Positions 1 to 64,000 of a DNA stretch of 64,000 nucleotides are shown piece after piece. The number at the start of each line of letters is the position of its first letter. Positions within the stretch are counted from its first letter, which is position 1. The position numbers were made by a program, and so were the translations under genes. The stretch comes from an uncultured bacterium. GTDB taxonomy: Bacteria > Atribacterota > Atribacteria > Atribacterales > Caldatribacteriaceae. The notes beneath the pieces are model-generated. The model saw only the letters and a program-made list of their open reading frames with translations, searched no databases and was not told where the DNA came from. Location of the stretch: contig CAKZPS010000030.1 of assembly GCA_937139415.1 (NCBI GenBank), forward strand, positions 1-64,000. Reading direction: 5' to 3'.

Positions 1-178
1 ATTCAATGGGCAGTCCATATGACCCTTCTTTCTTGAGAGTTACCCAAAGATTGGGTTCCTGTGGGGTGACACCCCTGAATGGCGAGGAGAGAGAAAACTA
101 TGCTCAACAGAATGAGAAAAGAAGGGAATCTTAAGGAATGCTCCTACGGAAGACACTATCCCAAAAGGGGATTGGGGA
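1..178. other. Unassigned leader region with two small hairpins
   Basis: No protein-coding gene is convincing here. Two adjacent perfect hairpins are visible: ACCCAA (42-47) with TTGGGT (51-56), and GGGGT (63-67) with ACCCC (71-75). They could be the 3' end of a transcript that enters from outside the window, or part of a structured RNA, but no known RNA family is recognised. Confidence 0.25.
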
Positions 179-207
179 TTGACGGTCGGCAAAGGTTCTT
201 GTACAAT
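179..207 (+). promoter_or_regulatory. Sigma-70-type promoter of the tRNA-Thr gene
   Basis: TTGACG at 179-184 and TACAAT at 202-207 are separated by exactly 17 bases. The tRNA starts 10 bases after the -10 box, so the transcript begins almost at the mature 5' end. Confidence 0.75.
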
Positions 208-216
208 TGCTACGAA

Positions 217-291
217 GCCGGTGTAGCTCAATGGCAGAGCAGCGGAATCGTAATCCGCAGGTTGTCCGTTCAAGTCGGATCGCCGGCTCCA
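217..291 (+). tRNA. tRNA-Thr (anticodon CGU)
   Basis: The sequence folds as a full cloverleaf. Acceptor arms are 217-223 and 281-287 with one G-U pair. The D stem is GCTC/GAGC, the anticodon stem GCGGA/TCCGC, the anticodon loop ATCGTAA, and the T loop TTCAAGT. The anticodon CGT reads ACG (threonine). The CCA end is encoded at 289-291 after discriminator T288. Confidence 0.95.
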
Positions 292-316
292 TTTATCGGG
301 GAGGGGGACTGGGTTA

Positions 317-350
317 TCCTCTATCTTTCCCGGGTAGAGGACTTTCTCTC
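317..350 (+). terminator. Possible terminator after tRNA-Thr
   Basis: TCCTCTA (317-323) pairs with TAGAGGA (335-341) around an 11-base loop, followed by a pyrimidine-rich CTTTCTCTCC stretch. The stem is short and the T run is interrupted, so this is tentative. Confidence 0.35.
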
Positions 351-527
351 CTCTTTACCTCTAGAGAAATCGTAGGAAGGAGAGCTCTCTCCCTTAGGGA
401 ATAGGGGAAAAGAAGAGCATCTTTTTCTCGAATTCACCCTTTCCAGGACGAAAAGCTTTCCGTTTTCCCTTATAATAATCCTCGCGAAACAAAGAGAAAA
501 GACGAATTGAAGGAAAGGAGAATGTGC

Positions 528-965
528 ATGCGAAAGTATCCGGTCCTCAAAGCCATAGTGGCAGTTTTCCTGGTCTTCTCTCTTCCCGGTTGTCTCCTGC
601 AGCGGAAAAGCGATCAAGAACTCATTCAGGAGACCCTCACGGGATATTTTCAAGCCATCAACGAAGTGAATTATGAGAAGGTGACCTCCTACACCCTCAA
701 CGAGAGCGCAGCCCGAGCATGGGTGGAAGAATTTTTTGCTACCAAAATTCCCTTGGCAACCAAAAAGAATACGCGATATGAATATACCTACACCTTAGAA
801 GAGGTAAAGATTGACCTTTCTCGCAAAGAAGTGAAAGTGTTCGTGTCATATACCTTTCGCCTGCACGGTTCTCAGGGCCTAAGCGCACCCCAATTCGAAA
901 CTGAACTCGTTTTGGTTAAGAGATGGAGGAAATGGCTCTTGACCGTGGCGCCACTGGCAAGCTAA
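528..965 (+). CDS. Predicted lipoprotein with NTF2-like appearance
   Basis: This encodes a secreted protein of about 145 residues of unknown function. A basic N-terminus and hydrophobic stretch end in a lipobox-like SLPGC, so lipidation and membrane anchoring are likely. The remainder is alternating alpha/beta with a C-terminal run of beta strands ending in KRWRKWLLTVAPL, which resembles small SnoaL/NTF2-like domains; that is a fold impression, not an assignment. ATG at 528 is preferred because AAAGGAG at 514-520 sits seven bases upstream; ATG 522 is too close. A TATAAT at 471-476 may be the -10 box. The next gene begins 11 bases after its stop, so both are probably co-transcribed. Confidence 0.6.
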   Translation: MRKYPVLKAIVAVFLVFSLPGCLLQRKSDQELIQETLTGYFQAINEVNYEKVTSYTLNESAARAWVEEFFATKIPLATKKNTRYEYTYTLEEVKIDLSRKEVKVFVSYTFRLHGSQGLSAPQFETELVLVKRWRKWLLTVAPLAS

Positions 966-976
966 GGAGGAGTTTT

Positions 977-2137
977 ATGGAAAACAAGGAAACGAAAGAA
1001 CTCCTATCCATGTCTGCTCCTGATTTAGATGATTCCGATATTCAAGAAGTATTGGCAGTTCTACGCTCAGGCCGATTAGCCTTAGGACCAAAGACGGAAG
1101 AATTTGAGGAGGTGATGGGTACCTATCTTGGAGTAAGACATGCCATCGCAGTGAGTTCGGGAACCGCAGGATTACATCTTTTGGTGCGCGCCTTAGGGTT
1201 AGGCCCAGGTGATGAAGTCCTGGTACCTTCTTTTACTTTTGTGGCCAGTGTCAATGCGCTTCTCTACGAAGGGATAACCCCGGTGTTTGTGGATATCGAA
1301 CCAGAAACCTACACCATCGATCCCCAGGAGATGGTCAAAAAAATAACTCCCCGCACCAAGGCAATGATGGTCGTCGATGTCTTTGGTCACCCCGCTGAAT
1401 GGGATGCCATCACCACCATTGCTCGGGAGCACAATCTCAAAATCATCGATGATTCTTGTGAAGCCCTGGGAGCGGAGTATAAAGGGAGGAAATTAGGTCA
1501 GTTCGGTGATGGAGCGGTATTCGCTTTCTATCCCAACAAGCAAATTACTACCGGTGAAGGCGGTATGGTTGTTACCAACGACGAAAAACTCGCTACACTC
1601 TTGCGTAGCTTACGAAATCAAGGGCGAGGAGAAATGGGCGCTTGGCTTCGCCATGAACACTTAGGGTATAACTATCGCATGGATGAACTCTCCGCTGCCC
1701 TTGGCGTTTCCCAAATGAGGAAGATCGAGTCTTTGCTCACCAAAAGAGCTCAAGTGGCACAGTGGTACACGGAGAGACTTTCTTCTTTCTCTTGGTTGAG
1801 AACCCAAGTCGTAAAACCCTATGTTCGAATGAGCTGGTTCGTATACGTGATAACCTTAGCCCGTGGTTTCTGTCGAGATGAAGTGATACAGAATTTACAT
1901 ACCTTAGGTATTCCTGCGCGAGGATACTTTTCTCCGGTGCATCTCCAGCCCTACATGCAAAAACGTTTTGGCTTTCGGAGAGGAGAATTACCGCTTACCG
2001 AAGACATCGCCCAAAGAACGATAGCCCTCCCTTTCCACAATAACTTGCGCCTCGAAGAAATTGAGACGGTGGTCGCAGGTTTACAAGAGAGTATTGAGAA
2101 GGGGAAGGAGAATGACCATCATAAGACCATCCACTGA
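977..2137 (+). CDS. DegT/DnrJ/EryC1/StrS-family PLP aminotransferase
   Basis: This is a sugar aminotransferase of the ArnB/DegT fold, which normally puts an amino group on a nucleotide-linked keto-sugar for surface polysaccharide or glycoconjugate synthesis. The protein is 386 residues, typical for the family. Visible motifs are SGTA near residue 61 (phosphate binding), DD-S-CEALGA near 158-165, and the Schiff-base lysine in FYPNKQITTGEGG (K188). The start at 977 follows AAGGAGG (964-970) by six bases. No other nucleotide-sugar genes are nearby, so the substrate cannot be told from context. Confidence 0.9.
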   Translation: MENKETKELLSMSAPDLDDSDIQEVLAVLRSGRLALGPKTEEFEEVMGTYLGVRHAIAVSSGTAGLHLLVRALGLGPGDEVLVPSFTFVASVNALLYEGITPVFVDIEPETYTIDPQEMVKKITPRTKAMMVVDVFGHPAEWDAITTIAREHNLKIIDDSCEALGAEYKGRKLGQFGDGAVFAFYPNKQITTGEGGMVVTNDEKLATLLRSLRNQGRGEMGAWLRHEHLGYNYRMDELSAALGVSQMRKIESLLTKRAQVAQWYTERLSSFSWLRTQVVKPYVRMSWFVYVITLARGFCRDEVIQNLHTLGIPARGYFSPVHLQPYMQKRFGFRRGELPLTEDIAQRTIALPFHNNLRLEEIETVVAGLQESIEKGKENDHHKTIH

Positions 2138-2192
2138 TCCCCAAGACCTCAAAGAGTGTGCCGAGAACCTTTTCCGGGATAAATACCGGTAG
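2112..2192 (+). CDS. Possible 26-residue peptide coupled to the aminotransferase gene
   Basis: An ATG at 2112 lies one base after GAAGGAG, inside the 3' end of the aminotransferase gene in another frame, and opens 26 codons to a TAG at 2190. The peptide is hydrophilic with several Asp, Glu, Lys and Arg residues and no recognisable motif. It could be translationally coupled, or chance. No homologue is recognised. Confidence 0.25.
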   Translation: MTIIRPSTDPQDLKECAENLFRDKYR

Positions 2193-2254
2193 AAGAGAGA
2201 AGCGATAAAAAGCTCTCTCAAGGCACAGCGCAGAATCGGCGGCAAAGGGAGATG

Positions 2255-2283
2255 TTTCGTTTTTCTTCTCCTCATGATACAAT
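2255..2283 (+). promoter_or_regulatory. Possible promoter of the secreted-protein gene
   Basis: TACAAT at 2278-2283 is a good -10 box. A weak TTTCGT lies 17 bases upstream at 2255-2260. The rest of the roughly 160-base gap after the upstream genes shows only a small GAGAG/CTCTC hairpin. Confidence 0.35.
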
Positions 2284-2349
2284 GAGAGCATCCCTGGAAC
2301 TTTCCATGGGTAAAATCTCAAAGGAGGGGACTGAGAGTGCGGCAAAAGT

Positions 2350-2931
2350 ATGTTCTTTCTTCTCTTGATAGTTATGGTCATGGTGTTTTTCGTTTCCTCG
2401 GCGTTCGCGCGGGCGAATTACGAGGTTGTTGAAGCCCTAACTGGCGATGTGAATGCTTTCCCCCTTTTAAAAAGCCTCGTCGTGGAAAAATTAGGACCTC
2501 CCGATAGTGTGGAAACGATGACCGGTTTTCCCTATCCGACAGAAATTTACGCCGTCGACGGAAGTGATGAATTGAGTCACGTGTACTTCGTCTACAACTT
2601 GGAAGAATCTGGAGAACCCACTTATGCAGTAGGAGTAGTTATGAAGGAAGAAATGGGGATGAATGTAGCCAACACGCTCAGCGAAGCAGAGAAAGCGGGC
2701 ATGGGGAGTGTGGTGGTTCTCCATGGATCGACGTTTGCGATTTTCGATCTTTTTGCCGGAATGACCAAAGAACCTCTGTGGGTGATCGTCGAGGATAGAG
2801 AGTTTCAGGGGGAAACGGTGTTCTCCTCTACCTTGATTTCCCCGAAAAACACCCTTCCCTATATAGAAGGAACATACGGAGAGGAAGCACGAAAACTATT
2901 AGAGAAAGCTATGGAAGGGCGAACACAATGA
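2350..2931 (+). CDS. Secreted protein of unknown function
   Basis: This 193-residue protein begins with a strongly hydrophobic segment ending in VSSAFA before RANYEVV, a clear Sec signal peptide, so it is exported. The mature part is acidic and mixed alpha/beta, with no catalytic motif or Cys cluster. I do not recognise the family. The start is uncertain: the strong AAAGGAGGGG lies about 20 bases before ATG 2350, further than usual, and an in-frame stop at 2332 excludes a longer form. A strong terminator follows directly, so the transcript ends here. Confidence 0.55.
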   Translation: MFFLLLIVMVMVFFVSSAFARANYEVVEALTGDVNAFPLLKSLVVEKLGPPDSVETMTGFPYPTEIYAVDGSDELSHVYFVYNLEESGEPTYAVGVVMKEEMGMNVANTLSEAEKAGMGSVVVLHGSTFAIFDLFAGMTKEPLWVIVEDREFQGETVFSSTLISPKNTLPYIEGTYGEEARKLLEKAMEGRTQ

Positions 2932-2941
2932 GATGGGGGAG

Positions 2942-2971
2942 AAAAAAGAGGTTGCATGCAACCTCTTTTTT
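2942..2971. terminator. Bidirectional Rho-independent terminator
   Basis: A perfect 30-base palindrome: each 15-base half runs from six A/T through GAGG and TTGCA. The six-T tail on both strands makes it a terminator in either direction. It separates the secreted-protein gene from the Rrf2-hcp unit, whose promoter begins two bases later. Confidence 0.85.
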
Positions 2972-2972
2972 C

Positions 2973-3000
2973 TTGACAAATTTACTTATTTAAGTACAAT
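2973..3000 (+). promoter_or_regulatory. Promoter and probable Rrf2 operator of the Rrf2-hcp operon
   Basis: A consensus TTGACA (2973-2978) and TACAAT (2995-3000) are 16 bases apart. A perfect 14-base inverted repeat, TACTTA-TT-TAAGTA at 2983-2996, fills the spacer and runs into the -10 box. A protein bound there would block RNA polymerase, and the first gene encodes an Rrf2 regulator, so autorepression is the likely arrangement. Confidence 0.7.
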
Positions 3001-3026
3001 AATTCCTAAAAAGGAAGGAGTGTAAC

Positions 3027-3431
3027 ATGGAAGTTCTACACATTTCCGAAGCCGTATCCTTAGCAATACACAGCCTTATTCTCGTAGCGCGCGACAGCGA
3101 AAGACATAAAAAGGTCAAAGAGCTTGCAGAAGAGATAGGTATTTCAAAAGCTCATTTAGCCAAAGTCTTTCAAAGACTTGCTAAGGCGGGTTTTGTTTCT
3201 TCCGTTCGAGGTCCTCGAGGAGGATTTGCACTCGCTCGTCCAAGCCATACCATCACCTTACTCGACATCTATGAAGCCATCGAAGCTCCTCTCCAAAGAG
3301 GAGGTGATTGTCTTCTCCGAAAAAAGGTTTGTCCCTTCAAAGAATGTCTTTTTGGAGACATGATCACCAAAACCACCCGTGAATTTCGTGAGCATCTCGC
3401 TTCAAAAACCTTAAGGGATTTCATTTCTTGA
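3027..3431 (+). CDS. Rrf2-family Fe-S transcriptional regulator (NsrR/HcpR-like role)
   Basis: This 134-residue regulator has an N-terminal winged helix (helix around residues 30-55, wing RGPRGGFALARP at about 61-72). Three cysteines at 95, 102 and 107 (C-x6-C-x4-C) match the Fe-S ligand pattern of NsrR, IscR and RsrR relatives. The gene lies 18 bases before hcp, the standard target of nitrosative-stress regulators, so it probably senses NO or redox state and controls its own operon through the palindrome inside its promoter. Cysteine spacing does not distinguish NsrR from other Rrf2 subtypes; the assignment rests on the neighbour. Confidence 0.88.
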   Translation: MEVLHISEAVSLAIHSLILVARDSERHKKVKELAEEIGISKAHLAKVFQRLAKAGFVSSVRGPRGGFALARPSHTITLLDIYEAIEAPLQRGGDCLLRKKVCPFKECLFGDMITKTTREFREHLASKTLRDFIS

Positions 3432-3449
3432 AAAAGGGGGGTTATTCCC

Positions 3450-5096
3450 ATGTTCTGTTACCAATGTGAACAGACGGCCCGAGGGACAGGGTGCACAAGC
3501 TTCGGTGTATGCGGAAAAGATCCAGAGACTGCCGCTTTACAAGACCTCCTCATATACGCAACCCAGGGTATTGCCATGTTTGCCCACAGGGCACGAAACT
3601 TCGGCGCACAGGATCGGGAAATTGACGTCTTCGTAGTAGAGGCACTTTTTAGTACCGTTACGAATGTGGATTTCGACCCTCAACGACTCGAAACTCTCCT
3701 CAAGAGAGCGTATAAAATGAAGGAGAGAGCAAAAAATCTCTATCTCCAAGCTTGCGAGAAAGCCGGTGTCCCTCCCGAAGAACTTTCTGGTCCAGCGCAG
3801 TGGATTCCAGCAAGTACTCTCGCCGATCTCATTCGTCAGGGGGAAGGAGTGACCCTGGAAAAAGATATCGAGCGGTTCGGCGAAACCATGGCTGGAGCAA
3901 AACACCTCATCTTATACGGACTGAAAGGCATGGCCGCTTATGTCGACCATGCCCAAATTTTGGGAGAGGAAGACAAAGAGGTATACCGTTTCATCTATAA
4001 GACCTTGAATTTCCTTGCCGAGGATGAGTTCACCTTGGAGGATTTATTAACTACCGCTTTACAAGTAGGAGAGTATAACTTAAAAGTTATGGAACTCTTA
4101 GATCGAGCTCACACCACTACCTACGGACATCCTGTTCCTACACCAGTTCGTATCACTCATCGAAAAGGGAAAGCCATCGTTATTTCCGGACACGACTTGA
4201 AAGACCTTGAAGAATTGCTCAAACAAACCATGGGAACGGGAATCAACATTTATACCCACGGCGAAATGCTCCCTGCACACGGGTATCCCGGACTTAAAAA
4301 ATATACCCACCTGGTAGGAAATTATGGGAGCGCCTGGCAAAACCAACAGAAAGAGTTTGACCTTTTCCCCGGAGCGATATTGATGACCACTAACTGTATT
4401 CAAAAACCAAAAGATAGCTACAAACATCGCATCTTTACGAGCGGTTTAGTAGCCTGGCCAGGAGTCACTCACATCACCAACCGAGATTTTTCCCCGGTGA
4501 TTGAAGCTGCGCTCAAAGAAAAAGGGTTTGAAGAAGACGAACCGGAAAAAACAATTATGGTAGGTTTTGCCCATAATGCGGTTTTAAGTGTCGCCGACCG
4601 GGTTATCGAGATGGTGAAACAAGAGAAAATAAAATATTTCTTCCTCATCGGAGGTTGCGATGGAGCAAAACCGGGACGTGACTATTACACCCAATTTGCC
4701 CAAACGGTCCCTTCCGATTGTCTCATCCTCACCCTGGCCTGCGGGAAGTATCGTTTCAATAAACTCGATTTCGGAAATGTCGATGGAATTCCCCGACTCT
4801 TAGACATAGGACAGTGCAACGATGCCTACTCAGCGATTCAAATCGCCCTTGCTCTCGCCCAAGCTTTTCACACTGACGTGAATAGCTTACCGCTTTCTCT
4901 TATCCTCTCTTGGTATGAACAAAAGGCAGTAGCCATTCTCCTCACCTTACTCCACTTAGGGATGAAAAACATGCGTCTTGGCCCCAGTATGCCTGCCTTT
5001 GTCAAGGAACCAGTTTATCGAGTCCTCAGAGAGCAGTTTCATCTCACCCCTATTACTACCCCTGAAGAAGATCTCAAAGCAATCTTGCAAGGATAA
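3450..5096 (+). CDS. hcp: Hybrid cluster protein (hydroxylamine reductase / NO reductase-type)
   Basis: The 548-residue protein matches full-length Hcp. It carries the N-terminal cluster motif with Cys 3, 6, 15 and 21, and later conserved blocks HGEMLPAHGYPGL, GGCDGAKPGRDYY and LACGKYRFNKL that hold the ligands of the 4Fe-2S-2O hybrid cluster. The family reduces hydroxylamine in vitro and acts in NO detoxification and protein S-nitrosylation in vivo. It is cytoplasmic and oxygen-sensitive. No hcr reductase gene follows, so its electron donor is unknown. The upstream Rrf2 gene is the likely regulator. Confidence 0.96.
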   Translation: MFCYQCEQTARGTGCTSFGVCGKDPETAALQDLLIYATQGIAMFAHRARNFGAQDREIDVFVVEALFSTVTNVDFDPQRLETLLKRAYKMKERAKNLYLQACEKAGVPPEELSGPAQWIPASTLADLIRQGEGVTLEKDIERFGETMAGAKHLILYGLKGMAAYVDHAQILGEEDKEVYRFIYKTLNFLAEDEFTLEDLLTTALQVGEYNLKVMELLDRAHTTTYGHPVPTPVRITHRKGKAIVISGHDLKDLEELLKQTMGTGINIYTHGEMLPAHGYPGLKKYTHLVGNYGSAWQNQQKEFDLFPGAILMTTNCIQKPKDSYKHRIFTSGLVAWPGVTHITNRDFSPVIEAALKEKGFEEDEPEKTIMVGFAHNAVLSVADRVIEMVKQEKIKYFFLIGGCDGAKPGRDYYTQFAQTVPSDCLILTLACGKYRFNKLDFGNVDGIPRLLDIGQCNDAYSAIQIALALAQAFHTDVNSLPLSLILSWYEQKAVAILLTLLHLGMKNMRLGPSMPAFVKEPVYRVLREQFHLTPITTPEEDLKAILQG

Positions 5097-5110
5097 TGTA
5101 TATGCCACGT

Positions 5111-5141
5111 CAGTAGGTCTTCCCTCGGGGAAGACCTACTG
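5111..5141. terminator. Shared terminator hairpin between hcp and lacI-type gene
   Basis: A 14-base-pair perfect stem (5111-5124 with 5128-5141) encloses a TCG loop. It lies downstream of hcp and overlaps the last codons of the convergent LacI-family gene, so it probably serves both. It lacks a long T tract. Confidence 0.7.
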
Positions 5142-6143
5142 AGCTTTCCGAGAAGTAGTTGAGAGGCGCACAACGAGTTGGGGTTGCAAAGCAATTTGCT
5201 TTTTGCGCACTTTTTTCCCTTCGATCAACTTTACCAATAAAGTAATGCTCGCTTTGGCCATTTGATCGAAAGACTGAGCAATGGTGGTGAGGGGAGGATC
5301 GCTAAACTCTCCCAAAATGGTATTATCTACCCCAATGAGAGAAAAATCTCGGGGAACGGAAAAGCCCTTTTCTCGAATGGCTTGCAGGGCTCCTAAGGCC
5401 ATCAAGTCGTTCATACAGAATATGGCGGTGGGGTGATGGGGAAGGGCGAGAATTTTCTTCATCCCTTCTTTTCCGCCATCCATTTTGAAATTCCCCTCTA
5501 AAACGATAATGTCTCGCCAAGAAATACCCGCTTTTTCTAAGGCATTCACGAACCCTTCTAATCGCTCCCGACAAATTTGGATTTTGAGCGGTCCACTCAA
5601 ACAAGCAAAATTACGATGCCCGAGTTCCAAAAAATGTTGTGCTGCCAACATCCCTGCTTTGAAGTTATCAAGTTTTACCGTGGGAGCTTCTTCTTTTTCC
5701 AAATTACGGTCAAGCACTACATAGGGAATCTTGGAGAGTTGCGGGGTCTTAAAGAGCACGCTCTCGTCAGACACACGAGAAAAAATGATCCCCTCCACTT
5801 GGCGTTGGATGAGAATTTCTAAATATTCCTTCTCCTTTTTCGGGTTCTCGCCGACGTTACACAGAATGAGGTTATATCCTTTCCGATTGGCGGCTTCTTC
5901 GATGTATTTTACCAATCGCCCAAAAAAGGGGCTTTCGATATCGATGACTAAAAATCCAATCAAGCGAGATTTCTGACTCCGCAGGCTGCGAGCAAGCAAG
6001 TTCGGTTGGTAGTTCAGCTTGGTTATGGCTTGCCATACCCGATCTTCAGTGGCCTTATTCGTTTTACCCTTATGGTTAATGACTCGAGAAACGGTGGTAG
6101 GCGAAACCCCGGCAAGTCTCGCCACATCTTTTATTGAAGCCAA
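5136..6143 (-). CDS. LacI-family transcriptional repressor of the sugar locus
   Basis: A 335-residue LacI/GalR repressor. The N-terminal helix-turn-helix is KDVARLAGVSPTTVSRVIN, followed by a hinge ending in LARSLRSQKS and a ribose-binding-protein-like core with SPFFGRL, SGPLKIQICRERLEGF and FCMNDLMALGALQA. It is divergent from the cupin-ABC transporter genes. Two mirrored copies of TTTGGTAACGTTTT lie between them, one beside each promoter, so it most likely represses both itself and the transporter until the imported sugar or its phosphate binds. Confidence 0.93.
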   Translation of the reverse strand: MASIKDVARLAGVSPTTVSRVINHKGKTNKATEDRVWQAITKLNYQPNLLARSLRSQKSRLIGFLVIDIESPFFGRLVKYIEEAANRKGYNLILCNVGENPKKEKEYLEILIQRQVEGIIFSRVSDESVLFKTPQLSKIPYVVLDRNLEKEEAPTVKLDNFKAGMLAAQHFLELGHRNFACLSGPLKIQICRERLEGFVNALEKAGISWRDIIVLEGNFKMDGGKEGMKKILALPHHPTAIFCMNDLMALGALQAIREKGFSVPRDFSLIGVDNTILGEFSDPPLTTIAQSFDQMAKASITLLVKLIEGKKVRKKQIALQPQLVVRLSTTSRKAQ

Positions 6144-6154
6144 GATTCCTCTCC

Positions 6155-6171
6155 TTTGGTAACGTTTTCCT
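6155..6171 (-). promoter_or_regulatory. LacI operator proximal to the repressor gene
   Basis: TTTGGTAACGTTTT with its central AACGTT core lies just downstream of the repressor's own -10 box. It is the reverse complement of the copy at 6257-6271. Confidence 0.75.
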
Positions 6172-6173
6172 TA

Positions 6174-6202
6174 ATCATAGCAGTAGTCAATGACTTTTGC
6201 AA
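6174..6202 (-). promoter_or_regulatory. Promoter of the lacI-type gene
   Basis: On the minus strand TTGCAA (6202-6197) and TATGAT (6179-6174) are 17 bases apart. The operator at 6155-6171 overlaps the expected transcription start, indicating autorepression. Confidence 0.65.
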
Positions 6203-6224
6203 TTATTAACCTGTAAGTAATATG

Positions 6225-6253
6225 TTGACAAAAAGATTTTTTTACGGTAGTGT
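6225..6253 (+). promoter_or_regulatory. Promoter of the sugar operon
   Basis: A consensus TTGACA (6225-6230) is followed after 17 bases by TAGTGT (6248-6253). The LacI-type operator starts only four bases downstream of the -10 box. Confidence 0.7.
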
Positions 6254-6256
6254 AAG

Positions 6257-6271
6257 TAAAACGTTACCAAA
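6257..6271 (+). promoter_or_regulatory. LacI operator of the sugar operon
   Basis: AAAACGTTACCAAA sits on the expected transcription start of the cupin-ABC operon and mirrors the operator near the repressor gene. The two sites are about 100 bases apart centre to centre, close enough for one tetramer or two dimers to bridge. Confidence 0.78.
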
Positions 6272-6358
6272 GAAAATCTGAGAAGTTTTGCTTTTTTATT
6301 CGACAAGTGATATCGTTGGGAAAAGAATACCTCCAAAAATAGAGAAAGGGGATGTCAA

Positions 6359-7561
6359 ATGTCTAACCACCTTACACTTCTTGAAATTGCCTTAGAGAAA
6401 GGACAGGGTATCCTTCGACTATGCCCCACCTGGGTTCCTCGGGCTTTTTGCATTCCGGGAAAGAGACTCAAACTTCACCCTCATGATTACTATGCTTTTG
6501 GAGCCCATCGGGGAGGTATTGATGAACGATGGTTCGCATCTACCGTCCAGGCTGATAACGGTCCAGAAACCCTTCCTGATGAGGGTTTGAGCTACATCTA
6601 CATCGAGGATGGATCAAGAAAAGAAAGGGTACTCCTCAAGGAAGCCATAGAATTGATGGGAAAGATAATCCTTGGCGAAGAGGTCATGCGCAAACATGGG
6701 GGATGGATGATGTTTGCCAAATTTTTTGACAACATGGAACCTCTTCCTCATCACCTCCATCACGATGATGAGAAAGCGAGTAAAGTGGGACGTCTCGGGA
6801 AACCCGAAGGATATTACTTTCCCAAAGAACTCAATAACCACGGAGGATATTTCCCGTACACCTTTTTCGGTCTTAACCCCGGAGTCACCAAGGACGAGGT
6901 AAGAAAGTGTCTCGAAAATTGGGATAAAGGAGATAACGGCATTCTCTATCTCTCCAGAGCGTATAAACTCAAACCTGGAACAGGCTGGATCGTTCCTCCG
7001 GGTATTCTCCACGCTCCGGGCTCCTTGTTAACCTATGAACCACAGCGAGCTTCGGATGTCTTCGCTATGTTTCAGAACATTGTATGGGACCAATTTCTCC
7101 CTTGGGACCTTCTCGTAAAAGATGTTCCCGAGGAACATCGTCATGACCTTGACTACCTGGTGGACCTCATTGACTGGGAAAGCAATATTGATCCTGACTT
7201 TTATCGTCACCACCTCCTCGTCCCCCAGCCAGTCAAACCTGTAGAGGAAATGCGCAAAGAGGGATACGAAGAGTACTTCGTGGTATACAATTCCGAGTAT
7301 TTCGCGGCCAAAGAACTCACCGTTTTCCCCAAACGAGCGGTCACCATTAAAGAAGATGCAGCATACGGTTTGATTGTTATCCAAGGACATGGAAAATTCG
7401 GAAACTTAGAAGTAGAAACCCCTACCCTTATCCGCTTCGGAGAAATGACCAAAGACGAACTGTTTGTAACCGTAGAGGCTGCTCGACAAGGAGTAATCAT
7501 TATCAATGAAAGTGAAGTAGAAGACTTGGTTATCTTAAAACACTTCGGTCCGAGAGCATAA
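6359..7561 (+). CDS. Cupin-fold sugar isomerase-like protein (type I phosphomannose isomerase-like)
   Basis: A cytoplasmic protein of 400 residues with no signal peptide. A histidine-rich metal-site motif, PHHLHHDDE at residues 130-138, and a second block GWIVPPGILHAPG near 212-224 resemble the metal-binding and active-site loops of cupin-type phosphomannose isomerases. The C-terminal 100 residues look like a second cupin barrel. It is the first gene of the LacI-controlled operon, six bases before the ABC transporter ATPase, so it probably acts on the imported sugar or its phosphate. The true substrate cannot be read from the sequence. Confidence 0.65.
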   Translation: MSNHLTLLEIALEKGQGILRLCPTWVPRAFCIPGKRLKLHPHDYYAFGAHRGGIDERWFASTVQADNGPETLPDEGLSYIYIEDGSRKERVLLKEAIELMGKIILGEEVMRKHGGWMMFAKFFDNMEPLPHHLHHDDEKASKVGRLGKPEGYYFPKELNNHGGYFPYTFFGLNPGVTKDEVRKCLENWDKGDNGILYLSRAYKLKPGTGWIVPPGILHAPGSLLTYEPQRASDVFAMFQNIVWDQFLPWDLLVKDVPEEHRHDLDYLVDLIDWESNIDPDFYRHHLLVPQPVKPVEEMRKEGYEEYFVVYNSEYFAAKELTVFPKRAVTIKEDAAYGLIVIQGHGKFGNLEVETPTLIRFGEMTKDELFVTVEAARQGVIIINESEVEDLVILKHFGPRA

Positions 7562-7566
7562 AACCC

Positions 7567-9084
7567 ATGGAAGGTAGCCAACCGATTCTTCATTTTGAAA
7601 AATTGACGAAGAGATTTCCTGGAGTATTAGCCTTAAACGAGGTAAGTTTCGCCATCGAAAAGGGGGAAGTTCATGCATTAGTCGGAGAAAATGGAGCGGG
7701 GAAGTCTACCCTGATCAAAATCGTAACCGGAGTTTACTCGAAAACCTCGGGAGAAATTTTCTTAGAAGGCAAGCCAATACATTTTCTCACCCCTCACGAA
7801 GCTCTACGCAATGGCATTGCCGCTATATATCAGGAATTCAACCTCATCCCCGCTCTTTCGGTAGCGGAGAATATTTTCATAGGTCATCACTTTACGAAGA
7901 AGAATTTCATCGTGGACTGGAATCGGTTAAGGGAAGAGGCTCGCAAACTCATGAATTTCCTCGAGGTCGATATTGATGTCGACATGCGAGTGAGAGACTT
8001 AGGAGTAGCCAAAAAGCAGATTGTAGAAATAGCTAAGGCTCTTTCATTGAATGCGCGAGTCCTCATCATGGATGAACCAACCGCCACCTTAGCCCAAAAG
8101 GAAATCGAGAGGCTGTTTCGTATTATTCGTTTCCTCAAAAACCAAGGAGTTACCATTATTTATATTTCCCACCGTTTAGAGGAGATCTACGAGATATGTG
8201 ATCGGGTAACCGTGCTGCGAGATGGACGTCATGTCGGTACTCACAGTATTTCGGAAGTCAAAATTGATGATATCATTCGCATGATGGTAGGACGGGAAGT
8301 CGTAGAAAAATTTCCCCGTGTTTCACACACCATCGGTGAAGAAGTGCTGCGAGTGGAAAACCTTACCCGTCACGGAGTCTTAAAGGATATTACCTTTTCA
8401 GTGTATAAAGGAGAGATACTGGGAATAGCGGGCATGGTGGGTTCAGGGAGAACGGAACTCTTACGCGCCATTTATGGCCTTGACCCTATCGACCACGGAA
8501 CGATCTCCGTGAGGGGGGAAGCAGTGTCCATTGGTTCACCGCTTGATGCCATCAATCATGGTATTGCCCTTTTACCCGAGGAACGCAAAACTCAGGGATT
8601 GGTTCTCTTGCTCTCGGTCTTGGACAACTTAGGTTTACCACTCTTGCCGATTCTCTCCCAAAGGGGGTTTGTCGACGATCCCAAACTGAAAGAAATTGCC
8701 CAAAAGATGGTAGCACACATGAATATTAAAACGCCATCTCTATTCCAAAAGACCATGTATCTTTCGGGAGGCAATCAACAAAAAGTGGTTTTGGGGAAAT
8801 GGTTTGCACGCAATTGCGACATTTACCTCTTTGATGAACCCACAAGAGGCATCGATGTAGGAGCGAAAACCGAAATTTACCATCTCATGAATAAACTCAT
8901 CGAAAAGGGATCAACGATTATTATGGTATCTTCGGAATTGCCAGAAATCTTGGCCATGAGCGATCGGATTGTGGTGATGCGCGAAGGGAGAATCGTGGGA
9001 GAATTACGGCGGGACGAAGCGACGAAAGAAGCTATTCTCCAGTTAGCCTTAGGGAGGAGAGAAGAATATGCCCGTATTCGCTGA
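7567..9084 (+). CDS. Sugar ABC importer, duplicated ATP-binding subunit (RbsA-type)
   Basis: A 505-residue ATPase with two ABC cassettes in tandem, the layout of RbsA, XylG and MglA. The N-terminal cassette has Walker A GENGAGKST, Q-loop QEFNLIP and Walker B VLIMDEPT. The second has the degenerate P-loop GMVGSGRTE and the LSGGNQQK signature. It powers import by the permease and binding protein that follow. Its last 17 bases overlap the permease gene. Such importers take up ribose, xylose, galactose, inositol or similar monosaccharides; which one is unknown here. Confidence 0.95.
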   Translation: MEGSQPILHFEKLTKRFPGVLALNEVSFAIEKGEVHALVGENGAGKSTLIKIVTGVYSKTSGEIFLEGKPIHFLTPHEALRNGIAAIYQEFNLIPALSVAENIFIGHHFTKKNFIVDWNRLREEARKLMNFLEVDIDVDMRVRDLGVAKKQIVEIAKALSLNARVLIMDEPTATLAQKEIERLFRIIRFLKNQGVTIIYISHRLEEIYEICDRVTVLRDGRHVGTHSISEVKIDDIIRMMVGREVVEKFPRVSHTIGEEVLRVENLTRHGVLKDITFSVYKGEILGIAGMVGSGRTELLRAIYGLDPIDHGTISVRGEAVSIGSPLDAINHGIALLPEERKTQGLVLLLSVLDNLGLPLLPILSQRGFVDDPKLKEIAQKMVAHMNIKTPSLFQKTMYLSGGNQQKVVLGKWFARNCDIYLFDEPTRGIDVGAKTEIYHLMNKLIEKGSTIIMVSSELPEILAMSDRIVVMREGRIVGELRRDEATKEAILQLALGRREEYARIR

Positions 9085-10048
9085 GGAGAGAGGGATTCCC
9101 GTAGTGCAAAGATTTTTCATTTTTTGGGACAAGGTGGGAATACTCCTCGCTTTTCTCGTGGTGTGCGTTATTTTTGGAGCCCTCAATCCAGTCTTTTTTA
9201 ATCCCCTGAACATCCTCAACGTCATTCGGCAAGTTTCCATCATCGGGGTCATTGCCGTAGGCATGACTTTCGTCATTTTGCTCGGAGGAATTGATTTATC
9301 AGTAGGTTCGGTAGTTGCCTTTACGGGAATTATTGCTGCCGGATTCCAAGTGAAATGGGGAGGGAGTCTTTTCCTCAGTATTGTGATTCCTCTTTTGCTC
9401 GGCGGAGCCATTGGGTTTACCAACGGTTTTGTCACCACGAAGGGCGGTCTCCATCCTTTCATTGTCACATTGGGAAGCATGAGCATTTTCCGAGGGGCGA
9501 CCCTGCTCATCGCGCAGGGGAAACCCATCTCCGGTATGAGTTCTGCCTTTCGCTTCATCGGTGCAGGCATGGTTGGACCGATTCCTTTTCCGGTCATTCT
9601 CTTCCTGGGATGTGTAATCATTGCGGGAATGGCGCTGAAAAGAACGGTTTTCGGTCGCTACATTTACGCGATCGGCGGCAACGAAGAGGCAGCACTCCTT
9701 TCGGGAATCATGGTACAGCGATACAAAATTGCTGCTTTCACCGTGTTGGGCTTTTTGTCGGGGTTGAGCGGTTTAATTCTCACCTCGCGCTTGAATTCTG
9801 GTGAGTTGGTTGCCGGACAAGGATACGAACTCGATGTTATTGCCTCGGTAGTTATCGGTGGAACGAGCATGATGGGAGGAGAAGGGGGAGTATACGGAAC
9901 CTTGGTAGGCGCCTTACTCATCGGAGTGGTTTCCAATGGTCTCAATCTCTTGGGAGTACAACCATATTGGCAAATGATCGTAAAAGGGTTAATCGTGATT
10001 CTTGCCGTCCTCCTCGACAAACTCAAGAGAAGATTTCGGACCACATAG
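9068..10048 (+). CDS. Sugar ABC importer, permease subunit (RbsC-type)
   Basis: A 326-residue hydrophobic membrane protein of the RbsC/XylH family with about eight to ten membrane spans. The loop GGIDLSVGSVVAFTG, conserved in this permease family, is at about residues 75-90, and GGTSMMGGEGGVYGTLVGA near 258 is the other family block. The start ATG lies within the end of the ATPase gene, indicating translational coupling. It forms the inner-membrane channel of the importer. Confidence 0.95.
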   Translation: MPVFAEERGIPVVQRFFIFWDKVGILLAFLVVCVIFGALNPVFFNPLNILNVIRQVSIIGVIAVGMTFVILLGGIDLSVGSVVAFTGIIAAGFQVKWGGSLFLSIVIPLLLGGAIGFTNGFVTTKGGLHPFIVTLGSMSIFRGATLLIAQGKPISGMSSAFRFIGAGMVGPIPFPVILFLGCVIIAGMALKRTVFGRYIYAIGGNEEAALLSGIMVQRYKIAAFTVLGFLSGLSGLILTSRLNSGELVAGQGYELDVIASVVIGGTSMMGGEGGVYGTLVGALLIGVVSNGLNLLGVQPYWQMIVKGLIVILAVLLDKLKRRFRTT

Positions 10049-10124
10049 AGAGGAGGTGAGGGGGGGTTCAAAGGAGATATATTCTTGTACGTAACGACCC
10101 ATTCAAAATCATGGAGAAAGGAGG

Positions 10125-11096
10125 ATGAAAAAGGTGAGAAAATTCTTACTCGTCATGTTGACCACTGTGCTTCTTGGCGCTCTCGTTTCTGGCACATTGG
10201 TGTGGGCAAAAGATCTTACGATCGGCTTGTCGTTCCCCAGTCTCTCTTTTGCGTGGTTCGCATTTCTGGAGCAGGCAGTGAAAGATAAGGCGGTTCAGCT
10301 CGGGGGCATTGAGGTGGTTTCCTTAGAGGCTGAAAATAACGTCTCGAAACAAATCTCGATTATTGAAGATATGATCGTAAAAGGGGTTAATGGAGTTCTC
10401 CTCGTACCTATCGAAGTAGAAGCCGTCATCCCTGCGATTGAAGCCTTAAATAAGGCCAATATTCCCGTAGTAACCGTAGACCGACGGATCAAAGAAGATG
10501 CTCCAGTACAAGTGCTCTGCCATGTAGGAGCTGATAACACTGAAGGAGGAAGGAATGCCGCTCGGTACATTGTGGAAAAACTGAAAGAGAAATACGGCGA
10601 ACCAAAAGGGACGGTCATCGAACTTACCGGTACTCCTGGTGCCGGTCCTGCTATCGATCGGAGCACAGGATTCAATGAAATCATGAAACAATATCCTAAT
10701 ATTACTATCAAATCGCAAACCGCTAATTTCCGACGCGATGACGGCATGAAAGTCATGGAAGATTTTATCATGAGTACCCCCCAAATTGATGCCGTCTTCG
10801 GTGCGAACGACGAAATGATTTTGGGAGCCATTCAAGCTCTCGAAGCAAGCGGAAAATTTAACGTTCAGGAAGTTATTACCGTCGGTTTTGACGCCCTTCC
10901 CGAAGCACTCAAACTCATTGAAGAAGGTACTCTCGACGCTACCATTGAGCAGTTCCCAGGGAGACAGGCTTCAACCGCCTTCGAGGTATTGGTAAAGTTC
11001 CTCAGAGAGGGAGTGACTCCTGAAAAATCGGTGATGCTCATCGAACCTCGGGTAATTACCAAGGATAATCTGAACGAAGCAGAGAAGAGCTTCTAA
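10125..11096 (+). CDS. Sugar ABC importer, periplasmic binding protein (RbsB-type)
   Basis: A 323-residue periplasmic sugar-binding protein of the Peripla_BP_4 type. A signal peptide of about 28 residues ends near LVSGTLVWA. Family blocks include VKGVNGVLLVPIEVEAV, VTVDRRIKEDAP and FGANDEMILGAIQALEA. The start follows GAGAAAGGAGG. It is the last gene of the operon, after a 76-base gap from the permease gene, and a GC-rich hairpin follows. The ligand is not predictable by eye. Confidence 0.95.
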   Translation: MKKVRKFLLVMLTTVLLGALVSGTLVWAKDLTIGLSFPSLSFAWFAFLEQAVKDKAVQLGGIEVVSLEAENNVSKQISIIEDMIVKGVNGVLLVPIEVEAVIPAIEALNKANIPVVTVDRRIKEDAPVQVLCHVGADNTEGGRNAARYIVEKLKEKYGEPKGTVIELTGTPGAGPAIDRSTGFNEIMKQYPNITIKSQTANFRRDDGMKVMEDFIMSTPQIDAVFGANDEMILGAIQALEASGKFNVQEVITVGFDALPEALKLIEEGTLDATIEQFPGRQASTAFEVLVKFLREGVTPEKSVMLIEPRVITKDNLNEAEKSF

Positions 11097-11099
11097 TTC

Positions 11100-11128
11100 T
11101 TTGGCCGGGGTCGGTGACCCCGGCCAAA
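11100..11128 (+). terminator. Terminator hairpin after the sugar operon
   Basis: A GC-rich stem of 12-13 base pairs (11100-11112 with 11116-11128) with loop GGT follows the binding-protein stop codon. There is no T tract, so it may act as a 3' stabilising or Rho-assisted end. Confidence 0.65.
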
Positions 11129-11409
11129 CTCTCTACCTTCAAGTGAATTTTCTCCATAAGAATTTCCTCAACGATACTGTTTCTTTCGGGAAAGAGCGAG
11201 CTCAATCTTTTTCAGTGAAAAAGAGGAGATTGCGTGGAAATGTGGAAATTTCTCTTCTCTTCGTAATCGATTTCAAATCATCGCGGATAGTTTTCTTCAA
11301 CGAGTTGTCTCCTCTTGTAGTACCTTAATCTCTTTCTCAGTCCAATGAGAAGAGTGGAAATATTTATCCTTCCTTCTCAATAATTCTTTCCCTTTGGCAC
11401 CAAAACACT
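11129..11409. other. Non-coding gap with no recognised gene
   Basis: No credible coding frame was found. An imperfect inverted repeat occurs around 11213-11232 (CAATC, T-rich, then A-rich, GATTG) and a small TCTCA/TGAGA hairpin near 11336-11351. Neither matches a known RNA. Confidence 0.3.
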
Positions 11410-11453
11410 TATAATATGAAATCAGTTGCATTTAGTAACCAACATGATACAAT
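11410..11453 (+). promoter_or_regulatory. Two candidate promoters of the second lacI-type gene
   Basis: TTGCAT (11426-11431) and TACAAT (11448-11453) are 16 bases apart. A separate TATAAT lies at 11410-11415 with a poor -35. The first implies that translation starts downstream of 11460. Confidence 0.5.
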
Positions 11454-11505
11454 GAGTAGGAACTCGATTTCGAAAAGGAAGAGGAAAGCTAAAGTACAGA
11501 CTCCC

Positions 11506-12537
11506 ATGAAAGGGGTAACCATTTACGATATTGCTAAAGAGCTTGGTGTCTCTCCCGCTACGGTTTCCAGAGCCCTGAGTGGCAGTGACAAAGTAAAAGA
11601 GGAAACGAGGAGAAAAATTGCCGAAACGGCAAAGCGACTCAATTACACCCCTAACTATTTAGCTCGGAGCCTAAAGAAGAAGCAGAGTTATACTATTGCT
11701 CTCATTATCTCTGATGTAACCAATCCCTTTTTCACCAATGTAGCACGAGGGGTCGAGGATACTGCATCACGGTTTGGCTTCAATACCATATTCTGTAATA
11801 CCGATGAAGACCCCGATAAGGAAAGGGTTTACGTCGACCTCATGCTCAAGAAAATGGTTGACGGCTTGGTGGTCTCAAGTTGCGGCGATGGGAGGACTTT
11901 ACTACCGCTTAAAGAAAAGGGAATGCCGGTAGTTTTGGTGGATCGCAAAGTAGGCAAATTCCATTGGGATTGTGTGGTCGGAGATAGTGAGGGTGGTGCC
12001 TACACCCTCACTCGTCATCTCATCGAAGTCCACGGACATAAAGAAATTGCCGTATTAGCAGGACCACTGACTATTTCTACGAGCGCTGAGCGCATTGCAG
12101 GGTATAAACGGGCGTTGATTGAGTTTGGCCTCCCATTCCGTTCGGAACTTGTCACTGCCGGTTATTACAAAGAAGATTTTGGATATCGCATTGCCAAGGA
12201 TTTTCTGAGTGGTGAAAAACGCCCCCAGGCCTGCTTTGCCGGCAATAATTTCATTGCCATTGGTGTCGTGCGAGCAGCCCAAGAACATGGTTTACGTATC
12301 CCTGAGGATCTGGCCTTAGTCACTTTTGATGACCTTGAATTAGCTTCCCTCCTTTTTCCGTTTTTCACCGTAGCAAAACAACCTGCGTACACTATGGGGA
12401 GTTTGGCCACTCAGTTGCTTTTAGAGAGAATTGGAGGGGAAAAAATTAAAGAAAACAGAGAAGTAGTGTTGAAGCCGGAGATTATTATTCGACGCTCTTG
12501 TGGATGTGAACCCGGGAAACAAGTTCTCTCAGGTTGA
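11506..12537 (+). CDS. LacI-family transcriptional regulator, second copy
   Basis: A 343-residue LacI/GalR regulator with helix-turn-helix TIYDIAKELGVSPATVSRAL, hinge YLARSLKKKQS and the usual sensor core. ATG 11506 is chosen because the family begins at MKGVTIYDIA and a promoter sits across the upstream in-frame ATGs at 11416 and 11452; the ribosome site AAGGAAGAGG is further off than normal, so the start is not certain. It stands alone, with no adjacent transporter or enzyme on the same strand, so its regulon must lie elsewhere. The C-terminus carries an unusual SCGCEPG cysteine pair. Confidence 0.88.
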   Translation: MKGVTIYDIAKELGVSPATVSRALSGSDKVKEETRRKIAETAKRLNYTPNYLARSLKKKQSYTIALIISDVTNPFFTNVARGVEDTASRFGFNTIFCNTDEDPDKERVYVDLMLKKMVDGLVVSSCGDGRTLLPLKEKGMPVVLVDRKVGKFHWDCVVGDSEGGAYTLTRHLIEVHGHKEIAVLAGPLTISTSAERIAGYKRALIEFGLPFRSELVTAGYYKEDFGYRIAKDFLSGEKRPQACFAGNNFIAIGVVRAAQEHGLRIPEDLALVTFDDLELASLLFPFFTVAKQPAYTMGSLATQLLLERIGGEKIKENREVVLKPEIIIRRSCGCEPGKQVLSG

Positions 12538-12595
12538 GCATACCCCAGCGAGAAACCGTCCCAAAGAGAGTATCGAGTGATTTTTCGCTTGCCAT
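12485..12595 (-). CDS. Possible 36-residue frame continuing after an amber codon
   Basis: This is in the same frame as the 40-residue ORF at 12626-12748 and separated from it by TAG and ten sense codons. It starts at an ATG and gives a balanced sequence containing LDTLFGTVSRWGML. It overlaps the 3' end of the second lacI-type gene on the opposite strand. It may be the second half of a gene split by an amber mutation, a readthrough product, or chance. Confidence 0.2.
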   Translation of the reverse strand: MASEKSLDTLFGTVSRWGMLNLRELVSRVHIHKSVE

Positions 12596-12625
12596 TCGCT
12601 CGTAAAAGCATCCCGACGAAAAATG

Positions 12626-12748
12626 CTAAAATTTCTCTTCCAAGGCGTAAATTCCGGCCAAAATTTCTGCTCCTAAGCCGCGCCTCTCCTCTACAAGCAC
12701 CAGAGATTCTTTCAAGGATTGGTTTTGGAAATCTTCTCGGGAACTCAT
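12626..12748 (-). CDS. Possible 40-residue small protein downstream of the dehydrogenase gene
   Basis: An ATG at 12748 is preceded by GAGGAGGTGA on the minus strand and opens 40 codons to a TAG. The peptide is amphipathic, with EILAGIYALEEKF at the C-terminus, and reads like a short helical protein. It lies about 80 bases after the dehydrogenase gene on the same strand, so it may be co-transcribed. A weak AGCAT/ATGCT hairpin with a T run follows. No family is recognised. Confidence 0.4.
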   Translation of the reverse strand: MSSREDFQNQSLKESLVLVEERRGLGAEILAGIYALEEKF

Positions 12749-12830
12749 TCACCTCCTCAAAGATTCGCGCACTCTACGAGTGACGTCAAAAGAGGTTTGG
12801 GGCAGGGAATGAGGAGAAATCACTCGCTCT

Positions 12831-13808
12831 CTATCGGGCAATATCACCACCAAGAGACTCATACTCGCCGAGTGAGCGGATGATCGCCAGTAACTTATCC
12901 TTAGCACGGTACAAAGCTTGTATTTCCTCAGGAGTAAGGTCAAGATCGAGCGTCTTCAATATCCCCTCTCTCCCAATCACCGCAGGGAGGGAGAGGCAAA
13001 CGCCGTGAATGCCATACTGCCCCTCAAGAAGAGTACTCACGGGAAGAATTTTTCCACTATCTTTGACAATCGCCTCAATCAAGGTGAGACAGGCCAGGGA
13101 AATGGCGTAGTTGGTGTACCCCTTATGGTGGTAGACCTCCATCCCTCCGCCTTTTGCCTCTTCAAAGACTTCTTGTATCGTTTTCCTGGGGCACTCTCGC
13201 CTGCATACTGGAAGTGTACGAGTTAATTTCTTCCCCCCTACCTGAGCAGAGCTGAAGACAGGAAAGGTTTCCTCTCCATGTTCTCCCAGAAGGTAAGCGT
13301 GAACATCTCCCGGATGAATCCCACTGTAGAGTCCGATGAGCGAACGGAAACGACCACTTTCGATCAAAGTACCGGTCCCAATCACTCGAGAGGAAGGGAA
13401 ACCACTGAGCTTCACGGTGAGATAGGTCATGATGTCTACCGGATTGGTGATAACGATGAAGATAGCTTGAGGATTTTGCCGAGCAAGAGGCGGAATAATG
13501 CTTTTGAAGAGAGTCACGTTCCCTTCGAGGAGTTCGAGTCGACTGGTCATGTTGACTACAGGGATAGAAGCAGTGAGGATGATGAGGTCGCTCTCGGTAA
13601 CTTCTTCTAAGGGTAGTGTCACTATCTTCGTCTGATGATTGAGGAAAGCTTGAGCGTGCAAGAGGTCATACTTCTCTCCCCAAGCCCGCTTTTCGTCCCG
13701 ACTCACTAAGAAGATGGTATCGGCGAACCCTTGGAAGAGGAGGGTAAAAGCAATGGTAGCACCTACCTTTCCTAACCCGATAATTGCTACTTTCAGCCTT
13801 GGAGTCAA
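12831..13808 (-). CDS. Lactate/malate dehydrogenase-family oxidoreductase, atypical active site
   Basis: A 325-residue NAD(P)-dependent 2-hydroxyacid dehydrogenase of the LDH/MDH superfamily. Visible are the nucleotide loop GLGKVG (11-16), TNPVD with catalytic Asn (121-125), GTGTLIESGRFR with the substrate Arg (R153) and the catalytic His in GEHGEE (H177). The specificity loop aligns without gaps to the LDH loop, but the position that is Gln in LDH and Arg in MDH is Val84, and the partner Asp is Glu150. SR replaces the Asp after beta-2, suggesting NADP preference. TTG 13808 is chosen because AGGAGG lies seven bases upstream; ATG 13814 is too close. Confidence 0.82.
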   Translation of the reverse strand: MTPRLKVAIIGLGKVGATIAFTLLFQGFADTIFLVSRDEKRAWGEKYDLLHAQAFLNHQTKIVTLPLEEVTESDLIILTASIPVVNMTSRLELLEGNVTLFKSIIPPLARQNPQAIFIVITNPVDIMTYLTVKLSGFPSSRVIGTGTLIESGRFRSLIGLYSGIHPGDVHAYLLGEHGEETFPVFSSAQVGGKKLTRTLPVCRRECPRKTIQEVFEEAKGGGMEVYHHKGYTNYAISLACLTLIEAIVKDSGKILPVSTLLEGQYGIHGVCLSLPAVIGREGILKTLDLDLTPEEIQALYRAKDKLLAIIRSLGEYESLGGDIAR

Positions 13809-13830
13809 TACCATCCCTCCTTTTTCGGGT

Positions 13831-13859
13831 ATAGTACCACACCACCTCCCGATAACCAA
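13831..13859 (-). promoter_or_regulatory. Promoter of the dehydrogenase gene
   Basis: On the minus strand TTGGTT (13859-13854) and TACTAT (13836-13831) are 17 bases apart. Transcription would start near 13824, giving a very short leader that fits the TTG start at 13808. Confidence 0.6.
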
Positions 13860-13930
13860 GATTTCCTCAGGGAGCATGGATTTTTTCCCGTTCAAAGTCT
13901 ATAATAGGAAAAAAGTTTTGGAGGTGCCTT

Positions 13931-14329
13931 GTGGGAAGCTTGTTCATGTCTGATGACGTAAAGGATGCGGCTCGTTCTTTGGCAGAGAAAATCATTACTA
14001 CTCAGTCTTTTCAAGACTTTGAAAGTACGCGATCCATCTTGGTAAACAACATAGAGGCCATGGGTCTGCTCCATAAGCTTGAAGAAGCACAAGAACGTTT
14101 AAATCATATCGCCCTGCAACGAGAGGTTACCGATGAGGATTTTGCCGAAATGGAAGAGGTTCGTCAAAAAGCCTTCTCCCACCCGGTGATTCTCTCCTAT
14201 TTTCAAGCCCAGGATCGTCTTGTTTCCCTCTTGCAAGAAATTAACAGCGAAATGAGCTCTATCCTCGGGTTTGACTTCGCCAGCTCCGCTGCTCAGACCG
14301 AACGAGAACCTGAAGAGGAGTGGGAGTAG
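13931..14329 (+). CDS. YlbF/YmcA-family protein (RlbF-like Y-complex component)
   Basis: A 132-residue, almost entirely helical protein of the Com_YlbF family. In Bacillus these proteins form the Y-complex that modulates RNase Y and mRNA maturation. The pattern of a helical core (AARSLAEKIITTQSFQDF, then EEAQERLNHIALQ, then FSHPVILSYFQAQDRLVSLLQEI) is typical. The GTG at 13931 follows GGAGGTG; ATG 13946 is an alternative. A TATAAT at 13900-13905 is the probable -10 box. It overlaps the end of the convergent gene by 37 bases. Confidence 0.8.
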   Translation: MGSLFMSDDVKDAARSLAEKIITTQSFQDFESTRSILVNNIEAMGLLHKLEEAQERLNHIALQREVTDEDFAEMEEVRQKAFSHPVILSYFQAQDRLVSLLQEINSEMSSILGFDFASSAAQTEREPEEEWE

Positions 14330-15081
14330 AGTTCCTCTTCTAACTTGAGGAGCAAGAATCGAGTTTTGCCCATACAAGGAATACGGTCGAGACGCGTTTT
14401 CGTTTCGTCAAATTGGAAGAAACGACATCTCTCCGGTCGAGAAAAAGAATCGGTGATGGGAATACCGGCATGAAGCGTATGCCATCCCATCTCCTTCAGC
14501 CTTTGAGCAATCCATGGAGAGCAAATCTCTTCCACCGGCTGCACTCTCTTTATACGGGTACACTTACCCGCTTCTAACGTTCCCCCAAAACTCCCTCTCT
14601 CCGGCTCAAAAAAGAGACAATACCGACAACCGTCAAGCTGGGTTTTGCAGCGAGGGCAAAGGAGAGGAGTTTTCTGAACGGTTATGGCTTGATCAGATGC
14701 CGTACAGAGAGCGGAGCGAATCTCCACTTTACAGAATGGACACAAGAAAGAACTGGGCATGGTTACCCCGGTAATCTGCTGAGAAGCGTGGAGGAAAGCT
14801 CTTTTCTCCTCTTCGGTACACGATAAACGGAGACGAATGTCCCACAAAAAAGTAGGATAGTGAAAGAATGCAGTGAAAGCATACCTCAAAGAGCGGTGTA
14901 TGGGAACTCCCTTACTCCGAGAAAAAGAAAAAACCAATCGGGCGTAACGAATTCCCCAAAGGAACCAAACACCGAGAAAAAGATACAAGAGAAAGAACCA
15001 CAACCAAAAAGAAAGAGAGAGAACCATGACGAAAAGAGCACTCCACAAAAAGAGGAGAAAAAGATGCCAACGCCACGTCAT
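14293..15081 (-). CDS. Membrane protein with zinc-ribbon cysteine pairs, unknown function
   Basis: A 262-residue protein. The first 50 residues form two closely spaced membrane helices rich in Trp, Leu and Phe. The cytoplasmic part contains CPFC (about residue 113) and CPRC (about 142), spaced as a zinc ribbon, then further Cys residues at CRYC, GKC and CRFF. I do not recognise the family. Its ATG overlaps the stop of the serine acetyltransferase gene by four bases, so it is translationally coupled to it and is the last gene of a minus-strand operon. A role in membrane-associated metal or redox handling is possible but unsupported. Confidence 0.6.
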   Translation of the reverse strand: MTWRWHLFLLFLWSALFVMVLSLSFWLWFFLLYLFLGVWFLWGIRYARLVFSFSRSKGVPIHRSLRYAFTAFFHYPTFLWDIRLRLSCTEEEKRAFLHASQQITGVTMPSSFLCPFCKVEIRSALCTASDQAITVQKTPLLCPRCKTQLDGCRYCLFFEPERGSFGGTLEAGKCTRIKRVQPVEEICSPWIAQRLKEMGWHTLHAGIPITDSFSRPERCRFFQFDETKTRLDRIPCMGKTRFLLLKLEEELYSHSSSGSRSV

Positions 15082-15968
15082 TTTTTGGCTTCAATGAACC
15101 GAAGACGGGGTTCCTCAATAACTACTTTGGTATGGGAAGGAATGGAATGGGTGAGCCATACGTTTCCTCCAATAACACTTCCCTGCCCAATAGTCGTTTC
15201 TCCTCCTAAGATGGTCGCTCCTGCGTAAATGGTGACTTGGTTTTCGATGGTGGGGTGTCTCTTCGTCCCCCGGATGAGTCTTCCTCTTTCATCTTTCGGG
15301 AAAGAGAGGGCACCAAGGGTGACTCCCTGATAAATTTTCACATGATCACCAATCTCACAAGTTTCACCAATGACCACCCCGGTACCATGATCAATGAAGA
15401 AACTTCGGCCGATTTTCGCCCCCGGATGAATGTCAATCCCGGTGAGACTATGAGCATACTCGGTCATCATGCGAGGGATGAGTGGAATACCCTGCACAAA
15501 AAGTTCGTGGGCCATGCGATATATCGATATGGCAATGACACAAGGGTAACTCAAAATAATTTCCTCAAAGCTCTTTGCTGCCGGATCACCGTCGTAAGCA
15601 GCCTGGACATCATCATCGAGCATTTCCCGGATGGTAGGAAGTTTTTGGAAAAACACCTCGGTTTCATGACACGCTCGATCTTGGCATTCGAAACACAATT
15701 GCTCTGCAGTACTTGGGTCTTGCTTAAAGGCCTTAGCAATTTCTTCACTAAGTCCGGTGAAGAGATGATCCAGCTTACTCCCCACCACGTACTCTATGTT
15801 GAGCCAGCACAGCCGAGTCCTTCCTAAATAGCCAGGAAAGAGCAATTCCCGTAATTCTTCGGTGATCTCGATAATCTTATGGCGAGAAGGAAATTCTTTC
15901 CGTTCGATATTGGTAATGCGTTCAGTCTTTCGATAACTTTCCACTAACGACTGAGCAAGAGTTTTCAT
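15078..15968 (-). CDS. cysE: Serine O-acetyltransferase (EpsC/CysE type)
   Basis: This 296-residue enzyme transfers acetyl from acetyl-CoA to serine, giving O-acetylserine for cysteine synthesis. The C-terminal left-handed beta helix shows HPGAKIG, then IDHGTGVVIGETCEIGD, the catalytic His-containing block, and IYAGATILGG hexapeptide repeats. The long helical N-terminal half matches the EpsC subgroup of about 300 residues. No cysK-type gene is next to it. It lies in an operon after the sigma/anti-sigma pair, which would fit control by oxidative or metal stress. The ATG at 15968 has no good ribosome site directly upstream. Confidence 0.93.
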   Translation of the reverse strand: MKTLAQSLVESYRKTERITNIERKEFPSRHKIIEITEELRELLFPGYLGRTRLCWLNIEYVVGSKLDHLFTGLSEEIAKAFKQDPSTAEQLCFECQDRACHETEVFFQKLPTIREMLDDDVQAAYDGDPAAKSFEEIILSYPCVIAISIYRMAHELFVQGIPLIPRMMTEYAHSLTGIDIHPGAKIGRSFFIDHGTGVVIGETCEIGDHVKIYQGVTLGALSFPKDERGRLIRGTKRHPTIENQVTIYAGATILGGETTIGQGSVIGGNVWLTHSIPSHTKVVIEEPRLRFIEAKK

Positions 15969-16009
15969 CGCTATAGGACGATGGGTATTCAGGAGAAGTC
16001 AACCTCCTT

Positions 16010-16237
16010 TTAGAAACGGGCAATAACGTTTTCGATTCGGTTGAGAAAAGTGTCAGGAATAGACTCCATTAACCCATTCTCACGGATGAGGCGCCACAGT
16101 TGCTGTTCAAATTGGAATTTTTGGCAACATTGACGGCACTTTTCCAGGTGTTCTTCAAATTCTCGCCGCTCTTCTTCGGTCAAAATCTCATGGTCCAGAT
16201 AGAAATATAATTTTTTTACGACCTCTTCACAGTCCAT
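16010..16237 (-). CDS. Zinc-finger anti-sigma factor
   Basis: A 75-residue soluble protein with the zf-HC2 / ZAS motif: His at about residue 30 followed by C-x2-C-C in [13 protein letters not shown]. Such proteins bind and hold an ECF sigma factor until zinc release or thiol oxidation. There is no membrane segment, as in RsrA-type cytoplasmic redox sensors. The gene overlaps the 3' end of the ECF sigma gene by 22 bases, the usual arrangement for a cognate pair. Confidence 0.85.
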
Positions 16238-16806
16238 TCTCGTCCATTCTCCTTTTTCAAGGCATTCTTTCGATTCGAATATTCCCAGAGTATCTTTTGC
16301 AAGAGCTTCCTTCCTCGATGGAGACGAGACATAACCGTCCCTATAGGAATACCCAAAACTTCGGCAGCGTCCTTATAGGAGAAGCCCTCGATGAGGATTA
16401 AAACAACTACCGCCCTGAACTCTAAGGGTATACTTTCTATAGCTCTCAAAATATCTTCCTTCGTGAGAGTGTTGAGCAACGCTTCTTCGGGGGTAGTGCC
16501 CTTGAAAGCAGGTTGGAATGAAGTATCTTCCTCCATTTCATCTAAGGAGGGGAGCTTCTGTTTATCCCGAACCCGATAGTAATTGTTGATAAAGGTATTG
16601 GTAAGAATTCGAAATATCCAAGCACGAAAATTGGTTCCCTCTTCAAAACGATCAAAAGCCGAAAACGCTTTGGTAATTGCTTCCTGCACAAGGTCTTCAG
16701 CATCTTCGCGGTTTCGAGTCATGCGCAAAGCAGTACGAAATAGAGCGCCCAATTCCGGCATTAAAAGACTCTGAAATAATTCTTTGAGTTCCTCCTTGGT
16801 TTTCAT
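16216..16806 (-). CDS. ECF (group 4) RNA polymerase sigma factor
   Basis: A 196-residue sigma-70-family factor with only regions 2 and 4. Region 2 contains [17 protein letters not shown] and [20 protein letters not shown]. Region 4 contains [27 protein letters not shown] followed by the helix-turn-helix [17 protein letters not shown]. It most resembles SigH/SigR-type factors paired with small zinc anti-sigma factors, as here. Its targets probably include its own operon (with the downstream cysE gene), which would link thiol stress to cysteine supply. Confidence 0.93.
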
Positions 16807-16817
16807 CTTGGCAATCC

Positions 16818-17120
16818 CTAAAGATCCTTTAAGAAATCAACATTTTTCAACTTTTCCAACTCTCTATGAAATTCAATGATTTCATCAATGGTGATTTGTC
16901 CCTTTGGCTTTTCCCGCTTCTTCTTTCGAGTGATACGAACAATGTCCTCCATTTTTTCCAAACTAAAGGTCACTTCACCGAATTCGCGGCAATAAGAACA
17001 AATGTACCGTATATACGCTGATCCCCGATAAGCCGGTACTTTGTAAAGACCAATTTCAGTAAGGTCATCGGGGGTAATCAAAGCTTTACAATTTTTGCAC
17101 CGCAAAGGAAGTTCTTGCAT
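16818..17120 (-). CDS. Small zinc-ribbon protein, unknown function
   Basis: A 100-residue protein. CKNC near residue 8 and CSYC near 41 are spaced like a treble-clef or zinc-ribbon site. The C-terminal half is highly charged, with KKKREKPKG and a helical [14 protein letters not shown] tail. It lies 11 bases upstream of the ECF sigma gene on the same strand and is therefore first in the operon. Its function is not recognised; it could be a nucleic-acid-binding or redox-sensing accessory of the sigma system. Confidence 0.6.
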
Positions 17121-17154
17121 CGGGTCCTCCTCAATAAACTCTTAATGTAAGGTT

Positions 17155-17200
17155 ATTGTACCACAAAGAGTGAATAATAGAAACGTGTTTGGGTTATAAT
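17155..17200. promoter_or_regulatory. Divergent promoter region
   Basis: On the minus strand a TACAAT -10 box (17160-17155) has a weak TTTCTA 17 bases upstream. On the plus strand TATAAT is at 17195-17200 with no clear -35. The gap drives the sigma operon one way and the phosphoesterase-aroF operon the other. Confidence 0.45.
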
Positions 17201-17226
17201 GAGAAAACACACTCAAAGGGGTGATT

Positions 17227-17622
17227 ATGGAAAAAGGGATTTTCGCCATCCAAGAACATTGGGCTTCCCACCATCATTTCGATTTTCGATTAGAAAAAGA
17301 TGGTGTTTTAAAAAGTTGGGCTCTCCCTCGTTCCTTCCCCATCCATGAGGGAGAAAAGCGATTAGCAATTGCTGTAGATGATCACTCCTTAGAGTATGCC
17401 GATTTTGAAGGAGAGATTGTCGAAGGATACGGCAAAGGAAAGGTGGCTCTTTGGGACCGAGGATGGTATGACGAAGAAAAATGGGGAGAAGAGGAAATTC
17501 TTATCACTGTTTACGGTAACAAAATCAAGGGAAAATATGCTTTAGTAAAAACGAAAGGGAATAAGTATGGAAAATCGAACTACAACTGGTTAGTAATCAA
17601 GAGAAGGGAGGAGAGAAAATGA
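17227..17622 (+). CDS. Stand-alone 3'-phosphoesterase (LigD PE domain)
   Basis: A 131-residue protein consisting only of the 3'-end-healing domain normally at the N-terminus of bacterial ligase D. The known Pseudomonas PE residues Gln40, His42, His48, Asp50, Arg52, Arg76, His84 and Tyr88 map with exactly the same spacing to Q9, H11, H17, D19, R21, R45, H53 and Y57 here, so the active site is intact. The enzyme would resect a 3' ribonucleotide or remove 3' phosphates from damaged DNA ends. No ligase or polymerase domain and no Ku gene is adjacent. ATG 17227 follows AAAGGGG. The stop overlaps the next start by four bases. Confidence 0.88.
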   Translation: MEKGIFAIQEHWASHHHFDFRLEKDGVLKSWALPRSFPIHEGEKRLAIAVDDHSLEYADFEGEIVEGYGKGKVALWDRGWYDEEKWGEEEILITVYGNKIKGKYALVKTKGNKYGKSNYNWLVIKRREERK

Positions 17623-18143
17623 ACTTGGAAGATATTCTCCAAGAAGCCCTACACATGGAAGAAGAGGGACGAAATTTTTACTTAGAGGGGTTAGGACGAG
17701 TGGAAAGCCCTCTCAGTAAAGAGGTGTTGAAGAGATTAGCTGATGAAGAACTCATCCACATAGAAAAAATTCAGGAAGGATACCATCGTATCAAAAGCGG
17801 AGAAAATTTCGTTTTTGAGGGATGGGGAGGAATAAGAAAATCAACCCAGGAATACTTTGAGAATGTGTTCACCGAAGCCAAAAAGAACATCGATACTCTC
17901 TTTGTTCCTCAGAATTACGAGTTAGAAGTCATTCAGGTTGCTATGGATTTGGAGTCGAAATCCCACCAATTCTACGTGGAAAAGATGCACGCAACGAGCG
18001 AAAAAGCGGTAAGAGATTTTTTGGACTTTCTCGCTTCAGAAGAATACCGCCACTATAATCTCCTCTTTAACACCTATGAATATTTGGAAAATCCTAAGGA
18101 GTGGCATTTCCGAGAAGAAAAACCCATCTTCGAAGGAGGATGA
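17619..18143 (+). CDS. Rubrerythrin/ferritin-like di-iron protein
   Basis: A 174-residue four-helix protein with the di-iron carboxylate pattern. Helix 1 has MEEEGRNFY, helix 2 EELIH (E-x2-H), helix 3 DLESKSHQFY and helix 4 EEYRH (E-x2-H). It lacks the C-terminal rubredoxin domain of classical rubrerythrin. Relatives reduce peroxide or bind iron in anaerobes. Its start overlaps the phosphoesterase gene's end (ATGA), so the two are translationally coupled, which suggests a combined oxidative-damage role. Confidence 0.85.
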   Translation: MNLEDILQEALHMEEEGRNFYLEGLGRVESPLSKEVLKRLADEELIHIEKIQEGYHRIKSGENFVFEGWGGIRKSTQEYFENVFTEAKKNIDTLFVPQNYELEVIQVAMDLESKSHQFYVEKMHATSEKAVRDFLDFLASEEYRHYNLLFNTYEYLENPKEWHFREEKPIFEGG

Positions 18144-19163
18144 TTGGCGAAAAAAGAAGTCGAGGATGGAAGTATACCTATGGACAAGCCGATCGTATTC
18201 GTAACTCGCCATATTCCCGAGGAGGGTTTGGAGAAGCTGCGAGAATTTTGCGAGGTAGAAGTAAGTGACTATGATGGAGTGATTCCTCGGGAAATCTTAT
18301 TACGGAAGGTAGAAGGGAAGAAGGGTCTTCTCGCTCTCCTTACCGACCGAATCGATAGAGAAGTGATGGAAAGAGCGGGGCCCTTTCTTCTGGTTATCTC
18401 TAACTATGCTGCAGGGTTCAATAACATTGATGTCCAGGAAGCAACGAAGCGCGGTATTATGGTGACGAATACTCCTCACGTGCTCACCGAAACTACCGCC
18501 GACTTCACTTGGGCTCTCCTTCTTACCGTGGCTCGTCGTGTGGTTGAGGCAGATCGCTTCACTCGTTCTGCTCTCTTCCAGGGATGGGATCCCTTCCTCT
18601 TTTGGGGTAATGACGTGTACGGGAAGCTCTTAGGCATCGTGGGCTTAGGTAAAATCGGAAAAGCAGTAGCGAAGAGAGCACAGGGATTCAACATGAAGGT
18701 ATGGTACTATAACCGGCAAAGACTCCCCCAAGAGGAAAGGTGGTCGGTAGAATATCAAGCCCTTCCTCAACTCCTTGAAGAGGCGGACTTCGTTACCCTC
18801 CATGTTCCCCTCACCAGTGCTACTTACCACCTCATCGGAGAGAAAGAACTCAAATTGATGAAAAAAGAGGCATACCTCATTAATACTTCTCGCGGAGAAG
18901 TAGTGGATGAGAAAGCTCTGGTACGAGCACTCCAAGAAGGGTGGATTGCTGGTGCAGCACTTGACGTGTTTGAAAAGGAGCCACAGATAGAAAAAGAGCT
19001 CTTGGAGCTTCCTAACGTGGTTTTGACTCCCCATATCGGCTCCGCTTCCAAGACAACCCGAGTGAGAATGGCGATCATCGCAGCAGAGAATATGCTTCGT
19101 GCCCTGCAAGGTGAGATTCCTCAATACCTGGTCAATCCGGAAGTAATCCACAGGAAGAATTGA
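18144..19163 (+). CDS. D-isomer-specific 2-hydroxyacid dehydrogenase (glyoxylate/hydroxypyruvate reductase-like)
   Basis: A 327-339 residue NAD(P)-dependent enzyme. The cofactor loop GIVGLGKIG is in the middle, and the catalytic Arg, Glu and His are in NTSRGEVVDE, DVFEKEP and LTPHIGSA. The N-terminus PIVFVTRHIPEEGLEKL resembles glyoxylate reductase (GyaR) more than phosphoglycerate dehydrogenase, and the ACT domain of long SerA forms is absent. TTG 18144 follows AAGGAGG by four bases and adds 12 residues; ATG 18180 matches the family start. It adjoins the rubrerythrin-like gene directly. Confidence 0.9.
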   Translation: MAKKEVEDGSIPMDKPIVFVTRHIPEEGLEKLREFCEVEVSDYDGVIPREILLRKVEGKKGLLALLTDRIDREVMERAGPFLLVISNYAAGFNNIDVQEATKRGIMVTNTPHVLTETTADFTWALLLTVARRVVEADRFTRSALFQGWDPFLFWGNDVYGKLLGIVGLGKIGKAVAKRAQGFNMKVWYYNRQRLPQEERWSVEYQALPQLLEEADFVTLHVPLTSATYHLIGEKELKLMKKEAYLINTSRGEVVDEKALVRALQEGWIAGAALDVFEKEPQIEKELLELPNVVLTPHIGSASKTTRVRMAIIAAENMLRALQGEIPQYLVNPEVIHRKN

Positions 19164-19166
19164 AAC

Positions 19167-19748
19167 ATGGTAAAAGTGGTAGCCATTCTGGGGAGCCCTC
19201 GAAGGAAAGGAAACAGCGACTACATGCTCGAGGTCTTTTTGGGAACGCCAACCGCTCAAAGCCATGTAGAGACCATTATTCCCTCGGAAATGAATCTTCA
19301 ATTTTGCCGAGGTTGCCGCTTTTGCGAAAAAACGGGGTACTGTATCCTTCAAGACGACATGAAAAATGCTCTGGAAAAGCTCCTTTCAGCCGACCAGATT
19401 GTCCTGAGTACCCCCGTATTTTTCTACGGAGTTCCCGCTCCACTCAAAGCCTTCATCGACCGCACCCAAGTTCTCTGGGCAAGACGTTACCTCCTCAAAG
19501 AAGAGTTTCCTCCGAAAGAAGGCTTTCTTTTGGCGGTAGGAGCAACCCAAGGAGAAAGGCTCTTCGAGGGGGTTCTTTTGACCGTTCGATATTTCTTCGA
19601 TGCCTTTCGGTGTACCCTCAAGGGTCACCTTTTCATGCGTGGATTTGACCTCCAAGGATCGATTCGGGAATGCCAAGCATGTCTCACCGAAATCCGTAAA
19701 GCTGGAGAACTTTTTCTCTCGCGCAGAGAACCTTCAGAACCTTCTTGA
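19167..19748 (+). CDS. Iron-sulfur flavoprotein / NADPH-dependent FMN reductase family
   Basis: A 193-residue flavodoxin-fold protein. GSPRRKGNS at 9-17 is the FMN phosphate loop, and Cys 47, 50, 53 and 59 (C-x2-C-x2-C-x5-C) form the compact cluster motif of ISF proteins that hold one [4Fe-4S] cluster. The blocks STPVFFYGVPAPLKAFIDR and GVLLTVRYFFDAF follow the family. ISF proteins move electrons between ferredoxin and O2 or peroxide acceptors. Its position beside a rubrerythrin-like gene fits an anaerobic oxidative-stress chain. It starts three bases after the previous stop. Confidence 0.85.
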   Translation: MVKVVAILGSPRRKGNSDYMLEVFLGTPTAQSHVETIIPSEMNLQFCRGCRFCEKTGYCILQDDMKNALEKLLSADQIVLSTPVFFYGVPAPLKAFIDRTQVLWARRYLLKEEFPPKEGFLLAVGATQGERLFEGVLLTVRYFFDAFRCTLKGHLFMRGFDLQGSIRECQACLTEIRKAGELFLSRREPSEPS

Positions 19749-19809
19749 CTTTTTCTCCAAAAATAAATTATCTTTTATCATCAGAATTGCACTTAACGGA
19801 GGGACGATC

Positions 19810-21690
19810 TTGATTATCATACTCGCACGAGTTTTAGAGGAAAAAGAGAAAGACGACTTGCAAGAGGGCTTGAAGAAAAAGGGTATACGATTACATTTCT
19901 TGGAGGTAGGAAAGGAGAAAACCATTGCCGTAACGGAAAAATCATTTCCCGTTCAAGAATGGATCCCTTCCCATTGGTTAGAACGGATCGTCGAAGTTGA
20001 TACGCCTTTCCAATTGGCCAATCGGGCTTTCACTTCGTCAAGAACCGTGATCCGGATAAAAGATGTAGAAATTGGGGGAGACACGCTCACCGTGATAGCA
20101 GGACCTTGCGCGGTAGAATCTCGAGACCAACTATTCCGCATCGCTGAAGTTGTTAAACGCACCGGTGCTCACATTCTCCGGGGAGGGGCCTTTAAGCCTC
20201 GAACCTCTCCTTACAGCTTTCAAGGGTTAGGAGAAGAGGGCCTGGAAATCCTCGCCCGTGCTCGCGAGGAATTCGGTTTGCCGGTTATTACCGAAGCCAC
20301 CAGTCCTGAAAATGCCTATCTCGTTGCCCAATACGCCAATATCATTCAAATCGGTGCTCGCAACATGCAGAATTTCGACCTCCTCAAAAGAGTGGGTTCC
20401 CTGGGAAAGCCGGTACTCCTCAAAAGAGGCATGTCCGCTACCATAGAAGACTTTCTCTTAGCCGCGGAATACATCCTGAGTTTGGGTAACTTTCAGGTTA
20501 TTCTCTGTGAACGAGGCATTCGAGGTATCGAAAAAATGACCCGCAACACCCTTGACCTTACTGCCATACCTCTCGTTAAGGATCTTTCTCATCTGCCTAT
20601 CGTCGTTGACCCCAGCCACGGCACTGGATTACGGGAAAAGGTCATTCCCATGGCACGCGCGGCAGTAGCATGTGGTGCGGACGGAGTCATGGTGGAAGTC
20701 CACACCCATCCTGAAGAGGCCCTCTCCGACGGACCACAGAGCTTATACCCGGAACAATTCCGACGCCTCATGAATGAACTTGAAGTAGTGAGCATCTTGG
20801 TGGGCAAAGAACTCCGGAAGCACAGGGAACAACCTCGGGCAGAATCTTCTGTCGCAACACCTTCTCATCCCTTGCGAGTTGCCTTTTTAGGAGAGGTCGG
20901 TTCCTTTAGTTCCCAAGTAGCCAGGCGTTCCTTCCCTGAAGCGGAGCCTCTCCCCTGTGGTAATTTTCGCGAAATTTTCGAGAAAGTACAGGAAAGAATT
21001 GCTGCCTACGGCATTGTACCCTTAGAAAATACCATCACCGGCAGTATCCATCACAATTTCGACCTCCTCTTGGAGTTTCCCCAGATATTTGTGGTGGGAG
21101 AACGATTCATTCGTGTGTCACAACATTTGGGCATTTTCCCCGGTACATCGCGTGATTCCTTACGAGTGCTCTTTGCCCATCCTCAGGGTTTTGCCCAGTG
21201 TAGTAGATTTCTCGAATCTCTCCGAGGAGTGAAGGTGATGAACGTAGGCAATACCGAAGAAGCAGCTCGTCGAGCCGCAGAATTCGGCGAGGGAAGCGGT
21301 TGTATATCGAGTGAAGAGGCCATTCTCAAATACGGATTACATATCGTAGAAGAGGAAATTGAAGACAATCCGAGGAATTTTACTCGTTTTATTATTATTT
21401 CTACCTCTTTTCAACCCTCTCAAGACCACGACAAAGTTTCTTGTGTCTTCGCTTTAGAAAATCGTCCTGGGAGTTTGTACGAGGCGTTGGGTATTTTTGC
21501 CCGGAGGCAAGTTAACCTTCTCAAGTTAGAATCTCGTCCCCAACCCGGTAAGCCCTGGGAATATCTTTTTTACATTGACTGGGAGGGAAACCTTAAAGAA
21601 GAGTGCTACAGAGAGCTCCTAACCGAGCTTTCGGCCAAGGCTATTTTTCTTCGGGTTCTGGGAAGTTATCACAACGCCTGGAAAAAATGA
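19810..21690 (+). CDS. DAHP synthase (type I-beta) fused to prephenate dehydratase
   Basis: A 626-residue bifunctional enzyme joining the first step of the shikimate pathway and a step of phenylalanine synthesis. Residues 1-80 are the regulatory ferredoxin-like domain of the Thermotoga-type enzyme. Residues 85-335 are the DAHP synthase barrel with GPC (C100), GGAFKPRTSPYSFQG, DPSH (H270), VEVH (E296) and SDG (D307). After a linker of about 20 residues comes prephenate dehydratase (355-530) with GIVPLENT and catalytic TRF (525-527), then an ACT domain (540-626) with the Phe-binding ESRP (574-577). No chorismate mutase domain is present. TTG 19810 follows GGAGGG by six bases; longer in-frame extension runs inside the previous gene and is rejected. 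Confidence 0.95.
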   Translation: MIIILARVLEEKEKDDLQEGLKKKGIRLHFLEVGKEKTIAVTEKSFPVQEWIPSHWLERIVEVDTPFQLANRAFTSSRTVIRIKDVEIGGDTLTVIAGPCAVESRDQLFRIAEVVKRTGAHILRGGAFKPRTSPYSFQGLGEEGLEILARAREEFGLPVITEATSPENAYLVAQYANIIQIGARNMQNFDLLKRVGSLGKPVLLKRGMSATIEDFLLAAEYILSLGNFQVILCERGIRGIEKMTRNTLDLTAIPLVKDLSHLPIVVDPSHGTGLREKVIPMARAAVACGADGVMVEVHTHPEEALSDGPQSLYPEQFRRLMNELEVVSILVGKELRKHREQPRAESSVATPSHPLRVAFLGEVGSFSSQVARRSFPEAEPLPCGNFREIFEKVQERIAAYGIVPLENTITGSIHHNFDLLLEFPQIFVVGERFIRVSQHLGIFPGTSRDSLRVLFAHPQGFAQCSRFLESLRGVKVMNVGNTEEAARRAAEFGEGSGCISSEEAILKYGLHIVEEEIEDNPRNFTRFIIISTSFQPSQDHDKVSCVFALENRPGSLYEALGIFARRQVNLLKLESRPQPGKPWEYLFYIDWEGNLKEECYRELLTELSAKAIFLRVLGSYHNAWKK

Positions 21691-21819
21691 ACGGTAAAAT
21701 ATATAATAAAATAAAAAAGAGAGGAGGGAAGTGGTAAAAGGGAGAAAGAGTAAGGGACAAGAGTATTTGGAATCAACCGAGTTCGTGTATTCAATTATAT
21801 TGAAGGAGGGTGATCAAGA

Positions 21820-21990
21820 ATGGTGAAGTTATTGTTAACGATTTATAGTTGGCTTTTACTCATTATGGGAATCTTAGGCTTGATTCCAGGTCTCCCCTTA
21901 GGAACTGAGCCAGCGTGGCACGCGGTTGTGAAAATTGTCCTCGGTCTTTTAGGTATCTGGGTCTCAATGGCCAAAAAAAAGGAGTCTTAG
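21820..21990 (+). CDS. 56-residue two-helix membrane protein
   Basis: A short gene starting ten bases after AAGGAGG. Two hydrophobic helices (about 3-22 and 33-50) are joined by a short loop, and the tail is basic, KKKES. No family is recognised. It has its own strong terminator immediately downstream. A possible promoter TTGGAA with TTCAAT spaced by 17 bases lies upstream. Good ribosome site, compact transcript and codon pattern support a real gene. Confidence 0.65.
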   Translation: MVKLLLTIYSWLLLIMGILGLIPGLPLGTEPAWHAVVKIVLGLLGIWVSMAKKKES

Positions 21991-22005
21991 ACTAACTTTT
22001 AGCTC

Positions 22006-22038
22006 AAAAAGCGGCTATCAAAGATAGCCGCTTTTTTT
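22006..22038 (+). terminator. Rho-independent terminator after the small membrane protein
   Basis: AGCGGCTATC pairs with GATAGCCGCT around loop AAA (stem 22010-22019 with 22023-22032), flanked by an A run and followed by seven T residues. Confidence 0.9.
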
Positions 22039-22048
22039 ATTGCCGGGA

Positions 22049-22101
22049 TTGTCAAAGAAAGAGGAAATGAATATAATAGAGCTATTCGACTGAACGTTCG
22101 G
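22049..22101 (+). promoter_or_regulatory. Promoter and probable TetR operator of the RND exporter operon
   Basis: TTGTCA (22049-22054) and TATAAT (22072-22077) are 17 bases apart. CTGAACGTTCGG at 22090-22101, a near-perfect palindrome with core GAACGTTC, lies at the expected transcription start. The last regulatory gene of the operon encodes a TetR repressor, a likely ligand for this site. Confidence 0.65.
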
Positions 22102-22131
22102 TTTAACATGGGAAGTTTTGGAGGTGGAACG

Positions 22132-24906
22132 GTGCAGACTTTCATCCGATGGATTCTGAAGCATGCTTGGATTGTTCTTGGCATTACCACCGCGGTTTCG
22201 CTTTTTACTCTCGTTCAGCTCCGCTATTTGCGGGTTGAAGATGACATCACCAAATACGTTCCCCAAAATGATCCGGAAGTTTCATTCTACAATTCTCTCA
22301 GTGATACTTTCGCCGGCTTTCAAAAAAAGAGTATGATTGTTGCTCTAGAGTTCGACAATCTCTTCACCCCGGAAAACCTCACCACCTTACAAAAAGTGGT
22401 GGAAAGAATTAAGGCTCTCCCGGTGGTACAAAATGTTACCGCTCTCACCAATATGCCCAAAATTGTGACCACCGATTACGGTATAGAAGTAAAAGAAGTT
22501 GTCGACGTGCTCCCCACCACCCTTGAGGAAGCTCAAAAACTCCGTCAAGACTTAGAAAGAGATGAACTCATATGGGGAAAATTAGTCACTCAAGATGGGA
22601 AAGGGACCATTGTCGCCATCTCCTTTTACGATGGCGTTATAGAGGCACAAGCAACCCAAGAAGTGGAAAAAGAAGTCAATGCTATGTCCCTTAACGTCAA
22701 AATCACGTACTTCGGTTTTCCCATTATTGTCCGAGAAATCTCACGGAGTGCGCAGGAAAATATGGCTTTTTTAACTCCTCTCTGTGTACTCGTTCTCCTC
22801 TTCATTCTCTACCTCGGTTTCCGAAACCTCCAAGGAGTATTCATCCCTATTATCATCGCCTTTCTCGCTGCATTGTGGACTCTCGGTGCCATAGTCACCC
22901 AAGGAGAACCATTAACCTCGATGTCCACCGCTTTACCGGTTATGCTTCTCGCTTTAGTTACTGCTTACGGCATTCATTTCGTCAATCGCTACTATGAAGA
23001 GAGAACGAGGGAAGAAATACCCGTCGCTTTGGAGAAGACCATGCACGGAGTTTTCATTCCCATTCTCATGAGCGCTTTAACCACCATCGCGGGATTTCTT
23101 TCCTTCTTAACTGCTAATGTCAAACCTATTTCCGACTTAGGAAAGTATGCCGCCTTAGGAGTTTTTAACGGTCTTATCTTGACTCTTTTCTCCTTGGCCG
23201 CTTTTTATCGGCTCTTTTCTCCTTCCCAAATTCCCAAGCATTTTGATCATAACGATGTGGTCAGTAAAAAAGACCGCATTAACTGGTTTCTCACCCTTTT
23301 AAGCCGCGCGGTACTTCACCACAAGCGTATCGTTATAGGAATCCTCGTTGTAATAGTCATTATTTTTATGCTCGGTATTCCTCAGATTCAAACTGAAACC
23401 ACGGTAAAAATGCAAATGGGAGAAAATCACCCGGTCACCCTCCTTTTAGAATACTTCAAAAATCGTTTCGGAAGTACTGATTACAATTACCTATGGATTT
23501 CTGCTTCGCAAGTGCGGGAACCATTTGTGCTTCGGGAGATGATCCGTATTTCGCAATATGCCAGTCGGTACCGGGCTTTCAAGGATGCTTCCTCGATAGC
23601 TTCGTTCTTCATCGATTTAAACCAGGCATTAGACGGTTGGAAAGCTATTCCTGCCTCTCAAGATAAAATCGACAACTTGTGGTTTTTCGCGCAAGACAAT
23701 GATTACATTAAAGGTCGTATGAATGATGATGGCACCGAGACAATTATCGAATTCCGAGCTGAGGAAACCTCTTCTGCCGAGCTTCGAAGCGACCTCAAAG
23801 CACTCAAAACCTTTTTAGCCCAAAGGCCGCAAAAAGTGGACAAGGTTCCGGTCACTGATCCAGCAGGTAAAGATGCACTGATCAACACTATCATAGAAGA
23901 TCTCGGACTTTTTGGAATCGATGTCGCTTCTCTTCCATCCCTTAAGCAAATCGTGGAAGAGTTTGTTACCAAACCATGGGAAGAATTCATAACCAAGGAA
24001 GGAGATTTCACGAGCGAGGTGGTTCGCGACGCTCTTTTAGAGATCGAAGATTTAGGGTTAACCACGGGGGAGGTGGAAAAAGCACTGCAAAATGCTCTCC
24101 TTGACGGTACTCTGCAAGAAGAAATCCTTGCGCAAACTTTAGAACTTACGGAAGATGAAGCGAGTTACTTAGCGGGGATTTTAGCAAATTCAATAGAGAG
24201 AGTAGCAAAAAGTCGTAAGGTTTCGGCTTTCCGCAAAACTATAGAAACAATCTCCGGTCATTCCTTAGGAGAAAAACTGGACTTTGTATTTTACGAGGTT
24301 CTTGATGAAGAAGCTTATGTTCCTTCTCCAAACGGCTCCCTCCATATCGATTACCGGATAACCGGTACACCAGTTATTAACGATTACGTAAACAGCAAAT
24401 TATTTTCCGACCAAATGCGAAGCATGGTCTTAGCACTCCTCATTGTTTTCGCCCTTTTAATATTCCAATTCCGATCTATCCGCAAAGCCTCAGCGGGAAT
24501 TGTCCCGCTCCTTTTGACTATCTGTTCCTCATTTGGCATCATGGGATTGTTCCGTATTCCATTGAATGTGGCTACCCTAACCATCGCCAGTATTGCCATC
24601 GGTGCAGGAGTCGACTATAACATTCATTTTCTCTCCCGCTGGTATGGAGAGCTGAATTATAGAGATGCCCGCTTGGCAGTTGATAACACCATCCGTAATA
24701 CCGGACGCGGCATTCTCTTGAATGCCCTGGGAGTAGCAGGTGGATTTTACGTCCTTGGTTTTTCCCGCATCGGAATGCTTCGCATGTTTGGACCCTTAAT
24801 AGCCACGGTTCTTCTTTTGAGCGCTTTTTACACTCTTCTCGTTCTCCCGCTCATTTTGCACCTGGGTGAATATTTCAAAAACAATAGAGAAGAAAGGGGG
24901 AAATAA
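22132..24906 (+). CDS. RND/MMPL-family exporter (HpnN-like)
   Basis: A 924-residue inner-membrane transporter with two repeats, each one helix, a large extracytoplasmic loop and five further helices. Blocks such as ALPVMLLALVTAYGIHFVNRYYEE and IASIAIGAGVDYNIHFLSRWYGE are the conserved fourth-helix motifs of MMPL/Patched relatives, where acidic residues carry protons. The family moves lipids, hopanoids and hydrophobic drugs. GTG 22132 is chosen over ATG 22108 because GGAGGTGG precedes it. The following LolA-like and beta-barrel genes suggest lipid or lipoprotein traffic to the outer membrane. Confidence 0.88.
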   Translation: MQTFIRWILKHAWIVLGITTAVSLFTLVQLRYLRVEDDITKYVPQNDPEVSFYNSLSDTFAGFQKKSMIVALEFDNLFTPENLTTLQKVVERIKALPVVQNVTALTNMPKIVTTDYGIEVKEVVDVLPTTLEEAQKLRQDLERDELIWGKLVTQDGKGTIVAISFYDGVIEAQATQEVEKEVNAMSLNVKITYFGFPIIVREISRSAQENMAFLTPLCVLVLLFILYLGFRNLQGVFIPIIIAFLAALWTLGAIVTQGEPLTSMSTALPVMLLALVTAYGIHFVNRYYEERTREEIPVALEKTMHGVFIPILMSALTTIAGFLSFLTANVKPISDLGKYAALGVFNGLILTLFSLAAFYRLFSPSQIPKHFDHNDVVSKKDRINWFLTLLSRAVLHHKRIVIGILVVIVIIFMLGIPQIQTETTVKMQMGENHPVTLLLEYFKNRFGSTDYNYLWISASQVREPFVLREMIRISQYASRYRAFKDASSIASFFIDLNQALDGWKAIPASQDKIDNLWFFAQDNDYIKGRMNDDGTETIIEFRAEETSSAELRSDLKALKTFLAQRPQKVDKVPVTDPAGKDALINTIIEDLGLFGIDVASLPSLKQIVEEFVTKPWEEFITKEGDFTSEVVRDALLEIEDLGLTTGEVEKALQNALLDGTLQEEILAQTLELTEDEASYLAGILANSIERVAKSRKVSAFRKTIETISGHSLGEKLDFVFYEVLDEEAYVPSPNGSLHIDYRITGTPVINDYVNSKLFSDQMRSMVLALLIVFALLIFQFRSIRKASAGIVPLLLTICSSFGIMGLFRIPLNVATLTIASIAIGAGVDYNIHFLSRWYGELNYRDARLAVDNTIRNTGRGILLNALGVAGGFYVLGFSRIGMLRMFGPLIATVLLLSAFYTLLVLPLILHLGEYFKNNREERGK

Positions 24907-24908
24907 GC

Positions 24909-25676
24909 ATGAAAAAGCTTATGGTGGTTTCTCTGAGTATTGTGTTCGTCATCAGTTGTATCACCAGTATTGCTTTCGGTCTTACCGCAGAGGAAATTCT
25001 CGATACCATGAAGGAAAAACAAGGCGATTTCGCGACTCAAAGGATGCAAGGGAAAATGACCTTAACTGATTCCAAGGGGAAAGAAGAAACTCGCGAAGTG
25101 GTTATGTACTCTAAGGATGAAGGTGATGATACTACTTCTCTCATCGTTCGTTTTCTCAGCCCCGCTGAAGTGAAAAACGTAACCTTGCTCAGCATAAAAG
25201 GCGGTGAGAAAATGTACCTCTACATGCCTGCTTATAAAAAAGTGAGGCTCATCGCCGGTTCCGGAAAGAAGGAAAAATTTGCCGGTACAAATTTCAGTTA
25301 CGAAGATTTTGGTCAAGACTATGGAAAAGAAGACTACGAGAGCAAATTAGTCGGAGAAGATGAGACCTCCTATCACTTAGAACTCTATCCGAAGGAAGAA
25401 GACGCAAGTTATTCCAAGCTTTATATGAAAGTTAATAAGGAAAAATTCTACTTCGAAAAGATTGATTTTTTCGATAGAGAGGGGAATGTATGGAAAACCT
25501 TAGAGGTGAAGAAAGTGGAAGAACGGGAAGATGGTACAATCCGCATTTTGAAAATGAATTTCACCGACAACAAAGAAGGAAGTACCACCCTCTTTACTGT
25601 GGAAACCATTGAAGAAAACATCCCCTTAGCAGAGGATTTCTTCACCGTTCGGACCATTCAAAAACCTTCTCTATGA
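24909..25676 (+). CDS. LolA-like outer-membrane lipoprotein-sorting protein
   Basis: A 255-residue periplasmic protein with a signal peptide ending near ISCITSIAFG. The mature part is an open beta half-barrel pattern of the LolA/LolB fold, with SLIVRFLSPAEVKNVTLLS and MYLYMPAYKKVRLIAG typical of the group found beside MMPL exporters. It probably carries a lipid or lipoprotein from the exporter toward the outer membrane. It begins two bases after the exporter gene's stop, with AAAGGGGG as ribosome site. Confidence 0.82.
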   Translation: MKKLMVVSLSIVFVISCITSIAFGLTAEEILDTMKEKQGDFATQRMQGKMTLTDSKGKEETREVVMYSKDEGDDTTSLIVRFLSPAEVKNVTLLSIKGGEKMYLYMPAYKKVRLIAGSGKKEKFAGTNFSYEDFGQDYGKEDYESKLVGEDETSYHLELYPKEEDASYSKLYMKVNKEKFYFEKIDFFDREGNVWKTLEVKKVEEREDGTIRILKMNFTDNKEGSTTLFTVETIEENIPLAEDFFTVRTIQKPSL

Positions 25677-25686
25677 GGTGAGAGAT

Positions 25687-26961
25687 ATGCCTAAAAAATG
25701 GGGGTTTTTGCTTCTCTTTTGCTTCATGATTAGTTTCTCTTCATCGATTGCTTTAGGGGGAGAATGGAGCGGAACGATTAGTGGAAAAATGTCATACGAA
25801 ACGACTACTTCTCGTCTCGATTGGGGAGTGAGTGTTGATACTTCTTATTCCCTCGATTTAGGGGAAGGATACTATCTTCGGGGAGCGCTCCTTTTAAAAT
25901 ATCAAGATGAAAACAAAATACGTCCTGTACGCCTCCAAGAACTCTATCTTCAGGGGAGCGCTGTTCCTTGGAAGGATGTTGATTTTCGCCTGGGTCTTCT
26001 CGAGATCACTTGGGGAGCGAGTGATGTAGCGAGCCCCGTCGATCTTCTCAATCCTCGTCCTTTCTCGCTTTCTATGGATTCAGAAAGTTTTCAAGAGAAA
26101 ATTCCTGTTCCTGCTCTTGATCTTGAATGGTACTTCAGTAACAATTGGTCTTTGGAAATTTTCTGGCAACCTTCCTTTGTTTCCCATTTTCTTCCCCAAG
26201 TAGTGAAAGAGAACATGATTCTTTCTCCTCTTGCGACAGCTATTGGCTTTGATGAAGAAAAAACTGCATTTACTCTTGAAGAAACAGCCCCACTGGTGAA
26301 CTTTCTTTCACCCATTTGGGCCTTGCGCTTGCGAGGCGGAATCGGAAATTTCGATCTCGCCTTGAGTTTCCAAGAGGGTTACTACCTCTCGTCCTTCCCA
26401 TACCGAAGTGAGGTTACTCTGCTCAGTGATGGATCAACCTCTGTTCAGGTATTTGCCGGTTACCCACGACGCTCAATCGTAGGCCTCGAACTCCAGGGAA
26501 CCATTAGCGGTCTTGAGGGCGTTACCGTCCGAGGAGACCTCGCTTTCGTTTTCCCAGAAAAGTGGACCAATCAAGTCTTGGTAAACGGAAGTACCGTTTC
26601 GGAAACACCCATTTTTGCTGAACCCTATCTCAAGGCAAGCTTAGGGATCGATTATACCCATAATAATTTCTACGCCAATCTCAATTACCTCCTCGGTAAC
26701 CCCTGGGAAGAAGGGGATAACATTTCTCCTTACCTCTACTTTGTCACCCACTGGACAAGTGATGATGAGAAATGGAAACCATTCCTTAACTCAGTGTTGA
26801 GTCTTCACGACGGGAGTATGGTCAATATCGTTGGTGTTGAATATAAGCCCAAAAGTGGTTGGAGCACGACCCTCTCTTATTCTCTAAGTAGTGGTGCACC
26901 GGGGAGCACTTTAGGAAATATCGCCGACACGCTTTTTTTGGAAGTGAAGTATAGCTTTTAG
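25687..26961 (+). CDS. Outer-membrane beta-barrel protein
   Basis: A protein of about 424 residues with a signal peptide (SSIALGG region), many alternating amphipathic strands with aromatic girdles, and a C-terminal Phe in LEVKYSF, the BAM recognition signature. It resembles DUF1302-like proteins linked with RND/LolA-like loci. It is likely the outer-membrane partner of the exporter system. ATG 25687 follows GAGGTGA by five bases. This gene is the clearest evidence for an outer membrane in the organism. Confidence 0.8.
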   Translation: MPKKWGFLLLFCFMISFSSSIALGGEWSGTISGKMSYETTTSRLDWGVSVDTSYSLDLGEGYYLRGALLLKYQDENKIRPVRLQELYLQGSAVPWKDVDFRLGLLEITWGASDVASPVDLLNPRPFSLSMDSESFQEKIPVPALDLEWYFSNNWSLEIFWQPSFVSHFLPQVVKENMILSPLATAIGFDEEKTAFTLEETAPLVNFLSPIWALRLRGGIGNFDLALSFQEGYYLSSFPYRSEVTLLSDGSTSVQVFAGYPRRSIVGLELQGTISGLEGVTVRGDLAFVFPEKWTNQVLVNGSTVSETPIFAEPYLKASLGIDYTHNNFYANLNYLLGNPWEEGDNISPYLYFVTHWTSDDEKWKPFLNSVLSLHDGSMVNIVGVEYKPKSGWSTTLSYSLSSGAPGSTLGNIADTLFLEVKYSF

Positions 26962-26993
26962 AACCGTCACAATGAGAGATGGAGAAGTGAGCC

Positions 26994-27605
26994 ATGGATT
27001 CGGGTGAAGATAAGAGACAGAAAATTCTTGAAACCGCAAAAAAGGTATTTGCGGAAAAGAGCTTTTTCGATGCTACACTTGAAGAAATTTCCGAACTCTC
27101 AGGGGTGAAAAAATCAACCATCTATTACTATTTTGAGAGTAAATTAGATTTGCTCATGACTCTCCTGGAAAGAGTAATTCAACAAGTCGCTTCGAACATT
27201 GATGAACTCATTACTCTTCCCCAGAAAGAAGACCTTATCCGCTCTTTCATCGATCATCATTTTGACTTTTTCGCACGTGAGCGAGAATTCGTCCTCTTAT
27301 TCCATCGAGTCGGTTTTGATCTCTTAACCCACCCGGAAGCGTGCCAGAGAATGCAGCAAATCTTGACTCACCTCCAAACCATATGGGATAAATTAGCAGC
27401 GAGATTAGGAACTATGATGACCAAAAAGGGGACTCCCATCTCAGGAGAAAAGCTGGTACGAATGATTTCGGCGAGCATAGTGGGGTACTGTGTAGAAGAA
27501 ATTAAGAGAGGCGAAAAGATTGAGTTAGAAGAGAGAGAAGTATTCAAGGAGATGTTCACCTCTATTTTTCCGAAAAAGGAGGGAGAGGGAAATGAGAGTT
27601 ATTGA
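26994..27605 (+). CDS. TetR/AcrR-family transcriptional regulator
   Basis: A 203-residue one-component regulator. The N-terminal helix-turn-helix is RQKILETAKKVFAEKSFFDATLEEISELSGVKKSTIYYYF, a textbook TetR domain split here by position only; the C-terminal half is helical and divergent, with hydrophobic ligand pocket residues. It is at the end of the RND-LolA-barrel operon and probably represses it through the GAACGTTC palindrome at the operon promoter. Its end overlaps the threonine aldolase gene start by 14 bases. Confidence 0.9.
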   Translation: MDSGEDKRQKILETAKKVFAEKSFFDATLEEISELSGVKKSTIYYYFESKLDLLMTLLERVIQQVASNIDELITLPQKEDLIRSFIDHHFDFFAREREFVLLFHRVGFDLLTHPEACQRMQQILTHLQTIWDKLAARLGTMMTKKGTPISGEKLVRMISASIVGYCVEEIKRGEKIELEEREVFKEMFTSIFPKKEGEGNESY

Positions 27606-28623
27606 TCTGCGGAGGGATACCATCACTCTTCCCACGGAAACAATGAAAAAATTCGCCTTTCAAGTCGTCTTAGGAGATTCCGTGTACGGTGAAGACCCAA
27701 CCCAAAGGGAATTAGAAGAAATGGCTGCTTCCCTTTTAGGAAAAGAACGAGCTCTTTTCCTTCCCAGTGGAACCATGGGAAATTTGGTAGCCTTACTCAC
27801 GCACACGCGTAGAGGTGAAGAGGTGATTGTCGAAGAGAATGCTCACATCGTTACCTCGGAAACCGGTGGAATTGGGGCGATTGCCGGATTAAATGTAAAA
27901 CCGCTCCGCGGAGAAGATGGAGCTCCCGAGGTTGAGGCTATCGTTCAAGCTCTTCGTCCGGAAAATATCCACTATCCTCGTACCCGTCTCATTTGCCTCG
28001 AAAACACCCACTACCGATATGGAGGTATTGTCCCTCCCCTTGAAAAATTCCGAGCTATCAAGATGTTCGCCGAAAAAAGAGGACTTGCCGTGCACCTTGA
28101 TGGGGCACGACTTTTTAACGCCGCAATCTATTTAAAAAGAGAGGCTCGAGAAATCTGCCAATATGCCGACTCGGTGATGGTTTCCCTCTCTAAGGGCTTA
28201 GGAGCTCCGGTAGGTTCATTACTCGCCGGATCACGAGATTTTATAGTCGAAGCGGAGCGCTATCGAAAAATGCTTGGTGGGGGAATGCGACAAACCGGTT
28301 GGCTGTGCGCTTGCGGCATTATGGCTCTCTCGCCGGAAAACATTAACCGCCTTCAAGAAGACCACTATCACGCCTTCCTTTTAGCTCAAGGACTCACTCA
28401 TTTCCAAGGAATACATGTCGACCTTTCACGAGTTCATACCAATTTTGTATTGGCCAATCTTGAAGGAAGTGGCTATACCGCTTGGGCTTTTGCTGAGAAA
28501 CTGAAAGAAAAGGGAGTTTTAGTTACTCCTGCAGGGAAATTTGTGGTGCGATTCATCACTTCAAAAGAGGTTACTCGGGAGGATATCCTTAGGACCATAG
28601 AGATTATCGAGGAAATAATTTAA
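27592..28623 (+). CDS. ltaE: Low-specificity L-threonine aldolase
   Basis: A 343-residue PLP enzyme of the beta-eliminating lyase family that splits L-threonine or L-allo-threonine into glycine and acetaldehyde. The N-terminus IDLRRDTITLPT, GDSVYGEDPT and the internal aldimine lysine in SLSKGLGAPVGS are diagnostic. The start overlaps the TetR gene. With glyA and the C1 genes further along, it would feed glycine metabolism. No terminator is obvious after it. Confidence 0.93.
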   Translation: MRVIDLRRDTITLPTETMKKFAFQVVLGDSVYGEDPTQRELEEMAASLLGKERALFLPSGTMGNLVALLTHTRRGEEVIVEENAHIVTSETGGIGAIAGLNVKPLRGEDGAPEVEAIVQALRPENIHYPRTRLICLENTHYRYGGIVPPLEKFRAIKMFAEKRGLAVHLDGARLFNAAIYLKREAREICQYADSVMVSLSKGLGAPVGSLLAGSRDFIVEAERYRKMLGGGMRQTGWLCACGIMALSPENINRLQEDHYHAFLLAQGLTHFQGIHVDLSRVHTNFVLANLEGSGYTAWAFAEKLKEKGVLVTPAGKFVVRFITSKEVTREDILRTIEIIEEII

Positions 28624-28896
28624 GAGAAGCAATGCCCACTCTGCTTTCTCCGACCGAGGAGCCTCATCACTTGAGATCAAGCTGGAATGCCTACATTGCT
28701 TCCAGTCACGATGTGCAATAAGTTCCTTTTGCTCTTATGGCCATTGGTTTAAGCGTCATCACTACCGCGAAAGGCATAGCTAACATTGTTAAATAATCTT
28801 GTGGCAATCAATAAAATGAGATAAGACGGATTTGTGGATTTTCGAGGGGGGAGTCATCCACTTTACCGAGACCCAAAAATAGGGGAGGAATAAAAA
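28624..28896. other. Gap before the SDR pseudogene, no gene seen
   Basis: No credible gene. A short open stretch around 28736-28796 reads LMAIGLSVITTAKGIANIVK before a stop and looks like a permease or membrane-protein tail, but it has no start or matching upstream part. This may be debris of a decayed operon that included the SDR gene. Confidence 0.3.
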
Positions 28897-29747
28897 GTGG
28901 ATGAGGCAAAAACAATCGGTGGGAAAGTGGCTATTATTACTGGAGGCACATCTCGAATCGGCGAAGCTACGGCAAAACTCTTTGCCATGCATGGATGCAA
29001 GGTCGCTTTGATAGATGTTAACGGTCAGAGAATGGAAGAGTACTCCGCGACATCAAAGCAAAAGGGGAAAATATGTTTCGGCAGGTGTGGCGATGTGACT
29101 GACGAACCTACAGTCATTCAATTCTTTCGAGAGGTTATAAATACGTGGGGTAGGTTAGATATCCTTGTCAATAGCGCTGGGCGCGACTCCCTTTCTCCCC
29201 CAGTTACTGAAGTAACGCTTGAAGAATGGAACAAAACCATAGCAGTCAATCTTACCGGAGTATTTCTCTGCTGCCAAGAGTCTTTTCGGATTATGGAAAA
29301 GCAACCCACCGGCGGAAGAATTATCAATCTGGGTTCTACCTCGGCAAAACTTGCTTCAATTCCTGGCCACAGCCCTTACCGAGCTTCAAAACATGGCATG
29401 ATGGGTTTCAGCGAAAACATCCTTCTTGAAGGAGTATCGAAAAACATTGCCGTCACGGTAGTAAACCCTTCCCACGTGAAAACACCGATGACCGAAATTA
29501 TTGATCGGGGAATGTACGCCGAACAGCTGCCTCCTTACTTGGAAGGACGGTTAGATGAACAAGAGAAAAAGGAAGGGATTTACAGAAGCTGTATTGCGTG
29601 ACGTATGTAGCGGAAATCATCCTTTACATCGCTACCTTACCACCGACGGTAACGATTCCCAATTTTCCGTTTATCCTTCTTACAAAGTTCACCGATATGG
29701 AATGCGAGCCTAAAAACAGAAATTGTACAGAAAAGTTCCCTCTTTGA
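28897..29747 (+). pseudogene. Frameshifted short-chain dehydrogenase/reductase
   Basis: The first 226 codons encode a classical SDR, with the Rossmann loop, NSAG, and the catalytic Ser and YRASK. The frame then breaks: around 29578 a +1 shift leads to the frame reading FTEAVLRDV, and around 29606 a 4-base TGTA repeat leads to a third frame reading VAEIILYIATLPPTVTIP, the normal SDR tail. The intact first frame instead ends in a foreign tail at 29601. The glycine motif is TGGTSRIG, with Arg replacing the third conserved Gly. Together these indicate a recently decayed NAD(P)-dependent oxidoreductase. GTG start, weak ribosome site. Confidence 0.8.
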
Positions 29748-29792
29748 GAACCCTTGCGAAAGATTCCTTAATGGAAAACATCAAAACTTTTC

Positions 29793-29821
29793 TTGACGCT
29801 TCTTATTTTTCAAGCTAACAT
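29793..29821 (+). promoter_or_regulatory. Promoter of the parA-ftsZ operon
   Basis: TTGACG (29793-29798) and TAACAT (29816-29821) are separated by 17 bases, about 40 bases before the parA start. Confidence 0.65.
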
Positions 29822-29861
29822 TAATGGCAAGAGATAAGCTGCTCAGTGTATAGGAGGGTTT

Positions 29862-30668
29862 ATGCGCATTATTGCTATCGCCAACCAAAAAGGGGGGGTG
29901 GCAAAAACTACAACTTGCATTAACCTTGGCGCTTCCTTGGCTTACCATGCTCGACAGGTGCTCATTATCGACATGGATCCTCAGGCTCACTCTACCTTAG
30001 GTTTAGGCTTTGAGCCCAATGAATTCGAAAAAACCATTTTAAACATTCTCGAGCCGCCCAAGAGTCCTTATCGAATGGAGCTCAAAGAAATCGTGGTTGC
30101 CACACGAACTCCGAATTTGTACCTTGCACCGGCCAATATCGATCTCGCCGGCGCTGAATATCGTCTCATCGACAAAATTGGGCGGGAAGATTTTCTCAAT
30201 AACAGCATCCAAAGAGCGAATCTCTCCTTTGACTATATTCTCATTGATTGCCCTCCCTCACTGGGAATATTAACCATCAATGCACTGAAGGCTTGTCGCG
30301 AGATTATCGTAACCATTCAGCCCCATTACTTCGCTATGCGTGGCATAGAAGAATTCATGGAGACAGTAGAGTTGATGCGAGAAAACCTCAAACACGACCC
30401 AGAGGTTTACGTGCTCATTACTATCGCCGATACCCGCACCAATCTCTATCGTGAGGTCATCAATGAAATCCGTGAATACTTTGGAGACCGCTTATTTGAC
30501 ACCATCATTCACCGCAATATTGCCTTAGCGGAGGCGACCAGTCACGGCATACCAGTGATTGAGTACGAACCCAATTCCAGTGGGGCGCAAAATTACATCT
30601 CCTTGGCAAAAGAGGTGATCAAACTTGAAAAAGAAAAGCCTAAAAAGAGGCTTTTCCGAGCGCATTGA
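29862..30668 (+). CDS. ParA/Soj-family chromosome-partitioning ATPase
   Basis: A 268-residue Walker-type ATPase. The deviant Walker A NQKGGVAKTTT is at residues 8-18, DMDPQAH follows, and Walker B is ILIDCPPSLG. It lacks the N-terminal DNA-binding extension of plasmid type Ia ParA, so it is the Soj chromosomal type that uses a moving gradient on the nucleoid. No parB follows; instead the next gene is ftsZ, whose start overlaps this gene's end by 44 bases. A role in placing the division ring or segregating the chromosome is likely. Confidence 0.92.
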   Translation: MRIIAIANQKGGVAKTTTCINLGASLAYHARQVLIIDMDPQAHSTLGLGFEPNEFEKTILNILEPPKSPYRMELKEIVVATRTPNLYLAPANIDLAGAEYRLIDKIGREDFLNNSIQRANLSFDYILIDCPPSLGILTINALKACREIIVTIQPHYFAMRGIEEFMETVELMRENLKHDPEVYVLITIADTRTNLYREVINEIREYFGDRLFDTIIHRNIALAEATSHGIPVIEYEPNSSGAQNYISLAKEVIKLEKEKPKKRLFRAH

Positions 30669-31917
30669 TTTTAAAAGAGAACTCATCCGGGATACTACCA
30701 AAATAGATGATGATTCCGAATTAACCATGCCGACCAAGGAAAGAACAGACTCCTCAAAAACATCGAAGAAAAGCACTTCTGAAAAACCAAAGGCCAAAAA
30801 AGAAGAAGAAAGAGTGGGTATTATCAAGGTTATCGGCGTAGGGGGAGGCGGAAATAACGCCATCAACCACATGGTCGAAGCAGGTCTTCAAGGGGTAGAA
30901 CTCATCGCGGTAAACACCGACACTCAGTCGCTCAAGCGGTCTTTGGCCCCCCATAAACTGCAAATCGGCTTCAACCTGACACGGGGATTGGGCACCGGAG
31001 GAGATCCACGAATTGGCGAGGAAGCTGCGAAACAAGATCGAGAAAAATTAGTACAGCTCATCGATCGGTCGGATCTCGTGTTCATCACTGCCTGCATGGG
31101 GGGTGGTACAGGAACAGGCGCCTCTCCGGTTATCGCTTCGCTGGCTAAAGAAGCAGGAGCATTAACTTTAGCGGTGGCCACAAAACCTTTTGGTTTTGAA
31201 GGAAAGAGGCGGAACTTAGCAGCCAATGAAGGCATTCGTCGCCTCCAACAAGTTGTTGATGCGCTCATCGTTATCCCTAACGAGAGACTGTTCCAGGTCT
31301 CCAAAAAGGACACTTCCTTGCTCGAGGGCTTTAAAGTTGCTGACCACGTTCTATATCAAGCAGTTCGAGGTATTACTGATCTCATCACTTTTCCTCAGGA
31401 CATCAACTTAGACCTTGCCGATTTACGGACTGTCCTGAGTGGAGCAGGCATGGTCTGGATTGGCATTGGCCACGGGAGAGGCCGGGAAAAAGCAAAACAG
31501 GCAGTCGAAGAGGCTACTTCGAGTCCTCTCCTTGAAATCTCAGTAAAAGGTGCAAAATCGGTGATTCTCAACATCACCGGTGGTTCAGATATGACCTTAG
31601 GAGAAATTAATGAAATTGTCGATATTATCACCCGCGCCGCAGGAACCGAAACTGATATTTTATGGGGATATAAGGTTGAAGAAAATATTGCTAACGAATT
31701 GACCGTAACCGTGATTGCCACTCGCTTCGAACCGGAAACCTCGGAAGAATTGCCTGAAGAATCAGCTCTCGGTGATATCGAGGAAAAGATTATTATCGAA
31801 GATGAGCTTGATGTTCCTCCTTTCTTGCGAGAATTACAAAAGAAGGGGAGTACACCCGAAGAAAAACTGAAAACGAGTGATGGATTTTCCTTTTTCCGAA
31901 AGATGAGGGGGGAATAA
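30625..31917 (+). CDS. ftsZ: Cell division protein FtsZ with N-terminal extension
   Basis: A 430-residue tubulin-like GTPase that forms the division ring. The G-box GGGTGTGA is at residues 159-166, the N-terminal GVGGGGNNAINHM at 71-83, the synergy loop has NLDLADL, and the C-terminal FtsA/ZipA-binding peptide is DELDVPPFLREL. Before the GTPase core lies an unusual charged extension of about 65 residues, rich in Lys, Glu, Ser and Thr. TTG 30625 follows AGAGGTGAT and lies inside the parA gene; an internal start (for example ATG 30727) would give a shorter extension. It is not in a dcw cluster here. Confidence 0.95.
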   Translation: MKKKSLKRGFSERIDFKRELIRDTTKIDDDSELTMPTKERTDSSKTSKKSTSEKPKAKKEEERVGIIKVIGVGGGGNNAINHMVEAGLQGVELIAVNTDTQSLKRSLAPHKLQIGFNLTRGLGTGGDPRIGEEAAKQDREKLVQLIDRSDLVFITACMGGGTGTGASPVIASLAKEAGALTLAVATKPFGFEGKRRNLAANEGIRRLQQVVDALIVIPNERLFQVSKKDTSLLEGFKVADHVLYQAVRGITDLITFPQDINLDLADLRTVLSGAGMVWIGIGHGRGREKAKQAVEEATSSPLLEISVKGAKSVILNITGGSDMTLGEINEIVDIITRAAGTETDILWGYKVEENIANELTVTVIATRFEPETSEELPEESALGDIEEKIIIEDELDVPPFLRELQKKGSTPEEKLKTSDGFSFFRKMRGE

Positions 31918-31918
31918 A

Positions 31919-33010
31919 ATGGCTATTGTTTTCGGCAAAGAAATGACCAAAGAAGAAATTCTCAAACGAGTCGGAGATGTTTCTCAAATTGGGGGATTGA
32001 GAGTTGCAGAGCTCCAAGACGGTTTGGAAAGAGGGATACGCATCATTGACGTCATTACCGGAAGTGGGCTTCATTATACGGTGCTTTTAGACCGAGGCAT
32101 GGATATTGCATGGACAAGCTACAAAGGGGTCAGCATCGGTTGGCGTTCCGGAACGCATAATCTCTCTCCCTACTTCTTCGAACCTGAAAGGTTGGGGTGG
32201 TTACGAGGTTTCCATGGAGGACTGTTGAACACCTGTGGTCTCACCTATGCCGGGGCTCCCTGTCGAGACGTTTCTACCCATCCTTTCTTAGAGGAAGAAG
32301 ACTTAGGCCTTCATGGACGCGCCTCCTATCTCCCTGCTTATCTCCTTTCGGCCCAAGGTACCTGGCAAGGTGACGATTACCTCATACAGGTAGAAGGAAA
32401 AGTCAAAGAGGCAATCGTTTTTGGAGACAAATTGGTCATGCACAGGAAAATATCCAGTCGCTTGGGAGAAAAGGTAATCCCCATCGAAGATGAAATTACC
32501 AATGAGGGGTGGCAAAATAGCCCTTTCATGATTCTCTACCATGTGAATATCGGATACCCCATTCTCGATGAGGGAAGTAAGTTACTGTTACCGGTAACGA
32601 AAACAGTTCCTCGTGATGCCCATGCAGAAGAGGGTAAAGAATATTGGCATACTTTTGAGGCACCACAGAAAGATTATTTCGAAAAAGTCTACCTCCATTA
32701 TCCCAAAGCATTAGAAGATGGTTATGGAGCTTCGCTCCTCCTCAATGAAAAAATGAAGCTCGGAGTCTATTTGAAATTTGACATTCAAGCCCTTCCTTAC
32801 TTCACGGAATGGAAGATGACCGGTGAAGGAGAGTATGTTTTAGGAATGGAACCAGGGAATTGTTTTCCTTTGGGACGGAAACGAGAAAGGGAAGAAGGAC
32901 GTCTCGTTATCCTCAAGCCTCAGGAGAGTAAAAAGATTAAGTTGGAAATCGGGGTACTCGAAGGAGAAGAGGAGATTGCCCGATTCAAAAAATACTTAGG
33001 TATGGCTTAG
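31919..33010 (+). CDS. DUF4432-type aldose-epimerase-like protein
   Basis: A cytoplasmic protein of 363 residues with the beta-sandwich pattern of galactose mutarotases (aldose 1-epimerases). Conserved blocks are LLDRGMDIAWTSYKGVSIGW, GGLLNTCGLTYAGAP, GLHGRASYLPA and the C-terminal GMEPGNCFPLGR, matching the DUF4432 group. Members act on unidentified sugars or cyclic sugar derivatives. It starts one base after ftsZ and ends with a 4-base reciprocal stop overlap with the convergent transglycosylase gene. Confidence 0.8.
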   Translation: MAIVFGKEMTKEEILKRVGDVSQIGGLRVAELQDGLERGIRIIDVITGSGLHYTVLLDRGMDIAWTSYKGVSIGWRSGTHNLSPYFFEPERLGWLRGFHGGLLNTCGLTYAGAPCRDVSTHPFLEEEDLGLHGRASYLPAYLLSAQGTWQGDDYLIQVEGKVKEAIVFGDKLVMHRKISSRLGEKVIPIEDEITNEGWQNSPFMILYHVNIGYPILDEGSKLLLPVTKTVPRDAHAEEGKEYWHTFEAPQKDYFEKVYLHYPKALEDGYGASLLLNEKMKLGVYLKFDIQALPYFTEWKMTGEGEYVLGMEPGNCFPLGRKREREEGRLVILKPQESKKIKLEIGVLEGEEEIARFKKYLGMA

Positions 33011-35133
33011 TTTTCAACGAAGTCTCCCCAATAGAGCAAGGAATAGTAAAAATAGTTGGCAATGACTCTTTTGAGGTAATTCTGGGTTTCTGCAAAGGGA
33101 ATGGCTTCAACGAAAGCATCGAGATCCGAAGGAAGTTGTTTTATCCACCGATCCACTCTTCCCGGGCCGGCATTATAGGCACAAACGGCGAAGTACGTGT
33201 TTCCTTGCAGTCGCTCAAGTAAGTAGGTAAAGTAGGCAGCACCAATTTCCAAATTGACTTCCGGACGGAGGAGGAAGTAGGTGAGCCTTGCTTCATCGGA
33301 AGGAAGATCCTGCGGTTTGAGGGTAACCCATCCTTTCTCCACCACCCAAGAGGCGGTAGAGGGAAGAACTTGAGCCAGCCCCAATGCCCCGGCAGGAGAA
33401 ACGGCATCAACCTGGAACGAACTTTCCGCTCGAACCAAGGCCAAGAAGAGATAAGGATCAAATTTCTGAGCGTAGGGAAGTCGCACGACGAAATCGAAGA
33501 AGAAGGGAGGATAAATTTTTCGGATTAATTTTTGGGGTATATAGGCTACTTCTTGAGGTAAGCGATTTCGCAAGTAGAGAGAGTAGAGAATACTTCGGCG
33601 GTAGTCACCTTTCAATTGATAGAGATCGCTCAACTCGAGGTACAGGTAGAGAGAGGAGGGGTATCGACGATGGAGAAAGAGAAGTTCAACTTCAGCATGG
33701 TCAAGGAGATGGAGTTCGCGCAGAAGCTGATACTTTTGCCAATGAGTTGAAGAGAGAACCGCTTCCTCGACTTTGAGTCCCGGCCATTTATTTTCAAAAG
33801 GTACTTTGAAAAAGGATGGATTTCTCCTCTTCAATTCTTGCCATGCCCGGACATAGTAATAATCTACCTCCCCTGTCTCTATGATGGTTTGCAAATACTG
33901 ATCCTGCGATCCCCCTGTATCCAGCTTAAAAAGCCAAAAAAGAGCTCTATTCCTGTATTCAGGAATTGCCACCATCTTCTGAGCAATTTCCTTTGCCTTA
34001 TCCCACTGAGCTTTTTGGTAAAAAAATTGAAAGAGTTCCCACTGCAATGAACCGTCTTGAGGGAAAAGGGAAATAATTTCGGAAAGAGTACGAACATACT
34101 CTTGTTCTTTTCCCAAAATTCGATAACACGAAGTAAGGTTTTTATAGATGTCAAAACGATAAGCACCCCGCGGGAAGAGATCGAGTAGTTGGCGGTAAAA
34201 ACGTATCGCCTGAGAGTATTGTCCTCTCCGTTCGGCAAGTACTCCTTGATAAAAGAGAATTTCCTCAGTATTTTTCTCTTTCTTTTGGGCGAGGATTTGC
34301 TCTAGCTCGGTAAGAGCGTTGAGGCGCAGGGCAACACGCACCCGCAGAATAAAGTATTCCCGTTCAAGAGAAGGAGAGAGATCTTCTGTCACGATCTGGG
34401 AAAACATGCTTTTCATCTCTTCGAAAAACCCTAAGGTAAAGAAAAAATGGAGGAAAGAAATTTGCTCTGTGGAAGAGAGTGAATCGAGCTTTAAATTTGG
34501 TAATATCGGTTTAAGGAGAGACCTTATTTCAGAAGCTCGCTGGGGGAAATCTTGGTAAGCCCTTCTGAGAATCCAAATCGTTTCGTAAGAATAACCAAGA
34601 GCCTGAAGGGATTGAGCCAATAAAAGCCAAGTATCTCCTTTCTCTTCTCCCAAAAGAGACGGAGAAAAAGAGCGAAGAATTACGGAAAGAGCCTGTCGAG
34701 GAGCATTGAGACGTAAGAGGCCTTTCGCGGTGATGGTAAAAGCACGGACAAGGAGAGGAGAATGAGAAAAGCGTTCTTCCATTTCTTTTACCCAAAAGAT
34801 GATCTTTTCGACATCCTTTTCTTGAATCAATTGTTCCAAGTATAAATAATATAAATGATCAAGTAAAAGGGGGGAAGAGTGACGGGACAATTCAAGAATC
34901 AAGGGATAAGCCCTTTCCTTTTCTTGCATCTTGAGAAAAGCGAGAGCTCTCAACATCAAAATATCGTCATGGTCAAATTGAATCCTTCTTTCCGTCAAGC
35001 GGAGAACTTCATGATATTGTCCTTGGCGAAAACACTCAACCACTTGATCGAGCAGTTTCGAGGAAACCTCTTCAAAGCGAAGAAGGACGAAGAAGAAGGC
35101 TATCGTAAGCGCCGCAAAAGCTATTTTCTTCAT
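33007..35133 (-). CDS. Soluble-type lytic transglycosylase (Slt70-like)
   Basis: A 708-residue periplasmic murein lytic transglycosylase that cleaves glycan strands to 1,6-anhydro ends. After an N-terminal signal or anchor helix (IAFAALTIAFFFVLL) come several TPR-like helical repeats, the superhelical part. The C-terminal SLT domain has the catalytic Glu in RAESSF, SPAGALGLAQVLPSTA, and CAYNAGPGRVDRW. ATG 35133 is chosen; the longer form adds 12 residues without a ribosome site. The stop shares four bases with the convergent DUF4432 gene. Confidence 0.9.
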   Translation of the reverse strand: MKKIAFAALTIAFFFVLLRFEEVSSKLLDQVVECFRQGQYHEVLRLTERRIQFDHDDILMLRALAFLKMQEKERAYPLILELSRHSSPLLLDHLYYLYLEQLIQEKDVEKIIFWVKEMEERFSHSPLLVRAFTITAKGLLRLNAPRQALSVILRSFSPSLLGEEKGDTWLLLAQSLQALGYSYETIWILRRAYQDFPQRASEIRSLLKPILPNLKLDSLSSTEQISFLHFFFTLGFFEEMKSMFSQIVTEDLSPSLEREYFILRVRVALRLNALTELEQILAQKKEKNTEEILFYQGVLAERRGQYSQAIRFYRQLLDLFPRGAYRFDIYKNLTSCYRILGKEQEYVRTLSEIISLFPQDGSLQWELFQFFYQKAQWDKAKEIAQKMVAIPEYRNRALFWLFKLDTGGSQDQYLQTIIETGEVDYYYVRAWQELKRRNPSFFKVPFENKWPGLKVEEAVLSSTHWQKYQLLRELHLLDHAEVELLFLHRRYPSSLYLYLELSDLYQLKGDYRRSILYSLYLRNRLPQEVAYIPQKLIRKIYPPFFFDFVVRLPYAQKFDPYLFLALVRAESSFQVDAVSPAGALGLAQVLPSTASWVVEKGWVTLKPQDLPSDEARLTYFLLRPEVNLEIGAAYFTYLLERLQGNTYFAVCAYNAGPGRVDRWIKQLPSDLDAFVEAIPFAETQNYLKRVIANYFYYSLLYWGDFVEN

Positions 35134-35180
35134 TTGGAGAGAATGATACCATAATCTTGGAGAGAGCAAAAGGGGGTGAA

Positions 35181-36926
35181 ATGATGAGAAATCAGGAAAT
35201 AGCTAAACTATTACACGCTATTGCTATCCTTTTAGAAATGAAGGGAGAAAGTCGCTTTCGAGTGGTGGCTTACGAAGAAGCAGCTCGGAGGATTGAAACC
35301 TGGCCCGAACCCATTGAGGAGGTGTGGTCGAAGGGAAGGCTTCGCGAAATTCCCGGGATTGGGGAGAGTATCGCAATAAAAATTGGAGAATACCTCACTT
35401 CAGGGAAGATGGGTTATCTCGAAGAGCTCACCCAGGAAATTCCTTTTGAGGTCATCACGCTTACCGAAATTCCTGGCGTGGGACCCAAAATTGCCAAACT
35501 CCTCTATGATGAATTAGGCATTCGCAATATTGAGGATTTAGAAAAGGCAATAAGAGAGCAAAAACTCCGTTCCCTACCCCGCTTAGGGGAAAAAAGTGAA
35601 GAGAAAATTGCCAAAGGATTGGAAATGTTCAAAAAACAGAGCGGAAGAATGCTCCTCGGTCAGGCGCTCCCTCTCGTACAAGAAGTTATCCGAGTTTTAC
35701 GCGAAAAAACAGGGATTCAAAAGATTAATCCGGCAGGAAGCGTTCGACGCATGAAGGAAACAATCGGTGACATTGATATTTTGGTTGCTTCCTCCCATAA
35801 AGAAAAGATCATGCAAGCCTTTACCACTCTTCCTCAGGTACGTGAGGTTTTAGCCCAAGGGGACACCAAATCCAGTATTCTCACCCATGAAGGTATTCAG
35901 GTTGATTTACGTGTGGTGGAGGAAAAAAGTTTTGGAGCGGCACTCCAGTATTTCACAGGCTCTAAAGCCCATAACGTGAAATTACGTGAACTTGCCCTCA
36001 AAAAGGGCTTTAAGGTAAATGAATATGGCATTTTCCATATCGATACCGGAGATCGAGTAGGAGGAGAGAAGGAAGAAGAAATCTATGAAACCTTAGGTAT
36101 GGAATGGATTCCCCCCGAACTCCGTGAAGACCAGGGGGAAATCGAGAGAGCACTCGAGAAAACCCTACCGACTCTTGTAGAACTCTCCGACATTCGTGGC
36201 GATCTCCACGTTCACTCCTCGTGGAGTGATGGGCTCTTTTCCATCGAGGAAATGGCTGAAGCGGCACTTGCGCGGGGATATGAATATTTAGCTATCTGCG
36301 ATCACACCCAATCCTTAGCAGTAGCCTCGGGGCTCACTCCTGAAGAGGTACGAGAACGGAAAAAAGAAATTGATCGCTGGAATAGCAAGCATAAAGACTT
36401 ATACCTTCTTGAAGGTGTAGAAGCGAACATTCTCGGAGATGGATCCATCGATTTCCCCGACGCAGAGTTGGCTACTTTAGAAATAGTAGTAGCAGGTCTC
36501 CACTCGGGATTAAACCAAAAAGAGGAAAAGATTATGAAGAGAATGGAAGAGGCGATGAAAAACCCTTATGTACAGATTATCAGTCACCCCACTGGCCGGA
36601 TTATTAACCGAAGAAATGCCTACGAAATGAACTGCGAAGTTCTCTTCCGTTTTGCCCGGGAAACTCACACCTTTCTTGAAATCAATGCTCAACCAGAACG
36701 TTTGGATTTACGGGACGTTGACGCTCGAAAGGCTCGCAGTGATTATAGCATTTTACTCGTTATCTCAACCGATGCTCACGATCCAAACTCTCTCGACTAT
36801 ATGCAATATGGTGTTGCTCAAGCTCGTAGAGCTTGGTTACGGAAAGAAGATATCCTCAACACCCTCAGCCTTCAAGAATTACAAGAACGGATTCTTTGGA
36901 AAAGGAAAAACCATCACAAGTTTTAA
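35181..36926 (+). CDS. polX: DNA polymerase/3'-5' exonuclease PolX
   Basis: A 581-residue family X repair polymerase with a C-terminal PHP nuclease domain. The N-terminal half has helix-hairpin-helix repeats (LREIPGIGESIAIKIGEYL, EIPGVGPKIAKLL), the polymerase core carries the metal Asp residues in GSVRRMKETIGDIDILV, and the PHP domain begins DLHVHSSWSDG and ends with STDAHDPNSLDY. It would fill gaps in base excision repair. ATG 35181 follows AGGGGGTG by three bases. Four bases at the end are shared with nadE. Confidence 0.95.
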   Translation: MMRNQEIAKLLHAIAILLEMKGESRFRVVAYEEAARRIETWPEPIEEVWSKGRLREIPGIGESIAIKIGEYLTSGKMGYLEELTQEIPFEVITLTEIPGVGPKIAKLLYDELGIRNIEDLEKAIREQKLRSLPRLGEKSEEKIAKGLEMFKKQSGRMLLGQALPLVQEVIRVLREKTGIQKINPAGSVRRMKETIGDIDILVASSHKEKIMQAFTTLPQVREVLAQGDTKSSILTHEGIQVDLRVVEEKSFGAALQYFTGSKAHNVKLRELALKKGFKVNEYGIFHIDTGDRVGGEKEEEIYETLGMEWIPPELREDQGEIERALEKTLPTLVELSDIRGDLHVHSSWSDGLFSIEEMAEAALARGYEYLAICDHTQSLAVASGLTPEEVRERKKEIDRWNSKHKDLYLLEGVEANILGDGSIDFPDAELATLEIVVAGLHSGLNQKEEKIMKRMEEAMKNPYVQIISHPTGRIINRRNAYEMNCEVLFRFARETHTFLEINAQPERLDLRDVDARKARSDYSILLVISTDAHDPNSLDYMQYGVAQARRAWLRKEDILNTLSLQELQERILWKRKNHHKF

Positions 36927-37648
36927 GATGGGGAAAGAGTTAGAGGTAATCTCTGTTTGTGTTGACTTTTGTCTACCATAGCCTTGATACGTGAGAGGTA
37001 GGGTTCTTCAGTCGTCCCCCGGAGAATGAAATCGTCAATTTTCTCGTAAGGAACCCCCATTTCTCCCTCATCGGTTTGTCCTGGCCAAAGTCCAGCTGAA
37101 GGCGGTTTCCCAATAATACGAGAAGGAATACCGAGATACACAGCTAAACCTCTCACTTCGCTCTTTGTAAGATGAGCAATGGGAGCAATATCAACTGCTC
37201 CGTCTCCGAATTTGGTGAAATACCCTACGGCAAGCTCACTCCGATTAGAAGAACCACATACTAAGTAATTTAACTTATTGGCAAAGTAGTAGAGGGCACA
37301 CATGCGAAGACGAGGTTTTAAATTAGCAATAGAAAGGGCATGAGAGCTCGGATCCTCACCGAAGACTTCTAAGAAACTATCAAACGGCTTTTCCAGAGGA
37401 ATGACCCGATGAGGAATAGAGAACAAATGGACCACTTCCATAGCGTCATCAAAATCTTGTTTGATACTGTAGCAGGGCATAACAAGACCTAAGATATGAG
37501 GCCCACACGCTTTCTTTGCTAAAACTGCGATCACCGAGGAATCAATTCCTCCGCTCATGCCAAAAACAACACCCTGTACTTGGGCTTCCCGTACCTTTTC
37601 CTGTATCCAGGAAACAATTCGTTCGGTTTCCTTTTCCCAATTCCTCAT
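36923..37648 (-). CDS. nadE: NH3-dependent NAD+ synthetase
   Basis: A 241-residue enzyme that makes NAD+ from nicotinate adenine dinucleotide, ATP and ammonia. The PP-loop MSGGIDSSV is near residue 31, and GSSNRSELAVGYFTKFGDGAVDIAPIAHL and PSAGLWPGQTDEGEMG are family blocks. There is no glutaminase domain, so it uses ammonia. It has a divergent promoter region with the leuC-type gene. Confidence 0.95.
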   Translation of the reverse strand: MRNWEKETERIVSWIQEKVREAQVQGVVFGMSGGIDSSVIAVLAKKACGPHILGLVMPCYSIKQDFDDAMEVVHLFSIPHRVIPLEKPFDSFLEVFGEDPSSHALSIANLKPRLRMCALYYFANKLNYLVCGSSNRSELAVGYFTKFGDGAVDIAPIAHLTKSEVRGLAVYLGIPSRIIGKPPSAGLWPGQTDEGEMGVPYEKIDDFILRGTTEEPYLSRIKAMVDKSQHKQRLPLTLSPS

Positions 37649-37671
37649 AAGTCTTCTCCGTTTTTTTCAAA

Positions 37672-37719
37672 TTGATTTTCTTTGCAGACTAATGTATTAT
37701 TTTGGCAACGTGAAGTCAA
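37672..37719. promoter_or_regulatory. Overlapping divergent promoters of nadE and the leuCD-type operon
   Basis: On the plus strand TTGATT (37672-37677) and TATTAT (37695-37700) are 17 bases apart. On the minus strand TTGACT (37719-37714) and TACATT (37696-37691) are also 17 apart. The two -10 boxes overlap, so polymerase cannot occupy both promoters at once. Confidence 0.65.
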
Positions 37720-37740
37720 GTAGGTAAGGAGCGTTTCTCT

Positions 37741-38997
37741 ATGGGAAAAACTATGTCCGAAAAAATCTTCGAAAGAAAAGTGAACCATGCCGTGCAACCT
37801 GGAGATTTGGTCATTGCTCCCATTGATTGCGCCATGGGGCAAGACGGAACCACTCCATTAGCAATCAAATCATTCCTTGACATGAATGCACAAAGTGTTT
37901 TTGATCATCACAAGATTTTCTTTGTCATTGATCACAATGCTCCAAGCCCCATGGAGTCGGTATCCCGTCTTCACGATGAAATGCGCTCTTTTGCCCAAAA
38001 GTTTGGCATATCACTCTTTGACGTAGGACAAGGAGTATGTCACGAACTCATGGTGGCTAAAGGATTGGTGGTACCCGGTGACCTTGTGGTTGGTGCAGAT
38101 TCCCACACTTGTACTTACGGTGCCTTAGGCGCTTTCGCTACTGGAATAGGAAGCACCGAGCTTGCAGTAGCGATGATTTCCGGAAAACTATGGTTTAAGG
38201 TGCCAGAAACGATTCGTATCAATCTTCACGGTACTTTGCAAGAAGGAGTATTCGCCAAAGACGTTATCCTTTTCATAGCTTCACAGTTAAAAGCCGATGG
38301 AGCAAACTACAAAGCGATCGAGTTTCACGGTCCGGTCATCGATCGGTTGGAAATGGATGAACGTTTCACTATCTCAAATATGGCAGTAGAAATGGGAGCC
38401 AAAGCCGGACTCATGGTTCCTGATGACAAAACGTTCTCTTGGGTGAAAAAGCGGAGTAAAAGAGACTTCGAATCGGTTTTCCCCGATCCAAATGCCCGTT
38501 ACTGTGAGGTTGTGGATCTCGATTGTTCTTTCCTCACCCCTCAAGTTGCTTTACCCCATCGAGTCGATACGGTGAAGTCGGTAGAAGAGCTGGACGAAAT
38601 ACCCATTCAAGAAGCCTTTATCGGGACCTGCACCAATGGGCGGATAAGGGACTTAGAGGTGGCAACACGGATTCTCTCGGGAAGAAAAGTTCATCCCCAT
38701 GTCCGCCTCATCGTTGCTCCTGCTTCACGGGAAATTTTCCTCCATGCTCTGCAAATGGGATGGGTAGAGGAGATCGTGCAAGCCGGAGGGGTATTCGTCA
38801 CACCGGGATGCGGCCCTTGTGTAGGCACCCATCAGGGCATTCCCGGAGATGGATGGAATGTGATTTCCACTGCGAATCGTAATTTCAAGGGACGTATGGG
38901 GAATGCCAGCGCTTTCATTTACCTTGCTTCTCCGGCAACCGTTGCCGCTTCGGCAATTGAAGGGAAAATAACCGATCCAAGAAAGTATTTGAGGTGA
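37741..38997 (+). CDS. leuC: 3-isopropylmalate/homoaconitate dehydratase large subunit-type aconitase
   Basis: A 418-residue Fe-S hydro-lyase subunit of the LeuC/HacA type. The [4Fe-4S] cysteines are in GTCTNGR and CGPCVGTH. GADSHTCTYGALGAFATGIGSTE is a signature of the family. The short two-subunit form is shared by leucine biosynthesis, archaeal and thermophile homoaconitase, and 2,3-dimethylmalate dehydratase; the sequence alone does not separate them. No leuA or leuB is in the window. AAGGAGCG lies nine bases before the ATG. It is co-transcribed with the small subunit. Confidence 0.88.
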   Translation: MGKTMSEKIFERKVNHAVQPGDLVIAPIDCAMGQDGTTPLAIKSFLDMNAQSVFDHHKIFFVIDHNAPSPMESVSRLHDEMRSFAQKFGISLFDVGQGVCHELMVAKGLVVPGDLVVGADSHTCTYGALGAFATGIGSTELAVAMISGKLWFKVPETIRINLHGTLQEGVFAKDVILFIASQLKADGANYKAIEFHGPVIDRLEMDERFTISNMAVEMGAKAGLMVPDDKTFSWVKKRSKRDFESVFPDPNARYCEVVDLDCSFLTPQVALPHRVDTVKSVEELDEIPIQEAFIGTCTNGRIRDLEVATRILSGRKVHPHVRLIVAPASREIFLHALQMGWVEEIVQAGGVFVTPGCGPCVGTHQGIPGDGWNVISTANRNFKGRMGNASAFIYLASPATVAASAIEGKITDPRKYLR

Positions 38998-39002
38998 AAA
39001 AC

Positions 39003-39503
39003 ATGTCTTGGCGAGGCTATGCGCATAAATTTGGCGATGATATTAACACCGACTACATTATCTCGGGGAAACACAAATTCAAGACTCTGGATATGAACGA
39101 ATTGGCGAAACATGTGATGGAAGATATCGACCCCAATTTTTACCAAAAGATTAAACCGGGTGATTTTATTGTAGCAGGGAAAAATTTCGGTTGTGGTTCG
39201 TCGCGCGAACAAGCCCCCCGAGCACTCCTTGCCGCAGGAATTCGGGGAGTTCTTGCTCTTTCCTTTGCCCGAATTTTCTTCCGTAACGCTATTAATTGTG
39301 GACTTTTGGTTCTCGAATGTAATACGTCCCCTATCCAAAACGGAGATGAAATGGAGATCGACCTCTTAGTAGGAAAAATTTACGATCACACTCAGGGCGT
39401 GCAGATTGAAGCAAGACCCTTACCTCAAGTTATGATTGACATCCTCCAGGAAGGGGGTTTAGTCAATTATTTCAAAAAATACGGCTCTTTTCGAGGTGTA
39501 TAG
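39003..39503 (+). CDS. leuD: 3-isopropylmalate/homoaconitate dehydratase small subunit
   Basis: A 166-residue swivelling domain partner. DDINTDYIISGKHKF and the substrate-binding GCGSSREQAP loop identify it. The loop residues after DY, namely IISGKHKF, determine the substrate in this family but do not give a clear answer here. ATG 39003 follows GAGGTG by seven bases, better than GTG 38994. It lies directly after the large-subunit gene and nine bases before glyA, so all three probably share one transcript. Confidence 0.88.
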   Translation: MSWRGYAHKFGDDINTDYIISGKHKFKTLDMNELAKHVMEDIDPNFYQKIKPGDFIVAGKNFGCGSSREQAPRALLAAGIRGVLALSFARIFFRNAINCGLLVLECNTSPIQNGDEMEIDLLVGKIYDHTQGVQIEARPLPQVMIDILQEGGLVNYFKKYGSFRGV

Positions 39504-39512
39504 GGTAGAGAT

Positions 39513-40802
39513 ATGTGGGAATACTTGAGGGAAAGAGACCAAGAAGTATACCAATGGGTAGTTGGAGAACTCGTCCGCGAACGAGATACCTTGGAACTCA
39601 TCGCTTCGGAGAACTTTACCAGTCTCGCGGTCATGGAAGCGCAAGGATCTGTGCTCACCAATAAATATGCCGAAGGGTATCCTGAGCGACGGTATTACGG
39701 AGGCTGCGAATACGTCGACCGCATAGAGGATATTGCCATTCAACGTGCCCAAGAGTTATACGGCGCAGAACACGTTAACGTCCAACCCCATTCCGGCTCT
39801 CAAGCCAATATGGCGGTTTATTTTGCCGTCCTCAAGCCTAACGACGTAGTCATGGGAATGGACCTCTCCCATGGAGGACACCTCACCCACGGGAGCAAGG
39901 TCAATTTTTCAGGTATTCTTTACCACTTCGTTCCCTATGGCGTCAATCCACAAACGGAAACCATCGATTACCAGGACTTAGAAAAGAAAGCGAAAGAATG
40001 CAAACCTCGTCTCATTATCGCCGGTGCCAGTGCTTATCCCCGTTTTATCGATTTTGAACGCATTCGTTTCATCTGCGATCAAGTTGGAGCATGGTTTATG
40101 GTGGATATGGCCCACATTGCTGGTCTCGTAGCCGCAAAGATTCATCCTTCACCCGTCCCCTACGCCCATTTTGTCACCACCACTACCCACAAGACCCTAC
40201 GTGGACCACGCGGAGGCATGGTGCTGTGTAAGAAAGAATTCGCCAAAGCGATAGACAAAGCCCTTTTCCCCGGCATCCAAGGTGGACCACTCATGCATGT
40301 CATTGCCGCGAAGGCGGTAGCACTGCGCGAAGCTTCCTCTTCTGAATTCGTTCTCTATCAAAGGAGAGTAGTAGAAAATGCCGAAACTTTAGCCGGGGAA
40401 TTGATACGTCGAGGTTATCGCCTAGTTTCAGGAGGAACCGATACCCATCTCATGCTCGTCGACTTACGCAATAAAGAGATCACTGGAAAAGAAGCCGAAA
40501 CAGTATTAGACCATGTGGGAATTACCGTAAATAAAAATGCCATTCCCTTCGATCCAGAAAAACCCACTATCACAAGTGGTATTCGCATCGGCACCCCAGC
40601 TTGTACTACCCGAGGCATGGGAAAAGAGGAAATGGTAGTTATCGCTTCACTCATTGATGAGACCTTGCAAAAAAGAAACGATCCCCAAGCCTTAACCATT
40701 CTTCGCCAAGAAGTTCTCAAACTTTGTGCTCGATTTCCCTTGTATCCTGAGATTTTGGGGAATAAAGGAAAAGAAGTTGGTTTTTCGATAAGCAATGAAT
40801 AA
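39513..40802 (+). CDS. glyA: Serine hydroxymethyltransferase
   Basis: A 429-residue PLP enzyme that converts serine and tetrahydrofolate to glycine and 5,10-methylene-tetrahydrofolate. Signature blocks are [24 protein letters not shown], and the PLP lysine in [14 protein letters not shown]. It supplies or drains the C1 pool used by the fhs and metF enzymes encoded a few kilobases downstream. It is near full length for the family. Confidence 0.97.
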
Positions 40803-40823
40803 TTCTTAAGCGGAGGCTCAATC

Positions 40824-41045
40824 ATGAAGGAAAAAGTCGAAAAAGCCTTGGAAAAGGTGAGAGGATATCTCCATTTTGAAGGAGGAGACGTCGAGTTAGT
40901 GGACATTGTTGATGGAGTGGTAAAAGTACGTTTGAAGGGGATGTGCAGTATGTGTCCTATGTCCGCTATTACTTTGAAAGACGGTATTGAACGGGTGATC
41001 AAAGAAGAAGTTCCCGAGGTGAAAGCAGTAGAGCAAGTCTTATGA
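40824..41045 (+). CDS. NifU-like C-terminal domain Fe-S scaffold protein
   Basis: A 73-residue protein that corresponds only to the NifU C-terminal domain (Nfu). The CxxC cluster motif is CSMCP near residue 40, after KVRLKG. Such proteins carry Fe-S clusters to targets, which fits an organism with many Fe-S enzymes. It begins 22 bases after glyA and is followed directly by a strong hairpin. Confidence 0.88.
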   Translation: MKEKVEKALEKVRGYLHFEGGDVELVDIVDGVVKVRLKGMCSMCPMSAITLKDGIERVIKEEVPEVKAVEQVL

Positions 41046-41047
41046 TC

Positions 41048-41074
41048 CGCGGGAGGGGCCTTACCCCTCCCGCG
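41048..41074. terminator. Bidirectional terminator hairpin
   Basis: An 11-base-pair GC-rich stem (41048-41058 with 41064-41074) with loop CCTTA. It lies between the convergent NifU-like and formate-channel genes and covers the stop codon of the latter. No T tract. Confidence 0.7.
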
Positions 41075-41834
41075 AAAACATCACCTGATAGAGAAAACCC
41101 ACGCATAGACTTCCTCCCACGATACTCCCCAGCGTGACCGGTAAGAGATTATTGAGTAAAGCCTGGCCACAGGTGATGGGGGTAGCTTCGAGGAGATACT
41201 GTTGCGCGACCATTCCCGCCGGAAGGAAGTACATGTTGGCCACACTGTGTTCGTAGCCCAGAGTCACAAAGGTGACGATAAGTCCGGGAAGGGCGAAGAG
41301 ACGGCTCAAGGGATGGTCACCGATGATGTAGAGGAGCACCGCAAGAGCCACGAGCCAGTTACACAGAATCCCCCGCGTAAAGGCTTCGGCAAACGAGAGG
41401 TGAACTTTATGAGAGGCGATGGCGTATGCTCTCTCCGCGAGTACCCCTCCTTTGCTATTGAGGAGTCCTGAAAATCCGTAGAGTCCGGCAAGGACGAGAG
41501 AACCCAAGAAGTTACCGAAATACACTACGGCCCAGTTGGAGAGGACTCGTAGGAAGGATTTCTTCTCCCAAAAACAAGGGGAGAGGAGGAGACAGTTTCC
41601 GGTGAGGAGTTCTCCCTTTCCTAAGACGACCATGACAAGTCCTACGGAAAAAACCAGCCCTCCTACGAGTTGTGTCATTCCCCAAGAGGCAAGGGGAAAA
41701 GCGGTGACCAAAGTGAAGAGTTGCCCGGCAAAACCGATGTACACACCGGCGAGCACACTCGCGATGAGAAGCCGCAAGAAGGATAGGCTCGTCTTTTGAA
41801 CACACCACCTGGTGAATGATTCTTCAAGAGACAT
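41061..41834 (-). CDS. Formate/nitrite transporter (FocA-type channel)
   Basis: A 257-residue membrane protein with six helices. Family features are GELLTGN after helix 3, TRGILCNWLVALA, and the channel histidine in GYEHSVANMYF. Close to fhs and with no nitrite enzymes nearby, formate is the likely substrate, giving a route to export or take up the pathway's C1 unit. Homologues also move nitrite or hydrosulfide, so this is inferred from context. Confidence 0.88.
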   Translation of the reverse strand: MSLEESFTRWCVQKTSLSFLRLLIASVLAGVYIGFAGQLFTLVTAFPLASWGMTQLVGGLVFSVGLVMVVLGKGELLTGNCLLLSPCFWEKKSFLRVLSNWAVVYFGNFLGSLVLAGLYGFSGLLNSKGGVLAERAYAIASHKVHLSFAEAFTRGILCNWLVALAVLLYIIGDHPLSRLFALPGLIVTFVTLGYEHSVANMYFLPAGMVAQQYLLEATPITCGQALLNNLLPVTLGSIVGGSLCVGFLYQVMFSREG

Positions 41835-41945
41835 TTTTATCCCCCTTTTTCAATTATTTTATTTAAATTATATATTTATCTTATGGATTTTTCTCCCCTC
41901 TTTTGCTACAATTACCCTAAAGACCTGTGAGGGAGGGTTGGAAAT

Positions 41946-42587
41946 ATGGCAGAGGTTTTAGATCAAATTGCTAAAGAATTATTTGTGGGAAATGCTAAGG
42001 CGGTAGCAGAATTGGTACAAAAAGCCTTAGAGGAAGGAATTGCTCCCCAAGATATTCTCGGTAACGGTCTCATTAAAGGTATGAACGAGGTGGGGATAAA
42101 GTTTAAAGCCAATGAAATTTATGTCCCCGAAGTCCTCATTGCCGCTCGAGCTATGAAAGCGGGAATGGAAATCCTCAAGCCCAAACTGGTAGCAACCGGG
42201 GTCAAGCCCATGGCGAAAATGGTTATCGGAACTGTTAAAGGAGACCTCCACGATATCGGGAAAAACTTAGTTTCTATGATGATGGAAGGAGCCGGTTTTG
42301 AAGTGATTGATTTGGGAATTGACGTACCGGCAGAAAAGTTCATCCAAGCGGTAAAAGAGAACGAGCCGGAATTGGTGGGCATGTCTGCTCTTCTCACTAC
42401 TACCATGATTCAAATTCGGGAAAACCTCAAAGCGTTTAACGAAGCAGGGCTGAGAAACAGAGTAAAAATCATGATCGGTGGTGCTCCGGTCACCCAAAAG
42501 TTTGCTGATGAAGTCGGCGCCGACGGATATGCTCCGGATGCAGCTTCAGCAGTGGATAAAGCGAAAGAGCTTTTAGCAATCGGATGA
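41946..42587 (+). CDS. Corrinoid (B12-binding) methyltransferase protein
   Basis: A 213-residue protein with the two-part layout of MtaC, MtbC and MttC: a helical cap (residues 1-88) and a Rossmann-like cobalamin domain. The cobalt-ligating histidine is H102 in the motif D-L-H-D-I-G. Its partner methyltransferase (MtaB, MtbB or MttB type) is not adjacent, so the methyl donor is unknown. A strong terminator separates it from fhs. A TACAAT at 41907-41912 is the probable -10 box. It could pass methyl groups into the tetrahydrofolate pool through another enzyme such as the AcsE-like protein at 58.2 kb. Confidence 0.92.
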   Translation: MAEVLDQIAKELFVGNAKAVAELVQKALEEGIAPQDILGNGLIKGMNEVGIKFKANEIYVPEVLIAARAMKAGMEILKPKLVATGVKPMAKMVIGTVKGDLHDIGKNLVSMMMEGAGFEVIDLGIDVPAEKFIQAVKENEPELVGMSALLTTTMIQIRENLKAFNEAGLRNRVKIMIGGAPVTQKFADEVGADGYAPDAASAVDKAKELLAIG

Positions 42588-42611
42588 AAGGGGGTGCCTC
42601 ACCCCTTTTTT
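42588..42611 (+). terminator. Terminator after the corrinoid protein gene
   Basis: An eight-base-pair stem (42588-42595 with 42601-42608) with loop GCCTC runs straight into a T tract. Confidence 0.85.
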
Positions 42612-42678
42612 AGGTTCATATAGTTAACTGAATTAATTAATGAATAATTAAAAGCGACAACTTTTAGGGGGGAATGGA

Positions 42679-44373
42679 ATGCTCAGCGATTTAGCAATCG
42701 CCCAAAATGCTGCAATGGAGCCAATTCAAAAAATTGCCGAGACAATGGGGCTCAGAGAAGAAGAGATAGAACTCTACGGGAAGTACAAGGCAAAAGTTTC
42801 TCTTGACGTGTTAGAGCGCCTAAAAACCAAATCCTTGGGAAAATATATCGATGTTACTGCTATTACTCCTACCCCTCTTGGGGAGGGGAAGACAGTGACG
42901 ACCATCGGTCTCTCTATGGCGCTCAATAAAATCGGTAAAAAGAGCATCGTGTGTATTCGGCAACCGTCTCTGGGTCCGGTTTTTGGCATCAAAGGTGGCG
43001 CCGCGGGGGGAGGATACGCACAAGTGGTCCCTATGGAGGATTTCAATCTCCACCTCACCGGAGATACCCATGCGGTAGCCATTGCCCATAATCTCTTGGC
43101 TGCTTTCATCGATAATCACCTCTTCCATGGGAACAAGTTGAATATTGATCCTTTTACCATAAGTTGGCCTCGGGTAGTTGACGTAAGCGACCGGGCTCTT
43201 CGTCACATCGTTATCGGATTAGGAGGAAAAGATAACGGTATTCCTCGGGAAACCGGCTTTGACATTGCAGTGGCTTCTGAGGTGATGGCGATTTTAGCCC
43301 TCACCACCGATCTATTCGACTTGCGGAAACGCTTAGGGAGAATCGTGGTCGGGTATACGAAGGACAAAAGACCGATCACCGCTGAAGACCTCCAATGCGC
43401 CGGGGCGATGACCGTCCTTTTGAGAGAGGCGATCAAACCCAATCTTCTCCAAACTCTGGAGAATACCCCTTGCTTCGTTCATGCGGGGCCTTTCGCAAAC
43501 ATTGCCCACGGTAATAGTTCCATTATTGCCGACCAAATTGCCCTCCGATTGAGCGAGTATGTAGTCACGGAAAGCGGTTTTGGAGCAGACTGTGGAATGG
43601 AAAAATTCATGAATATCAAATGTCGCTATAGTGGTCTTCAACCCGATTGTATAGTGATGGTATGTTCGATCCGAGCTCTCAAAATGCATAGCGGTAAATA
43701 CAAAGTGGTACCCGGAAAACCGCTCGATGCGGAAATGCTCAAAGAGGACTTAGAAGCTCTCATCAAGGGTTCGGAGAATCTGGTGAAGCAAATTGAGAAT
43801 GCCCGCTTATTCGGTGTTCCGGTAGTGGTAGCCATCAACGTGTTCTCCACCGATACCGAAAGGGAAATCGAAACCGTGCACCGGATCGCTCTCGATAGTG
43901 GGGCGTTTGCCGCCGAGGTTTCGGAAGTATGGGCCAAAGGCGGTGACGGTGGACGGGCATTGGCGGAAACGGTGGTGAGAGCATGTGACGAACCCCACCA
44001 TTTCCAATTCCTCTATCCCCTTGACCTTCCCATCAAAGAAAAGATTGAAATTATCGCCACCAAAATCTACGGTGCGGAGAAAGTGGTGTATGAGAATTCG
44101 GCCGAAGACAAGATCAAACAATTCACCGATCTCGGCTGGGCTCATTTATCGATCTGTATGGCGAAAACCCATCTCTCTCTTTCCCATGATCCCAAATTGA
44201 AGGGAAGACCGCGTGGTTTTACCCTCCCCATCAAGGATATTCGTCCCTCTATCGGGGCTGGATTCCTCTACCCTCTGTGTGGGGAAATGCGTACCATGCC
44301 TGGTTTACCCTCGGAGCCAGCAGGAAATAGAGTAGATATCGATGCAACGGGGAAGATTATCGGTCTCTTTTAA
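42679..44373 (+). CDS. fhs: Formate-tetrahydrofolate ligase
   Basis: A 564-residue ATP-dependent synthetase that joins formate to tetrahydrofolate, the first methyl-branch step of the Wood-Ljungdahl pathway. The P-loop is in PTPLGEGKTVTTIGL near residue 60, and KGGAAGGGYAQVVPMEDFNLHLTGD is the long family signature. It heads the array of redox genes, followed after 17 bases by the short HdrA-like gene. FolD and FchA are absent from the window, so the next methyl-branch steps must be encoded elsewhere. Confidence 0.97.
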   Translation: MLSDLAIAQNAAMEPIQKIAETMGLREEEIELYGKYKAKVSLDVLERLKTKSLGKYIDVTAITPTPLGEGKTVTTIGLSMALNKIGKKSIVCIRQPSLGPVFGIKGGAAGGGYAQVVPMEDFNLHLTGDTHAVAIAHNLLAAFIDNHLFHGNKLNIDPFTISWPRVVDVSDRALRHIVIGLGGKDNGIPRETGFDIAVASEVMAILALTTDLFDLRKRLGRIVVGYTKDKRPITAEDLQCAGAMTVLLREAIKPNLLQTLENTPCFVHAGPFANIAHGNSSIIADQIALRLSEYVVTESGFGADCGMEKFMNIKCRYSGLQPDCIVMVCSIRALKMHSGKYKVVPGKPLDAEMLKEDLEALIKGSENLVKQIENARLFGVPVVVAINVFSTDTEREIETVHRIALDSGAFAAEVSEVWAKGGDGGRALAETVVRACDEPHHFQFLYPLDLPIKEKIEIIATKIYGAEKVVYENSAEDKIKQFTDLGWAHLSICMAKTHLSLSHDPKLKGRPRGFTLPIKDIRPSIGAGFLYPLCGEMRTMPGLPSEPAGNRVDIDATGKIIGLF

Positions 44374-44390
44374 TAGAGGGGGGAAACGCT

Positions 44391-45362
44391 TTGAAGTGTG
44401 ATGCCCTCATCATCGGTGGAGGAGTAGCCGGTTTAGCGGTAGCCGAGACCTTGCTTCCTTCTCTTCAGGTTACCGTTCTTGAAGAGGAGCGTCTCGGTGG
44501 ATTGGCATGGCAGTTAGGGTGCAAGGCCACTACGGAGTGTTTAGCATGCGGGGTATGTCGATCGCTTGAGATGAAGAGAAAAGCGAGTCGCTTTCCCGTC
44601 TTACTCGGAGAACGAATCACCACCGTGGAACGACAAAACGGAGGTTTCAAAATCACCACCCAAAAAAGAGCTATAGAAACGCGTTTTGTGGTCATTGCCA
44701 CCGGTGCTTCTCCTTTTCCTCCCCAGCGCATGCCTCAATTTGGTTTCGGTACCCTAAAATGGGTGTATAGTGGTTTCGATTTAGAAAAGAAGTTGAATCG
44801 AGAAGGGCTCAATGAATTTGCGCCTTTTCACGAGATCGCCTTCATTCAATGCGTCGGTTCCCGCAATTTCCAAGAGAAACGAGGATATTGTTCTCAAGTG
44901 TGTTGTCGCTACGCCCTGCGGTTGGCGGAGAACTTGCTCTTTCGTTTCCCCCATCTCCATATCGATTTTTACTACATGGATCTGCAAGTGTTTGGGAAAA
45001 AGAGTGAAAAATTGTGGGAGACGAGCGAGAAAGTCAAACTCATCCGTAACCTGCCTTTTGCGGCGGAAGAGGGAAACGGTAAGTTATCAGTAGTTTTCGA
45101 GGGGGAGAGAGGGGTATCCCGAGAGAAGTACGACGCGATCATCCTCTCCGTAGGAATGATTCCCTCATCTGGAACGAAGAGAATGGTTGAACTCCTCCAT
45201 TTGACCTCTACCGTAGAAGGGTTCATCAAGGACTACGGAGGAGGAGTAACCTCGCAAGAGGGGATTTTGGTCTGTGGTACTGCAAGTGGTCCCAAAGACA
45301 TCGAAACGAGTACGAGGGAAGCCCGAATGGTGGGCGAAAAAATTAAAAGGATGGAAAATTGA
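44391..45362 (+). CDS. HdrA-like FAD oxidoreductase, N-terminal half of a split HdrA
   Basis: A 323-residue flavoprotein. The FAD loop GGGVAGLAVAE is at 9-19. A cysteine pair (C50, C53) corresponds to the CAMC block of HdrA, and IQCVGSRNF with YCSQVCCRYALRLAENLL is an unmistakable HdrA signature. The C-terminal FAD contact is LVCGTASGPKDIETSTREA. It lacks the other Fe-S domains and the second half of HdrA, parts of which appear in the next gene. TTG 44391 follows AGAGGGGGG. This looks like a trimmed subunit of the redox complex rather than an independent enzyme. Confidence 0.82.
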   Translation: MKCDALIIGGGVAGLAVAETLLPSLQVTVLEEERLGGLAWQLGCKATTECLACGVCRSLEMKRKASRFPVLLGERITTVERQNGGFKITTQKRAIETRFVVIATGASPFPPQRMPQFGFGTLKWVYSGFDLEKKLNREGLNEFAPFHEIAFIQCVGSRNFQEKRGYCSQVCCRYALRLAENLLFRFPHLHIDFYYMDLQVFGKKSEKLWETSEKVKLIRNLPFAAEEGNGKLSVVFEGERGVSREKYDAIILSVGMIPSSGTKRMVELLHLTSTVEGFIKDYGGGVTSQEGILVCGTASGPKDIETSTREARMVGEKIKRMEN

Positions 45363-45375
45363 GGAGGAAAATGGT

Positions 45376-46785
45376 TTGAAGAGAATTCTTTGGCTCTGTG
45401 GCAAAAAGGGGGATTTCCCCCTTCCCTTCATCCAGGAAATGGAAGAGAAAACCCAAGTGGCAATAGAGGTACGAGAGTGGGAAGAGGATTCCTCCCTTCA
45501 GGGTTATGAGGGCGTATTTCTTCTTGCCGATGCTCTCTCCTTGACTTTCGAAGAAATGATTCGTTTTGCTTTTCAAAAGAGTTTCAATCCTTTGAAAATT
45601 CGTCTCTTTCCTTGGGAAGAGGTAAAAAGACTCTACGGTGTTCCCTCCGCACACAAAACATGGGAACGGTTTTTCGTCGAAGCCTTGGCCACCTTGAACC
45701 ACCCTCTCCCCCTCTCCGTAGTCCATCACTTTCCCGAGAGGCGGGTTCTCCTTTTGCCCCATAGTGCAGAAAATCTCAAACAAGCTCTGGAGCAAGCAGG
45801 TTTTGTGGTTGCATCGCCTCTTGAGTCGGTAACTATTGCTCGCCAAGGGATCAACTTCTCGTTGTATGCTCCTTCCTTTCAAACCACGGTTGGAGCAATA
45901 GTAGTCGTTCCCGAATGGCAAGAGGAAACTCCCTTTCTCATCCCCCAAGAAGTAGAAGAGACCCGCAAAATCCTCCCCCTCTCGTCTTTCTCAACCCTTC
46001 TTCTCCAGAGAGAGTGGCGCAAGCGAACTATCGTTTTCCTCATGCCCAAAGGTAATCAATCTAAAGCAGAGTGGAGAGAGACCTTTCGCTTGACTCAAGA
46101 GCTTGCCGGGGAGAGGAAGGCTCGGGTATGGGTTTTAGCCGAAGAAGTTTTCGTGGCCGGCTCCTCCTTCGAGGCTATGTATCGAGAGGCCCGGGGTGAG
46201 GGAGTGATCTTTGAGAAAGTGGACCTCTCCAAGCTTTCTCTCCGTCCAAGCAGAGATATGCGGCAAATATGGGTAGAATTTCAGAGTGAACGCGACGCTT
46301 ACCCCTTGAGGATTCAAGCCGATTGGGTGGCATACTCGTATAAACGAACCTGTCTTCCTTTCCTCCTTCCCTCACTTTGGAAAGAACCTTTCTTCCCCTC
46401 TTCACTCAACGACCTCGAAAACCCCAACCTGCAATCGTTTGCCTCCTCCCTCCGAGGAATTTTCGTCTCTTCCCAGTACGATGAGGATGATTTCCCTTCT
46501 CTCCTCCAATCTCTCGAGAGTTATTTCCGTGAGGGAATATTTTCCCTCTCATCCGGTGGGACGGTGGACGAGGAGAAGTGTGTGCTCTGCCTCACCTGTA
46601 TGCGCACTTGTCCCTGGAAGGCCGTCGAGATCGATGGGAAAACCCGAGGGAAGAAGGCGAAAATCAATTGGGAGCAGTGTCATCTCTGCGGGATGTGCTT
46701 TGCCTTCTGTCCAGCATCGGCAATTGTCGTGAATAGTCTCCCCCAGCGCGATTTCCTGTTCATACGGGATCTTCGAGGTGAGTGA
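45376..46785 (+). CDS. HdrA-derived iron-sulfur protein with two C-terminal ferredoxin clusters
   Basis: A 469-residue protein with no FAD loop. The central part contains SFEAMYREARGEGVIFEKVD, the counterpart of the YERAKREGIRFVKG segment of full HdrA. The last 70 residues hold two [4Fe-4S] motifs, CVLCLTCMRTCP and CHLCGMCFAFCP. The first 300 residues are divergent. Together with the preceding gene it seems to make up one HdrA split in two, with the flavin in the first part and the electron wire in the second. TTG 45376 follows GGAGGAAA by six bases. Function beyond electron transfer is inferred. Confidence 0.65.
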   Translation: MKRILWLCGKKGDFPLPFIQEMEEKTQVAIEVREWEEDSSLQGYEGVFLLADALSLTFEEMIRFAFQKSFNPLKIRLFPWEEVKRLYGVPSAHKTWERFFVEALATLNHPLPLSVVHHFPERRVLLLPHSAENLKQALEQAGFVVASPLESVTIARQGINFSLYAPSFQTTVGAIVVVPEWQEETPFLIPQEVEETRKILPLSSFSTLLLQREWRKRTIVFLMPKGNQSKAEWRETFRLTQELAGERKARVWVLAEEVFVAGSSFEAMYREARGEGVIFEKVDLSKLSLRPSRDMRQIWVEFQSERDAYPLRIQADWVAYSYKRTCLPFLLPSLWKEPFFPSSLNDLENPNLQSFASSLRGIFVSSQYDEDDFPSLLQSLESYFREGIFSLSSGGTVDEEKCVLCLTCMRTCPWKAVEIDGKTRGKKAKINWEQCHLCGMCFAFCPASAIVVNSLPQRDFLFIRDLRGE

Positions 46786-46790
46786 CGAAG

Positions 46791-47162
46791 ATGAAGATAG
46801 CTTCTCTTGGCTGTGATAAGAGTGGTTTTCCCGCCCTCCTCCGTTTTTTGGCCGAATATCCCCAGTACCGAATGGATGTTACCGCCGTACCGTGTTTGGG
46901 AATGGTGAACGAAGGTATGATGCTTCAAGCTTTTGAGAACGGATACCGCGGTCTTCTCTTAGCCGGTTGTCCCATAGAGAGTTGTCACAATCAGAAGGGG
47001 AGCCATTACGCTCTTCTCAAGGCTGAACGGGTGAATACCCTCCTTGAAGAGGCAAAGCTTCCCATGAGAGTCACATGTGCTCTCTTGACCATGGATAAAA
47101 TTGCCGAGATCAAGAGAGCACTCGATGAACTCCTTCCTTTCCTTAAGGAGAGAGAGCAATGA
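46791..47162 (+). CDS. MvhD-like iron-sulfur protein, divergent
   Basis: A 123-residue relative of MvhD/FlxD, the [2Fe-2S] subunit that hands electrons to HdrA. The blocks VPCLGMVN and GCPIESCHNQKGS match the family's CxG and GCxxxxCHxxxGN motifs. The usual N-terminal CxxC is reduced to C-D-K-S, so a cluster ligand has changed. It is after the split HdrA and before metV, implying that it links the split HdrA to the MetVF reductase. ATG 46791 is preferred to GTG 46782. Its last four bases overlap the metV start. Confidence 0.75.
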   Translation: MKIASLGCDKSGFPALLRFLAEYPQYRMDVTAVPCLGMVNEGMMLQAFENGYRGLLLAGCPIESCHNQKGSHYALLKAERVNTLLEEAKLPMRVTCALLTMDKIAEIKRALDELLPFLKEREQ

Positions 47163-47809
47163 TTGTTGGGGAAAGAAAACCATTATCCATCGTCATCGAA
47201 AATTTGAGCCCGTGGAGAAAAATTTTGGTTTTAGGTTGCGGGACCTGTGTGACGGTATGCATGTCGGGAGGAGAAAAGGAGGCGCAGGAGGTAGCCGCGA
47301 TTTTGCGCCTGCGAGGGTTCCAGGCCCGGGCATTGACCATCGAAAGACAGTGTGAAATGGAGTTTAACCGAAAGTTCGCCGAGGAAATCAATCGTGAAGA
47401 AGTAGTGCTCTCCTTAGCTTGCGGTATCGGAGTACAAATACTCTCCGATCTCTTCCCCCAAAAACCGATCTTCCCGGGGGTGAATACCACTTTCATGGGT
47501 GCTCCCATCGTTCAAGGTTTGTGGGAGGAGCGGTGCTCCGGGTGTGGCGATTGCATCGTTCATCTCTTCGGGAACATTTGTCCGGTGACCCGCTGCGCGA
47601 AAAGCCTCCTCAACGGTCCTTGTGGCGGCTCGCAGAAAGGGAAGTGTGAAGTCAAACCAGAGAGAGATTGTGCTTGGCAACTCATCTACGATCGGATGAG
47701 AGAACAAGGGAGACTGGAAGAGCTCCTCCGCATCCACCCCCCCAAAGATTGGTCATCTTCTCGTTACGGAGGGCAGAGAAAAATGCTTCGGGAGGATGTG
47801 TACCTATGA
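47159..47809 (+). CDS. metV: MetV, zinc/Fe-S partner of methylene-tetrahydrofolate reductase
   Basis: A 216-residue protein corresponding to the MetV subunit found with MetF in acetogens. The N-terminal part has GCGTCVTVCMSGG and an adenosine-like fold, and the C-terminal zinc region has CSGCGDC, CPVTRCAKSLLNGPCGG and GKCEV. MetV is required for activity of acetogen-type methylene-THF reductases and probably conducts electrons to MetF's flavin. It overlaps the metF start in ATGA. Confidence 0.92.
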   Translation: MIVGERKPLSIVIENLSPWRKILVLGCGTCVTVCMSGGEKEAQEVAAILRLRGFQARALTIERQCEMEFNRKFAEEINREEVVLSLACGIGVQILSDLFPQKPIFPGVNTTFMGAPIVQGLWEERCSGCGDCIVHLFGNICPVTRCAKSLLNGPCGGSQKGKCEVKPERDCAWQLIYDRMREQGRLEELLRIHPPKDWSSSRYGGQRKMLREDVYL

Positions 47810-48717
47810 GCTTCCTCCAGAAACTCTTAAAGAGTGGAACCTTTGTGGTGACCGCGGAAGTTGGACCCCCTAAGGGTTGCGAGCGAAGTGTGATCGAAAA
47901 GAAGTGCCGCGAACTCTTCGACTACGTCGATGCCGTCAACGTTACCGATAACCAAACCGCCATCGTTCGTCTGAGTAGCTTTGCCAGTTCTCTCATCGCC
48001 CGAGAATGCGGCGTCGAGCCGGTGATGCAGATGGTGTGCCGTGACCGAAATCGTATCGCCTTGCAGAGCGATTTTCTGGGTGCATGTGCCTTGGGGATCG
48101 AAAATTTCCTCTGTCTCACCGGTGACCATCAGAGCATGGGAAACCATCCCCATTCCAAGAACGTTTTCGATATCGATTCCATCCAACTCTTGCAGATCCT
48201 CTCTGACCTCCGGGACAAGAAGGTGTTCCAGAATGGTGAAGCGGTGAAAGGCGAAATTCGTGCCTTCCTGGGAGCAGGAGAGAATCCTTTTGCCGACCCG
48301 ATGGAATTTCGGGTCTATCGTTTGGCGAAGAAAATCGAAGCAGGTGCCCAATTCATCCAGACTCAGGCGGTATTCGACCTTGAACCCTTCGCGCGTTTCA
48401 TGGAAGAGGTTCGGGCGATGAAACTCCATGAGAGAGCGTTCATTCTCGCCGGGGTGATCCCGGTGAAATCTCTGAACGCCATCCGCTACATGCAGAGTGA
48501 AGTGCCGGGACTGGTGATCCCTCCCTTCCTCGTCGAGCGCATGGAGAAAGCCCGAGATCCTAAGGAGGAGGGTATAGCGATGTGCGTAGAGATCATCGAA
48601 GCGGTCAAGAAAATCGAAGGGGTGAGAGGGGTCCACATCATGGCCATTGCTTGGGAAAGTGTGGTTCCCGAGATTGTGGTACGTAGCGGCCTCTACCCCC
48701 GACCAAAGAGAGGATAG
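47806..48717 (+). CDS. metF: Methylene-tetrahydrofolate reductase
   Basis: A 303-residue (beta-alpha)8 flavoenzyme that reduces 5,10-methylene-THF to 5-methyl-THF. TAEVGPPKG near the N-terminus carries the catalytic Glu, followed by NVTDNQTAIVR, the LCLTGDHQSMG block and the FIQTQAVFDLEPF region typical of MetF. It follows metV with coupled translation and precedes hdrC, repeating the metVF-hdr linkage of Moorella-type acetogens. The longer upstream frame lies inside metV and is not used. Confidence 0.96.
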   Translation: MSFLQKLLKSGTFVVTAEVGPPKGCERSVIEKKCRELFDYVDAVNVTDNQTAIVRLSSFASSLIARECGVEPVMQMVCRDRNRIALQSDFLGACALGIENFLCLTGDHQSMGNHPHSKNVFDIDSIQLLQILSDLRDKKVFQNGEAVKGEIRAFLGAGENPFADPMEFRVYRLAKKIEAGAQFIQTQAVFDLEPFARFMEEVRAMKLHERAFILAGVIPVKSLNAIRYMQSEVPGLVIPPFLVERMEKARDPKEEGIAMCVEIIEAVKKIEGVRGVHIMAIAWESVVPEIVVRSGLYPRPKRG

Positions 48718-48723
48718 AGTAGC

Positions 48724-49218
48724 ATGAAGGAAGTCAGTCAAGCTCATCACTTCAAGTACCAAGTGGCTTCGCGCACCGGAGGAGAAGGGCTCCTCGTGTG
48801 CTTTTCCTGTGGAGTGTGTACTGCAGGTTGTCCGGTTGCAGAAGTAGAAGGGGGATTCAACCCTCGGCGGATCATCCATCAAATCCTCTTAGGAGAGAAA
48901 GAAGAGCTTCTCACTTCCAAGTATTTGTGGATGTGTGTGGGGTGTTACCGTTGTACCGCCCACTGTCCACAGAACGTGGAATTCACGAACATCCTCAAAG
49001 TATTACGGGAAATAGCCATCGAAGAAGGGTACGTGAGTAAAGAATGGAAGGCAATCATCGAAGACCTGGATCGAGAGACCCAGAAACTCCGTCGCAATTG
49101 TATTGATTACCTCTGGGAAAAGAAGGTTACCTCTTTTCCTGAGTATCTCCACCTCTACGCCGATGCCACCAAAGAACTCCCTTGGATGAGGGAGGGAGAA
49201 CCTGATGGAGAACGGTAA
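48724..49218 (+). CDS. hdrC: HdrC-like dicluster ferredoxin subunit
   Basis: A 164-residue protein with two [4Fe-4S] motifs, CFSCGVCTAGCP and CVGCYRCTAHCP, placed about 40 residues apart as in heterodisulfide reductase subunit C. The C-terminal part is helical and would dock on its partner. The normal partner HdrB, with two CCG domains, is missing from the locus, so electrons probably go to MetVF or to another subunit. Its stop overlaps the HdrA fusion gene by 14 bases. Confidence 0.9.
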   Translation: MKEVSQAHHFKYQVASRTGGEGLLVCFSCGVCTAGCPVAEVEGGFNPRRIIHQILLGEKEELLTSKYLWMCVGCYRCTAHCPQNVEFTNILKVLREIAIEEGYVSKEWKAIIEDLDRETQKLRRNCIDYLWEKKVTSFPEYLHLYADATKELPWMREGEPDGER

Positions 49219-52200
49219 TCGTCCTAAGGGCGCGGTGATGATCCTGGGAGGGGGAATAGGAGGAATTCAATCCGCTTTAGACTTAGCCAATGCCGGTTTC
49301 AAGGTATATGTGGTAGAAAAGTCCTTCTCCATCGGTGGTCTCATGGCACGTTTAGATAAGACTTTCCCCACCAACGACTGTGCCATGTGCATTCTCTCTC
49401 CGAAACTGGTAGAGTGTGGAAGGCACCGGAATATCGAAATCCTCTCCTATGCTCAAGTTGAGTCCATCCAAGGTACTCCTGGTCACTTTCAGGTGAGAGT
49501 GAGGAGGAAGTGTCGCTTTGTCGACCCCGAGCAATGCACGGGGTGCGGGGATTGTGCCCAAGTGTGCCCGGTAGAGGTACCCAACGAATTCGACGGATTC
49601 TTGGGGAAACGGAAGGCCATTTATCGCCCTTTCCCCCAAGCCTTCCCCAGCGCTTTCGGGATCGAAAAGAGGGGAGCCCCTCACTGTCAAGCCGCTTGCC
49701 CCTTAGAGCAGAAAGCGGAAGGGTATGTGGCCCTCCTCGGTCACGAACGCTTTGAAGAAGCCCTCCAAGTGATCAAAATGGATAACCCCTTCCCGGGTAT
49801 CTGTGGAAGGGTTTGTCATCATCCCTGTATGGAAGAGTGTCAGCGAGGACTGCTTGACCAAGCCATTGGCATCCCCTACCTCAAGCGTTTTCTCGCCGAC
49901 TACGAGCAAGAGAAAAATTTAACCATCCTTCCTCCCCGACAAGGAGAACGCCCAGAGCGAGTGGCTATCGTGGGGGGAGGGCCGAGTGGTCTCAGCTGTG
50001 CCTACTTTTTGCGGATTTTGGGGTATCAAGTCACCCTCTTTGAGGCTCAAGATCGTTTAGGAGGGATGATGACCTTCGGCATTCCTTCCTACCGTCTCCC
50101 CCGGGAAATTATCGCAGGAGAGATAGAAGCTGTAAAAGCCTTAGGAGTAGAGGTTCTCTTGGGTAAGTGTTGGGGAGATGATTTCCTCCTCGACCACCTC
50201 TTTGCCCAGGAATTCCAAGCCGTGTACCTGGCCTGCGGAGCGTGGACGGGAATGAAAGCAGGAGTGCCGGGAGAAGACCACCCCAGAGTTGTGGATGGAC
50301 TCACCTACCTCTACCGTATGAATAGGGGTGAGAAACTCCCCGAAGCTAAGAAGGTAGTGATCGTCGGAGGAGGGAATGTAGCCATCGACTGTGCGCGTAG
50401 CGCCCTCCGCCACGGTGCTGAACAAGTGGCTCTCTACTATCGTCGCTCCAGAGAAGAGATGCCCGCCCGTCCCGAAGAAATCCAAGAGGCGGAAGAAGAA
50501 GGGGTGGCATTCTTCTTCTGCGCCAGTCCCAAGGAGTTTGTGGAGCAAGACGGTCACTTGGTGATGAAGTGCTACGTGATGAAGCTCTGTGCTCCTGATG
50601 AATCCGGACGGAGAAAACCGGAGATCATCCCGGGGGTAAAACACGAAGTGGAAGCGGACCTCTTCATCATCGCCATCGGACAGAGAGTTTCCCTTCCGGA
50701 GGCTACTCTCCGCCTCACCCCTTCGGGGACGATTATGGTAGATGAGGGGCTCCGCACCTCGCGTCCGGGGGTTTTCGCCGGAGGAGACGCTGTCCTCGGA
50801 CCGGCGACGCTTGTGGAAGCCATTGCCCATGGAAAGAGAGCGGCGTTCTCGATCGATGCCTACCTCTCGAAAAGAGAATTCCACCCCGAGACCCCTTCCC
50901 CTGCGCCCCTTTCCATTCCCTGGGAGCGAAAACAAGAACCTCGGGTGGAACCGAGGAAACTCCCGGTAAGTCAACGTTTGCGAAGTTTTGAAGAGGTTAC
51001 CCAAGGGTATAGTCAGGAAGAAGCAGTAAGAGAGGCCAAGCGGTGCCTCCTCTGTGGAGGATGTTCGGAATGTATGCAGTGTGTCGCGGCGTGTCGCCGA
51101 GGCGCCATTCAACATGAAGAGAGAGAAAGAATCGAAGAAATCGAGGTTGGAGCAGTCATCGTTGCTTCCGGTATGGGGGTTTTCGATCCCACCCAAACCT
51201 ACCGGGAGCTAGGGTACCGAAAGTACCCTAACGTGATCACCAGCCTCGATTTTGAGCGGATTCTCAATGCCTCGGGTCCTTTCCAAGGGAAAGTCGTCCG
51301 ACCGTCTGACGGCAAGACCCCCCGTCGGATTGCCTTCATCCAGTGCGTGGGATCTCGAGATGACAAGCGAGGTCGATCCTACTGTTCCTCGGTATGCTGT
51401 ATGTACGCTATCAAAGAGGCCTTGGTGGCCAAGGAACACCTCTTAGTGGAGAAGAAGGCACACCACAAGGAAATGGTGTGTGCTCCCCACGCTCCTTTTC
51501 ATTCTTCCCAAGACGAAGAAGAACCTATCCTCGAGGTTACCATCTTTGCCATCGACGTTCGGGCCCATGGGAAGGACTTTGAACGGTACTATGAGCGCGC
51601 TAAACGAGAGGGAATTCGCTTCGTGAAGGGAAAAGTGGGGAAAATCCAGGAAGTAAACGGTGGTGATTTAGAAGTTTTCTACACTTCTTGCGACAGCGGG
51701 ATCCAGAGAGAAACCTTCGATCTTGTGGTCCTCTCGGTGGGCTTGTCCCTCACCGAAGAGGAGAAGAATTATTTGGAAAAGCTGGATATTTCCCTTGCTC
51801 CTTGGGAAACGCCTTATCTTGAGGGAATGGCTGCCCTCCGTTCTTCCCGCGAGGGAGTGTGGCTGTGTGGAACGGTCAACGCCCCGAAGGATATCCCCGA
51901 GACGGTTCAAGAGGCGAGCGCTTGTGCCTGTGAAGTAGCCTCGTTCCTCCATCCAGCCCGCTTCAGCGAAGTGACGGAAAAGGAATACCCTCCAGAACAA
52001 GACGTAGCTAACGATCCCGTACGGATCGGGGTATTCATCTGCCGTTGTGGTCTCAATATCGCTGGAGTCGTGAATACCCAAGATTTAGTGGAATGGGCGA
52101 AAAGTTTCCCTGGAGTGGTTTACGCCGAGGAGAATTTGTACACTTGTTCTCAAGATACCCAGGAGAGAATAAAAGAGAAGGTGAGAGAGCATCGCCTCAA

Positions 52201-53680
52201 TCGGGTGGTGGTAGCCTCGTGTTCTCCCCGCACTCATGAATCCCTCTTCCGGGAAACCTTAAAAGAAGTAGGGCTCAACCCTTATCTCTTCGAAATGGCC
52301 AATATTCGGGATCAGTGTTCTTGGGTACACCAAGCTTGGCCACAAGAAGCGAACCAAAAGGCGAAAGACCTCGTAGCCATGGCGATTGCTAAGGTGTCTT
52401 GGCTCGAACCGCTTCAACCGGTGGTCCTCCCGGTAGAAAAGTCGGTTCTCATCATCGGAGGAGGATTAGCAGGAATGATGGCCTCCTTAGAGGCTGCACA
52501 ACAAGGGTTACAGGTTTTCTTAGTAGAGAAAGAGAAGGAATTGGGTGGTCAACTGAGAGATTTCCACCATCGTTTCACCATCGAGGGAGAGGATTTAGTG
52601 GCTCTCGCACGGAAACTCAAAGAGCAGATTCTCGCCCATCCCCACATCGAAGTCATCACCGAAGGAAGAATCTTAGAGAGTAGTGGCTTCGTGGGAAACT
52701 TTGAAACGGTGATCTTTGAGCGAGGAGGAAAGCGAACCATCCGTCACGGCGGGGTCATCATAGCGATCGGAGGAGAAGAGTATCATCCTTCTGACCTCCC
52801 TTACCCGAAGAGAGAGCGGGTTATCACCCAAACGGAACTCGAAAAACTCCTCGAAGATGCTTCTTTCCATCCTCGAAGGGTAGTAATGATCCAGTGTGTC
52901 GGCTCTCGCAATGCCGAGCGCCCCTATTGTAGTCGAGTGTGCTGTCTCTCTGCTCTGAAGAATGTTCTCCGCCTCAAGGATCGTTATCCTGAGGGAGAAA
53001 TTTACCTCCTCTACCGGGACATACGCAGTTACGGTTTATACGAGCGCTACTACCGCGCAGTGCGGGAGAAAGGAGTAGTGTTCATTCCCTTTGCCGACGA
53101 AGCAATGCCTCAGCTTTTGGAGAGAGAGGGTACCCTTTTCGTCCAAGTGGAGAGTGCCCTTCTCGGAGAAACTATTACCCTTGCCCCGGATTGGGTGATA
53201 CTGAGTACCGGGGTGAAAGCCCCTCAAGACGCGCCGGAAATTGCCCAACTCTTCAAAGTCCCCTTGCAACAAGATGGATTTTTTCTCGAAGCCCATGTCA
53301 AACTCCGTCCGGTCGATTTCGCTACTGAGGGAGTGTTCGTCTGTGGTCTTGCCCACGGTCCGAAAACGGCCAGAGAAACTTTGGTCCAGGCCAAGGCTTG
53401 CGTTGCTCGACTCATGACCTTCCTGAGTCAGGACACCATCCATGCCGAGGCGCAAATCGCAACCGTTCAAGAAACTCGCTGTACTGCTTGTGGGGATTGC
53501 GAACTCTTGTGCCAGTACCAAGCGGTGAAGGTCAATCGAGAGAGGAGAGTTGCCGAGGTGAACCCGGCTCTGTGTAAAGGGTGTGGTTTATGCAGTGCGA
53601 CCTGTAAGAGCGGGGCGATCCGGGTCCAAGGGTTTTCCTCTGAGCAAATCGTCTCGGAGGTGGAGTATCTCCTATGGTAG
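49205..53680 (+). CDS. HdrA-GltD-HdrA fusion, multi-flavin electron-bifurcation subunit
   Basis: A 1,491-residue protein with three flavin modules. Residues 10-125 are the start of an HdrA, with FAD loop GGGIGG and a [4Fe-4S] motif (C111, 114, 117, 121). Residues 155-560 are a GltD/NfnB-like NAD(P)H-FAD module, with CQAACPLEQ, GICGRVCHHPCMEECQRG, GGGPSGLSCAY and GGGNVAIDCARSA, inserted into HdrA. Residues 605-915 resume the first HdrA, including IQCVGSRDD. A second complete HdrA runs from FICRCGLN (940) through ASCSPRTHESLF, FAD loop GGGLAG (1084) and two ferredoxin motifs near the C-terminus. This gives one chain that can take hydride from NAD(P)H and split electrons. ATG 49205 overlaps hdrC. 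Confidence 0.9.
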   Translation: MENGNRPKGAVMILGGGIGGIQSALDLANAGFKVYVVEKSFSIGGLMARLDKTFPTNDCAMCILSPKLVECGRHRNIEILSYAQVESIQGTPGHFQVRVRRKCRFVDPEQCTGCGDCAQVCPVEVPNEFDGFLGKRKAIYRPFPQAFPSAFGIEKRGAPHCQAACPLEQKAEGYVALLGHERFEEALQVIKMDNPFPGICGRVCHHPCMEECQRGLLDQAIGIPYLKRFLADYEQEKNLTILPPRQGERPERVAIVGGGPSGLSCAYFLRILGYQVTLFEAQDRLGGMMTFGIPSYRLPREIIAGEIEAVKALGVEVLLGKCWGDDFLLDHLFAQEFQAVYLACGAWTGMKAGVPGEDHPRVVDGLTYLYRMNRGEKLPEAKKVVIVGGGNVAIDCARSALRHGAEQVALYYRRSREEMPARPEEIQEAEEEGVAFFFCASPKEFVEQDGHLVMKCYVMKLCAPDESGRRKPEIIPGVKHEVEADLFIIAIGQRVSLPEATLRLTPSGTIMVDEGLRTSRPGVFAGGDAVLGPATLVEAIAHGKRAAFSIDAYLSKREFHPETPSPAPLSIPWERKQEPRVEPRKLPVSQRLRSFEEVTQGYSQEEAVREAKRCLLCGGCSECMQCVAACRRGAIQHEERERIEEIEVGAVIVASGMGVFDPTQTYRELGYRKYPNVITSLDFERILNASGPFQGKVVRPSDGKTPRRIAFIQCVGSRDDKRGRSYCSSVCCMYAIKEALVAKEHLLVEKKAHHKEMVCAPHAPFHSSQDEEEPILEVTIFAIDVRAHGKDFERYYERAKREGIRFVKGKVGKIQEVNGGDLEVFYTSCDSGIQRETFDLVVLSVGLSLTEEEKNYLEKLDISLAPWETPYLEGMAALRSSREGVWLCGTVNAPKDIPETVQEASACACEVASFLHPARFSEVTEKEYPPEQDVANDPVRIGVFICRCGLNIAGVVNTQDLVEWAKSFPGVVYAEENLYTCSQDTQERIKEKVREHRLNRVVVASCSPRTHESLFRETLKEVGLNPYLFEMANIRDQCSWVHQAWPQEANQKAKDLVAMAIAKVSWLEPLQPVVLPVEKSVLIIGGGLAGMMASLEAAQQGLQVFLVEKEKELGGQLRDFHHRFTIEGEDLVALARKLKEQILAHPHIEVITEGRILESSGFVGNFETVIFERGGKRTIRHGGVIIAIGGEEYHPSDLPYPKRERVITQTELEKLLEDASFHPRRVVMIQCVGSRNAERPYCSRVCCLSALKNVLRLKDRYPEGEIYLLYRDIRSYGLYERYYRAVREKGVVFIPFADEAMPQLLEREGTLFVQVESALLGETITLAPDWVILSTGVKAPQDAPEIAQLFKVPLQQDGFFLEAHVKLRPVDFATEGVFVCGLAHGPKTARETLVQAKACVARLMTFLSQDTIHAEAQIATVQETRCTACGDCELLCQYQAVKVNRERRVAEVNPALCKGCGLCSATCKSGAIRVQGFSSEQIVSEVEYLLW

Positions 53681-54114
53681 AACTCAATGCGTGGGAACCG
53701 AAAATTGTGGCCTTTCTCTGTCACTGGTGTAGTTACGCGGGAGCAGACCTTGCGGGGGTGAGCCGTATCCAATACCCACCCAATATTCGGATCATCCGGG
53801 TTCCTTGTTCGGGTGCCATCAATCCCCTCTATATCCTTAAAGCTTTTCGCGAAGGAGCCGATGGAGTACTCGTGTCAGGGTGTCACCCCGGTGATTGTCA
53901 CTACTTGAGTGGAAACTACTTCGCCCGGAGGAAATTCTTCCTACTCAAGGAACTCCTCATCTTCGCAGGTATCGAGGAAGAACGACTTCAGTTCTCCTGG
54001 GTTTCTGCTTCTGAGGGACAGAAGTTTTCCCAGGTTATAGAGCAAGTAGTAGAAGGAGTGAAAAAGATTGGCCCATCAAAGAAAGGCCTAAAGGAGTTTG
54101 CCTTCCATGTATGA
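53674..54114 (+). CDS. mvhD: MvhD/FlxD [2Fe-2S] electron-transfer subunit
   Basis: A 146-residue protein with the complete MvhD motif set: CHWCSYAGAD (residues 16-25), VPCSGAINPLY, and GCHPGDCHYLSGN. It docks on HdrA and feeds it electrons from hydrogenase, formate dehydrogenase or a flavin subunit. Its start overlaps the HdrA fusion gene by seven bases, so the two are made together. Compared with the copy at 46.8 kb it keeps the N-terminal CxxC. Confidence 0.93.
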   Translation: MVELNAWEPKIVAFLCHWCSYAGADLAGVSRIQYPPNIRIIRVPCSGAINPLYILKAFREGADGVLVSGCHPGDCHYLSGNYFARRKFFLLKELLIFAGIEEERLQFSWVSASEGQKFSQVIEQVVEGVKKIGPSKKGLKEFAFHV

Positions 54115-55045
54115 ACGAGCGTTGACGGAACTTGCGTCAAAAATCCTTGGCGAAGTCGAAGGAATCATCGGATACGCACCGGGCTCCCTCCCTTTCCACA
54201 TGCGTCCCTTCTTGTGTCAGAGAGAGGAAGATATTGCGTGCCTCTCGTTCAACCATTTCGCGCGTCCTAACTTAGCTCGCTACCTCCTCACTCTGGAGAT
54301 GAGAAAGAAAAGAGTAGCCATCGTGGTAAAGGGTTGCGACGCTCGGACGGTGATCGTTCTCCTCAAGGAAGGACAGGTGAAACGGGAGAATCTCTACCTC
54401 ATCGGAGCACCTTGCCACGGAATGGTCAGTGTATCCAAGTTGGAGGAACGCTTTGGGGTACTCTCCCCTCCTGATTTTGTATGGGAAGCCGATACCTTCA
54501 CGTGGCGAGGGGAACGTTTTGCCATACGGGACTTTCTTGAAGACTCTTGCGAACGTTGTGCCTATCCTAATCCCCCCTGGTACGATGCGCTCCTCGGAGA
54601 AGAACTCCCAAAACCTCCGGTTCTACCCGGAGGTAGAGACTACCTGGGGAGAATCAAGGCTCTTCCCCTCGAAAAGCGCTGGGAATTTTTCGCTCAAGAA
54701 ATGGAGAAGTGTATCCGCTGCTACGCCTGTCGAAATTCTTGCCCCCTCTGTTACTGCACAGAGTGCTTTGTCGATCAAACTCGTCCCTCGTGGTTGAGTC
54801 AAGCGGCGACGAGGAACGAAAATCTCTTCTTCCATTTGGGGCGGAGTCTGCACATGGCTGGACGATGTACGGAGTGTGGAGCCTGTGAGCGTGCCTGTCC
54901 CTTAGGTATTCCCATCGGGCTCTTACCCTTATACGTAGAAGAACTTATCCGGGAACATTTCGCCTTCGAGGCAGGGATGAACCTCGATACTCCTGCACCC
55001 CTTTTGACCTATCGGGAAAACGACCCCAACGAGTTCATTCGATGA
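54107..55045 (+). CDS. FrhB/FdhB-like iron-sulfur subunit
   Basis: A 312-residue protein of the F420-dehydrogenase-beta / formate-dehydrogenase-beta group. The N-terminal half has KKRVAIVVKGCDARTVIVLL, a conserved block of the group; the C-terminal half has CIRCYACRNSCP, CYCTECF and CTECGACERACP Fe-S motifs, two or three clusters. No F420 genes are seen, so a flavin or ferredoxin role is more likely, as for FlxB-type proteins. ATG 54107 is preferred with AAAGGAG eleven bases upstream. Its first eight bases overlap mvhD. Confidence 0.82.
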   Translation: MYERALTELASKILGEVEGIIGYAPGSLPFHMRPFLCQREEDIACLSFNHFARPNLARYLLTLEMRKKRVAIVVKGCDARTVIVLLKEGQVKRENLYLIGAPCHGMVSVSKLEERFGVLSPPDFVWEADTFTWRGERFAIRDFLEDSCERCAYPNPPWYDALLGEELPKPPVLPGGRDYLGRIKALPLEKRWEFFAQEMEKCIRCYACRNSCPLCYCTECFVDQTRPSWLSQAATRNENLFFHLGRSLHMAGRCTECGACERACPLGIPIGLLPLYVEELIREHFAFEAGMNLDTPAPLLTYRENDPNEFIR

Positions 55046-55056
55046 GAGGGAGAACC

Positions 55057-56034
55057 ATGAAGGGAAAATTTGTGACTCACGAGCAAGTCTTTACCTGGAT
55101 GGAGAGAGAAAGAGGTCTTGTGGTGATCACGGAAAGAGCACAAAAAAAGTACCACCATCTCCTCCCTTCTCACCTCATCACCGTGAAAACAGCCAAGGAA
55201 CTCTTTTTTTCTCCCTGGGAAGCGGTGTACCGCTATACTCTCCAAGGGAAAACCTGGGTGATCGAGGAAAAAGTGGAACATTCCTCTTTCCCTTCCTTTC
55301 TTGTGCTCTTACCTTGTGAAGCGAAGGCGATTCTTGAAGTCACGGACGTAAACTTCATGACCGAGGACACTCCTGACTTGGGTTATGCCCGAAGGCGGAG
55401 AGGGGTAACCTTGATCATCGTCGGTTGCGAAAGGATCGAGCAAACCTGCTTCTGTTCCTTAGTAGGATGTAGCCCTTTTTGGCGCCACCGCGAGAGCGTG
55501 TTTCTCTTTCCTTGGAAGGGTCATTTCTACCTCGAGGATGGAGAGGAAAAACTCTCCCTTTCCCCTTTCGAAGACCCCCAAAAAGCACAAGCGGTGGAAA
55601 CCTTTTTCGCTGAGACCATCTGTACTTTGCCTTTGCCTCTCCCGGCGAACTTTCCCGAAAAGTTGTACGCGCATTTCGATGATCCCTTGTGGCAGAAGAT
55701 GGCCTGGCACTGCGTGAATTGTGGTGCCTGTACCTACCTCTGTCCCACCTGTTACTGTTTCGATCTCAGTGTGGATGGGAAGCTCCGGGGTTTGACCCTT
55801 CACACCTGGGATAGCTGTATGTTCCCCAAGTTCACCCTTCACGCTTCTTCCCACAATCCCCGTCCTACCGGGAAAGAACGGGTGAGACAGCGGGTTATGC
55901 ACAAATTTTCCTATTTCCCCCTGCGGAACAAATACTATGGATGTGTAGGGTGTGGAGTGTGTCGAGAGATATGCCCAGTCAATTGGGACATTAAAGAGGT
56001 CGTAGAAGGGATGGTGAGGCAGGTTGAACGGTGA
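55057..56034 (+). CDS. Sulfhydrogenase-beta / AsrA / FlxC-like iron-sulfur subunit
   Basis: A protein of about 325 residues. The N-terminal two thirds resemble AsrA and HydB (ShyB) proteins, with LLPCEAKAILEVTDVNFM, GVTLIIVGCERIEQTCFCSLVGCSP. The C-terminal third has CVNCGACTYLCPTCYCFD and CVGCGVCREICPVNWD, two [4Fe-4S] clusters. It pairs with the next gene in many anaerobes to move electrons between NAD(P)H and Fe-S clusters. ATG 55057 is taken; ATG 55042 would overlap the previous stop. The end overlaps the next gene by 11 bases. Confidence 0.85.
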   Translation: MKGKFVTHEQVFTWMERERGLVVITERAQKKYHHLLPSHLITVKTAKELFFSPWEAVYRYTLQGKTWVIEEKVEHSSFPSFLVLLPCEAKAILEVTDVNFMTEDTPDLGYARRRRGVTLIIVGCERIEQTCFCSLVGCSPFWRHRESVFLFPWKGHFYLEDGEEKLSLSPFEDPQKAQAVETFFAETICTLPLPLPANFPEKLYAHFDDPLWQKMAWHCVNCGACTYLCPTCYCFDLSVDGKLRGLTLHTWDSCMFPKFTLHASSHNPRPTGKERVRQRVMHKFSYFPLRNKYYGCVGCGVCREICPVNWDIKEVVEGMVRQVER

Positions 56035-56875
56035 AGTGGGAATCAGAATCAAAGAGAAGAACATTTACGTTCCTACCATGGTCCCCATTCTCGAAGTGAT
56101 TCAAGAGACCAGAGATATTAAAACTTTTCGTGTGCAAAGGCCGAGTTCCTTCTTTTACCATCCCGGACAATTCGCCGAAATTTTTGTCCCGGGGAAGGGA
56201 GAAGCTCCCTTTTCCATTACCTCTTCTCCCCAAGAGGAACGGTTCCTCGAATTCAGCATAAAACGAATTGGCGTAGTGACCGATGCCCTCCACCGCTTGA
56301 ATCCGGGTGATTCGGTGGGGGTGCGGGGACCCTACGGTAATGGGTTTCCCGTATCATCGTTACTTCACTCCTCTCTCCTTTTCATCGGAGGAGGTATCGG
56401 ATTGGCGCCTCTCCGTTCGCTCATTAACTACGTCCTCTCGCCTCAAGAGAGAATAAACTTCCGAGAAATCATTCTCCTCTACGGAGCTCGTACTCCCCAG
56501 GATTTGGTCTTCCAGTGGGAACTCAAGCGTTGGGCAGAACATAGAGACCTCACCCTTTGGGTAACGGTGGACCAAGGAGATTCTTCCTGGTCAGGGATAG
56601 TCGGATTGGTTCCCGAGGTGTTGAAAAAAGTAGTTGAGGTGGAACCAATAGGCTGGAAGAGCATCGTCTGTGGGCCCCCTATTATGATAAAATTCACTAT
56701 CAAAGCACTCCTTGAAATGGGATTTCAAGTAAAGGACATCATTACCACCTTGGAGATGCGTATGAAGTGCGGGGTAGGTAAGTGTGGACGGTGTAACATT
56801 GGTCCCTACTACGTATGTAAGGATGGACCGGTGTTTTCCTACCAAGAGTTACAAGAAATGCCGGAAGAGTATTGA
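56024..56875 (+). CDS. FAD/NAD(P)H oxidoreductase, sulfhydrogenase-gamma / AsrB / FlxA-like
   Basis: A 283-residue flavoprotein of the ferredoxin-NADP reductase superfamily. The FAD motif is PFSITSSP, the nicotinamide loop GGGIGLAPLRSL, and a C-terminal [2Fe-2S] site is formed by CGVGKCGRCN and YVCKDGPVF. With the preceding subunit it forms a diaphorase that injects electrons from NAD(P)H into the Hdr core through MvhD. The start is probably TTG 56024, inside the previous gene, or ATG/ATC starts nearby; the ribosome site is not strong. Confidence 0.88.
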   Translation: MNGEVGIRIKEKNIYVPTMVPILEVIQETRDIKTFRVQRPSSFFYHPGQFAEIFVPGKGEAPFSITSSPQEERFLEFSIKRIGVVTDALHRLNPGDSVGVRGPYGNGFPVSSLLHSSLLFIGGGIGLAPLRSLINYVLSPQERINFREIILLYGARTPQDLVFQWELKRWAEHRDLTLWVTVDQGDSSWSGIVGLVPEVLKKVVEVEPIGWKSIVCGPPIMIKFTIKALLEMGFQVKDIITTLEMRMKCGVGKCGRCNIGPYYVCKDGPVFSYQELQEMPEEY

Positions 56876-56889
56876 GGAAGGTGAGGAGA

Positions 56890-58221
56890 ATGACTTACCA
56901 AAAAGCAGTACAATATTTGTACAGTTTGATTGACTATGAAAAAAGCCCCATGAGATATACAGACTTAAAATTAGAACGGATGCGGGAGCTCGTGGAGAGA
57001 ATCGGTAATCCGCAGCATGCGTTTCCCGTCATCCTCATCGCTGGAACAAAAGGAAAAGGGAGCACTGCCTACTTTCTCATGCGCCTTCTCTCCGCCTGGG
57101 GTATGAAGTGTGGATTCCATTCTAAACCCCACCTCTTCACTTTCCGAGAACGAATCCGTATTGGGGAGACATGCATTACTCCACAAGATGTCGCTTTTCT
57201 CGTTGATTACTTGATCCCCATCGTAAAGGAGATGGAACGAAATTCTCCCTTTGGAAGGCCAACCTATTTTGAAGTAACGGTGGCCTTAGCGTTTCTCTAT
57301 TTTTCATGGCACAAAGTCGACGTAGCAGTGGTGGAAGTAGGATTGGGAGGGAGGTTAGATGCTACCAACGTCTGTGACCCGCAATTAACCATCATCACTC
57401 CCATTAGTTTCGATCACATGGAAATTTTGGGGGGAACTCTCTCGGCCATTGCCAGAGAGAAGGCGGGAATTCTGCGGCCCCACACCAAACTCATCCTCGC
57501 TCCCCAAGAAGAAGAAGCCTATCGTACCATTTGTGAGGAAGCGAGAAGGAAAAACGTACCGGTACGCTTCCTCAAAGAGTGGTGTTCCTGGAACATCTCG
57601 ACGCGAAATCGATCTGGGTCTCAATTCTCCTGGAAAATCAACGAGTGGGGCGAAGGAGAACATGCGCTTCCCATTCTGGGAGATCATCAAGTGCAAAATT
57701 TCATGACCGCTCTCCTTGCACTCAAAGAATGGGGTTTTTCCTTCCATGAGGAGAAGCTAACCCGTGCCCTTCAGGGAATGCATTGGCCGGGAAGGATTGA
57801 ACTCTTGTCCTCTCATCCTCTCGTTATTTTCGATGTGGCCCATAACCATGCCTCTTTTCTCCAATTAGTTCGCACTCTCGAGGACTACTTAGGTTGCACA
57901 AAGGTGCTCTTTCTTTTAGGCTTTCTCCAGGGGAAGGAATACGAAAAGATCGCCCAATGCATTACTCCTCTCACAGAGAGAGTGATCCTCACCCAACCCT
58001 TAAACCCCAAAGCAGTAACCCCGTGGGAGATCGCCCATCATTTCGAGGAACAGGGTCTTCCTGTGGAAGTGATTGAAGACCCCTTTGAAGCTCGGGAGAT
58101 AGCTCTCCATTTTGCGCATCACACCCAGCTTCCCCTTGTCATTGCCGGTTCTTTCTATCTCGCTCCGCCATTTTCCCAAGAATTTTCCTTCCTGTGTGAA
58201 AAGGAGGTAGAACTATGTTAA
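56890..58221 (+). CDS. folC: Folylpolyglutamate synthase / dihydrofolate synthase
   Basis: A 443-residue Mur-ligase-type enzyme that adds glutamates to folates. The P-loop is VILIAGTKGKGSTAYFL near 48-64, with FEVTVALAFLYF, VVEVGLGGRLDATNV and the C-terminal FDVAHNHAS block. In a C1 operon it would make the polyglutamyl tetrahydrofolate cofactors that fhs and metF use. It lies 14 bases after the FlxA-like gene and overlaps the AcsE-like gene by seven bases. Confidence 0.95.
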   Translation: MTYQKAVQYLYSLIDYEKSPMRYTDLKLERMRELVERIGNPQHAFPVILIAGTKGKGSTAYFLMRLLSAWGMKCGFHSKPHLFTFRERIRIGETCITPQDVAFLVDYLIPIVKEMERNSPFGRPTYFEVTVALAFLYFSWHKVDVAVVEVGLGGRLDATNVCDPQLTIITPISFDHMEILGGTLSAIAREKAGILRPHTKLILAPQEEEAYRTICEEARRKNVPVRFLKEWCSWNISTRNRSGSQFSWKINEWGEGEHALPILGDHQVQNFMTALLALKEWGFSFHEEKLTRALQGMHWPGRIELLSSHPLVIFDVAHNHASFLQLVRTLEDYLGCTKVLFLLGFLQGKEYEKIAQCITPLTERVILTQPLNPKAVTPWEIAHHFEEQGLPVEVIEDPFEAREIALHFAHHTQLPLVIAGSFYLAPPFSQEFSFLCEKEVELC

Positions 58222-59015
58222 TTGTCGCCGAGCGGATCAATGCAACCCGCAAGCCCATTCGTGAAGCCTTAGAGCGGAAAGACCGAGATTTCTTCGTCCA
58301 AGAAGCCAAAAAACAAGAGATGAGAGGAGCGCACTTCATTGATATCAATGCCGGTACCGAAGCCGCACAGGAAATCGAAAATCTCCCTTGGCTCGTGGAA
58401 TGCATCCAGGACGAGGTACGGATTCCCCTGTGTCTTGATTCGGCCAACGATGAAGCCTTAGAGAGAGCCTTGAAAGTGTATCGGAAAAAGGAAGTGATGA
58501 TCAATTCTTTCACCGCCGAAGAAGAGCGCATCAAGGCCGTCCTTCCCAAAGCGAAGGAATACGGCGCTTTGGTAGTGGGATTGGCGATGGGGAAGGGATC
58601 GCTCCCCCAGTCGGTAGAAGAACGGATGAATTTAGTCAAGGAACTCGTGACCGCCGTTTCCGACTACGGCATTCCCCAAACGAAACTCTTCATTGACCCC
58701 TTAGTAGTTCCCATAGGAACAGACCAACATCAGGGGAAGATTTTTCTTGAAACCCTAAAACAAATAAAAGAGCAATACCCTAAAGTGCGAGCCATATGCG
58801 GTTTGAGTAATATCTCCTTTGGCATGCCCAACCGCCGTCTCCTCAATCGGGCCTTTTTGGCCTTGAGTATAGGATACGGGCTCGATGCAGCGATTATCGA
58901 TCCCTTGGACGAAGACCTCATGTCCATTCTCTTCGCTACCCGGGCACTCATGGGTCTTGATGATTTTTGTATGGACTATATTTCCGCTTTTCGCGAAGGG
59001 CGACTCAAGGTATAA
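58215..59015 (+). CDS. acsE: Methyltetrahydrofolate:corrinoid methyltransferase (AcsE-like)
   Basis: A 266-residue TIM-barrel pterin-binding protein. INATRKPIREAL, GAHFIDINAGTEAAQEI, PLCLDSAND, INSFTAEEER, and GLSNISFGMPNRRLLNR are the blocks of the MeTr/AcsE family, which moves the methyl group from methyl-THF to a corrinoid Fe-S protein for acetyl-CoA synthesis. CODH/ACS and the corrinoid Fe-S protein are not in the window. The gene overlaps folC and ends the C1 part of the array. Confidence 0.93.
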   Translation: MLIVAERINATRKPIREALERKDRDFFVQEAKKQEMRGAHFIDINAGTEAAQEIENLPWLVECIQDEVRIPLCLDSANDEALERALKVYRKKEVMINSFTAEEERIKAVLPKAKEYGALVVGLAMGKGSLPQSVEERMNLVKELVTAVSDYGIPQTKLFIDPLVVPIGTDQHQGKIFLETLKQIKEQYPKVRAICGLSNISFGMPNRRLLNRAFLALSIGYGLDAAIIDPLDEDLMSILFATRALMGLDDFCMDYISAFREGRLKV

Positions 59016-59042
59016 TGTCCTCAAAAAGGAGGATTGTGTGTT

Positions 59043-59879
59043 TTGCGGATAACTCTTTGGCTCTTCATCTCGATCGCTCTTTTGGCAATGCTTTTGGGGA
59101 GTGGAGCGGGAGGCGAGGAAGAGAAAATTCTCGATTTCAGTCTCTGCAAGGGCTTAGATAAGGACGGTTTTCCCTTAGAGCGGGTGGATAAAGTAAGCAC
59201 CGAAGACGAGCGGCTCCTCTTCTGGGTTTTTGTGCACGATGTTCACAAGGGCGATGAAATGAGGTGGGAATTCCATGGCCCCCAAAAGGAGCTCTACGAA
59301 AGTTCCTTGGTGATTGAAGAAGATAGGGACTACGTGGGGGTACAAGGAGAGCTCAATATCAGTCGCCATCGAAACCGGTTAACTCCAGGGAGTTGGCGGG
59401 CTGAATTTTACCTCAACGGAGAAAAACTGCTTAAAATTCCTTTTACTCTGTTAGAGAGCACCATTCAAGAGAGTAAGAGTTTAGAAGAAGCGGTCAAAAA
59501 AACCGTTGCCCTGCTCAGTGAATTTGGATTTCAAGCCTTAGAAGTGAATGTTTCCGAAGACGATCAGGCGTACATTCGCATGAATATGCTGAGTCATTCA
59601 TTAGATCAAATCTTTTGGAATCAAATTGGCTTAGGCTTTGAAGCACTCCATAGAATTTTCCCTGAAACACCTTGGCTCTTGGTGCAACTCATCTTTGAGG
59701 ATACTTACCTTTTAAGTTTTCAAGTCAAGACCTCCGATTTTGACTATTGGCGCAAAGGATACTTCAACAGTGATGAGTTCTGGAAGAAAAGGGTAAAGCG
59801 ATACGTTTATAGTATAAAGGAGAAAAGAGATTTAGAACCGAGCAAATTCTACGCAGAGCAATTTAACGTGATGTATTAG
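59043..59879 (+). CDS. Secreted protein of unknown function
   Basis: A 278-residue protein. An N-terminal hydrophobic stretch (ITLWLFISIALLAMLLGSGAGG) is a signal peptide or anchor. Next comes a beta-rich domain (residues 30-145) similar in outline to immunoglobulin-like or PEGA domains, then a mixed helical domain with SLEEAVKKTVALLSEFGFQALEVNV. No active-site motif is apparent. TTG 59043 follows AAGGAGG by ten bases; TTG 59034 is too close. It may belong to the same transcript as acsE but has no obvious link to C1 metabolism. Confidence 0.55.
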   Translation: MRITLWLFISIALLAMLLGSGAGGEEEKILDFSLCKGLDKDGFPLERVDKVSTEDERLLFWVFVHDVHKGDEMRWEFHGPQKELYESSLVIEEDRDYVGVQGELNISRHRNRLTPGSWRAEFYLNGEKLLKIPFTLLESTIQESKSLEEAVKKTVALLSEFGFQALEVNVSEDDQAYIRMNMLSHSLDQIFWNQIGLGFEALHRIFPETPWLLVQLIFEDTYLLSFQVKTSDFDYWRKGYFNSDEFWKKRVKRYVYSIKEKRDLEPSKFYAEQFNVMY

Positions 59880-59893
59880 GAAGTGGTGGGGAG

Positions 59894-60724
59894 ATGCGTA
59901 GGATTTTTGAGAAATTCTCTCCCGTCGATTTCCAGTTCATCGCTGAATCGCTGTGTGAAGAAGAGAAAAAACAACCTCAGCTCCTTGCGCTCATTCGTCG
60001 GGATCCAGAATCATTGGATGAAATTCTCAATCACGAGAAACTTCTCAAGCAGGTCGCTTTAGGAAAAGACCTTTTCCTGCGGATAAGTCCGTACCTTTAC
60101 TTTGAACTTCTCTTACGTCGAGCGATCCTCGATATCGAGAGAGAAGCATACACCTTAGAAACCATAGGGTATAAAACCAGAGTTCCGGTTTTCGATCAAA
60201 AGAAGGTTCTTACCGTCTTATCCCAAGAAACGGTCAGAGATTACTTGGTAGAATTATTGGTCTCTTTTGTACGGATTAATAGTTTTACGCTCTACATCCG
60301 CAAAGGAGAGGGTATTTACCTGAAACAGAACATCTCTGACTTCGACCTCGATCTCCTCTCGGAGATGGGGAGGAGAGTTGAAGAGCCGTATCGCTTTATC
60401 TTTCTCAAAAGGGCGGGAGACATTGCCCTCTTTGTGAGTGGTATTTTCCCCGAGCAGCTTTTTGCCCATCATCACCCAAGCCCACTCCACGCTCGAGCTC
60501 ATTGGCTTCGCAAATGGGTCAATCGAGGAGCAGAACTCGAGGAAAAGGGGAGCAGTCTCTATAGAGAGGCAAGCGAAAGCGTGGTCGCTAAAGAGTACCA
60601 TCTCGACACCGTCCTTCATTACCTTGCCGAGAATTTCCCCTTCACCAAAAAACCTCTCAACATTATCACCGACCGCTACCTATGTTTCCGCAAGTACGAT
60701 ATCTTCCATCCCCTCCCAAATTAG
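59894..60724 (+). CDS. Cytoplasmic protein of unknown function
   Basis: A 276-residue, mainly helical, charged protein without signal peptide or membrane helices. It shows histidines in FAHHHPSPLHARAHW near residue 190, which may bind metal. The first 110 residues look like a helical domain, and the rest holds EEPYRFIFLKRAGDIALFVSGIFPE. I do not recognise the family. It follows the secreted-protein gene by 14 bases and shares a 4-base reciprocal stop with hydF. Both genes at the end of the array may form a separate conserved pair. Confidence 0.5.
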   Translation: MRRIFEKFSPVDFQFIAESLCEEEKKQPQLLALIRRDPESLDEILNHEKLLKQVALGKDLFLRISPYLYFELLLRRAILDIEREAYTLETIGYKTRVPVFDQKKVLTVLSQETVRDYLVELLVSFVRINSFTLYIRKGEGIYLKQNISDFDLDLLSEMGRRVEEPYRFIFLKRAGDIALFVSGIFPEQLFAHHHPSPLHARAHWLRKWVNRGAELEEKGSSLYREASESVVAKEYHLDTVLHYLAENFPFTKKPLNIITDRYLCFRKYDIFHPLPN

Positions 60725-61971
60725 AGAAACCACTTTCCACCCACACGCTGATACACGTTGGTAGGCACCATCACCTCTTCGAGCATTTTGGCTTCGGGAA
60801 AAACCTGTAACACGCGGAGGAGTATGCCTTGGAGATAGGCGATGAGGATGCCATAATTGGTCATAGGAACTTTCGCCTCCTGGGCGCGACGGAGACGGTA
60901 GATCATTTCCTTCTGATTAATCATACATCCTCCACAATGGATGATGAGGCGATACGGAGAGAGGTCTCGGGGGAGATGGGGACCTGCTACCACCTCAAAT
61001 TGGAGCTCAAACCCCAGCCTTTGTTGTAACCATCGAGGAATTTTGATTCGCCCAATATCGTCGGGGAGAGGGTGGTGGGAACACGCTTCAGCAATCAGTA
61101 CTCGATCGGAGGGTTTCAAGTCGTGGATGGCTTTCACTCCCTGGACAAAGGTGGCCAAATCCCCTTTGTATCGGGCAAAGAGGATGGAAAAACTGGTGAG
61201 AAAGATATTCTCAGGGACGGCACCAGCCACCTTATGGAAGACTTGAGAATCGGTGATCACTAACTGGGGAGGAGCGAGGAGTTTTTGTAAGCTCTCAACG
61301 AGTTCCCGTTCTTTCACGATCAGGGCAGTTGCCTCAGCATCGAGAATATCACGGATGGTCTGCACCTGGGGGAGGATGAGTCGACCCTTGGGAGCACCTA
61401 AGTCGATAGGGACGACCAGGACTACTAAGTCACCAGGATGGAGGAGATCTCTCACGAGAGGTCTCTCCTTGTAGGTCTTTTGCAGGATCTCAACGATCGC
61501 CGCCTTGAGTTCTCTTATACCACTTTTGGTCACGGTACTTGTGGGAAACACAGGTAAGTCAAAAGGTGCCCGAAGGGTATTCCCTCGATCGATCTTATTA
61601 TGTACTCCAATGGTGATCACCTGGTTCTCTTCAAGAATCTGGAGAAGTTCCCTCTCCAAAGTAAAATCGGTACCATCATCCCATACTAAAAGAGCCACGT
61701 CGCAACGATGGAGAATCTCCAAGGATTTTTGTTTACGCAACTCTCCCAGGAATCCCACATCATCGAGACCAGCGGTGTCGACAATCACTACCGGACCAAA
61801 CGGTAAGAGCTCAATCGATTTGAATACCGGATCAGTGGTTGTGCCGGGTACGTCGGCGACAATAGCCACTTCCTGATCGGTCAAGGCGTTGATCAGAGAG
61901 GATTTCCCCACGTTCCTCCGACCGAATATGCCGATGTAAGGTCGCAAACTACGCGGAGTGGTCTCCTGCAT
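60721..61971 (-). CDS. hydF: [FeFe]-hydrogenase H-cluster maturation GTPase HydF
   Basis: A 416-residue maturase that holds the [2Fe] precursor and delivers it to [FeFe] hydrogenase. The N-terminal GTPase has G1 GRRNVGKSS, switch PGTTTDPV and G3 DTAGLDD; after a dimerisation domain comes the Fe-S domain with EACSHHPLPDD and HCGGC, whose Cys and His ligate the [4Fe-4S] cluster. The gene overlaps the aspA end by 23 bases. HydE and HydG and the hydrogenase are not in the window. The presence of hydF implies that the cell makes an [FeFe] hydrogenase. Confidence 0.97.
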   Translation of the reverse strand: MQETTPRSLRPYIGIFGRRNVGKSSLINALTDQEVAIVADVPGTTTDPVFKSIELLPFGPVVIVDTAGLDDVGFLGELRKQKSLEILHRCDVALLVWDDGTDFTLERELLQILEENQVITIGVHNKIDRGNTLRAPFDLPVFPTSTVTKSGIRELKAAIVEILQKTYKERPLVRDLLHPGDLVVLVVPIDLGAPKGRLILPQVQTIRDILDAEATALIVKERELVESLQKLLAPPQLVITDSQVFHKVAGAVPENIFLTSFSILFARYKGDLATFVQGVKAIHDLKPSDRVLIAEACSHHPLPDDIGRIKIPRWLQQRLGFELQFEVVAGPHLPRDLSPYRLIIHCGGCMINQKEMIYRLRRAQEAKVPMTNYGILIAYLQGILLRVLQVFPEAKMLEEVMVPTNVYQRVGGKWFL

Positions 61972-63394
61972 GTTTTTTCCCCAACTTCTCTAAACCTGGT
62001 ATCCCAGGTTTAAGAAACTCAACAGGCGACAAGATTATTTCCAGTTCCTCGGGGGAGAAAAGACCCTTCTCGAGCAAGAGATCGCGGAGGGTTCTCCCTT
62101 GTTTCAAGCACTCTCGTACCAAGGCGGTGGTTTGCTCATGCCCGAGATAGGGAACAATATGGGTCGCTAAGGCAAAACTCCGATGGAGGAGTTCCTCGCA
62201 ACATTTTTGATCAGCCACGATGTTCACCACACACTTTTCGGTGAAAACGGAAACGCCCACGGTGAGTTCTTCAATCATACTCAGTATGAAGAAGGCAATG
62301 AAGGGGAGGAGATGATTCAATTCCAAATTGCCACTCGAACAGGCAAAACCCAGAGCACAATCTTTCCCCATCACATCAATCGCTAACCCTTCCAGATACT
62401 CACACATCACCGGATTGACCTTGCCAGGCATAATCGACGAGCCTTCTTGGAGAGGTGGTAAGAGAATCTCTCCTATCCCTGCCCGCGGACCCATAGAGAG
62501 GAGACGGAGATCGTTTGCGATTTTACGTAAGCTAATGGCTAAGGCTTTCAAGAGACCGGACACCTCGGCGAAGGTATCGAGATTCTGCGTATTCTCAAAA
62601 GCATTCATCGATCGGGCCAAAGGAAGACCGGTGATCTCCCGCAGAGCTGAAACAGCCTTAGTGGCATAGAGGGGATGGGCATTGAGACCGGTGCCCACCG
62701 CCGTTCCTCCTAAGTTAATCTCTTTCATTCTCTCTTTGCCCTTCCAGATACGCCAGCGATCTCGGGTAATCGCCTCGGCCCAAGCACCGAACTCCATTCC
62801 TAAGGTCACCGGAACCGCATCTTGGAGCTCGGTACGTCCTACTTTAATGATCGAGGCAAACTCCCGTTCCTTCTCTTGCAAGGCTTCTTGGAGTCTCACA
62901 ATAGCCTTCTCCAAATCTTCGATTCCCCACAACATGGCAATTCGCACCGCAGTGGGGAAGGTGTCATTGGTCGACTGACTCAGGTTCACAGTATCGAAGG
63001 GATTGATAACATCGTACCGCCCCCGTGCAAAACCAAGAAGTTCTAAAGCTCGGTTAGCGATAACCTCGTTGAGGTTCATATTCAAGGAGGTACCCGCACC
63101 GCCTTGTAGAATAGAAACTACAATTTCTCCTTGGAAGCGGCCAGCCATTCCCTCCTCACAGGCTTTGAGAATGGCGATGGCTTTATCTTCGGGCAGTAAC
63201 CCTATTTCCAAATTGGCACGGGCACAAGCCCATTTCACGGCGAAAAAAGCCTTAACGAGGAGGAGAGGAGGGGACACAAAAAGAGGGAAGTTCTCTCTCG
63301 CCCTCTCGGTATGAATACCCCAATAGTGTTCCTGGGGAATGGGTTTCTCTCCTAAGAAATCCCGTTCGATGCGGTAGGCCCTCTCTTCCTCCAT
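61949..63394 (-). CDS. aspA: Aspartate ammonia-lyase
   Basis: A 481-residue fumarase/aspartase-superfamily enzyme converting aspartate to fumarate and ammonia. The superfamily signature is GSSIMPGKVNPV, with SQSTNDTFPTAVRIA and GRTELQDAVPVTLG as further active-site regions. Neighbouring hydF is a known association in anaerobes, where ammonia released by AspA has been suggested to supply the dithiolmethylamine nitrogen of the H-cluster. It is translated from an operon with purH upstream. Confidence 0.93.
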   Translation of the reverse strand: MEEERAYRIERDFLGEKPIPQEHYWGIHTERARENFPLFVSPPLLLVKAFFAVKWACARANLEIGLLPEDKAIAILKACEEGMAGRFQGEIVVSILQGGAGTSLNMNLNEVIANRALELLGFARGRYDVINPFDTVNLSQSTNDTFPTAVRIAMLWGIEDLEKAIVRLQEALQEKEREFASIIKVGRTELQDAVPVTLGMEFGAWAEAITRDRWRIWKGKERMKEINLGGTAVGTGLNAHPLYATKAVSALREITGLPLARSMNAFENTQNLDTFAEVSGLLKALAISLRKIANDLRLLSMGPRAGIGEILLPPLQEGSSIMPGKVNPVMCEYLEGLAIDVMGKDCALGFACSSGNLELNHLLPFIAFFILSMIEELTVGVSVFTEKCVVNIVADQKCCEELLHRSFALATHIVPYLGHEQTTALVRECLKQGRTLRDLLLEKGLFSPEELEIILSPVEFLKPGIPGLEKLGKKHAGDHSA

Positions 63395-63406
63395 AGAGTT
63401 CCTCTC

Positions 63407-64000
63407 TCAATGCCGAAAGTGGCGGATCCCGGTAAAGACCATACTGATTCCCAACTGGTTACACGCAGCAATAGAGTCTTCATCACGAATGGATCCTCCG
63501 GGCTGAATGATGGCCCGAGTCCCATACTTACCCGCTTCTCTCACCACATCATCGAAAGGAAAGAAGGCATCCGAAGCTAAAACCGCCCCCTTCTCCCGTC
63601 CTTGCGCCTTATGAACCGCTATCATCATAGCATCAATACGACTCATTTGACCGGCTCCAATGCCCACCGTTTGCCCATCCTTGACGAGTACGATGGCATT
63701 CGATTTCACGTATTTAGCCACCTTCCAAGCGAAGCGAAGATCTTGCCATTCTTGCGGTGAGGGAGAAGTCATCGTGACGACACGGAGATTCTCCTCTTCG
63801 AGGTCTATCCGATCACTGTCTTGACACAAGAAACCACCGTCTAACTTCTTCACGTCAAAACGCGCCCAACCATTGAGGGAAGCCTTGAGTAAACGGATAC
63901 CCTTTTTGCTCTGCAAAATGTTTAGAGCTCCTTCGGCATAAGACGGTGCAATGACTAACTCTATGAAAAGTTTACGAAAAACTTCGGCACTCTCTTGCGT
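63407..64000 (-). CDS. purH: IMP cyclohydrolase / AICAR transformylase PurH, C-terminal part (cut by window)
   Basis: The frame is open to the window edge and reads the C-terminal part of bifunctional PurH: LFIELVIAPSYAEGAL at the edge, KSNAIVLVKDGQTVGIGAGQMSR, and AFFPFDDVVREAGKYGTRAI. It transfers a formyl group from 10-formyl-THF in purine synthesis, drawing on the same C1 pool as fhs. About 198 residues are visible. It lies 12 bases upstream of aspA on the minus strand. Confidence 0.95.
   Translation of the reverse strand, partial: TQESAEVFRKLFIELVIAPSYAEGALNILQSKKGIRLLKASLNGWARFDVKKLDGGFLCQDSDRIDLEEENLRVVTMTSPSPQEWQDLRFAWKVAKYVKSNAIVLVKDGQTVGIGAGQMSRIDAMMIAVHKAQGREKGAVLASDAFFPFDDVVREAGKYGTRAIIQPGGSIRDEDSIAACNQLGISMVFTGIRHFRH

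Follow-up and report, generated by a model that had tools for sequence, protein, structure and literature searches.

The window, a stretch of 64,000 nucleotides, is from an Atribacterota bacterium among the relatives of Caldatribacterium. Between positions 44391 and 56875 it carries eleven open reading frames, all on the + strand, each open with a plausible start and spaced from its neighbour by -17 to +17 bases. The first two, o1 (44391..45362) and o2 (45376..46785), encode the parts of a HdrA-like protein, here called HdrA'. o1 corresponds to the HdrA-type FAD (TrxR-like) domain according to profile matches, motifs and alignment, and o2 to a pseudo-HdrA with a C-terminal 2x[4Fe-4S] domain according to profiles, an AlphaFold2 model and Foldseek. 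They are followed by o3 (46782..47162), which encodes a small MvhD/FlpD-like protein (MvhD') recognised by a weak PF02662 match (61 bits) and by the MvhD-type cysteines in an alignment. Next come metV (47159..47809; PF12225, 129 bits), the methylene-THF reductase gene metF (47806..48717; PF02219, 132 bits), hdrC with two CxxCxxCxxxC motifs (48724..49218; TIGR03290, 87 bits), a giant hdrA encoding 1491 aa (49205..53680; NF040770, 981 bits) and mvhD/flxD (53674..54114; PF02662, 185 bits). The subunit in the FlxC position (54098..55045) is FdhB/FrhB-like with 2x[4Fe-4S]; its Pfam match as an FrhB-like protein is weak (21.5 bits against a cut-off of 23.3) but it matches solved FdhB chains with E 2e-26. 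Family profiles identified an AsrA/ShyB/HydB-like subunit with 2x[4Fe-4S] in the FlxB position (55042..56034) and a FlxA-like NAD(P)H/FAD/[2Fe-2S] diaphorase of the AsrB/ShyC/HydG family (56024..56875). The Flx names are taken from the literature and stand for family-level matches rather than alignments to the Desulfovibrio proteins. MetV is 53% identical to Moorella MetV with its cysteines kept, and is the sole PF12225 match in its own genome, the gene content of which was assessed by family-by-family profile search. The earlier note had described eleven closely spaced genes that join MetVF to HdrA, HdrC, MvhD and an NAD(P)H diaphorase resembling that of Flx. The reading frames and family profiles agree with this, and flavin residues of the bifurcating type are present.

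A divergent gene for a FocA family formate/nitrite channel (41061..41834, - strand; PF01226, 224 bits), kept as a neighbour in relatives, is followed on the + strand by a gene for an MtgC-like corrinoid protein known from profile matches (41946..42587) and by fhs, encoding formate-THF ligase (42679..44373; PF01268, 876 bits), whose position is conserved. The corrinoid protein gene lies immediately 5' of fhs in stretches from seven relatives, with 77-90% identity. Downstream, folC for folylpolyglutamate synthase (56872..58221, + strand; TIGR01499, 331 bits) overlaps the last gene of the cluster and so forms one transcription unit with it. It is followed by a gene for an AcsE-like methyl-THF:corrinoid methyltransferase, MeTr (58215..59015, + strand; NF005719, 317 bits, above the cut-off), of which the corrinoid protein is likely to be the methyl partner.

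In the giant HdrA, the N-terminal half of a HdrA is interrupted by a GltD domain (49670..51124, about aa 156-640; PRK12771/GltD-type match at aa 156-650) and followed by a complete second HdrA. The residue pairs associated with bifurcation, E684/K737 and E1213/K1252, are present in both TrxR modules, the E/K rule for bifurcating flavins being a sequence criterion. HdrA of Moorella, at about 1490 aa, has the same domain order, the GltD insert and two E/K flavins. The nucleotide motif of the insert differs: Moorella has CLES where the window has RR, within an NAD(P) motif (YYRRSREEMPA) whose NADPH-type Arg pair is that of the NADP-linked NfnI. In a spirochaete cluster (L047), NuoE/F/G-like modules occupy the place of the GltD domain.

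The earlier note spoke of a split HdrA. The division into two genes is real and conserved, but the halves proved to be a TrxR-type flavin protein and a pseudo-HdrA. The o1 product has the 4Fe-4S ligand pattern C154/C167/C171/C172 and an additional CKATxxCxxCGVC motif. It does not show the E/K bifurcation signature: E132 is retained but the lysine is replaced by Arg177. The position is Arg in all 12 aligned copies of HdrA', and a motif search found the same replacement in L031, L043, L057, L069, L073 and L090. The frame of o2 opens at 45274, and TTG at 45376 is its most likely start. Its product consists of a HdrA N-domain and a TrxR fold lacking both GxGxxG and the cluster cysteines; the AlphaFold2 model (pLDDT 85) finds its best Foldseek matches in HdrA chains (E 2e-19 to 1e-17). 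HdrA' is therefore best read, from motifs and model, as a putatively non-bifurcating flavin protein (o1) together with a probably flavin-less pseudo-HdrA (o2). A frameshift or assembly error can be ruled out as the origin of the split since it is kept at every Atribacterota locus examined. An apparent o1/o2 fusion in family f4, an open frame of 806 aa, was rejected because a stop codon lies between the two genes. In L033, L034 and L091, o3 is fused to o2.

No HdrB is encoded in the cluster, and a family search for its CCG domain found no match anywhere in the genome, which rules out supply from another locus. Genome-wide matches were likewise absent from four relatives, one of them a single-contig genome, and from six cluster-bearing genomes outside Atribacterota; as a control, the CCG search gave matches in 12 of 14 genomes. 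Several clusters without HdrB reside in genomes that have CCG proteins at other loci. The proposal of a plain merger of metVF-hdrABC with flx-hdrABC cannot be upheld, since HdrB is missing both from the cluster and from the genome. Compared with the known complexes, the system appears to have lost the usual HdrB and gained a second, partly dead HdrA. In pull-downs from Sporomusa MetV was linked to HdrA and not to HdrB (PMC9430772), which is what a path lacking HdrB needs. We found no description of a MetVF-Hdr complex without HdrB, nor of the cluster in Atribacterota, in the open-access literature, and a 2024 paper on Atribacterota genomes mentions neither Hdr nor bifurcation (PMC11227167).

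A search of other genomes, as the earlier note had advised, recovered the order fhs-o1-o2-o3-metV-metF-hdrC-hdrA-mvhD-flxC-flxB-flxA-folC-acsE in eight further genomes from four families (one stretch, L097, stops inside folC). Two of the eight are single-contig. Given this recurrence, the cluster is neither a chance arrangement nor an assembly artefact, and the bacterium's whole taxonomic order carries it. The order HdrA'(-MvhD')-metVF-hdrC-hdrA also occurs in Clostridia (L033, L034, L049, L091), Spirochaetes (L047, L054, L057, L090), Lentisphaerae (L043) and UASB270 (L083). There it runs on into mvhD-flx wherever the contig reaches, again with no HdrB in the cluster; HdrA' is fused in some of these clusters, unlike in the window, and acetyl-CoA synthase is present in some of the genomes. 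Both the HdrA tree and the MetVF tree grouped Atribacterota with Clostridia of the same gene order, which is consistent with joint inheritance. In the HdrA tree the giant HdrA fell with HdrA proteins encoded next to flx genes, apart from the metV-adjacent HdrA of Moorella.

How does the cluster relate to described systems? With the Hdr-type (type IV) methylene-THF reductase of Moorella thermoacetica and Sporomusa ovata (MetVF-HdrABC-MvhD) it shares MetV and MetF together, a HdrA with E/K flavins, HdrC and MvhD. It differs in lacking HdrB, in the upstream HdrA'-MvhD' and in the downstream Flx module, and the organism, unlike these acetogens, has no acetyl-CoA synthase. With FlxABCD-HdrABC of Desulfovibrio vulgaris it shares homologues of the FlxA diaphorase, FlxB/FlxC, FlxD (MvhD), HdrA and HdrC, the Flx genes lying beside hdrA; here HdrB, the disulfide-reducing subunit, is absent together with its disulfide site, the cluster has MetVF and another HdrA inserted, and HdrA is far larger. 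A further parallel in content is seen in sulfate reducers, in Desulfofundulus/Desulfotomaculum-type clusters with flxDCBA, a HmcF/DsrK-like gene, hdrA, mvhD and metVF in one run (for example L056, L079 and L085). These have kept a CCG-domain subunit, lack HdrA'-MvhD', run in reversed order and form a separate clade (98) in the MetVF tree. The view that the cluster is unlike either described set was therefore too strong in two respects: a HdrA containing GltD was already present in Moorella (PMC9430772), and Flx, HdrA, MvhD and MetVF already occur together in the Desulfofundulus/Desulfotomaculum-type genomes.

We consider it rather probable that the products of all eleven genes form a single soluble complex, related to the Moorella/Sporomusa enzyme but lacking HdrB, with its own Flx input module and a route through HdrA'-MvhD' and HdrC to MetVF. 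It would have five FAD-type sites (one in o1, three in the giant HdrA, one in FlxA) besides the flavin of MetF, and o2 would have none. A complete, co-directional and overlapping cluster, retained as one unit in four families, counts for a single complex. FlxA would exchange hydride with a pyridine nucleotide, and FlxB, FlxC and FlxD (MvhD) would pass the electrons to the giant HdrA. The latter, with two bifurcating-type flavins, a ferredoxin-like domain and, in the GltD insert, a putative NADPH-type site as the second place for a pyridine nucleotide, would bifurcate or confurcate. On the high-potential branch HdrC and the paralogous HdrA'-MvhD', substituting for HdrB, would lead to MetV and MetF, which interconvert methylene-THF and methyl-THF; the low-potential branch would exchange electrons with ferredoxin, although another low-potential partner could take its place. 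The predicted reaction, 2 NAD(P)H + CH2-THF + Fd(ox) <-> 2 NAD(P)+ + CH3-THF + Fd(red), would be near equilibrium and probably reversible. The earlier note had it proceed towards methylene-THF and ferredoxin reduction; the opposite direction seems about equally feasible. It is also possible, if doubtful, that the operon encodes two enzymes: an NAD(P)H:ferredoxin-type Flx-HdrA-HdrC complex, as the kinship of the giant HdrA with flx-adjacent HdrA might suggest, and MetVF fed by HdrA'-MvhD' or by free ferredoxin, from which MetVF of Clostridium ljungdahlii (PMC8760232) and Sporomusa (PMC9430772) are reported to accept electrons. Against this, the order HdrA'-MvhD'-metVF-hdrC-hdrA interleaves both sets and is retained across phyla. 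Even in known relatives tight assembly and bifurcation are putative, since the isolated Moorella complex gave no ferredoxin reduction (PMC8578096) and MetVF of Sporomusa was purified without Hdr partners (PMC9430772).

The way in which methylene-THF reductases of the Hdr type are coupled to a second carrier has been in question ever since the description of the Moorella complex in 2014. That nature has kept a form with no HdrB would imply that such a complex can do without its disulfide-type subunit, and directs attention to HdrA'/HdrC as the path leading to MetV. A prediction that one experiment can address follows from each of three features: the K-to-R flavin, the pseudo-HdrA and the GltD motif of NADPH type. 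A bolder and rather unlikely proposal is that these methylene/methyl-THF oxidoreductases form a class of their own, descended from a HdrA dimer whose halves became specialised. One half would be the active, bifurcating one, and the other (HdrA'-MvhD') a relay poor in flavin that substitutes for HdrB and hands electrons directly to MetV; the enzyme would have separate ports for NADH and NADPH. In Atribacteria it would work outside the Wood-Ljungdahl pathway, probably turning methyl groups into formate for ATP.

The acetogen setting implied at the outset did not hold, since acetyl-CoA synthase was not found (PF03598 search; PMC11227167): it is absent from the organism's own genome and from 39 of the 41 Atribacterota searched. 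The complex is thus not for acetogenesis, and as the order has cultured members, what the methyl branch does in organisms that are not acetogens is directly testable. A reductive electron sink, in which bulk methylene-THF reduction re-oxidises NAD(P)H, has a family precedent in Moorella and Sporomusa (PMC9430772) but is improbable here: those 39 genomes lack the synthase as bulk methyl consumer and no other bulk acceptor was found. It also seems unlikely that the complex supplies CH3-THF for methionine only; on that reading the corrinoid protein, MeTr and a homocysteine methyltransferase would together act as a methionine synthase divided among separate proteins. The genome does have two homocysteine methyltransferases, and both MeTr and the corrinoid protein show matches to domains of MetH. 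However, the cluster adjoins fhs and focA, and a separate bifunctional homocysteine methyltransferase/MTHFR (L114; PRK08645, 634 bits) makes a 12-kb complex unneeded for methionine alone. Tentatively, these fermenters without acetyl-CoA synthase may instead oxidise methyl groups. Methyl groups from a corrinoid protein would enter as CH3-THF through the AcsE-like MeTr, the complex would confurcate in reverse, with reduced ferredoxin helping to drive electrons onto NAD(P)+, and Fhs would yield formate and ATP, the formate leaving through FocA. NADH stands at -320 mV. With E0' of the CH2-/CH3-THF couple at -200 mV (PMC5861303), oxidation of CH3-THF requires this push from ferredoxin. The missing synthase, the corrinoid protein, focA, fhs and MeTr genes flanking the cluster in relatives, and a gene for an MttB-type methyltransferase in the own genome and in 10 of 15 genomes of the order speak for such a mode. 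On the other hand, published descriptions of the cultured members have them ferment glucose to H2, acetate and CO2 (PMC11227167), and the MttB gene of the own genome does not adjoin a corrinoid gene. MttB is absent from the other five genomes, including the single-contig G014, which weakens MttB-driven methyl oxidation as a universal role. The in-frame TGA of the MttB homologue is the end of a 474-aa reading frame, and selenocysteine at this position is ruled out.

The eleven plus-strand open reading frames reported in the earlier note were present exactly at 44391-56875 in our reading of the window, with adjacent genes overlapping or at most 17 bases apart. Pfam and NCBIfam matches identified MetV (PF12225), MetF (PF02219), HdrC and a 1491-aa HdrA (the giant HdrA, 49205-53680) that carries a GltD-type insert, together with two proteins of the MvhD type and three Flx-like subunits. 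The protein encoded at 54098-55045 had a weak FrhB-like match in Pfam and matched FdhB chains of solved complexes. The merger of metVF-hdrABC with flx-hdrABC that the note had proposed held for MetV, MetF, HdrC, HdrA and the Flx-like proteins but not for HdrB, which was absent. The cluster is flanked 5' by glyA, a divergent formate channel, a corrinoid protein and fhs, and 3' by folC and an AcsE-like methyltransferase.

The MetV-encoding loci nearest to the window belonged to records of Candidatus Atribacteria and Candidatus Caldatribacterium. The complete 14-gene order from fhs to acsE was kept in the Atribacterota loci L098, L099, L101, L102, L104, L105 and L106, and in L097 as far as the fetched stretch extends, in total eight genomes (two of them single-contig) from four families of the window's order. 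Seven of the stretches encode the corrinoid protein (77-90% identity) immediately 5' of fhs, adjoined by focA wherever the sequence extends that far. Because order and neighbours are kept across eight genomes and four families, the cluster is real and under selection. In the window the FocA-type channel and corrinoid genes (41061-42587) lie divergently beside fhs, and the recurrence of this pair across the order suggests exchange of formate and methyl-corrinoid with the C1 operon.

The CCG domain is the defining domain of HdrB. It had no match anywhere in the window's genome (the positive control matched in 12 of 14 reference genomes), and was missing genome-wide from four relatives, one single-contig, and from six unrelated genomes carrying the same cluster. 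A profile built from Moorella HdrB found HdrB in Moorella-type loci, e.g. at 4143-5027 of L093 (Moorella thermoacetica), and did not match the window cluster or similar ones. Sulfate-reducer loci combining MetVF, Hdr and Flx (L056, L079, L085) differ from the window cluster in having a CCG domain, from a HmcF/DsrK-like protein (tested in L079). In the Bacillota loci L031, L069 and L073, HdrA'-metVF-hdrC is followed by HdrB and two more HdrA genes, possibly an intermediate architecture. A more distant Atribacterota locus (L103, genome G030, 1-18000) clusters several HdrA genes, HdrB and FrhB-like proteins; MetV had no match there.

HdrA', the HdrA encoded upstream in the cluster, is split into o1 and o2 in all Atribacterota loci that were checked; some Clostridia and Spirochaetes share the split, and elsewhere the two parts are fused. 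o1 retains the FAD motif, the bifurcation-site Glu and the C-C-CC cluster pattern, and has an additional CKATxxCxxCGVC motif. Arg occupied the bifurcation Lys position in all 12 aligned copies of o1; six additional loci each had one copy with this Arg. The predicted fold of o2 is that of HdrA (AlphaFold2 pLDDT 85) and its best seven Foldseek matches were all HdrA; GxGxxG and the TrxR cluster cysteines were not found in it, the C-terminal two-cluster domain being the sole intact part. Since the equivalent region of the Spirochaete locus L047 still has a flavin-type motif, the best reading of this pseudo-HdrA is an HdrA that has decayed.

Bifurcating flavins are marked by E356 and K409 of Methanothermococcus HdrA, and Moorella HdrA has both residues in each TrxR module as well as a GltD insert (PMC9430772). 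We verified the published residues in the 1487-aa Moorella thermoacetica protein (L093). The window's giant HdrA likewise combines the insert with E/K counterparts in both modules, E684/K737 and E1213/K1252. The second-module Lys is Arg in two relatives, L097 and L033 (Clostridia), so that conservation is better in the first module. The insert carried a YRR[ST]xxxEMPA-like motif in the window and in 13 other copies of the same HdrB-less architecture fitting the search pattern; HdrA-linked GltD of other architectures, Moorella included, was CLExxxxMPA-like in 12 of 13 copies. The Arg pair, a motif that binds NADPH, is present in NfnI, an enzyme with an NADP(H)-handling large subunit. The insert site of the giant HdrA is predicted to use NADPH, with FlxA as a predicted second port for NADH or NADPH. 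In the giant HdrA of Spirochaete L047 (12141-18128) NuoE-, NuoF- and NuoG-like modules, which are NADH-input modules, take the place that GltD has in Atribacterota.

In the MetVF tree the architecture fell into two groups, Atribacterota with Clostridia (SH-aLRT 86) and Spirochaetes with relatives, and the HdrA tree placed the window's protein in an Atribacterota/Clostridia clade apart from the metV-adjacent HdrA of Moorella. These were quick trees without inferred roots, compatible with one or two origins of the architecture. The cluster is well conserved and has partial precedents: the giant HdrA and the joining of Flx, Hdr and MetVF are either known or can be seen in genomes already public. 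Its novelty lies in a design without HdrB, in the specialised HdrA'-MvhD' and in a setting free of ACS.

Acetyl-CoA synthase (ACS, PF03598) was not found in the window's genome; 39 of 41 Atribacterota genomes lacked it, as did all 22 of high quality. A 2024 survey of Atribacterota also found it absent and proposed the reductive glycine pathway, nowhere mentioning Hdr or bifurcation (PMC11227167). Because ACS is absent, the window cluster does not serve acetogenesis; outside Atribacterota, genomes with the cluster include some with ACS and some without. Nor is it required for methionine synthesis, since an unrelated second MTHFR fused to homocysteine methyltransferase is encoded elsewhere in the genome (L114, G000:C43, 247-2073, plus strand). 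A lone MttB-family methyltransferase of the same genome (L096, G000:C65:24248-25648) has sugar-transport and dehydrogenase-type genes as neighbours; none of the adjacent open reading frames read was a corrinoid gene.

In the most economical scheme electrons would pass from NAD(P)H through Flx to the giant HdrA, and from there along one branch to ferredoxin and along the other through HdrC and HdrA'-MvhD' to MetV and MetF. Sporomusa pull-downs, in which MetV binds HdrA and not HdrB (PMC9430772), fit a direct HdrA-MetV route; that the genes encode two separate enzymes is a live alternative. With E0' of -200 mV for methylene/methyl-THF (PMC5861303) and -320 mV taken for NAD(P)H, a hand calculation for bifurcation gave about -8, +2 and +12 kJ per mol with ferredoxin at -400, -450 and -500 mV. 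The reaction is near equilibrium; gene content does not fix its direction, and the whole scheme could run in reverse. Methyl oxidation to formate and an anabolic use of the complex are likewise live; both concern direction or use and can hold alongside the bifurcating scheme, so that the confidences overlap.

Elsewhere in the window, 19600-21690 encodes prephenate dehydratase and ACT domains fused to DAHP synthase, and downstream of the cluster the [FeFe]-hydrogenase maturase HydF is encoded on the opposite strand (60721-61971).

Follow-up and report, generated by a model that had tools for sequence, protein, structure and literature searches.

The window, i.e. the whole stretch of 64,000 nucleotides that was analysed, comes from a 2.32-Mb Atribacterota genome that is 96% complete and carries, on the forward strand, three consecutive genes in front of metV and metF, labelled here P1 (44391-45362), P2 (45376-46785) and P3 (46791-47162) and referred to together as the trio. 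P1 codes for a stand-alone HdrA-type thioredoxin-reductase (TrxR)/FAD domain of 323 aa, P2 for a 469-aa protein to which profile and fold comparison assign an HdrA fold, and P3 for an MvhD-like [2Fe-2S] protein with four invariant cysteines. The metV gene (47159-47809; Pfam PF12225, E 4.7e-38) lies directly after P3 and is followed directly by metF (47806-48717; Pfam PF02219, E 2.8e-38), each of the two beginning with a 4-base overlap. Further downstream are hdrC (48724) and a 1491-aa tandem HdrA with a GltD insert (49205), which together occupy 48724-53680; the trio is a second HdrA-type unit near MetVF besides this large HdrA, as the initial annotation had proposed. The genes at 53674-56875 encode MvhD (53674), a Fer4/FrhB-like protein (54098), an AsrA-like protein (55042) and an AsrB/HydG-like NAD/FAD protein (56024), and likely form an NAD(P)H input module.

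Upstream of P1, Fhs is encoded at 42679 (Pfam FTHFS, 1e-263) and a corrinoid protein at 41946, whose top NCBIfam match, below the cut-off, is of the MtgC type; the cluster also comprises a methyl-THF methyltransferase (NCBIfam PRK07535, above cut-off). Given the corrinoid protein and this methyltransferase, the MetVF cluster would be likelier to serve methyl-group oxidation or assimilation than acetogenesis, a role that reaches beyond what gene content itself tells. The electron donor of MetVF, and energy conservation at this step, are treated as open questions for acetogens and syntrophs (PMC8760232, PMC9430772).

P1, a flavin protein with an additional cysteine motif

P1 starts with TTG and contains the motifs AFIQCVGSR and CSQVCCRYA; the reading frame, the motifs and the matches to HdrA structures all agree with its first description as a FAD half carrying IQCVGSR and CCRYA. 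In PDB searches its second half matched HdrA structures (E 3e-34), and residues 6-312 matched the 349-aa stand-alone HdrA-like protein 6tjr (E 9e-26); 6tjr_A was also the top PDB match of the AlphaFold model (pLDDT 91.7; E 4.9e-28). Both the N-terminal HdrA domain and a ferredoxin are absent from the protein, which possesses the TrxR-like FAD domain with the QCxGSR...CSxxCC cluster site by which it belongs to the HdrA superfamily. The cysteines of this putative [4Fe-4S] site (C154, C167, C171 and C172; 44850-44906), found by motif scan, are invariant in 19 Atribacterota rows.

The same invariance in 19 Atribacterota rows holds for a feature that the initial annotation did not mention, the N-terminal four-cysteine motif CKAx(3-5)CxxCxxC (C44, C50, C53 and C56; 44520-44558). 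This motif is carried by 33/33 members of the P1 family and was not seen in the HdrA and Qmo proteins scanned, the sole exception being a match that lies within the GltD insert of locus L057. A weak local alignment of the first domain puts C53 opposite HdrA Cys197, which, according to the ANME survey (PMC9012536), serves to complete the N-terminal cluster in the other subunit.

In passages of PMC9430772, bifurcating HdrA are recognised by E356 together with K409 (M. thermolithotrophicus numbering). The glutamate equivalent is kept in all 33 P1 family members; the lysine equivalent is Arg in 27/33, window P1 included, and Lys in 6/33, these six being found among the seven P1 of the Syntrophomonadaceae type. 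The pair is therefore incomplete in the window (E kept, K replaced by R) and, because of the arginine, P1 is probably a simple, non-bifurcating relay in Atribacterota; the lysine kept in six of the seven Syntrophomonadaceae-type proteins suggests that bifurcating members may exist in the family. It is unlikely that P1 acts as a second bifurcation site of a MetVF-HdrA complex, sending electrons from NADH/MvhD to both MetVF and ferredoxin: the glutamate, the FAD motif, the cluster cysteines and those six lysines would fit such a role, but the arginine of the other 27 speaks against it, as does the absence from window P1 of the inserted ferredoxin that serves HdrA as its low-potential exit (it is kept in the P1 of loci L074 and L077).

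Phylogenetic analyses placed P1 in a clade of its own, spread over about five phyla. A tree built from 58 HdrA-type cores, without sHdrA, put all 33 P1 in one group (100/99), apart from Qmo, from single HdrA and from both units of tandem HdrA; in a second tree, to which sHdrA and 5odc were added and in which 18 P1 were kept and 15 of the 33 dropped, P1 again grouped together (99/98) and adjoined the N-units of tandem HdrA, a placement that is not firm (92/81). Both trees exclude all P2 and the sequence HA_L103_5139_C. The union of P1 with QmoA was rejected (p-AU 0.00016, with two QmoA rows only), while that with sHdrA gave a p-AU of 0.30 (one long-branched sHdrA row). Like P1, the sHdrA of Hyphomicrobium denitrificans (PDB 6tjr) consists of an HdrA flavin domain on its own, and it is assigned to the minimal class A0 in PMC12054007. 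Its aligned part, unlike P1, is devoid of the four-cysteine motif. The partners of sHdrA differ from those of P1.

P2 and P3, a divergent HdrA copy and its MvhD-like neighbour

P2 begins with a TTG codon at 45376 preceded by GAGGAGG, and its sequence is marked by YREARGEGVIF and then by CVLCLTCMRTCP ... CHLCGMCFAFCP. Both elements noted at the outset, the divergent middle with YREARGEGVIF and two terminal ferredoxin clusters, are present, the latter in a C-terminal 2x[4Fe-4S] ferredoxin domain (46579-46713; Pfam and alignment) that holds the only invariant cysteines of P2. Beyond this, P2 resembles HdrA from end to end. As a lone query against Pfam, NCBIfam and PDB it yielded ferredoxin-type matches only, which by themselves would have pointed to an unrelated Fe-S protein, HdrA-like at the ferredoxin alone; profile and fold tests overturned that reading.

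The P2 family profile matched the HdrA profile at 99.4% with the ferredoxin included; when the ferredoxin was removed, it matched the P2 of other phyla at 98.6% (E 5e-16) and HdrA at 86.9% (E 4e-6), and the profile of the other-phyla P2 matched HdrA, ferredoxins removed, at 100% (E 2e-57). Five controls, three with reversed profiles and two against MetF, gave 0.1-0.3%. The comparison between P2 and P1 profiles gave no match (1.1%), indicating that neither protein is a close copy of the other. At the structural level, residues 1-462 of the P2 model (pLDDT 82.8) align with HdrA chains, the match to 7bkb_A having a Z of 16.2 over 454/469 residues with an rmsd of 6.5, and that to 5odc_A a Z of 16.1; the best match outside HdrA and 6tjr reached Z 13.4 and covered residues 120-387 only. 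The fold match is a loose one, with Foldseek TM by query of 0.52-0.59 and rmsd of 8.7-10.3 for seven full-length HdrA rows; within this looseness it spans the N-terminal, TrxR-like and C-terminal ferredoxin domains, the N-terminal domain being backed by full-length HdrA chains only. Membership of P2 in an unrelated Fe-S family, the outcome by which the initial annotation could have been refuted, was thus not found in the fold and ferredoxin-free profile comparisons, and retains next to no probability.

With its own N-terminal, TrxR-like and ferredoxin domains, P2 is, as judged by profiles and by the predicted structure, a whole second HdrA with eroded flavin and cluster motifs. The FAD motif GxGxxG was found in 0/19 Atribacterota and 0/7 Syntrophomonadaceae-type P2 rows; GxGxx[GA] is kept in 6/6 P2 rows from other phyla, so that flavin loss is not general to P2. 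The TrxR cluster motifs (QCxGSR or CxxxCC) were found in none of the 19 Atribacterota rows and in none of 13 others (7 of the Syntrophomonadaceae type and 6 from other phyla). Outside the ferredoxin, every cysteine column of Atribacterota P2 is kept in at most 11/19 rows, and the window protein has only C8 and C326 there, neither of them conserved. These motif patterns suggest that Atribacterota P2 has probably lost its flavin. Such heavy motif loss might also be expected if P2 and P3 were decaying remnants without a role, which is hardly credible: the frames are open and syntenic across the order, and 18 aligned P2 rows share 41 invariant columns, of which 20 lie outside the ferredoxin. In these profile, motif and tree counts, Atribacterota fragments at contig ends were left out (P2 below 440 aa, P1 below 290 aa).

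The Atribacterota and Syntrophomonadaceae-type P2 were too divergent for the P2 tree and were left out of it. The six P2 from other phyla formed one group (98/98), which could join the C-units of tandem HdrA (p-AU 0.38) or single HdrA (p-AU 0.056) and which was placed with QmoB at weak support (71/61); in this tree L075 and L077 have long branches and five rows have an odd composition.

The start of P3 may be a GTG at 46782 or, as in its relatives, the ATG at 46791. The protein exceeds the Pfam cut-off for FlpD/MvhD (E 1.2e-16; 61.2 bits vs 22.3), and C11, C38, C63 and C68 are invariant in 18 aligned sequences. Its N-terminal CxxC is incomplete, the first cysteine being missing and one cysteine left; the MvhD-like nature and the altered CxxC had both been recognised correctly. 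The altered motif does not stand as a special mark of this locus, since the same single-Cys variant occurs in two complete QmoB proteins.

Distribution, gene order and fused relatives

P2 is present in 24/25 genomes of the source order, G006 being the one without it, and in two genomes outside the order the P2 matches were confined to the ferredoxin part. Within contig limits, the order Fhs>P1>P2>P3>MetV>MetF>HdrC>HdrA(>MvhD) is constant in 23 loci, P1 being seen in 21 and MetV in 19 of them, with the rest cut by contig ends. Conservation of this order in 23 other loci, together with the HdrA structure matches, indicates that the P1-P2-P3 arrangement is not due to chance. MetV occurs in 21/25 genomes of the order vs 0/25 other genomes of the phylum; in three of the four order genomes without it the locus lies at a contig end, and the fourth, G006, lacks both MetV and P2. 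Trio and MetV thus co-occur within the phylum.

Relatives in other phyla carry the same components in different arrangements. Locus L073, from Chitinivibrionales, has P1, a P2-MvhD fusion, MetV and MetF; the verrucomicrobial L074 has a separate P1 followed by a 705-aa P2 that is an HdrA-MvhD fusion (PDB matches to HdrA, 7e-49, and MvhD, 7e-16), with MetV and MetF two genes on; in L077, from Spirochaetes, P1, P2 and P3 are three genes accompanied by MetV, MetF and HdrC; and L075, of an unplaced bacterium, has the trio as three genes with no metV on its 9-kb contig. In two Kiritimatiellae loci, L076 and L078, P1, P2 and P3 form a single fused gene (917 and 918 aa), followed in L078 by MetV, MetF, HdrC and tandem HdrA, while the L076 contig ends shortly after it. 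With the fused L078 protein as query, 11 of the 76 genomes around L078 matched at 1e-30: the near-whole protein lies in one frame in G070 (the genome of L078), G133 and G138, P1 and P2 share one 798-aa frame in G140, the same span is interrupted by one stop in G134, and G143, G151 and G172 matched over the P1 part only (33-34%). Among 61 genomes around the Syntrophomonadaceae locus L079, nine matched. The seven loci of this type, from one Syntrophomonadaceae MAG and six relatives, are ordered P2-MvhD fusion > MetV > MetF > P1; HdrA, HdrC and AsrA-like genes were not found in these seven stretches, in which one protein of 581-583 aa gave weak matches of 13-16 bits.

The initial annotation had regarded P1 and P2 as complementary parts of one HdrA and had pointed to a single fused gene in relatives as a check. 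Fused genes do exist (L076, L078, G133 and G138), and the C-terminal ferredoxin absent from P1 is present in P2, as would follow if gene fission had left two halves that reassemble into an ordinary HdrA. This origin is nonetheless very improbable and the claim of one split HdrA was abandoned, as P2 by itself aligns with a whole HdrA, the fused relatives carry two TrxR-like units in tandem, and the verrucomicrobial counterpart of P2 and P3 is a full HdrA-MvhD standing beside a separate P1. Their fusion in some lineages, and their joint presence in the loci covered whole, allow P1 and P2 to be taken as a probable obligate pair; similarly, the fixed place before MetV, the co-occurrence with MetV in the phylum and the free-standing four-gene arrangement make MetVF their probable partner.

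HdrB, electron transfer to MetVF and known systems

PF02754, the HdrB-type CCG domain, had no match in the source genome (positive control, 12/14); it was found in 5/25 genomes of the order, never at the trio, the other 20 being without it, and in 12/25 other genomes of the phylum. A simple scan for the HdrB cysteine spacing (CCG) found it in 0/37 trio loci, a number that includes L079 and L173, which are one place; the same scan found candidates in the HdrABC loci L057, L058, L080, L084, L103 and L131. In S. ovata pull-downs, HdrB contacts MetF (portions of PMC9430772). With no HdrB found in its clusters, the trio may take the place of HdrB toward MetVF. In three genomes with MetV (G050, G059 and G060) the trio was not found and metV is not accompanied by an HdrABC cluster, so that they carry no weight for or against such a substitution.

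These data are best accommodated, with moderate confidence, by an asymmetric HdrA-like electron-transfer unit formed by P1, P2 and P3, lacking HdrB and dedicated to MetVF. The unit's single flavin would reside in P1, together with two putative four-cysteine cluster sites; P2, its flavin motif and other cluster ligands lost, would owe its retention to its shape and to the two ferredoxin clusters; and P3, with its [2Fe-2S] cluster, would dock to P2. Electrons could then pass from P3 to the P2 ferredoxin, to the FAD and clusters of P1, to the MetV clusters and finally to the MetF flavin, and in reverse during methyl-THF oxidation. In HdrABC-MvhAGD, according to available sections of PMC9012536, electrons move from MvhD to the C-terminal ferredoxin and on to FAD, and HdrA acts as a dimer; the parts of this route would here be dealt out among P3, P2 and P1. 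In the place of HdrB, the trio would join HdrC/HdrA-GltD/MvhD and the NAD(P)H module to MetVF, while the trio of the Syntrophomonadaceae type would work without these partners. Among the observations that count against this reading are the trio of L075, with no metV on its contig, and the CCG protein encoded elsewhere in five genomes of the order.

A broader proposal, to be taken as tentative though quite conceivable, is that trio and MetVF constitute a separate, HdrB-free class of MetVF methylene-THF reductase, with an asymmetric single-flavin HdrA heterodimer as donor and with the HdrA interface cluster rebuilt inside P1 (CKAx(3-5)CxxCxxC), occurring as three, two or one fused gene and as a four-gene system in Syntrophomonadaceae. 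A cluster rebuilt wholly inside P1 would leave the partner free to lose its cofactors.

A like division of labour is seen in QmoAB of sulfate reducers (L127-L129), which combines a flavin unit with an HdrA-ferredoxin-MvhD unit bearing a single-Cys MvhD; the QmoB of two deltaproteobacterial genomes, like P2, also lacks the TrxR cluster motif. That P1 and P2+P3 are a QmoA and a QmoB exchanging electrons with the membrane quinone pool is, in spite of this and of the weak grouping of P2 with QmoB, rather unlikely: P1 rejects the union with QmoA and lies in a different clade, the gene partner is MetVF, and no qmoC exceeded the cut-off in the source genome, where the soluble part of QmoC was matched only by the HdrC of the cluster (55.9 of 300 bits).

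The HdrB-free unit proposed here can also be set against the Hdr-type MTHFR of Moorella thermoacetica and Sporomusa ovata, MetVF-HdrCBA-MvhD, as described in parts of PMC9430772. Both group MetVF in a single cluster with HdrC, MvhD and a large tandem HdrA, which bears a GltD insert and has 1487 aa in Moorella vs 1491 aa here; they differ in that no HdrB was found here, the additional P1-P2-P3 genes stand directly before metV, and the source genome has no CdhC match. In Thermacetogenium phaeum and two other syntrophs, as far as the accessible descriptions go, hdrA and an MvhD-like gene lie by metVF, with hdrBC elsewhere.

P1-P2 may also be likened to the tandem or heterodimeric HdrA pairs of ANME, HdrA5/6 and HdrA12/13, in the available text of PMC9012536: in both cases one copy has the N-terminal domain and is without Cys197, the other is the reverse, and the C-terminal ferredoxins are complementary. 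Every HdrA of that survey appears, in the same portions, to retain the FAD residues, unlike window P2, which is without the FAD motif; a further difference is that P1 has a full four-cysteine site around the Cys197 position and, within the set of sequences used, branches as a clade apart.

MetVF-HdrABC-MvhD clusters and HdrA heterodimers are described in the published record consulted; in the same record, mostly open-access, the search turned up neither a P1-P2-P3 unit, nor an HdrB-free form that includes one, nor an HdrA devoid of flavin. The trio may represent an unrecognised route by which electrons reach MetVF, and it suggests that flavin can be lost from one HdrA copy and retained by its partner. 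The compact HdrB-free forms, four genes in Syntrophomonadaceae and one gene in Kiritimatiellae, make the question of the MetVF donor testable by expression and purification.

Methyl-branch genes of the genome and MetV in the phylum

The genome to which the window belongs (G000) has a methyl branch without a carbonyl branch: one gene cluster encodes MetVF and Fhs together with a corrinoid protein and a methyltransferase acting on methyl-THF, yet searches of the whole genome found neither CdhC (acetyl-CoA synthase) nor any match to the CCG domain. Immediately 3′ of the methyl-THF:corrinoid methyltransferase gene lies a pair of neighbouring ORFs (59034-59879, 281 aa, and 59894-60724, 276 aa), neither of which matched Pfam or NCBIfam at a threshold of 0.001.

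PF12225 (MetV) was also searched for in a further 25 genomes from the phylum (G025-G049) and matched none of them; this absence contrasts with metF, which, according to PMC11227167, occurs in nearly all Atribacterota.

The tandem HdrA and the genes behind it

The cluster also encodes a tandem HdrA of 1491 aa with a GltD/NfnB-type insert (49205-53680), directly followed by genes for MvhD, a Fer4/FrhB-like protein, an AsrA-like protein and an AsrB/HydG-like NAD/FAD protein (53674-56875). This group looks like an NAD(P)H input module of the FlxABCD type. The HdrA itself is almost equal in length and layout to that of Moorella thermoacetica (1487 aa), as described in PMC9430772.

Other HdrA-type loci

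Among the QmoB proteins of L127, L128 and L129, those from two deltaproteobacterial genomes are without the TrxR cluster motif, which is retained in the fragment from L129 (Syntrophus). This is a one-sided loss similar to that in the HdrA-like pair of the window, here within another HdrA pair.

A spirochaete locus (L131) contains three large HdrA genes in a row (1016, 1478 and 652 aa), together with MvhD, HdrC and an HdrB-like gene.
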